Shown here: positions 1-20,039 of the stretch, piece by piece | Layout: the number at the start of each line of letters is the position of its first letter | Position numbering within the stretch: the first letter of the stretch is position 1 | From: a virus | Virus record (IMG/VR): IMGVR_UViG_3300034375_013653 | Location: 1 to 20,039 of that record | Reading direction: 5' to 3' (one strand) | Length of the DNA stretch: 20,039 nt | Translations under genes and position numbers: made by a program | Notes under the pieces: generated by a model | What the model was told of the DNA's origin: nothing | Seen by the model: the letters and a program-made list of their open reading frames with translations, nothing else | Databases searched by the model: none

Positions 1-954
1 ATGGCCTCTTTCGAATCGGTAAACTACTTAATTCGCCCCAACAAAAGCGTAGAGCGAAAGCTCATTTTTGACACGCTATCCCATTTAAAAAAGACCTTCG
101 ATATATCTAACTACACATATATCGGGATGGGATCAATGTGGTTCATCGACTTCGTTTTAGCTCACAGAAACATAGGTATCTCAAAGCTAATCTCCTTTGA
201 GCACCCAGACCACTCCAATAGAGCTAAATTCAACTGCCCATATAAAGCCATCGAAGTTCGCGGAGAAACTGTGTCCGATGGGATTAAAAGTCTTGACTGG
301 CAGGAAAACTCAGTTGTTTGGCTGGATTATGACACTGGCCCCGAAGGCCCTGTTCTGGATGACGTAGGCTATCTCGCTCAGCGTATGTCTGCTGGTTCAT
401 TTTTGCTGGTCACTCTCAACGCTCACGTTGGTAGGCTTCCAGATAAAGACAGCCAAGATAATCCTCTCACTAGACATCAAGCTCTCGCTGAACTCATGGG
501 TGAATTTGCACCTGATGAAAGTGAGTTTCCTAACTTAAACCTTAAACAATACCCCTTAGCTCTAGCCAAAGCTTTAACGTTATGCATAGAGCGAGAAACT
601 CGCCGATCAGCCAGAGGTGTTGAATTTCATCCATTTATGAATTTCAAATACAGTGATAACGCCCCAATGATCACTATAGGTGGAATTTTTTTAGACGCAC
701 AAACCAAAGAAAAATTTCTAGCAAACGAACACATCCAGAATAGCAACTATTTAAACAAGCCACTTTTCGAAATAAATATTCCACACCTAACACAAAAGGA
801 ACGCGCAATACTGGACAGCCTACTTCCTGACCAAGCAGGAATAAGCGAGGCTAAGTTTGAAGAAATTTGCGGTTTTAAAATTGCTCAAAAAAGCCTTAAT
901 GGGTATGCCGACTTTTATAAGCTCTACCCTGTCTTTGGCGAAGTTCTTCTTTAA
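1..954 (+). CDS. SAM-methyltransferase-like (Rossmann-fold) protein next to a DNA methyltransferase
   Basis: The 317-aa product starts at the first base of the window, so an upstream start cannot be excluded. A glycine-rich loop, GMGS (residues 42-45), follows a beta strand. An acidic residue in FEHP (E67) closes the next strand, and a WLDYD segment (107-111) sits where motif IV lies in class I SAM methyltransferases. The rest is helical and hydrophilic with no membrane segment. I cannot name its substrate. It lies 66 bp upstream of a cytosine-5 DNA methyltransferase gene on the same strand, in the accessory zone left of the phage repressor, and is clearly AT-richer than the phage backbone. 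A modification or restriction partner role is inferred from position only; no PD-(D/E)XK or HNH motif was seen. Confidence 0.6.
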   Translation: MASFESVNYLIRPNKSVERKLIFDTLSHLKKTFDISNYTYIGMGSMWFIDFVLAHRNIGISKLISFEHPDHSNRAKFNCPYKAIEVRGETVSDGIKSLDWQENSVVWLDYDTGPEGPVLDDVGYLAQRMSAGSFLLVTLNAHVGRLPDKDSQDNPLTRHQALAELMGEFAPDESEFPNLNLKQYPLALAKALTLCIERETRRSARGVEFHPFMNFKYSDNAPMITIGGIFLDAQTKEKFLANEHIQNSNYLNKPLFEINIPHLTQKERAILDSLLPDQAGISEAKFEEICGFKIAQKSLNGYADFYKLYPVFGEVLL

Positions 955-962
955 CGCTCCGA

Positions 963-991
963 TCGACACACAGCCACGACCCATGTATAAT
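963..991 (+). promoter_or_regulatory. Sigma70-type promoter for the DNA methyltransferase gene
   Basis: A -35 box TCGACA (963-968, five of six to consensus) is separated by exactly 17 bp from a perfect -10 box TATAAT (986-991). Transcription would start near 998, about 23 bases before the methyltransferase ATG at 1021. The gene could therefore be expressed on its own as well as by read-through from the upstream gene. Confidence 0.65.
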
Positions 992-1020
992 AGCCCCCAG
1001 AACAGACCTCGGGCATCAAA

Positions 1021-2106
1021 ATGAAATTGCTTGACTTATTTAGCGGCTGCGGCGGACTAACACTAGGCTCAAAGAAGGCCGGCTTTCAAACCGCACTCGC
1101 AGTTGACATTGACCCTATCCTATCTAGCTCTTTTGGCATTAACTTTCCTGGCATCCGCTTTTTAAGGGCTGACGTTAGCCTACTTAATTACGAGACGTTA
1201 TCCAATCTTATTCCTGACGGCGTAGATGGTGTTATTGGCGGTCCTCCTTGCCAGGGTTTTAGTGGCATTGGGAAAGGGGACGTTTCTGACCCTAGAAGAG
1301 AGCTTTTAAAAGAGTTCTTTAGAGTTGTAAACTTGGTTAACCCTAAGTTCTTTGTAATGGAAAATGTCCCTGGACTTATCTTCCCCAACAACAGACCCGT
1401 CCTTGATCAAGCCCTTTCTATTCTCGACTCTGAATGGAAGATACTTGGCCCCATTGTTCTGGATGCGTCAGACTATGGTGCCCCTACTAAGCGTCGCAGA
1501 GTATTTGTGTTTGGCTTCAACACTTCCAAGACTACCCCTCTTTCTCTTGAAGACATAGTTTCTGGAACCTACCCACGCACTACAGTTCGCGACGCTATTC
1601 ACGACTTAAAAGGTGCATATCAGGGCAAAGACGGGCTGTGGCGATATAAGCGAAAGGCTATTTCTCCTTACTCATTCAAGATGAGATCAGCCTCAGGCAA
1701 GTTTTCTGGGCATCAATTGACAAAACACAAACGTGAAGTCGAATTACGCTTTGCTAGTGTTCCTCAAGGAGGCGTTGATCCTGTAGGAAAACATAAAAGG
1801 CTTGAGTGGTCTGGCTTTTGCCCAACGCTTAGAGCTGGCACTGGGTCTGACAAAGGTTCCTTTCAGTCTGTACGTCCCCTTCACCCCGATGACAATAGAG
1901 TCATCACGCCACGCGAAGGGGCACGTTTGCAGGGTTTCCCTGATGACTTTGTTTTTCATGAGACGGTTTGGCACAGCTTTAGGATGATTGGAAATAGTGT
2001 TTCCCCAATCATTGCAGAGGCTTTGCTAAAGAACATTGCTAACGGCTTAGAGAAATATGCCGCTAGAACAGCACGCGCAACAACTGAAGCTTGCGCTCTT
2101 GCTTAA
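1021..2106 (+). CDS. DNA (cytosine-5) methyltransferase
   Basis: The 361-aa C5-cytosine methyltransferase transfers a methyl group from SAM to C5 of cytosine in a specific DNA site. All main motifs are present in order. Motif I is DLFSGCGG (5-12). Motif IV is GPPCQGFSG (74-82) with catalytic Cys77. Motif VI is ENVPG (114-118) and a motif VIII-like segment is KRRRVFVFG (157-165). Motif IX is RVITPREGARLQGFPDDF (293-310) and motif X is MIGNSVSP (322-329). The target-recognition region lies between about residues 195 and 285 and does not reveal the site. The length is normal for a monomeric type II enzyme. No recognisable endonuclease follows: the next gene is convergent (phage repressor), with a GGCTGC/GCAGCC hairpin at 2115-2133 between them. 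It is probably prophage cargo acting as a solitary or anti-restriction methylase, or one half of a system with the upstream gene. Confidence 0.93.
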   Translation: MKLLDLFSGCGGLTLGSKKAGFQTALAVDIDPILSSSFGINFPGIRFLRADVSLLNYETLSNLIPDGVDGVIGGPPCQGFSGIGKGDVSDPRRELLKEFFRVVNLVNPKFFVMENVPGLIFPNNRPVLDQALSILDSEWKILGPIVLDASDYGAPTKRRRVFVFGFNTSKTTPLSLEDIVSGTYPRTTVRDAIHDLKGAYQGKDGLWRYKRKAISPYSFKMRSASGKFSGHQLTKHKREVELRFASVPQGGVDPVGKHKRLEWSGFCPTLRAGTGSDKGSFQSVRPLHPDDNRVITPREGARLQGFPDDFVFHETVWHSFRMIGNSVSPIIAEALLKNIANGLEKYAARTARATTEACALA

Positions 2107-2199
2107 AGATTAGTGGCTGCTTCCACAGCAGCCCTAAACTGCCTTAACTCTTAGGCCTTCCACGGGCGTACCAGCGCCTAGCTACTTCCTGTGTGATCG

Positions 2200-2469
2200 C
2201 TATCCCGCGTTTGGACTGGCCAAGTTTCGATTTGTCTCGTCATATTCTGGGCTGGTTTGGCCGCACTCTGGAGCAATCTGGCCGCTAGCCAGCCACAACG
2301 CGTACTCGGGGTGAATCTTCACAATCGAGCTAATGTCGTCCTCATTGGCCCTCCTTCCGCCTTTTCTCAGCGCATACCACTTCTCTCGATCGATGCCACT
2401 GAGCTCTTCCAGCTTCTTGGCTGTAAGCTTCTTATATTCCCAAATAGCAACTATTCGCTCTCTGATCAT
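2200..2469 (-). CDS. Phage repressor of element 1 (HTH, Pf repressor-like)
   Basis: The 89-aa basic/acidic protein is transcribed divergently from the XisF-like gene, the position of the lysogeny repressor in Pf-type prophages. Residues 14-36 form a helix-turn-helix candidate (LTAKKLEELSGIDREKWYAL). The C-terminal part, HPEYALWLASGQIAPECGQ, is nearly the same as in the element 2 repressor (14580-14852), while the HTH region differs. I infer that it represses the regulator and replication genes by binding the 2470-2599 intergenic region. The start (ATG complementary to 2467-2469) is supported by alignment with the element 2 protein, which begins MIRDRL against MIRERI here. Confidence 0.75.
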   Translation of the reverse strand: MIRERIVAIWEYKKLTAKKLEELSGIDREKWYALRKGGRRANEDDISSIVKIHPEYALWLASGQIAPECGQTSPEYDETNRNLASPNAG

Positions 2470-2481
2470 TCTAAATTCATC

Positions 2482-2566
2482 TAAATAATTGGCATATATT
2501 GCTAGTCAATATGAGCCTAATCCCTATAATTGGCACCAGATAACAGGCAAATAATGCCAATGCCAA
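2482..2566. promoter_or_regulatory. Divergent promoters and operator region of element 1
   Basis: Rightward, a perfect -10 TATAAT (2525-2530) lies 16 bp after a weak -35 TAGTCA (2503-2508), reading toward the XisF-like gene. Leftward, the complement of 2504-2509 reads TTGACT and the complement of 2482-2487 reads TATTTA, spaced 16 bp, reading toward the repressor. Between them is a 17-bp palindrome, ATATTG-CTAGT-CAATAT (2496-2512). The decamer ATAATTGGCA occurs twice (2485-2494 and 2526-2535, 41 bp apart), and inverted TGCCAA copies lie at 2555-2566. These are the likely repressor or XisF binding sites; assignment of protein to site is inference. Confidence 0.6.
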
Positions 2567-2599
2567 GCGATTTCACTTGTCGATTATAGGGCAAAAGCT

Positions 2600-2872
2600 A
2601 TGGAACAGTCTGGTGTAGTGGGGCTTTCGATTTCGGGAGACGCCCAACGCGTAACGGATTTCCGCGACGCACCGTTCTGCACGAAATACGTGCTGGCTCA
2701 GCTCCTGGGCATGGAGCAAATCACCGAAGACGTGGTGCGCGGCTGGATCGAAAGCCACGCCCTGCCGACCGTAAAAATCGGCCGTCACCGCGTCATCAAC
2801 CTGCACCGCATCCGCCGCGACCTCGACCGAGGCAAAACCATCTTCTGCGCGGGGGATTACAGCGATGACTAA
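2600..2872 (+). CDS. XisF-like excisionase/transcription regulator of element 1
   Basis: The 90-aa protein is the first rightward gene, divergent from the repressor. Residues about 33-80 (LAQLLGMEQITEDVVRGWIE, then LPTVKIGRHRVINLHRIRRDL) look like an AlpA/excisionase-type winged helix, with the KIGRHR wing typical of such proteins. It ends in GKTIFCAGDYSDD. Two homologues occur in element 2 with the same GDY ending. In Pf4 the protein in this place (XisF4) promotes excision and activates phage genes; the same role is inferred here from position and fold. The reading frame ends in GATGACTAA, just before the next gene. Confidence 0.7.
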   Translation: MEQSGVVGLSISGDAQRVTDFRDAPFCTKYVLAQLLGMEQITEDVVRGWIESHALPTVKIGRHRVINLHRIRRDLDRGKTIFCAGDYSDD

Positions 2873-2886
2873 TCAGGTGCCCGCTC

Positions 2887-3258
2887 ATGAATCCCTCCCA
2901 GTACCTGCTATCGCACCACAAGGATTGCGGCTGCCAGAGCTGCTTTGCCCGCAATCCGCAGGGCAAGACGTTCGCCTTTCGCCGTCACCCGCACGCCGAG
3001 AGCTGCGACTGCTCTGTCTGCTGGTTAAACCGAAACTGGCAACCGCCGAAGCCCGCCGCCTCCCCGTCCACACCATGCACCGACTGCCGCCCCGCACAAT
3101 GGCACATGGTCGATGGGCGGAACTGTGTGACAGCTGCCTCGTACTGCGAGAAACACAAGCCGTCGCCCCGTCCGCCGAAGTACTGGCACGTTGTGAGCGA
3201 CACCGGCAAACCAACGCCCTTCGTGCCCCTGCGCGAGCCGTTCGAACTGGTGGGGTGA
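2887..3258 (+). CDS. Cysteine-rich small protein, probable zinc binder, function unknown
   Basis: The 123-aa protein has paired cysteines: CGCQSC (14-19), CDCSVC (40-45) and CTDC (64-67), with further His and Cys residues downstream. This suggests two or three zinc ribbons or knuckles. I prefer this frame over the overlapping frame starting at 2865 because that frame is low-complexity Arg/Ala/Pro/Leu without structure. An AGGTG ribosome-binding site at 2875-2879 sits 7 bases before this ATG. It lies between the XisF-like gene and a small membrane protein in the early part of element 1. It has no counterpart in element 2. I do not recognise the family. Confidence 0.6.
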   Translation: MNPSQYLLSHHKDCGCQSCFARNPQGKTFAFRRHPHAESCDCSVCWLNRNWQPPKPAASPSTPCTDCRPAQWHMVDGRNCVTAASYCEKHKPSPRPPKYWHVVSDTGKPTPFVPLREPFELVG

Positions 3259-3262
3259 TCGC

Positions 3263-3466
3263 ATGAGCACTTTCGAAGCGCTGCTCTTTATCGGCTGGTT
3301 GTGCGCGCTCTGCTCTCTCTTCCTGCTTGATGTCTATCGCATCTTTGGTACCGGCCAGAAGCCTTTAGAGCAATCGCCTCCGGCGTCCGTGACTGGCCAC
3401 CCCGGTCTTCCTGACCAGACTGCGCAATCACCGCCAGTCGCGGGCGACGGTGGCGAAACGGGATGA
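3263..3466 (+). CDS. Small single-pass membrane protein, unknown function
   Basis: The 67-aa product has one hydrophobic helix at its N terminus (residues about 5-27, EALLFIGWLCALCSLFLLDV) followed by a Pro/Gln/Gly-rich soluble tail. It starts 4 bases after the stop of the Cys-rich gene with a GGTGGGGTG ribosome-binding stretch, so the two are probably co-translated. Its TGA stop overlaps the ATG of a 15-codon frame within the conserved 31-nt hairpin element (3460-3490). It could be an early membrane protein of the phage; nothing more can be said from sequence. Confidence 0.5.
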   Translation: MSTFEALLFIGWLCALCSLFLLDVYRIFGTGQKPLEQSPPASVTGHPGLPDQTAQSPPVAGDGGETG

Positions 3467-3490
3467 CAAGGGCAAAGCCCTTGGTGTTGA
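3429..3490. other. Candidate packaging-signal / cis-acting hairpin region of element 1
   Basis: A stem-loop GTCGC-GG-GCGAC flanked by CACC/GGTG (3429-3452) precedes a 31-nt block (3460-3490). The block holds a 7-bp perfect stem, CAAGGGC-AAA-GCCCTTG (3467-3483). The same 31 nt occur without a single change in element 2 (16018-16048), although the flanks are unrelated. No U-run follows, so it is not a standard terminator. A packaging signal or minus-strand origin is inferred. The block also encodes MTRAKPLVL in frame after an ATG in both elements, so a short leader peptide is the alternative. Confidence 0.5.
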
Positions 3491-3756
3491 ACATGATCAA
3501 ACTTGAATAAAACTCACACGTCACAACTAACGAAATGCTCTTTATTCCACTTTATTGCACATTGTTAGAACTGACATGTTAATTACTCAAGAATGGTTTT
3601 TCTGATTTTTAGTAGCGTATAACTAGACACACAAACCCTTTGCAGCCCGCGTAAACCCTGGCACTGGCGAACCTAACAAGTTCCCTGGCCTGGGCTAACT
3701 CGGCCCGCAAAAAGGCAAATCCGCGCACTAACGCGCAACTAAGCGAGGAAACACAA
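3491..3756 (+). promoter_or_regulatory. AT-rich leader and probable promoter of the virion operon
   Basis: About 270 bp without a convincing gene. The first half is unusually AT-rich for this element. One possible promoter is TTGCAC (3555-3560), 16 bp, TGTTAA (3577-3582). A second -10-like box is TATAAC (3618-3623). The transcript would then have a GC-rich leader of over 100 nt. The ribosome-binding site GAGGA (3745-3749) serves the next gene. The region sits where filamentous phages keep the intergenic region and the promoter for the ssDNA-binding and coat genes. Promoter assignment is tentative. Confidence 0.4.
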
Positions 3757-4128
3757 ATGGCACGTTCGACTATGGAAGTTGCATTTCTCGGCACTCAGAA
3801 AGTGGCGTTCAACCAAAACGGTAACGACGTAAAAATCGTCAAGGTGTTCTACGGCGATGAGCCCGACGGTATCACCGAAAACGGCCTGTCCATCGTGGGC
3901 ATGGATGTTCCCGCCGATGTAGCCGATGAGGTGTTCGCCTCCGGCGCTCAGTTCTCCCCGCTGGAAACTGTCCGCATCACCTTCGAAGTGGCTCGGGCTG
4001 GCAAGCAGAAAGGCAACAATCTTTGCGTTCATTTGGAGTCGGTCAAACCGGGCTCCAGCCAAGCAAGCAAACCCGCTCCCCAACCCGGCCAGCAACAGCC
4101 CAAGTCGGCTGAAGCGCCCAAGGCCTAA
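3757..4128 (+). CDS. Probable single-stranded DNA-binding protein (gene V analogue)
   Basis: The 123-aa soluble protein is predicted to be beta-rich up to about residue 95, followed by a Pro/Gln/Ala/Lys-rich flexible tail (SSQASKPAPQPGQQQPKS). The fold and tail resemble small phage ssDNA-binding proteins, and it occupies the gene V position: first gene of the virion operon, just before the pVII/pIX-like peptides. In filamentous phages this protein coats the plus strand and halts conversion to double-stranded DNA before packaging. It has a good ribosome-binding site, GAGGA, 7 bases before ATG. Element 2 has no homologue. Function is inferred mainly from position. Confidence 0.55.
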   Translation: MARSTMEVAFLGTQKVAFNQNGNDVKIVKVFYGDEPDGITENGLSIVGMDVPADVADEVFASGAQFSPLETVRITFEVARAGKQKGNNLCVHLESVKPGSSQASKPAPQPGQQQPKSAEAPKA

Positions 4129-4143
4129 CCCCAGGCCATCGCC

Positions 4144-4335
4144 ATGCTGATTCACGGCCGCGTCCTCTGTGACCTGTGCTTGGCCGATATGGGCCAAGTC
4201 TACGGCCAGCCTGCTGACTCCAGCGGCTGGGCGGCTGACTTCGGCATGGCTCCCGACTACGCCGTCTGCCCTGACTGCAAAGCCCTGGCTGAGCAAGAAG
4301 AAGACGGCGCAGTGCTCACGGACACAACGCAATAG
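4144..4335 (+). CDS. Small CxxC zinc-ribbon-like protein
   Basis: The 63-aa acidic protein has two CxxC pairs, CDLC (residues 9-12) and CPDC (42-45), about 30 residues apart, which is the pattern of a single zinc ribbon. It has no membrane segment. It lies 15 bases after the ssDNA-binding candidate and 8 bases before a small membrane peptide, so it belongs to the same operon. I do not recognise the family. Confidence 0.5.
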   Translation: MLIHGRVLCDLCLADMGQVYGQPADSSGWAADFGMAPDYAVCPDCKALAEQEEDGAVLTDTTQ

Positions 4336-4343
4336 GTGCCGGT

Positions 4344-4463
4344 ATGGGATCGCTAGAAAGCTACCTCGCCAACGTCACCCTGGGTGATCTGTGGGCCCTG
4401 CAGTTCCTTCAAGGGATGGTCTATCTGGCCGCTCTTGGCCTCATTCACGGGCACCAGAGGTAA
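4344..4463 (+). CDS. Minor coat-like membrane peptide (pVII/pIX position)
   Basis: A 39-aa frame starts with MGSLESYLANVTLGDLW and contains a hydrophobic stretch, FLQGMVYLAALGLIHG (residues 21-36). It fills the gap between two operon genes almost exactly. Filamentous phages carry two tiny hydrophobic minor coat proteins (pVII, pIX) just upstream of the major coat gene, and this and the next frame match that arrangement. Homology cannot be shown at this length, so the call rests on position, size and hydrophobicity. Confidence 0.5.
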   Translation: MGSLESYLANVTLGDLWALQFLQGMVYLAALGLIHGHQR

Positions 4464-4469
4464 CGGGCA

Positions 4470-4595
4470 ATGGCATTCACCTGGGGGCAATACCTCGTTA
4501 TCGCTGGGCTCTTCATCGGCTCTCTCGGGATCGGCGTCGCCTGGGGTGCTTTCCGGCTTGGCTGGAAAGAAATCATTGACGCATCAACCAACTGA
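4470..4595 (+). CDS. Second minor coat-like membrane peptide (pVII/pIX position)
   Basis: The 41-aa frame begins MAFTWGQYLVIAGLFIGSLG, has one transmembrane helix (residues about 7-28), and ends with a basic/acidic tail, RLGWKEIIDASTN. It starts 6 bases after the previous peptide stops. Its TGA lies within TGAGGA, which is also the ribosome-binding site of the major coat gene. The tight packing and operon position support translation. By analogy with Ff phages it would cap the virion end assembled first and help start packaging. Confidence 0.55.
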   Translation: MAFTWGQYLVIAGLFIGSLGIGVAWGAFRLGWKEIIDASTN

Positions 4596-4606
4596 GGAAA
4601 CTCACC

Positions 4607-4909
4607 ATGTACCAAAGCAAGAAAGAGATCGCCATTCGTGGCGAACAGGTTGCACAGAGCGATACCAGTGTCGGTAAAGCACTGGGCGCCAAAGCGGCTG
4701 CCACCTTCACCGTTGCCGCTGCTGGCATGACTGCCGGTGCTGCCAATGCGGCCATCACCGTTCCGCCTGAACTGCTCGAGGTTTTCACCGATCTGGCCAC
4801 CGCCTTCGGCACCCTGGTTGCCGCTGGTGCGGTGCTGTTCGGTGTCATCCGCGGCACCCTGGCGCTGTTCAAGATCGCCAGCCGCGTCTTCAGCGCTGCG
4901 GGCGCTTGA
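4607..4909 (+). CDS. Major coat protein precursor (pVIII-like)
   Basis: The 100-aa protein has a long leader ending in TAGAANA, with probable signal-peptidase cleavage after residue 48. The mature form of about 52 aa has an acidic amphipathic start (VPPELLEVFTDLATAF), a hydrophobic core (GTLVAAGAVLFGVI) and a basic C-terminal end (RGTLALFKIASRVF). That is the standard layout of inovirus major coat proteins, in which the basic end faces the DNA. A strong ribosome-binding site, GAGGA (4594-4598), lies 8 bases upstream and an intrinsic terminator follows the gene, as after gene VIII in other filamentous phages. The leader is longer than usual. Confidence 0.82.
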   Translation: MYQSKKEIAIRGEQVAQSDTSVGKALGAKAAATFTVAAAGMTAGAANAAITVPPELLEVFTDLATAFGTLVAAGAVLFGVIRGTLALFKIASRVFSAAGA

Positions 4910-4923
4910 TCTAGCGGAAAAAC

Positions 4924-4951
4924 GGCCCGGTAACGTGTTATCGGGCCTTTT
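4924..4951 (+). terminator. Rho-independent terminator after the major coat gene
   Basis: The stem GGCCCG (4924-4929) pairs with CGGGCC (4942-4947), with further pairing inside the loop (TAAC/GTTA), and is followed by TTTT. It lies 15 bases after the coat stop. A terminator here lets coat mRNA accumulate while only some transcripts continue into the adsorption and assembly genes. Confidence 0.85.
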
Positions 4952-4964
4952 CAAAAGACCTTTC

Positions 4965-5030
4965 ATGGACGCCAACATGCTCACCATCTTCCTGGCGGCG
5001 TTCTGGACACTGCTGTTAGGGCGGGTATGA
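4965..5030 (+). CDS. Possible 21-aa hydrophobic peptide before the adsorption gene
   Basis: A short frame, MDANMLTIFLAAFWTLLLGRV, has a TGA that overlaps the ATG of the next gene (ATGA at 5027-5030), suggesting translational coupling. Residues 5-18 are strongly hydrophobic. It may only serve to bring ribosomes to the pIII-like gene. There is no family evidence. Confidence 0.35.
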   Translation: MDANMLTIFLAAFWTLLLGRV

Positions 5031-6442
5031 ACATGACTCAAGCGTTCTCTCGCCTATCTGTTCACGCGCTGCTGGCACTTGTATTCCTGGCGCTCTCCGC
5101 CACCGCGAATGCCGCCACAAAGATTACCTACTACTACGGCAAGCAAGGTGACTGGATCACCTCGCGGCAAAAGAATTCCGACGCCGCCTGTATGGCGATT
5201 CTCTCGGAGAATCCGGACGGCACCTCTAAATACAAACACGTCGCTGCCCTTCAGGGCACCAGTGGCGCCAACTGTATCGGCGACCTACAGCCCAGCGGCC
5301 CACGCGGCGCTTACGGCCAGTGGGTTTCCACAACGGTTACCTGTGAGCACGGCTCCGCCGATGGCCTTAACTGTAACGTGCCTCCAAAAGATTGCTCCCC
5401 TACAGCCGGCAGTGTTGATCACTCTGTAGCGTTGGCTGGCCGTCGAAGCGACATCCCTCCCGGCTCCCCGACCCGCCCGTTAAATCCCAATATGTGCAGT
5501 GATGGTTGCCAGTATGCCTATGCGGGCGACCTTACTAACACCAACTGCGGCAGCATCCGTGGCGGCGATCCTGGCGATCTTTACTGCGTCTTCCGCTACT
5601 CCGGCACAGGCCAAGCCTGTGTTCCTTCTGACGAACCGGTAGATGCGGCGGCGCCGCCTGATCCCAACCCGCCAGCTGATCCCAACGATCCCACTAACCC
5701 AGCCAACAACTGCGGCAAGGGTTTCGCGTGGTCGGGCACAACCTGCGTTCGCTATTTCGAACCTGACACCAACAACGGCGGCAACACAGGCGGTAACGAC
5801 AATTCGGGCGGCAACACCGGTGGCAATAACGGCGGCTCAGACAATGGCGGCGGTGATAGCGGCTCAGGTAACGGTAGCGGCGATGGTTCCGGTAACGGCT
5901 CGGGCAACGGCAATGGCTCAGGCAATGGCAATACGGGTGGTGGTGGCCCGGCGACGGATGTTTCAGGCGTCGAAGACCGCCTGGATAAGATTTGGGACTC
6001 CCTGTTTGGCGGTGAGTACGACAACTCCGGCGACGGCAACGATGCTGAATCAGAAGCATCCGGTGAGTCTGCCGGTTCCGCCATAGGTGACCTTCTCGCT
6101 AGCGAAGGCCAGGAAGCCGTAGACGCCTACGAAGAAGACTCCAAAGAGTTTCTGGATACGCTGCCTAACACGGTGGCCGGCTGGTTTGGCGACGGCACCA
6201 CGGTCGGGCTTCGTCGCGGTCTTGAAACGGTTCTGCCTTCGGCCAGTGGTTGTGCCGACTACAAAGTCGCTTTCTCCCTCGGCAAATACAACTCCTCTCT
6301 CGTCCTGCCTGTGTGCGAGATATCCCGCTATACGCGCCTGCTTGAATGGGTCATCTACTGCGTGACCGCCATTGGTCTGTGGCGAATTCTCTTTTCTGGC
6401 TTGCGTCAGGACGACGTTAAAGCCGCCAAGGGAGGGTTCTAA
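5027..6442 (+). CDS. Adsorption / minor coat protein (pIII-like)
   Basis: The 471-aa protein has a signal peptide (residues 1-29, cleavage after ATANA) and a cysteine-containing N-terminal domain (about 30-240). A long Gly/Asn/Ser-rich linker follows (about 245-310, repeated GGN, GSG and GNG units), then an acidic C-terminal domain, and one transmembrane helix near the end (about 438-458, LLEWVIYCVTAIGLWRILF) with a short basic tail. This is the layout of the filamentous-phage receptor-binding protein: N domains for pilus and co-receptor binding, a glycine linker, and a membrane anchor that ends assembly. It lies between the coat terminator and the pVI-like gene, as expected. The receptor cannot be read from sequence. 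Confidence 0.8.
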   Translation: MNMTQAFSRLSVHALLALVFLALSATANAATKITYYYGKQGDWITSRQKNSDAACMAILSENPDGTSKYKHVAALQGTSGANCIGDLQPSGPRGAYGQWVSTTVTCEHGSADGLNCNVPPKDCSPTAGSVDHSVALAGRRSDIPPGSPTRPLNPNMCSDGCQYAYAGDLTNTNCGSIRGGDPGDLYCVFRYSGTGQACVPSDEPVDAAAPPDPNPPADPNDPTNPANNCGKGFAWSGTTCVRYFEPDTNNGGNTGGNDNSGGNTGGNNGGSDNGGGDSGSGNGSGDGSGNGSGNGNGSGNGNTGGGGPATDVSGVEDRLDKIWDSLFGGEYDNSGDGNDAESEASGESAGSAIGDLLASEGQEAVDAYEEDSKEFLDTLPNTVAGWFGDGTTVGLRRGLETVLPSASGCADYKVAFSLGKYNSSLVLPVCEISRYTRLLEWVIYCVTAIGLWRILFSGLRQDDVKAAKGGF

Positions 6443-6444
6443 CC

Positions 6445-6816
6445 ATGCCGTTCCTGCTCGGTTTTCTCGGCCGCTTCTTCCTGCGCCTGTTCGCAGGCAG
6501 TGGCAAGTTTCTACTGGGCTTCCTGGCCCCGCTCATCGCCCCCCTGATGACCTTCTTGGGAAGCTTCTTCAAGAAGCTGGGCATCCTGGCATTGGTTGTC
6601 GCGGCCATCGCTGTGGCCATCAACGTGCTGTCTGCGGCTATCGGCTCACTGTTCTCAGGCCTTACCGGTGGACTACCAGATGACCTGCTGACCATCGGCC
6701 GCATGCTGATCCCGGGCAACATCCCTTACTGCCTTTCCCTGCTGGTCGTCGCCCGCGTTAAGTCCCTCGTCTTCTACTGGGTCAGCCGCCTTTCAGAAAA
6801 GCTGATTCACACCTGA
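6445..6816 (+). CDS. pVI-like minor coat / virion-release membrane protein
   Basis: The 123-aa very hydrophobic protein has about three membrane segments: residues 20-43, 46-70 and 93-112. It starts 2 bases after the pIII-like stop with a GGGAGGG ribosome-binding site. Filamentous phages have a hydrophobic pVI between gene III and gene I/zot, which joins pIII at the virion end released last. Size, hydrophobicity and position agree. Sequence identity with known pVI families was not judged. Confidence 0.7.
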   Translation: MPFLLGFLGRFFLRLFAGSGKFLLGFLAPLIAPLMTFLGSFFKKLGILALVVAAIAVAINVLSAAIGSLFSGLTGGLPDDLLTIGRMLIPGNIPYCLSLLVVARVKSLVFYWVSRLSEKLIHT

Positions 6817-6825
6817 GTAATTGCC

Positions 6826-7932
6826 ATGGCCGTCTATATCGTGACCGGCAAGCTCGGTGCCGGAAAAACCCTGTTGTGCGTCATGCGCATTCTCGACTAC
6901 CTCAAAAAGAAGCGCCGGGTAGCCGTCAACGTCGACGTGAAAATGGACAAGCTGTGCAAGCGTGGCAACAAGCATTCGCGCCTTGTCCGCCTGCCTGACC
7001 TGCCCACCGCCGATGACCTGATCGGCCTGGGTGTCGGTTGCGAGGTCTACGACGAAGAACAGTTCGGCGGCATCTTCCTGGATGAAGCCGGGGTCTGGCT
7101 GAACTCCCGCGACGGGAACAGCGGCGGGCGTACCGACCTGCTCAAGTTCTTCCTGTTCCTGCGCAAGCGTCGTTGGGATCTGTGGCTGTGCGTGCAGAAC
7201 ATCAACGTCATCGACAAGCAGATTCGCGAGTCCATCGCTGAACACGTCGTCTACATCAACCGCCTCGACCGTGTAAAACTGCCGTTCCCCATCGGCCCGC
7301 TGCTGCGCGTGCTCTCGCTCGGCTTCTTCAAAGGCCGCCTGCCGAAACTGCATCAAGCCATCGTCAAGTACGGCGCCAAGTTCAACTCGCCCAAGGTCGA
7401 TGACTGGTTCTATCGCGGCGAAGAGTTCTACAGCTTCTACGACACCACCCAGGAATACGACAAGGAATACGACAAAGGCTCGTATTCCATGCTGCCGCCT
7501 GGCTACTGGTATCGCCCACTGCCCACCGCCAAGCGCGATATGGGGTTCTTCATGCGTACCACCAAAATCTTCTTCCGCCGAACTCGCGTGCTCAATGCCT
7601 TTGCACTGGGCGCTATCGTCGCCGTAGTAATCAGCGTCCCGGTTTTCGCTGGCATCGCCTACAGCCGCCAGCCTGCTGAAGCCTCCACGGTACAAAGCAC
7701 GCCTCAACAGGCGGCGGCTATGCCATCCACCACCCTGGCTACTGAGTTCGAGGGCTACCGCATCGCCACCTACGGCCTTTTGGCTGGGCGTTCCTTCTAC
7801 GTGTTCCGCAGCCCTGACGGGGAACGCATCAGCTCAGAAGAGCTGATGCCGCGTGGCGTTGCTGTTCAGAGCCTAGGCCCCCGTGAAGCCCTGCTGGTTC
7901 GGGGCGATGACTACCTCTCCCTCTACAGGTGA
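6826..7932 (+). CDS. zot: Zot/pI-type assembly ATPase
   Basis: The 368-aa inner-membrane motor extrudes phage DNA and assembles the virion. Walker A is GKLGAGKT (residues 8-15) and Walker B is GIFLDEAGVW (82-91). A basic region, KIFFRRTRVL, precedes a single membrane helix (about 256-279). A periplasmic C-terminal tail of about 90 residues follows. This is the pI/Zot plan: cytoplasmic P-loop domain, one membrane span, periplasmic tail. It starts 9 bases after the pVI-like gene and is followed 6 bases later by the secretin gene. The tail should contact that secretin. Confidence 0.93.
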   Translation: MAVYIVTGKLGAGKTLLCVMRILDYLKKKRRVAVNVDVKMDKLCKRGNKHSRLVRLPDLPTADDLIGLGVGCEVYDEEQFGGIFLDEAGVWLNSRDGNSGGRTDLLKFFLFLRKRRWDLWLCVQNINVIDKQIRESIAEHVVYINRLDRVKLPFPIGPLLRVLSLGFFKGRLPKLHQAIVKYGAKFNSPKVDDWFYRGEEFYSFYDTTQEYDKEYDKGSYSMLPPGYWYRPLPTAKRDMGFFMRTTKIFFRRTRVLNAFALGAIVAVVISVPVFAGIAYSRQPAEASTVQSTPQQAAAMPSTTLATEFEGYRIATYGLLAGRSFYVFRSPDGERISSEELMPRGVAVQSLGPREALLVRGDDYLSLYR

Positions 7933-7938
7933 TCTGCC

Positions 7939-9288
7939 ATGACTGATCGTATCGAAGCCGTCATCGGCTTTTCATTCGCCCTGTTCGTCTCCCTGGTCGT
8001 TGCATGCTCCCAGTCAGCCAGAGCTACCGAACGCATCGAACTGTATGACGCCACCCTACAAGACTTCGTTGAATGGTCGTCGCAGATGCTCAACAAGTCC
8101 GTGGTGGTCGGCTCGGATATCCGCAGTGCTCCCATCAGCATCTTCGCCACCTACAGCAACAACGCCGAGCTAGAAGCCCTGATCGCCAGCGCCGTTACCT
8201 CGTCCGGCTTTCACTTCGCCGCACGTGGTAACACGCTGCTGATCAGCGCGCAGCCGATCCCTGAACCGCTCGACCTGAAAACCAAGGTGTTCCAGCTCCA
8301 GCACCTGCAATCCGATTTCGCCTACCAATCGATTCTCGACGTGCTCCGATCACAGCAAGGCGAAAACCAGCAGTCCGGCCAATCCCTGATGGCCACCCCA
8401 TCGCCCACTTCAAACGCTGTGATCGTCACTGCCACAGAATCCCAGCTCGAAACCGTCGCCAGCGTCCTGGCTGAAATCGACAAGCCACGTCGCCAAGTCG
8501 TCATCACCGCCGTGGTGGCTGAGCTGGCCGACAACGACTTCGAAGCCCTCGGCCTCAATATCGGTGCCAAGAATGACCGAACCGACCTGGGTGGAATCAG
8601 CCTGCGCGGCTCCGACAAGTCCGACCTGGGATTCAGCCTCACCTTCAACGGGCCAACCCTGTCGGCCTTCTTGCAGGCGGTCAAAGTCAGCGGCAACAAC
8701 CGCATTCTCTCAACGCCCCAGCTACTCACCCTCAACAGGGAATCAGCCTCTATCGTCGTCGGCCAGAACGTCCCGTTCATCACCGGGCAAACCACCAGTG
8801 GATCTACGCCAGCCTCTGATCCCTTTCAAACCATCGTCCGCCAGGATGTAGGCGTCTCGCTCGATGTAACGCCCTTCATAACCCCTTCAGGGGCTATCGA
8901 ACTCAGCGTTAACCAATCCGCCTCGACCGTCTCTGATGATCGCAGTGCCGCAGACATCATCACCAACACCCGCCGCATCACCACCAAGGTGCAGTTACCC
9001 GATGGCGGGGGTGTGCTCCTGGGCGGCCTTCGATCAGAGCAACGGGATGAATCCGTCTCCCGTGTGCCCTTCCTGGCGGATATCCCGCTAATTGGTCCTG
9101 TCTTCCGCTCGACCTCTGTCCGCACCCGTGGAACCAACCTCGTTGTGCTGCTCACCGCATCCATACACACCGAGGAAAGAGGGGTAGCTGTCCCTGATGC
9201 AGTAAGTCCGCTTGTTCCGCAGGCGGTCGAGCAGGCGCGCGGGCACTTCGGCGCAGCCGGTGGGACCGCGCGCCTAGCCGACCGCTAG
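7939..9288 (+). CDS. Outer-membrane secretin for phage export (pIV-like)
   Basis: The 449-aa protein has a signal sequence (about 1-29). A short N0/STN-like domain follows (about 32-95, LYDATLQDFVEWSSQMLNKS), then an N1-type domain (about 105-190) and a C-terminal secretin beta-barrel domain (about 200-430). Typical secretin sequences are present: RILSTPQLLTLN, VGQNVPFITG, and LPDGGGVLLGGLRSEQ followed by VPFLADIPLIGPVFRS. It forms the outer-membrane ring through which the filament leaves the cell. Some inoviruses lack a secretin and borrow the host type II one; this phage encodes its own. The gene's stop codon lies inside the first hairpin of the origin region. Confidence 0.92.
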   Translation: MTDRIEAVIGFSFALFVSLVVACSQSARATERIELYDATLQDFVEWSSQMLNKSVVVGSDIRSAPISIFATYSNNAELEALIASAVTSSGFHFAARGNTLLISAQPIPEPLDLKTKVFQLQHLQSDFAYQSILDVLRSQQGENQQSGQSLMATPSPTSNAVIVTATESQLETVASVLAEIDKPRRQVVITAVVAELADNDFEALGLNIGAKNDRTDLGGISLRGSDKSDLGFSLTFNGPTLSAFLQAVKVSGNNRILSTPQLLTLNRESASIVVGQNVPFITGQTTSGSTPASDPFQTIVRQDVGVSLDVTPFITPSGAIELSVNQSASTVSDDRSAADIITNTRRITTKVQLPDGGGVLLGGLRSEQRDESVSRVPFLADIPLIGPVFRSTSVRTRGTNLVVLLTASIHTEERGVAVPDAVSPLVPQAVEQARGHFGAAGGTARLADR

Positions 9289-9316
9289 GCGCGCTGACGT
9301 CCCTGTAGCACGTCAG
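9268..9316. other. Candidate replication origin of element 1 (two abutting hairpins)
   Basis: A perfect 11-bp stem, GCGCGCCTAGC / GCTAGGCGCGC with a 5-nt loop (9268-9294), shares its last C with a second inverted repeat, CTGACGT (9294-9300) / ACGTCAG (9310-9316), whose 9-nt loop is CCCTGTAGC. The second repeat is conserved in element 2 with one base changed in the loop, at the same place just upstream of the replication initiator gene. That is the expected location of the plus-strand (nick) origin. The first hairpin may also end secretin transcription. Confidence 0.6.
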
Positions 9317-9361
9317 ATAAACCGATTTTAGCAACCACGTTACACCAGAGAGATACAGAGA

Positions 9362-10645
9362 ATGAGCGCACCAAAGGACTACTACCGCATTGATATTGAA
9401 ACCGGGAAAGAGAACCCGAAAAGTCGTCTGTTCTGTGATCCTCGGGCGGGTGGTTTCGTGGATCTGTCCAACGTCCGAATCCTGGCCTGTAGCGTCGATA
9501 CCGTCCGCCAGTTGTATCGAGGCCTGATCCGCCCGGAAATCATGAGCCTGTTCGAGAAGCCGGGGACTATCGTTGATTTCGCTGGCCAGCGCTGGCACTC
9601 AGGGCGTGTCAGCAAGGATTCCGGTTACCAGTACAAGCTCCAGAATGCTGACCTAGGGATCATCCTGCTGGTGAAGAACTTCAACGCCAAGCTGGAGAAC
9701 ATCGGCCCTCACCTGAAAATCGAAGTGTCGCCCCACGCCATCGACACCTTCTCGCCTGAGCGCCTGCAAGAGCGCCTGGACTACTACGCCAGCCACGTGC
9801 TGACCAATGTCGAGCGCAACCAGTGCGCCGTTCACCTCGCGCTAGATCTGCAAGGCTGGCAACCGCCTGCTGATCTGGTCGCCCGCATGCACTGCCGTGC
9901 CCGCTCAGCCCGTGATATCTCCGGCATCAAAGAAATCCAGTGGACCCTGGAGTCTGCCACCTATGGCAAAGGCCAGTCGTACCTATTCGGCTCCGCTGGT
10001 GGCGTCCAGCTCGGGATCTACAACAAGACCGAACAGGCCAGAGCCATCGACAAGCTCGACTACTGGGAAAACGTCTGGAGACGCCGTGACAGCTTCGACG
10101 AAGCCGATCCGGACAACTACAACCCCGAGCAAGACGTGTGGCGCGTAGAGCTGCGTTATCACCATTCGGTGATCCAGCAATTCGCCTCTGGCTCATTCGA
10201 CCTGCAGAGCGGCGAAACCATCGAAACCAACAGCTACGCCGCCTTCGCACCGCACCTAGACGGCCTGTGGCGCTATGGCCTGCGCCAATTCAAGCTGCTG
10301 GCTCGCCCTGGCTACTTTGAGCCCATTTGGACCCTGATCCGTGATGATGTTCGCGTGGATCTGCCGGTCGATTCCCTGGTGGACGAAACCGAGTACAAGC
10401 GCCAATACAAGACCTCGCGGGGCTTCTCCGGCAAGAACGTGGAACTGTTCCTGGGAAACTTCGTCAGCCTGCTGGCACGGGAGCGAGTGGGCGCTAGAAA
10501 GGCTTTTTATCGGCTCAAGGATTGGGAGTGCTGGCCGGTGATCCGCGACCACTATGCCGCCAAAGGCATGGATGAAGACGGGCTGTATAAGCACATCAAA
10601 GGCATCCTGGAGGAACGCCATGTGCGTTGGGGGCGCGCTGTATGA
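9362..10645 (+). CDS. Rolling-circle replication initiator of element 1
   Basis: The 427-aa protein is closely related to the element 2 initiator (16394-17677), roughly three quarters identical by eye. It matches the Pf-phage replication initiator in size and place: after the secretin and immediately before the integrase. A strand such as CAVHLALDLQG (159-169) and the flanking basic segments fit a replication-initiation-factor (Rep_trans-like) fold. I did not assign the catalytic tyrosine. It should nick the plus-strand origin, probably the hairpin at 9294-9316, to start rolling-circle synthesis. Its TGA overlaps the integrase ATG (ATGA, 10642-10645). A 105-nt stretch (10406-10510) is almost identical to element 2. 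Confidence 0.82.
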   Translation: MSAPKDYYRIDIETGKENPKSRLFCDPRAGGFVDLSNVRILACSVDTVRQLYRGLIRPEIMSLFEKPGTIVDFAGQRWHSGRVSKDSGYQYKLQNADLGIILLVKNFNAKLENIGPHLKIEVSPHAIDTFSPERLQERLDYYASHVLTNVERNQCAVHLALDLQGWQPPADLVARMHCRARSARDISGIKEIQWTLESATYGKGQSYLFGSAGGVQLGIYNKTEQARAIDKLDYWENVWRRRDSFDEADPDNYNPEQDVWRVELRYHHSVIQQFASGSFDLQSGETIETNSYAAFAPHLDGLWRYGLRQFKLLARPGYFEPIWTLIRDDVRVDLPVDSLVDETEYKRQYKTSRGFSGKNVELFLGNFVSLLARERVGARKAFYRLKDWECWPVIRDHYAAKGMDEDGLYKHIKGILEERHVRWGRAV

Positions 10646-11646
10646 CGGCCAGGAAAGACGGCAGCACCTGGACCGCTGACTTCTACGAAAACGGTCGCTC
10701 GGGTCGTCGTATTCGCAAGAAAGGTTTCAAGACCAAGGCCGCAGCCCAGCGCTATGAATCGGAGTTCTTCGCCAGCCTGAACACGACCGGCCGACCGCTC
10801 GATGATCGCCTGTCTGATCTGGTGACGCTCTGGCATGACCTGCACGGCTGCTCGCTCAAAGATGCCAAGCACCGTCTTGCACGCACCCTGGCCACGGTCG
10901 AACGCCTCGGCAACCCGATGGCTTCCAACTTCGATGCACTCGCCTGGGCACGCTATCGCCAGACACGCCTCAAGGACTTCAGCCCGCACACCGTCAATCA
11001 TGAACAGCGCTACCTGTCGGCGGTCTTCTCCGAACTGATCCGCCTGGGTGCCTGGGTCGGCAACAACCCGTTGGCCAAGGTTCGCCAGATCAAGACCGAC
11101 CAAACCGAGCTAACGTTTCTGACGCTGCAACAGGTCGAACAACTGCTGGAAGAGTGCAAACGCTCGACTAACAACCATACCTATCCGGTTGCATTGATCT
11201 GCTTGGCTACTGGCGCCCGATGGGATGAAGCTGAATCCCTGCCACGTGGTGCCCTGTTCGGCGGTAAGGCCCACTTTCACCGGACCAAAAACCGCCAGTC
11301 CCGATCGGTGCCGATCCCCAAAGAGGTCGAAGAGATTGCATTAAAGGTGGGGATGCCTGGGAATGGTCGGCTGTTCATGCCCTGCCGGTCGGCATTCCGA
11401 TCTGCTTACCAGCGCTGCGGCTTCCACACACCGGGCCAGATGACTCACATTCTCCGCCACACCTTTGCCAGCCATTACATGATGGGCGGTGGTGACATCC
11501 TGGGCCTACAACGCATCCTCGGGCACTCCACCATCACCATGACCATGCGCTATGCGCACCTGTCGCCTGATCATCTGGAATCGGCACTCAGGCTATCTCC
11601 GCTGTCTCAGCTCAACGTTTTTGGCAGTTCTAGCCGGGCTATATAG
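10642..11646 (+). CDS. Tyrosine integrase of element 1
   Basis: The 334-aa tyrosine recombinase is counted from the ATG overlapping the replication gene stop; a longer in-frame start at 10627 is possible. An N-terminal arm/SAM-like part is followed by the catalytic domain. The catalytic set is complete: Arg193 (ATGARWDE), Lys216 (RTKNRQS), His269 and Arg272 (HILRHTF), His295 (ILGHSTI) and nucleophile Tyr304 (MTMRYAH). It integrates the phage circle into the 3' half of tRNA-Met. It is translationally coupled to the replication initiator, so replication and excision proteins are made together. Its 3' end overlaps the convergent HEPN-like gene by 8 bases. Confidence 0.93.
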   Translation: MTARKDGSTWTADFYENGRSGRRIRKKGFKTKAAAQRYESEFFASLNTTGRPLDDRLSDLVTLWHDLHGCSLKDAKHRLARTLATVERLGNPMASNFDALAWARYRQTRLKDFSPHTVNHEQRYLSAVFSELIRLGAWVGNNPLAKVRQIKTDQTELTFLTLQQVEQLLEECKRSTNNHTYPVALICLATGARWDEAESLPRGALFGGKAHFHRTKNRQSRSVPIPKEVEEIALKVGMPGNGRLFMPCRSAFRSAYQRCGFHTPGQMTHILRHTFASHYMMGGGDILGLQRILGHSTITMTMRYAHLSPDHLESALRLSPLSQLNVFGSSSRAI

Positions 11647-12463
11647 GTTTAGAGCGATACCGACGAGCCCATCTGCCAGTAGCTTCATCTTTCTTCTTCA
11701 AGATATCGAAGCATCCAGACTCATAAAGTAGCTGCTGCCAACTGCTTAGCCCTATTTGCCTATATGCATCATGGGCAATACCGGTGGATTGGAGATACGA
11801 AATTGCCTTATCTAACTCAGTATATCCATCAGAAGCCTTTAGCTTTTCGGCAGCTTTTAGAGCGATCACCTCATTAAGCATTAGCCACTCGTTTATATCT
11901 GAAGGCGGCACCTCATAAATCCTACAAGACAAATTTGGATCAGCATAAATCTGTGTAGAAAGCTCCATCAGAGCAGCCATACTAGCCATAAACTGCTTTT
12001 GCTCGTCTAGCCACTCATTCGTCTGACCCAATATTCTGTCAAGATACTTTTCTGCCTCATTACAAGACTCGACATTGCTGAGGTCGTAGTCCTCATAAAA
12101 ATGGTGGACCAGATAATTTCTCTCTCTGACCAGCTCTGCAAGTGAGGATATTCTTTTGTTATAATCGTCTTTATTGAAGAAAGACTGTCTATGCCTAATC
12201 GTCAAACCTAGCTTTTCTTCAGGCTCATCCTGCCCTTCTAAGACCAGGGCTTTGGCACTGAATTCTTTGACTAACATGCCCAAAGTGTCAGTGCTGCACC
12301 TCCTCAAATCAAGATCCGACTCTGTAACAGACAACTCTATCAGCGGAGCTATCCTTTTAAGACGCACCTCGTATAGCTGAAAATTTAGCAAACACTTCCC
12401 CACCAAAGTGGCGACTCTTTCGCGCGCTACGCTTTTACTCTGGGGCTGTGACATTTCACACAT
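11639..12463 (-). CDS. Cargo protein with HEPN-like motif and OST-HTH-like C-terminus
   Basis: The 274-aa mostly helical soluble protein has RERNYLVHHF at residues 113-122, which contains RNxxxH (Arg115, Asn116, His120), the signature of HEPN ribonucleases. Residues about 215-272 (AISYLQSTGI...IGLSSWQQLLYESGCFDILKK) resemble an OST-HTH/LOTUS RNA-binding module. That pairing would make an RNA-targeting effector, a plausible abortive-infection or superinfection-exclusion gene; this function is inference. The gene is markedly AT-richer than the phage backbone, is on the opposite strand, and lies between integrase and attachment site, a usual cargo slot. The start may be the second Met (MSQPQSK, complement of 12454). 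Confidence 0.55.
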   Translation of the reverse strand: MCEMSQPQSKSVARERVATLVGKCLLNFQLYEVRLKRIAPLIELSVTESDLDLRRCSTDTLGMLVKEFSAKALVLEGQDEPEEKLGLTIRHRQSFFNKDDYNKRISSLAELVRERNYLVHHFYEDYDLSNVESCNEAEKYLDRILGQTNEWLDEQKQFMASMAALMELSTQIYADPNLSCRIYEVPPSDINEWLMLNEVIALKAAEKLKASDGYTELDKAISYLQSTGIAHDAYRQIGLSSWQQLLYESGCFDILKKKDEATGRWARRYRSKPI

Positions 12464-12661
12464 CCAAGTTCGAAGATCTTCAGCTTATCTGTCTAAGTGC
12501 TGCCTAGTCGAGATGCAGGATTTATGAGCCTGGATACAACAGACCGAGACCTATAAAAGAGACCTTTCCCAGCAGCCTTCCTTTGGCTAGTATCCGTTGC
12601 GTAGCGCTTTGAGCGCTGTCAGGCGATCACCATCTCCCCGTCCTGCATGGAAGCTGACTGT

Positions 12662-13090
12662 ATGCCCCGCCTTATCTTCGCCTTAATCGCTGCCCTCCCC
12701 CTGATCTGCTCCGCAGAGATCTACAAATGGACAGACGAGAATGGGCGCGTTCACTTCGGTGACAAACCAAAAGACAAGGACAAAGCTGAGCTGCTCTCGA
12801 TCAAGGTCAATTCCTATGAGAGCGTCAGCTATGAAGCTATCACTCCAGTCCAGGGCGCCGAATCAAAGCGAGTCGTGATGTACTCCGCTGTCTGGTGCGG
12901 CTACTGCAAGCAGGCCCGCCAGTACTTCCAGCAGAACGGCATCAGCTTCGTTGAATACGATATCGAGAAAGACCAGCGAGCACGCAAGGCCTACGACTCA
13001 ATCGGCGGCAATGGCGTACCGGTCATCTTGGTCGGCGACAAGAGAATGAATGGCTTCAGCGTGGCGGGATTCCAGGGCATCTATCAATGA
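12662..13090 (+). CDS. Secreted DUF4124-glutaredoxin fusion protein
   Basis: The 142-aa protein (counted from the second ATG) has a cleavable signal peptide (MPRLIFALIAALPLICSAEI). A DUF4124-like segment follows (IYKWTDENGRVHFGDKP, about 20-37). A glutaredoxin-like domain then has the redox pair CGYC inside YSAVWCGYCKQA and a cis-proline segment NGVPVILV. It should act as a periplasmic thiol-disulfide protein. The ATG at 12662 has GGAAG 8 bases upstream and leads directly into the signal peptide, so it is preferred to the ATG at 12647. Such fusions are common chromosomal genes in Pseudomonas. Here the gene sits between the integrase cargo and the attachment repeat, so it is either phage cargo or captured host DNA. 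Confidence 0.8.
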   Translation: MPRLIFALIAALPLICSAEIYKWTDENGRVHFGDKPKDKDKAELLSIKVNSYESVSYEAITPVQGAESKRVVMYSAVWCGYCKQARQYFQQNGISFVEYDIEKDQRARKAYDSIGGNGVPVILVGDKRMNGFSVAGFQGIYQ

Positions 13091-13115
13091 TGCTCCTGAT
13101 CCGCGTAGACAGGGT

Positions 13116-13135
13116 GTAGTCACTTCGTAGTCACT
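13116..13135 (+). repeat. Helically phased direct repeat near the element 1/2 junction
   Basis: GTAGTCACT occurs at 13116-13124 and again at 13127-13135, an 11-bp period. The second copy ends 48 bases before the 46-bp attachment repeat. The spacing of one helical turn and the position suggest integrase arm or excisionase binding sites; the assignment is inference. Confidence 0.45.
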
Positions 13136-13149
13136 ACCCCAGAAACGAC

Positions 13150-13175
13150 AAAGGGCTAGCCGAAGCTAACCCTTT
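13150..13175. terminator. Terminator-like hairpin beside the internal attachment copy
   Basis: AAAGGG-C-TAGC, loop CGAA, GCTA-A-CCCTTT forms a stem with one C/A mismatch. It has the same geometry as the hairpin at 19038-19063 that follows the live tRNA. On the minus strand this copy runs into TTTGTCGTTT rather than an unbroken U-run, so it is probably weaker. Confidence 0.55.
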
Positions 13176-13182
13176 GAAAAAT

Positions 13183-13228
13183 ATGGTGGCTACACCGGGA
13201 CTTGAACCTGGGACATCAGCATTATGAA
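13183..13228. repeat. Attachment site copy (3' half of tRNA-Met) between the two elements
   Basis: The 46 bp are identical to 19071-19116. They cover the tRNA-Met 3' end from the anticodon loop to CCA, and identity stops just after TATGAA in the anticodon stem. The remaining 5' half of the tRNA is absent, so this is an attachment-site remnant and not a gene. It serves as the right end of element 1 and the left end of element 2. Confidence 0.9.
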
Positions 13229-13372
13229 AAAGCGCCACCTCCTTCGGCAGACGCTGGAAGCCAGTAAAATCGGGGGTTCAGCTACCACTATTCATTGATT
13301 AATATCCACTACTTGGATTTTCTAGGGCGCAAGGGGACACTTCCCCAATCCGAACCTGCTCGATCAATTTAG

Positions 13373-14455
13373 CTATTTTGCACTTGATAGCCCGCCAATC
13401 AAATCCGGAACCAATCGCTCGCTAAAACCACATACAACCCCCAAAACGAGTAGCGAATATAGCTCCCCCTTGAACACTCCTAAAGCTAAGCCGGCCTCTA
13501 CACAGGCAAAGCCAACAAATGCGAATGCCCCCCCTACAAGAACTCTCAACCCCCCTTGAAGCAAAATAATATGGTCAGGGTTTTGCTCGCTTACCTTAAT
13601 GGAGTTAGACCGGGAGACAGTTGAAAGCAGCGCCCCCAAGACACCACCAATAACAGGAGGCAAAACGACTTTCGACATCAAGAAGTCAGTGGAGTAAGCG
13701 ATAAAAAAAGCACTAATCAAAATAGCCCCAAACGAGACCGTCAAAAGTAAATACTTAGACTTCACAGTATTAGCAACAAATACTGAAACTCGCTCTTTAA
13801 ACCCTTCGAATATCTTATCAATCTGTTCCTTCTCAGATTGATTAAGCGCAGAGTGAAGAGCAACCCCAAGACTTAGCGTCATCTTCTTAACATCAGCTCT
13901 AGACAATGTATCAGGACAAATTAACTCCCTGTAGGCCTCCATCTGCCCAAACTGTTCAATGGCATATCTTTCAAGCTCTGTTTGACGCTTAATCAAGTAC
14001 TCAAGAGACAAATCGTCATTAACCCATATATATGCTCGCCTAGATGCATATATCACTTTTAAGGGTGCAACAATAGAATCGATCTCGTCACGAAATGCCT
14101 GGATCGTTTTTTCGTAAATAGCCTCATCGTGATCTTCCAACACACAACAAAGCGCAGACACATACAATGAATTTATCTTATGACTATGAATGCCTTTTAA
14201 CTTATGGTCTGCTTCCGCCAAAAGCTGATCAACCTCAGTTATTTTTGCACTCTTACTTACAGGAATTCCACGCGCACTCCATGTTACTGAATAGCTTTCG
14301 GCTATGGTATATATTATGTACCCATCACCTACCGACAAGACCCCCGATATAGTTTCCCCTTCAGATATAACCACACCTACTTTATAGGTCGTAAAATCAT
14401 CAATATCAAAAGGCTTTTCTTGCACAACCGCCAGCTTCAAAGCTTCTTCGCCCAT
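13373..14455 (-). CDS. Polytopic membrane cargo protein of element 2, function unknown
   Basis: The 360-aa protein is counted from the ATG at the complement of 14455. A GTG at 14470 would add five residues. Residues 1-230 are soluble and mixed alpha/beta. The C-terminal third has about four membrane segments (about 236-256, 263-282, 302-326 and 332-346) and ends in a CGFSERLVPDLIGGL motif. Cytoplasmic sensor plus membrane C-terminus is a layout seen in membrane-acting defence effectors, but I do not recognise the family and the role is unproven. The gene is AT-rich relative to the phage genes and lies between attachment site and repressor. A run of eight G residues (coding strand, 14464-14457) directly precedes the ATG and could slip. 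Confidence 0.65.
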   Translation of the reverse strand: MGEEALKLAVVQEKPFDIDDFTTYKVGVVISEGETISGVLSVGDGYIIYTIAESYSVTWSARGIPVSKSAKITEVDQLLAEADHKLKGIHSHKINSLYVSALCCVLEDHDEAIYEKTIQAFRDEIDSIVAPLKVIYASRRAYIWVNDDLSLEYLIKRQTELERYAIEQFGQMEAYRELICPDTLSRADVKKMTLSLGVALHSALNQSEKEQIDKIFEGFKERVSVFVANTVKSKYLLLTVSFGAILISAFFIAYSTDFLMSKVVLPPVIGGVLGALLSTVSRSNSIKVSEQNPDHIILLQGGLRVLVGGAFAFVGFACVEAGLALGVFKGELYSLLVLGVVCGFSERLVPDLIGGLSSAK

Positions 14456-14579
14456 ACCCCCCCCTAACACTTCCTGTCCTTTTAATTTTGCTTAGCTGCC
14501 AACCCGAAAACTTCTCTTCCCTCGCACGCATATCAAGAATCTTTTCTTGTAGCAAACCATCGCCGGGCCACTTCCGCTG

Positions 14580-14852
14580 TTACCTGCTGCCCGCTTCTTG
14601 TCCTTCCAATTTTAGGTTCGCTTCTTCGTACTCAGGCGAAACCTGCCCACAGTCCGGGGCAATTTTCCCGGTGACAAGCCACAGAGCGTACTGCGGGAAG
14701 AGTTCGACCACCGCTTCGATTTCTGCATCACTCAAGCGAGCCTTGCCGGTTCGGATGTTCCCCCACCGGTAGCGGTCGATCCCGGTCTGTTTCTCAAACC
14801 AGACGCTAGTCCTGTTTCTGTCGAAAAGGCTTATAAGCCTGTCTCTTATCAT
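14580..14852 (-). CDS. Phage repressor of element 2
   Basis: The 90-aa protein is homologous to the element 1 repressor. MIRDRLISLF aligns with MIRERIVAIW, and FPQYALWLVTGKIAPDCGQ with HPEYALWLASGQIAPECGQ. The start was placed at an internal Met because of that alignment; an upstream Met at 14897 would add 15 hydrophobic residues that run through the operator. The helix-turn-helix part (about 16-38, FEKQTGIDRYRWGNIRTGK) differs from element 1, so it should bind a different operator. It is divergent from the first XisF-like gene. It probably keeps element 2 silent. Confidence 0.75.
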   Translation of the reverse strand: MIRDRLISLFDRNRTSVWFEKQTGIDRYRWGNIRTGKARLSDAEIEAVVELFPQYALWLVTGKIAPDCGQVSPEYEEANLKLEGQEAGSR

Positions 14853-14878
14853 GCCTAAAAATTCTAATAAGTAGAATG

Positions 14879-14933
14879 TACTCAGTAATGAGTACACAGT
14901 ATCCTTGCTCGCACTGAGTAAAGATTACTTAGT
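14879..14933. promoter_or_regulatory. Operator palindromes of element 2
   Basis: TACTCA-GTAA-TGAGTA (14879-14894) is a perfect 6-bp-arm palindrome. A second related inverted repeat, ACTGAGTAA-AGA-TTACTTAGT (14913-14933, one mismatch), lies about 36 bp further on. Both contain the same ACTnAGTAA core. They sit between the divergent repressor and XisF-like genes and are the likely repressor sites. Element 1 has a quite different sequence here. Confidence 0.6.
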
Positions 14934-15019
14934 AAAACCGCCAAGGACGCTTGCCAGCCAACCTTGCGGAAACCCCTTTTAACCACAGTTTATGAGCATT
15001 TCAGAGGCAGGGATAGGCG

Positions 15020-15301
15020 ATGAGTACACAGCACCTGGAACAACCACCCTTCGACGTGAGCTTCGATCTGGACGGTAAGCGAGTGATCTACCTCGACTGC
15101 CGTAACGCCCTCACCTGCAGCAAGGAAACCTTCGCTGCCATGAACGGTGTTTCCACCGACACCGTGATCGCCTGGATGCAGAGCGGCACCATTCCCAGCG
15201 TGAAGATGGGCCGTCCCCGCCTTGTCCACCTCGCCCAAATTCGCGCCGATCTGGCCAAGGGCAAAACCATCTTTGCGCAGGGGGATTACGTCGATGAATA
15301 A
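15020..15301 (+). CDS. XisF-like regulator 1 of element 2
   Basis: The 93-aa protein is homologous to the element 1 regulator. The shared core is an excisionase/AlpA-type winged helix (about 40-80: TFAAMNGVSTDTVIAWMQSG, then IPSVKMGRPRLVHLAQIRADL) and the ending GKTIFAQGDYVDE. It is the first rightward gene, divergent from the repressor. By analogy with Pf4 XisF4 it should drive excision and activate replication genes. Its TAA lies 5 bases past the ATG of the next gene (ATGAATAA), so the two are translationally coupled. Confidence 0.7.
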   Translation: MSTQHLEQPPFDVSFDLDGKRVIYLDCRNALTCSKETFAAMNGVSTDTVIAWMQSGTIPSVKMGRPRLVHLAQIRADLAKGKTIFAQGDYVDE

Positions 15302-15542
15302 GGCCAACCCGAACCACGGCAACGTCGTCCCACTGGGCGCCGCTATGGGCGACGTCTGCAGCATCGTGACCTTCGCCACTGCCAGTGGCATTCCTGCTGA
15401 TGAAGTGGCCGAGCTGGTGGACAACGGCACTCTGCCAAGCCTGACGTTTGCTGACTTCCGCATGGTCAATGTTGGCAAGCTCCGCGCCGATCTGCTGAGC
15501 GGTAAAGAAGAGTTTAAAGAGGGGGACTACAGCCATGCCTAA
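15294..15542 (+). CDS. XisF-like regulator 2 of element 2 (tandem paralogue)
   Basis: The 82-aa protein begins MNKANPNHGN at an ATG overlapping the previous stop. An in-frame ATG at 15222 is inside the upstream gene and is unlikely. The C-terminal half repeats the pattern of its neighbour: DNGTLPSLTFADFRMVNVGK, RADLLSGKEEF, EGDYSHA. The wing residues KMGRPR are replaced by TFADFR, so DNA contacts differ. Element 1 has only one such gene. It may be an antirepressor or a modulator of its paralogue; that is inference. It overlaps the next gene by 8 bases. Confidence 0.65.
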   Translation: MNKANPNHGNVVPLGAAMGDVCSIVTFATASGIPADEVAELVDNGTLPSLTFADFRMVNVGKLRADLLSGKEEFKEGDYSHA

Positions 15543-15933
15543 GCGCGGGATCACCCTGGATGCTGCCACGGCCCTCGGATACATCGGCCAAACCGTTCTG
15601 CTGGAGCTGATGTGGGAAGGGGACGAAGAAACCTTCTGGCAGTGCATGCACATCGTCGGTGTCGTGCTGCCAGTCGAAGGTGTGCAGGACGAAGCCTACT
15701 TCCTGGGCATGGGCATCGCCTCCAGCACACGCCACGCCAACGAAATCTACTTTGAAGACATTTGCTCTATCAGGGCGATGCGGCACCGCGACCGGCATGG
15801 TTCCGGCAACGTACTGGACCGCATGACCCTGACCCATTCCACCGATGTGGCCGGGTCAGGGGCCGCGCTCCCGGCTCGTCGGGACAGCTCCACCGTCCCG
15901 GCGAACGGAAGCACGGGCGCAGCGCACCCTTGA
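15535..15933 (+). CDS. Unknown protein of element 2
   Basis: The 132-aa product's first 85 residues look like a compact soluble domain ([20 protein letters not shown], then [20 protein letters not shown]). The last 45 residues are low-complexity Arg/Ser/Ala/Gly-rich and may simply read through non-coding DNA. It overlaps the end of the second XisF-like gene and has a GAGGGGG ribosome-binding site, so it is the third gene of the early operon. I see no homologue in element 1 and do not recognise the family. Confidence 0.55.
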
Positions 15934-15962
15934 CCCAGCACCATGAATATCAGCCTGACAAC

Positions 15963-16048
15963 GGGAGTGTGGGGTAGCTTCACCACCCCGCGCTCCCGAG
16001 CCCTCGGCGGCAAGAGTGGGATGACAAGGGCAAAGCCCTTGGTGTTGA
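15963..16048. other. Candidate packaging-signal / cis-acting hairpin region of element 2
   Basis: A 13-bp stem with two G-T pairs, GGGAGTGTGGGGT / ACCCCGCGCTCCC with a 9-nt loop (15963-15997), precedes the 31-nt block 16018-16048. That block is identical to 3460-3490 of element 1, with the stem CAAGGGC-AAA-GCCCTTG. The flanking DNA is not shared. A stem upstream plus the conserved hairpin is the same arrangement as in element 1. It is the best candidate for a cis signal that lets element 1 proteins package element 2. Confidence 0.5.
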
Positions 16049-16326
16049 TTCTCTCGGCACGCCACCAGCCCCAACGCCGCACCACCGCAAAGCCAGACGC
16101 TGGGCGCGCCCGCCTGCACTTCCTCCCGCCTACACCCGACACCCTGCCGGCCTTCCTGGCGCTGATCCTGTTCCTGATCCTCTCGGCCATTGGCAATTCC
16201 TGGGTGGCTGGGAAAAGCCCACAAGGGCCAACGCCGTATGCCTGGACAGTGACAGATGAAGGATGCGGGCCGGCGGTGGGGTTGCGTGCGAGGCACGAGC
16301 GCGGGTGCGCGGCGCCGGCCCGCTGA
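16021..16326 (+). CDS. Possible small membrane protein in the module that replaces the virion genes
   Basis: The 101-aa frame has one strong membrane helix (about 47-66, PAFLALILFLILSAIGNSW) in a stretch whose third codon positions are GC-rich, as expected of a real gene. It begins with MTRAKPLVL from the conserved 31-nt block and ends inside the origin hairpin, so its ends may be accidental. The ribosome-binding site is poor. With its neighbours it fills the 460 bases between 15933 and 16394 that otherwise hold only hairpins. Translation is uncertain. Confidence 0.35.
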   Translation: MTRAKPLVLILSARHQPQRRTTAKPDAGRARLHFLPPTPDTLPAFLALILFLILSAIGNSWVAGKSPQGPTPYAWTVTDEGCGPAVGLRARHERGCAAPAR

Positions 16327-16345
16327 CGTCCCTGTAACACGTCAG
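16265..16345. other. Candidate replication origin of element 2
   Basis: An 11-bp perfect inverted repeat, GCGGGCCGGCG (16265-16275) / CGCCGGCCCGC (16313-16323), encloses a smaller stem, CGTGC-GAG-GCACG. Its last C begins the second repeat, CTGACGT (16323-16329) / ACGTCAG (16339-16345), with 9-nt loop CCCTGTAAC. The second repeat differs from element 1 by one loop base, and the shared-C geometry is the same. It lies just upstream of the replication gene. Confidence 0.6.
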
Positions 16346-16393
16346 ATAACAAGCAGTTGAACGAGTGACAAACCTTCAATAACAGGAAATCAA

Positions 16394-17677
16394 ATGGACG
16401 CCGTTAAAGACTTCTTCCGCGTTGATAACCAAACCGGCCTTGAGTCCCCTCATGGCCGCTTGTTCCTGGACATCGGCAAGACCGGCTTTGTCGATCTGTC
16501 TGCCGTTCGCCTGCTCCGCTGTGGCGTCGATACCGTTCGCCAGCTCTATAAGGGCCTGCTGCGCCCTGACATCCTGGGCCTGTTCGACAAGCCCGGCGCC
16601 ATTGTCGATTTCGCCGGTGAGCGCTGGCACTCGGGCCGGGTTAGCCGTGACTCGGGCTACCAGTACAAGCTGCAGAACGCTGACTTGGGGTTCGTGCTGC
16701 TGGTGAAGAACTTCAACGCCAAAGTCGAGAACATCGGCCCCCACCTGAAAATCGAGGTGTCACCCCATGCCATCGACAACCTTTCGCCCGAGCGCCTGCA
16801 GGCCCGCCTGGATCACTACGCCTCTCAGGTGCTGACGAACATCGAGGTCAATCAATGCGCGGTGCACCTCGCCCTTGATCTGCAGGGCTGGACGCCTCCC
16901 GCTGATCTGGTCAGCAACATGCATTGCCGTGCCCGCTCGCACCGGGATGTATCCGGCATCAACGAACTGCACTGGGCCACGAAATCCAGCGTGTATGGCC
17001 GCGGTGAAACCTCTATGTTTGGCTCGGCCAACGGCCTGCAGCTCTGCATCTACAACAAGACCGAGCAGGCCAGGGCTACCGACAAGCTCGACTACTGGGA
17101 AAGCGTCTGGCGTCGCCGTGACAGCTTCGACGAAACCGACCCGGACAACTACGATCCCACTCAGGATGTATGGCGCGTTGAGCTGCGCTATCACCACTCC
17201 ATCGTTCAACAGTTTGCCAGTGGCTCGGTAGACCTGCAGAGCGGGCAAGTGATCGACACCCGCACCTTTGCCGCCTTCGCGGGCCATCTGGACGGCCTGT
17301 GGCGCTACGGCCTGAACCAGTTCAAATACCTTGCCCGTCGCGGCTACTACGCTCCGATCTGGACGCTGATCCGTGACGACGTGCGCGTCGATCTGCCGGT
17401 CGATTCCCTGCTCGATGACACCGATTACAGGCGCTACTACAAGACGTCGCGGGGCTTCTCCGGCAAGAACGTGGAACTCTTCCTGGGAAACTTCGTAAGC
17501 CTGCTGGCACGGGAGCGAGTGGGCGCTAGAAAAGCTTTTTACACCCTCAAGGAATGGGACTGCTGGCCGGTGATCCGCGATCACTACGCATCCAAGGGTC
17601 TCAATGAAGACCGCCTCTATAAACACCTCAAAGCCTTGCTTGAGGAACGCAGTGTTCGTTGGGGGCGTGCCGTTTGA
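16394..17677 (+). CDS. Rolling-circle replication initiator of element 2
   Basis: The 427-aa protein is the same length as the element 1 initiator and aligns with it over the whole length without gaps, for example SGYQYKLQNADLG, KNFNAKVENIGPHLKIEVS and GFSGKNVELFLGNFVSLLA. It is intact, so element 2 should be able to replicate as a circle on its own. Its likely target is the inverted repeat at 16323-16345, which is almost identical to the element 1 one, so the two initiators may act on each other's origin. It has an AGGA ribosome-binding site. Its TGA overlaps a TTG start of the integrase. Confidence 0.82.
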   Translation: MDAVKDFFRVDNQTGLESPHGRLFLDIGKTGFVDLSAVRLLRCGVDTVRQLYKGLLRPDILGLFDKPGAIVDFAGERWHSGRVSRDSGYQYKLQNADLGFVLLVKNFNAKVENIGPHLKIEVSPHAIDNLSPERLQARLDHYASQVLTNIEVNQCAVHLALDLQGWTPPADLVSNMHCRARSHRDVSGINELHWATKSSVYGRGETSMFGSANGLQLCIYNKTEQARATDKLDYWESVWRRRDSFDETDPDNYDPTQDVWRVELRYHHSIVQQFASGSVDLQSGQVIDTRTFAAFAGHLDGLWRYGLNQFKYLARRGYYAPIWTLIRDDVRVDLPVDSLLDDTDYRRYYKTSRGFSGKNVELFLGNFVSLLARERVGARKAFYTLKEWDCWPVIRDHYASKGLNEDRLYKHLKALLEERSVRWGRAV

Positions 17678-18663
17678 TCACCAAAGGACCAAAGGGCTGG
17701 GACGTCGATTTCTGGCTCGATAAATCTGCCGGTATCCGCAAGCGCAAACGTGGCTTTCGCACCAAGAGCGAGGCCGAACGCTGGGTATCCGACACCCGCC
17801 GCCAGTACAGCCAACGTGGCCGTGATCCTGGCGAACGCCTGTCCGATCTGGTCGATACATGGCAAGAGCTGCACGGCTCCACGCTCAAAGACCCTTACCG
17901 CTACAGCCGGACGATGGCCATAGCGCATGCCCTGGGCAACCCTATTGCCGCCACCTTCACCGCCCTGGACTTTGGCCGCTACCGTACCCAGCGCCTCAAA
18001 GACTGCACCCCGGCCACCGTGAACCACGAGCACCGCTACCTGAAAGCCGTGTTCAATGAGCTGATTCGCCTGGGCGTGTGGCATGAGGCCAACCCGCTGG
18101 CCATGCTTCGTCAACTCAAGGTGGATGAAACCGAGCGAGCGTTTCTCACCCTGGATGAATGCCGCCTTGTCCTGCAGGAATGCGCCGCCTCGACCAACAG
18201 CCATACGCTGCCTGTCGCCCAAATCTGCCTGGCTACCGGTGCTCGATGGGATGAAGCCGAAAGCCTGACCCGGCCCCAGGTTGCCAATGGCCAAGTGCGC
18301 TTCGTGCGTACCAAGAATGGCAAGAGTCGTTCGGTACCGATCCCGGCCGAGCTGGAGAAGCTCATTCTGTCGCGTGGCTACCCTGGAAACGGCAAGCTGT
18401 TCAGCTCCTGCAGGTCAGCCTTCCGCAAAGCCTATGAGCGCACCGGCCTGCATACGCCAGGGCAAATGACCCACATACTCCGCCACACCTTTGCCAGCCA
18501 CTACATGATGCAAGGCGGGAACATCGTCACCCTGCAGCGCATCCTGGGCCACGGCGACATCAAGATGACCATGCGCTATTCACACCTCGCGCCCGATCAC
18601 TTCGCCACTGCACTGACCCATTCGCCGCTGGCACTACTGGAAGTGCACGACACTTCCGTCTAG
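17674..18663 (+). CDS. Tyrosine integrase of element 2
   Basis: The 329-aa recombinase is counted from the TTG (17674-17676) at the position of the element 1 ATG; another TTG at 17659 is possible. The catalytic residues are complete: Arg191 (ATGARWDE), Lys214 (RTKNGKS), His267 and Arg270 (HILRHTF), His293 (ILGHGDI) and Tyr302 (MTMRYSH). It targets the same tRNA-Met 3' half as element 1. Its N-terminal arm-binding region differs from the element 1 integrase (DVDFWLDKSAGIRKRKRGFR against TADFYENGRSGRRIRKKGFK), in line with the different phased repeats beside the attachment sites. The TTG start suggests low translation. Confidence 0.92.
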   Translation: MITKGPKGWDVDFWLDKSAGIRKRKRGFRTKSEAERWVSDTRRQYSQRGRDPGERLSDLVDTWQELHGSTLKDPYRYSRTMAIAHALGNPIAATFTALDFGRYRTQRLKDCTPATVNHEHRYLKAVFNELIRLGVWHEANPLAMLRQLKVDETERAFLTLDECRLVLQECAASTNSHTLPVAQICLATGARWDEAESLTRPQVANGQVRFVRTKNGKSRSVPIPAELEKLILSRGYPGNGKLFSSCRSAFRKAYERTGLHTPGQMTHILRHTFASHYMMQGGNIVTLQRILGHGDIKMTMRYSHLAPDHFATALTHSPLALLEVHDTSV

Positions 18664-18792
18664 CCTGTCCCCTGCAAGGCAACTATTCGGCCAAAGCCAG
18701 GAGGGCTATATGGGAATGGAGATCGTGAATGGTACAGGGACGAGCTGCGTAGCAAGGGCAAGAAGCCTTCCTGGGACAACTTCAATGCGAGC

Positions 18793-18996
18793 ATGGCGCA
18801 ATCACCCGCGCCGACCGAGGGCGAAGTGCCTCGCATTGCCAAGGTAGCAAAGCCTCCGTCTGACATTCACCTGCAGGCACAACAGATCCTCGATGCTCGA
18901 GCACACGCCAGTAAAGGCAGCCCATGGCCGATGCTGTTGCTATCGTTCTTCGTTGTGAATGCTGCAGGGTATGCCGGCTACCTATTCTTGAGGTAG
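18793..18996 (+). CDS. Small C-terminally anchored membrane protein, start uncertain
   Basis: The 67-aa product has a hydrophilic N-terminal part and one membrane helix at the C terminus (about 44-65, SPWPMLLLSFFVVNAAGYAG). The same frame stays open upstream and reads protein-like sequence (GNGDREWYRDELRSKGKKPS) back to about 18708, but contains no ATG, GTG or TTG there. A good ribosome-binding site (AGGAGGG) and an ATG at 18710 are in another frame, one base off. One extra G after that ATG would join them. The gene may therefore be frameshifted at its start or begin at 18793. It lies between integrase and attachment site, the cargo slot. Confidence 0.45.
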   Translation: MAQSPAPTEGEVPRIAKVAKPPSDIHLQAQQILDARAHASKGSPWPMLLLSFFVVNAAGYAGYLFLR

Positions 18997-19023
18997 GGAC
19001 AAGAAAGGGACAGTCAGGGGACA
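18996..19023 (+). repeat. Three GGGACA repeats at 11-bp spacing near the right attachment site
   Basis: GGGACA occurs at 18996-19001, 19007-19012 and 19018-19023, exactly one helical turn apart. The last copy ends 48 bases before the attachment repeat, the same distance as the GTAGTCACT pair at the other junction. A further GGGACA lies at 13334-13339 near the left end of element 2. Integrase arm or excisionase sites are the likely meaning. Confidence 0.5.
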
Positions 19024-19037
19024 CCGACCCAAATAAA

Positions 19038-19063
19038 AAGGGGCTAGCTTGCGCTAACCCCTT
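19038..19063 (-). terminator. Rho-independent terminator of tRNA-Met
   Basis: On the minus strand, AAGGGG-T-TAGC-loop-GCTA-G-CCCCTT runs into TTTTTATTT about 10 bases after the tRNA CCA end. The terminator lies inside element 2, so the inserted element supplies the tRNA transcript end. Confidence 0.8.
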
Positions 19064-19070
19064 GAATTTT

Positions 19071-19116
19071 ATGGTGGCTACACCGGGACTTGAACCTGGG
19101 ACATCAGCATTATGAA
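19071..19116. repeat. Right attachment site copy inside intact tRNA-Met
   Basis: The 46 bp are identical to 13183-13228. They cover the base before CCA through the 3' half of the tRNA to the anticodon loop. Integration here rebuilds a complete tRNA gene, as usual for tyrosine integrases that target tRNA 3' ends. Confidence 0.9.
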
Positions 19117-19148
19117 TGCTGCGCTCTAACCAACTGAGCTATGTAGCC
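19072..19148 (-). tRNA. tRNA-Met (CAT), elongator
   Basis: The 77-nt cloverleaf on the minus strand starts GGCTACATAGCTCAGTTGG. The acceptor stem GGCTACA/TGTAGCC and the anticodon stem CAGCA/TGCTG with loop TTCATAA (anticodon CAT) are clear. The T arm is CCAGGTTCAAGTCCCGG and CCA is encoded at the 3' end. The first pair G-C and the overall sequence fit elongator rather than initiator tRNA. It is the integration target of both elements. Confidence 0.96.
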
Positions 19149-19371
19149 AACGGCGCGCATTTTCCGCGTCTCGCCTACCGCTGTCAACCCCAGGGCATCG
19201 ATAAATTTACGTTTTATCAAGCGGTTAGGCTTCGCGGGTGGCGGCACGCTGAATCGCTTGTTTCTGAGCCTGCGTCGCACCTTCAAACTGCTCGGACGGT
19301 GCTTGCGGGGCTGTCGGGCGATGCCGGAAAATCCGCTCCCAGCAGGCTGCAGCGCCGCCGCGCGCTGGCCC

Positions 19372-19599
19372 ATGAACCAGGAGAGCACCTTGAGAGCGAG
19401 AGACGATTTCGACGATCTGCGGGCGGAGCGTGATAGGCCGACGCATTACCGCAACGAACCCAACCGCTTCGCCGGGCTGTGGAAGCAGATCGCGATTGGT
19501 ATCGTCGTCGGCTACAGCGTGCTGGGCATCATCAGTGCGGTCGCCTGGATGCTAATCGCCCAGGTTGCGCTGAGTGGTATGTCGATCACCCTGCCTTAA
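19372..19599 (+). CDS. Small chromosomal membrane protein, unknown function
   Basis: The 75-aa product has a charged N-terminal half (MNQESTLRARDDFDDLRAER) followed by one long hydrophobic segment (about 38-68, IAIGIVVGYSVLGIISAVAWMLIAQVAL). The frame is open back to 19258, but the upstream residues look like read-through of non-coding DNA, so I start at the ATG at 19372. It lies in the chromosomal flank beyond the tRNA. The 220 bases between tRNA and this gene show no other feature. Its stop is next to the stop of the convergent excalibur-domain gene. Confidence 0.55.
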   Translation: MNQESTLRARDDFDDLRAERDRPTHYRNEPNRFAGLWKQIAIGIVVGYSVLGIISAVAWMLIAQVALSGMSITLP

Positions 19600-19952
19600 C
19601 GCCCGCACCATTGCCCTTCACAGGGCACGCCATCGTTGTCGCCGTCCATCTTGGTGCCGGGGCAGTTGCGCAGGAAGAAGGTGGCTTCGGCGCAGGAGGT
19701 CATCTGCGAGCAGTGGGTGCGGCCATCGCAGCGATACTGCTTGCTGGCCACCTGGGTTGTGGGTTGGCTGATCGTGGGTGAAGGGCGCAGGCTGTCCAGC
19801 GAAAAGCTGGACGAGCCGGGCTGAGTGACCACCGGGTTATCCATCACCGAGCCATCGCTGGCGATGTTGCTGATGATCGGGCTACCGGGCTTGCTCAGGT
19901 AGAACTGCCAGAAGGCGGCGCCCAGCAGCAGAATGATGATCAGCTTCTTCAT
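19596..19952 (-). CDS. Excalibur-domain protein, membrane-anchored or secreted
   Basis: The 118-aa protein starts at MKKLIIILLLGAAFW, which gives a classical N-terminal hydrophobic signal/anchor. An AAGGGA ribosome-binding site lies 7 bases before this ATG. The frame remains open to the window edge (20039), but the extra 29 residues lack structure. The C terminus (about 72-118) has the excalibur calcium-binding pattern: YRCDGRTHCSQM, CAEATFFLRNC, and DGDNDGVPCEGQWC with six cysteines. The middle is Ser/Pro/Thr-rich. It is probably an envelope protein of the host, unrelated to the phage. Confidence 0.8.
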   Translation of the reverse strand: MKKLIIILLLGAAFWQFYLSKPGSPIISNIASDGSVMDNPVVTQPGSSSFSLDSLRPSPTISQPTTQVASKQYRCDGRTHCSQMTSCAEATFFLRNCPGTKMDGDNDGVPCEGQWCGR

Positions 19953-20039
19953 TGCACAGTCCCTTGCCTGTTTCAGTGGTTGCCAGTATTGGCTCGCCGC
20001 GCCGACAAATCCAGGGTTGCGCACTGGCGCACTTGCCAT

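Follow-up and report, generated by a model that had tools for sequence, protein, structure and literature searches.

The stretch of DNA analysed here, hereafter the window, is a 20,039-base IMG/VR record in which two elements related to filamentous phages lie in tandem. Element 2 is a 5.9-kb unit (13182-19116) bounded by 47-bp perfect repeats at a tRNA-Met gene. These repeats (13182-13228 and 19070-19116) start 5888 bp apart, and the right one forms the 3' end of the tRNA-Met gene at 19072-19148 on the minus strand; a perfect match of this length at a tRNA end excludes a chance repeat as the source of the pair. The features of the two elements are as follows.

Element 1
1-13181, plus: complete-type inovirus, left end outside the window (family matches, gene order)
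3757-4128, plus: ssb (gene order and matches to other loci)
4607-4909, plus: coat candidate, 100 aa (gene order and matches to other loci; without a PHROG match)
5027-6442, plus: pIII-like gene (gene order and matches to other loci)
6445-6816, plus: pVI (phrog_1944)
6826-7932, plus: pI/Zot (phrog_1675)
7939-9288, plus: secretin (phrog_1012)
9362-10645, plus: rep
10627-11646, plus: int

Element 2
13182-13228, no strand: left attachment repeat, also the right end of element 1 (47-bp perfect repeat)
13373-14470, minus: 365-aa cargo gene (without a family in Pfam, PHROGs, PADLOC or NCBIfam)
14580-14897, minus: repressor, C-like (phrog_147, E 9e-23)
15020-15301, plus: excisionase/activator (phrog_2951; NCBIfam TIGR01764 below cut-off)
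15303-15542, plus: reg2, second excisionase-like regulator (phrog_1864/2951; 35% identity to the first excisionase)
15535-15933, plus: E2_132, 132-aa satellite marker protein, possible Sm/WYL-like barrel with a disordered tail (alignment, AlphaFold, fold searches)
15854-16050, plus: structured ssDNA module of about 195 nt, common to Pf phages and plasmids (covariation; DNA fold z -3.4)
15943-16326, plus: ORF through the module for a 127-aa single-pass membrane protein (ORF comparison, hydropathy, pN/pS)
16265-16322, plus: G+C-rich hairpin directly 5' of the origin motif, candidate packaging signal (z -2.7)
16323-16349, plus: conserved inverted repeat upstream of rep, candidate plus-strand origin (motif comparison across loci)
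16394-17677, plus: Rep, rolling-circle initiator (phrog_1159, E 4e-201; YNK motif)
17659-18663, plus: tyrosine integrase (Pfam PF00589/PF24624)
18793-18996, plus: 67-aa hypothetical protein (ORF; 46% match in L012 and L013)
19070-19116, no strand: right attachment repeat inside tRNA-Met (47-bp perfect repeat)

The earlier note described element 2 as having intact repressor, regulator, replication and integrase genes with its own attachment repeats, and this description holds: the frames are open, their families are assigned and the repeats are perfect. The YNK motif of Pf Rep is retained in its Rep, and the R, HxxR and Y motifs, which we take to be the catalytic residues, are retained in its integrase. 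The assembly genes attributed to element 1, directly upstream, are likewise present there, pI/Zot, secretin and pVI by PHROG and the pIII-like, ssb and coat genes by order or locus matches. As was also claimed, particle genes are missing from element 2, including that of the ssDNA-binding protein: none of its proteins matched ssb, coat, pIII, pVI, Zot or secretin in Pfam, PHROGs, NCBIfam and phmmer searches, which a very divergent coat or ssb could escape. Element 2 therefore lacks the genes on which self-sufficiency in the Inoviridae depends (Zot/pI, coat, ssb) and by which a Pf phage is defined, and it has the replication initiator and regulation of its own that define a satellite (Rep, phrog_1159; repressor, phrog_147; excisionase-like, phrog_2951). 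In the Pf phages, PA0727 serves as the initiator (PMC4863604) and XisF4 switches Pf4 (PMC7379572).

The genes shared by the two elements have diverged, as had been noted, with identities of 43% for the repressor, 41% for xis, 78% for rep and 58% for int, and the satellite-only gene set recurs in dozens of loci. Only a 31-nt part of the 195-nt module is common to both elements, so element 1 may not be the matching helper.

Recurrence, movement and selection of the gene set

When genome contigs were scanned once with the Rep of element 2, 47 loci were obtained, and these were typed by phmmer using queries taken from the window and from two named phages. In sixteen of them the satellite gene set is present and ssb, coat and zot are absent; 22 carry ssb and zot without E2_132. 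Four have zot and no ssb match (L010, L024 and L046 end at contig edges; L047 does not), and five are too short to type. The satellite set and the ssb/zot set were found together in none of the 47. Whole-genome searches gave 20 further satellite loci, one of them a remnant (L131); rep is present in 19 and an integrase match in 18, and no ssb, coat or zot was found within 10 kb of any of the 20. Relatives thus collected occur across many Pseudomonas and Stutzerimonas species.

The earlier note would have taken element 2 for a dead deletion derivative if it never occurred outside this locus, never formed a circle and was never found in particles, a test set beforehand; the first of these conditions fails, as units of this type were found elsewhere. 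The nearest relative, L003 from P. toyotomiensis, is 90% identical in its core over 4097 bp and carries different cargo. On its left side are ychF, directly upstream, and a remnant of a glutaredoxin gene; no complete phage is adjacent, and a left attachment site was not found there. Since the right flank of the window is 88.7% identical to that of L003 over 452 bp, the host of the window is probably a close relative of the L003 host. A second phage-satellite tandem, L077, has a satellite core 93.5% identical to element 2 over 3675 bp. The proposed search for the gene set found it both beside a complete inovirus (L077, L080) and without an adjacent one (L003). Dead copies also exist, namely the truncated remnant L131 (genome G396) and L140 (G373), in which rep is split into two frames. 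None of 11 IMG/VR loci, several being pieces of longer contigs, has terminal overlaps, and therefore no circular satellite contig is among them.

Repeats of 17-86 bp at tRNA or tmRNA genes, 5141-9631 bp apart, were found in 26 of the 46 satellite loci, the window being additional. The sites used are tRNA-Met, Thr, Gly, Ser, Sec and tmRNA, and one chromosome (G371) holds four satellites. Another chromosome, G151, holds two copies that differ by 2 mismatches over 5704 bp: the first has a 28-bp repeat at tRNA-Gly, and the second lies inside a protein gene, where only TCGAACCC is common to copy and target and where the flanks, once joined, form a 381-codon open frame that spans the junction. The units L012 and L013, from two species, are 99.97% identical over 7621 bp and their left flanks do not align; L013 comprises two tandem satellite copies, identical over the 5175 bp available. 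As judged from these sequences, relatives of element 2 are seen to move as whole units.

Selection was estimated as Nei-Gojobori omega. Values are 0.014-0.18 for rep and 0.04-0.08 for int, indicating strong purifying selection, with 0.11 for xis and 0.09-0.29 for reg2. For E2_132, omega is 0.11-0.26 between close copies and 0.65-0.86 between its two types; the high between-type values are attributed to structured DNA at this place, which lowers synonymous change.

On the tree of Rep, from which Reps outside 380-520 aa were left out (including fusions of 550 aa), satellite and phage proteins are interleaved, with 11 changes, at least 7 of them forced by starred branches, against a shuffled mean of 25.6. 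A single origin of all satellites by Rep is therefore unsupported, and either Rep was exchanged or satellites arose repeatedly. The tree of the short module requires 2 changes.

Conserved DNA elements and satellite proteins

The module of about 195 nt was aligned in 28 sequences, comprising 16 satellites, 11 complete phages and phage 17897. Its predicted fold contains 51 pairs, 13 of which have changed on both sides; 99.6% of cells pair, and none of 500 shuffles reached any of the five measures. It is nearly whole in 45 of the 46 satellite loci and occurs in 31 phage records and on 189 plasmid records, of which 64 are typed as conjugative and some are Pf genomes filed as plasmids (L134). None was found in E. 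coli genomes, and Rfam gave no match. A packaging signal was the reading first favoured, in view of its presence in all 16 aligned satellites, in Pf phages and in phage 17897 despite the other Rep of that phage; it was dropped as the leading one on account of the plasmid records. In both conjugative plasmids inspected the module lies just after an ssb gene, and the ssDNA promoters of the F plasmid (Frpo/ssi) also adjoin ssb (PMC11541004). On this likeness, the module is probably a single-strand initiation signal or ssDNA promoter, for which it is a candidate.

Of the 46 satellite loci, 41 have the inverted repeat before rep, and so do all 16 complete loci that were aligned, as well as Pf1, Pf4-type phages, PfAC02a and 62-2; the motif is missing in L020, L119, L120 and L083. 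Because it was found neither in phage 17897, which has another Rep, nor in the plasmid stretches examined (L135 whole; L136 and L137 in part), we regard it as a Rep-linked candidate origin. In most loci a G+C-rich hairpin stands directly before this motif. The z score of this hairpin has a median of -2.2 among 32 satellites and of -2.3 among 26 complete loci, and z falls below -2 in 17 and 16 of these, respectively, which is only moderately beyond chance. A packaging-signal hairpin has its precedent in M13, and by this analogy the hairpin is a candidate for such a signal.

Two proteins are encoded around the module. E2_132 has a confident AlphaFold fold over residues 10-85. Its best Foldseek match is the WYL domain of CapW at E 0.02, with none at 0.001, and the best VIA Z is 8.3, mostly to Hfq/Sm/WYL structures, a range that can reflect a common arrangement. 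E2_132 had no match in phage records. Relatives of its domain, duplicated, are present in some complete inoviruses (L139, L087), and the domain is therefore not confined to satellites.

The 127-aa ORF overlaps the module; its ATG precedes the hairpin of the module and its frame runs through it. An equivalent ORF with ATG is present in all 39 satellite loci examined (of 46), with at least 98 codons in 38 of them and a mean hydropathy of at least 1.6 over 19 residues in 35. Three loci, of which two come from one genome, have this ORF and Rep joined in a single frame. In 10 complete phages a stop ends the corresponding frame 9-49 codons past the start of the hairpin, and at the start position none has ATG and eight have GTG. 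Within seven groups, in-frame pN/pS is 0.20-0.74, while the other frames are stopped or give 0.78-3.8. A new predicted membrane-protein ORF is thus common to nearly all satellites. The Sm-like protein and the small membrane protein would probably interact with ssDNA and with the membrane assembly site of the helper, roles that we offer as guesses.

The cargo comprises 87 ORFs outside the core, taken from the 28 loci with bounded units, and 52 of these were scanned. By family only, the matches are AbiC-like, Septu PtuA/PtuB, PIN, GmrSD, TIR and Fic. The 365-aa cargo protein of the window has no relative in IMG/VR.

Association with complete inoviruses and the proposed transfer

Satellites were surveyed with a profile of E2_132 (alignment A2) and inoviruses with one of Zot (A3). 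E2_132 was detected in 13 of 348 genomes of the L003 genus and 14 of 56 of the L012 genus (Stutzerimonas), and Zot in 41 and 26 of these, respectively; the satellite-positive genomes include the remnant in G396 and the split-rep copy in G373. With the two genera pooled and kinship ignored, Zot is present in 21 of 27 satellite genomes versus 46 of 377 others (exact test for both genera combined, 2.1e-9). For the L003 genus the count is 11 of 13 satellite genomes (Fisher 1.1e-9, kinship ignored), and for the L012 genus it is 10 of 14 versus 16 of 42 others, a weak association (Fisher 0.031, kinship ignored). Restricted to the strongest Zot matches, the L003 genus gives 6 of 13 versus 9 of 335. 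Relaxases, used to control for a high content of mobile DNA, show no enrichment (5 of 13 versus 76 of 335, p 0.16), and no information came from a Mu transposase control, positive in 1 of 348 genomes and in 0 of 14 control genomes. A Zot match is missing in 6 of the 27 satellite genomes (G011, G133, G373, G379, G014 and G007), and the one counted in G004 is only partial. Among the satellite genomes of the first set (15 searched; 16 loci, two in one genome), 11 have Zot, two of them by weak or partial matches, and four have none.

A complete inovirus adjoins the satellite in the window, in L077 and in L080. The tandem stated for the window, with a common 47-bp repeat at tRNA-Met, recurs in L077 at the same tRNA-Met core, but with another phage: the Rep of its complete element is 95% identical to that of element 1, and its coat and Zot genes are of the 62-2 type. 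In L080, at tRNA-Sec, satellite and complete inovirus are arranged tail to tail. Standing in tandem with the presumed helper at one core (window, L077) is as expected of a satellite; many other satellites stand alone.

That these units form a family of active integrative rolling-circle elements is well supported. Element 2 is likely one of a family of integrative satellites whose helpers would be Pf-type filamentous phages. Transport of the family in inovirus particles is the best reading and a probable one, based on co-occurrence, adjacency and shared origin features, and we infer that element 2 is packaged by a helper. Element 2 would be excised when the switch turns or when the helper is active, and Rep would nick at the inverted repeat upstream of rep, so that single strands are made. 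An inovirus in the same cell would then supply the ssb, coat and Zot proteins that coat and extrude the satellite strands, by way of a packaging hairpin that helper and satellite have in common. Once in a recipient, the 195-nt module would prime second-strand synthesis and the integrase would insert the satellite circle.

An unlikely alternative is an autonomous integrative rolling-circle element with Pf-like Rep and attachment sites, which spreads by natural transformation, another phage or a conjugative element without inovirus particles. The module on plasmids, beside ssb in the two conjugative ones inspected, agrees with it, as do the six satellite genomes without Zot, and movement within a chromosome requires only Int, Xis and Rep. 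However, the overall association with Zot is strong and there is none with relaxases, adjacency to complete inoviruses is repeated, and no transfer gene was found in the units among the 52 of 87 cargo ORFs scanned. Far less probable is a defence or immunity island that persists mainly by host protection, through cargo and repressor immunity, and now rarely or never spreads. The AbiC-like, Septu-like, PIN, GmrSD-like, TIR and Fic proteins in the cargo slots would fit such an island, but near-identical copies lie at different places and in different species, and the replication and integration genes are intact and under selection. That element 2 is a dead deletion product, whether of element 1 or of a similar phage, is hardly credible despite the dead copies L131 and L140, since element 2 has diverged from element 1, and for the family it is refuted by the recurrence of the satellite-only gene set in dozens of loci, purifying selection and near-identical moved copies.

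Relation to known satellites and significance

RS1 of CTXphi in Vibrio cholerae is without virion genes, encodes its own replication and regulation and stands in tandem with its filamentous helper; it is integrated by the host XerCD at dif. Element 2 resembles RS1 in lacking virion genes, in having its own replication and regulation and in its tandem with a filamentous phage. RS1, however, encodes the antirepressor RstC and is closely related to CTXphi, whereas the element 2 family has its own integrase, tRNA sites, variable cargo, and the Sm-like and membrane proteins. RstC was not recognised in element 2 with the Pfam, PHROGs and NCBIfam family libraries, and in place of XerCD/dif there is a tyrosine integrase of its own at a tRNA, which sets it apart from RS1 in the narrow sense. 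RS1 counteracts the phage repressor and promotes both itself and its helper (PMC11389934). The earlier proposal, in which element 2 is the Pf-type equivalent of RS1, equipped with an int/att system and cargo of its own, rather than a fresh deletion, is supported by recurrence, divergence and the mobility of a relative.

The second system for comparison is pDolos, reportedly the work of Schmid et al. 2024. It is described as a plasmid satellite that exploits a Shewanella inovirus (PMC13230959). Both pDolos and the element 2 family would exploit an inovirus without virion genes of their own, but pDolos is an autonomous plasmid, whereas the family integrates at tRNA genes and has a Pf-type Rep; element 2 itself, with an integrase and attachment repeats at tRNA-Met, is unlike a plasmid without integration. 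With Pf1, Pf4 and 62-2 the family shares Rep, integrase, repressor, excisionase, origin motif and ssDNA module. It differs from them in having no ssb-to-zot block between module and rep and in carrying the reg2 and E2_132 pair upstream of the module. The satellites P4 and PICI likewise integrate and bring a switch, replication genes and cargo of their own, but their helpers are dsDNA tailed phages with head packaging, whereas the presumed helper here is an ssDNA filamentous phage. The element 2 family would be a new integrative variant of the known filamentous-phage satellites (RS1, pDolos).

No description of a Pf or inovirus satellite in Pseudomonas was found in the titles and abstracts searched, a scope outside which most subscription papers lie. 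RS1 and pDolos were the only filamentous-phage satellites met in the literature searched, which also includes PMC11341870, PMC7549136, PMC12595487 and PMC7412436.

Tentatively, we propose that a class of cargo-carrying chromosomal satellites parasitises Pf-type phages throughout Pseudomonas and Stutzerimonas. Its switch-to-rep region might be a satellite-only module in which an Sm-like ssDNA-binding protein and a membrane protein, sometimes fused to Rep, steer the satellite's own strand into the extrusion machine of the helper at the helper's expense, while an ssDNA start signal common to filamentous phages, satellites and conjugative plasmids is reused. Environmental strains that hold both a satellite and a complete inovirus exist in culture collections, which makes the family easy to test, and it offers two unstudied conserved proteins, Sm-like and membrane, with a testable role. 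Pf phages shape biofilms and phage resistance in Pseudomonas. If our reading is true, Pf satellites would compete for particles and change Pf output, and they would carry defence-like genes between species.

Surroundings of the tRNA-Met attachment site, and cargo of element 1

A DUF4124-glutaredoxin gene is recurrent beside the tRNA-Met attachment site, where it is found on either flank:
window, 12647-13090
L077 (a second phage-satellite tandem), 7641-8135
L038, 13336
L003 (P. toyotomiensis satellite locus), 5075-5314

Where the record begins on the left (window 1-2106), the cargo of element 1 includes a cytosine DNA methylase and a Methyltransf_35 gene.

Gene content of related phages and satellites

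Some complete inoviruses contain two genes each related to the Sm-like satellite protein:
L139, 4530-4907 and 5991-6368
L087, 5510-5854 and 7162-7506

At L119, L120 and L083, Rep and the small membrane-protein ORF are joined in frame to yield a 550-aa protein, and the origin motif, an inverted repeat upstream of rep, is absent from these three loci. The chromosome of G371 harbors four satellites (L123-L126), each at a different site, and has a single Zot match. NZ_CP137488.1, catalogued as a P. aeruginosa plasmid of 10,248 bp, comprises the Pf phage gene set and an integrase.

A structured DNA module common to phages, satellites and plasmids

The 195-nt structured DNA module at window 15854-16050, also present at L135-L137, is common to Pf phages and satellites and occurs on 189 plasmid records as well, of which 64 are typed as conjugative. 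In the two conjugative plasmids inspected, ssb adjoins the module. Perhaps the module is the Pseudomonas counterpart of the Frpo/ssi ssDNA promoters.
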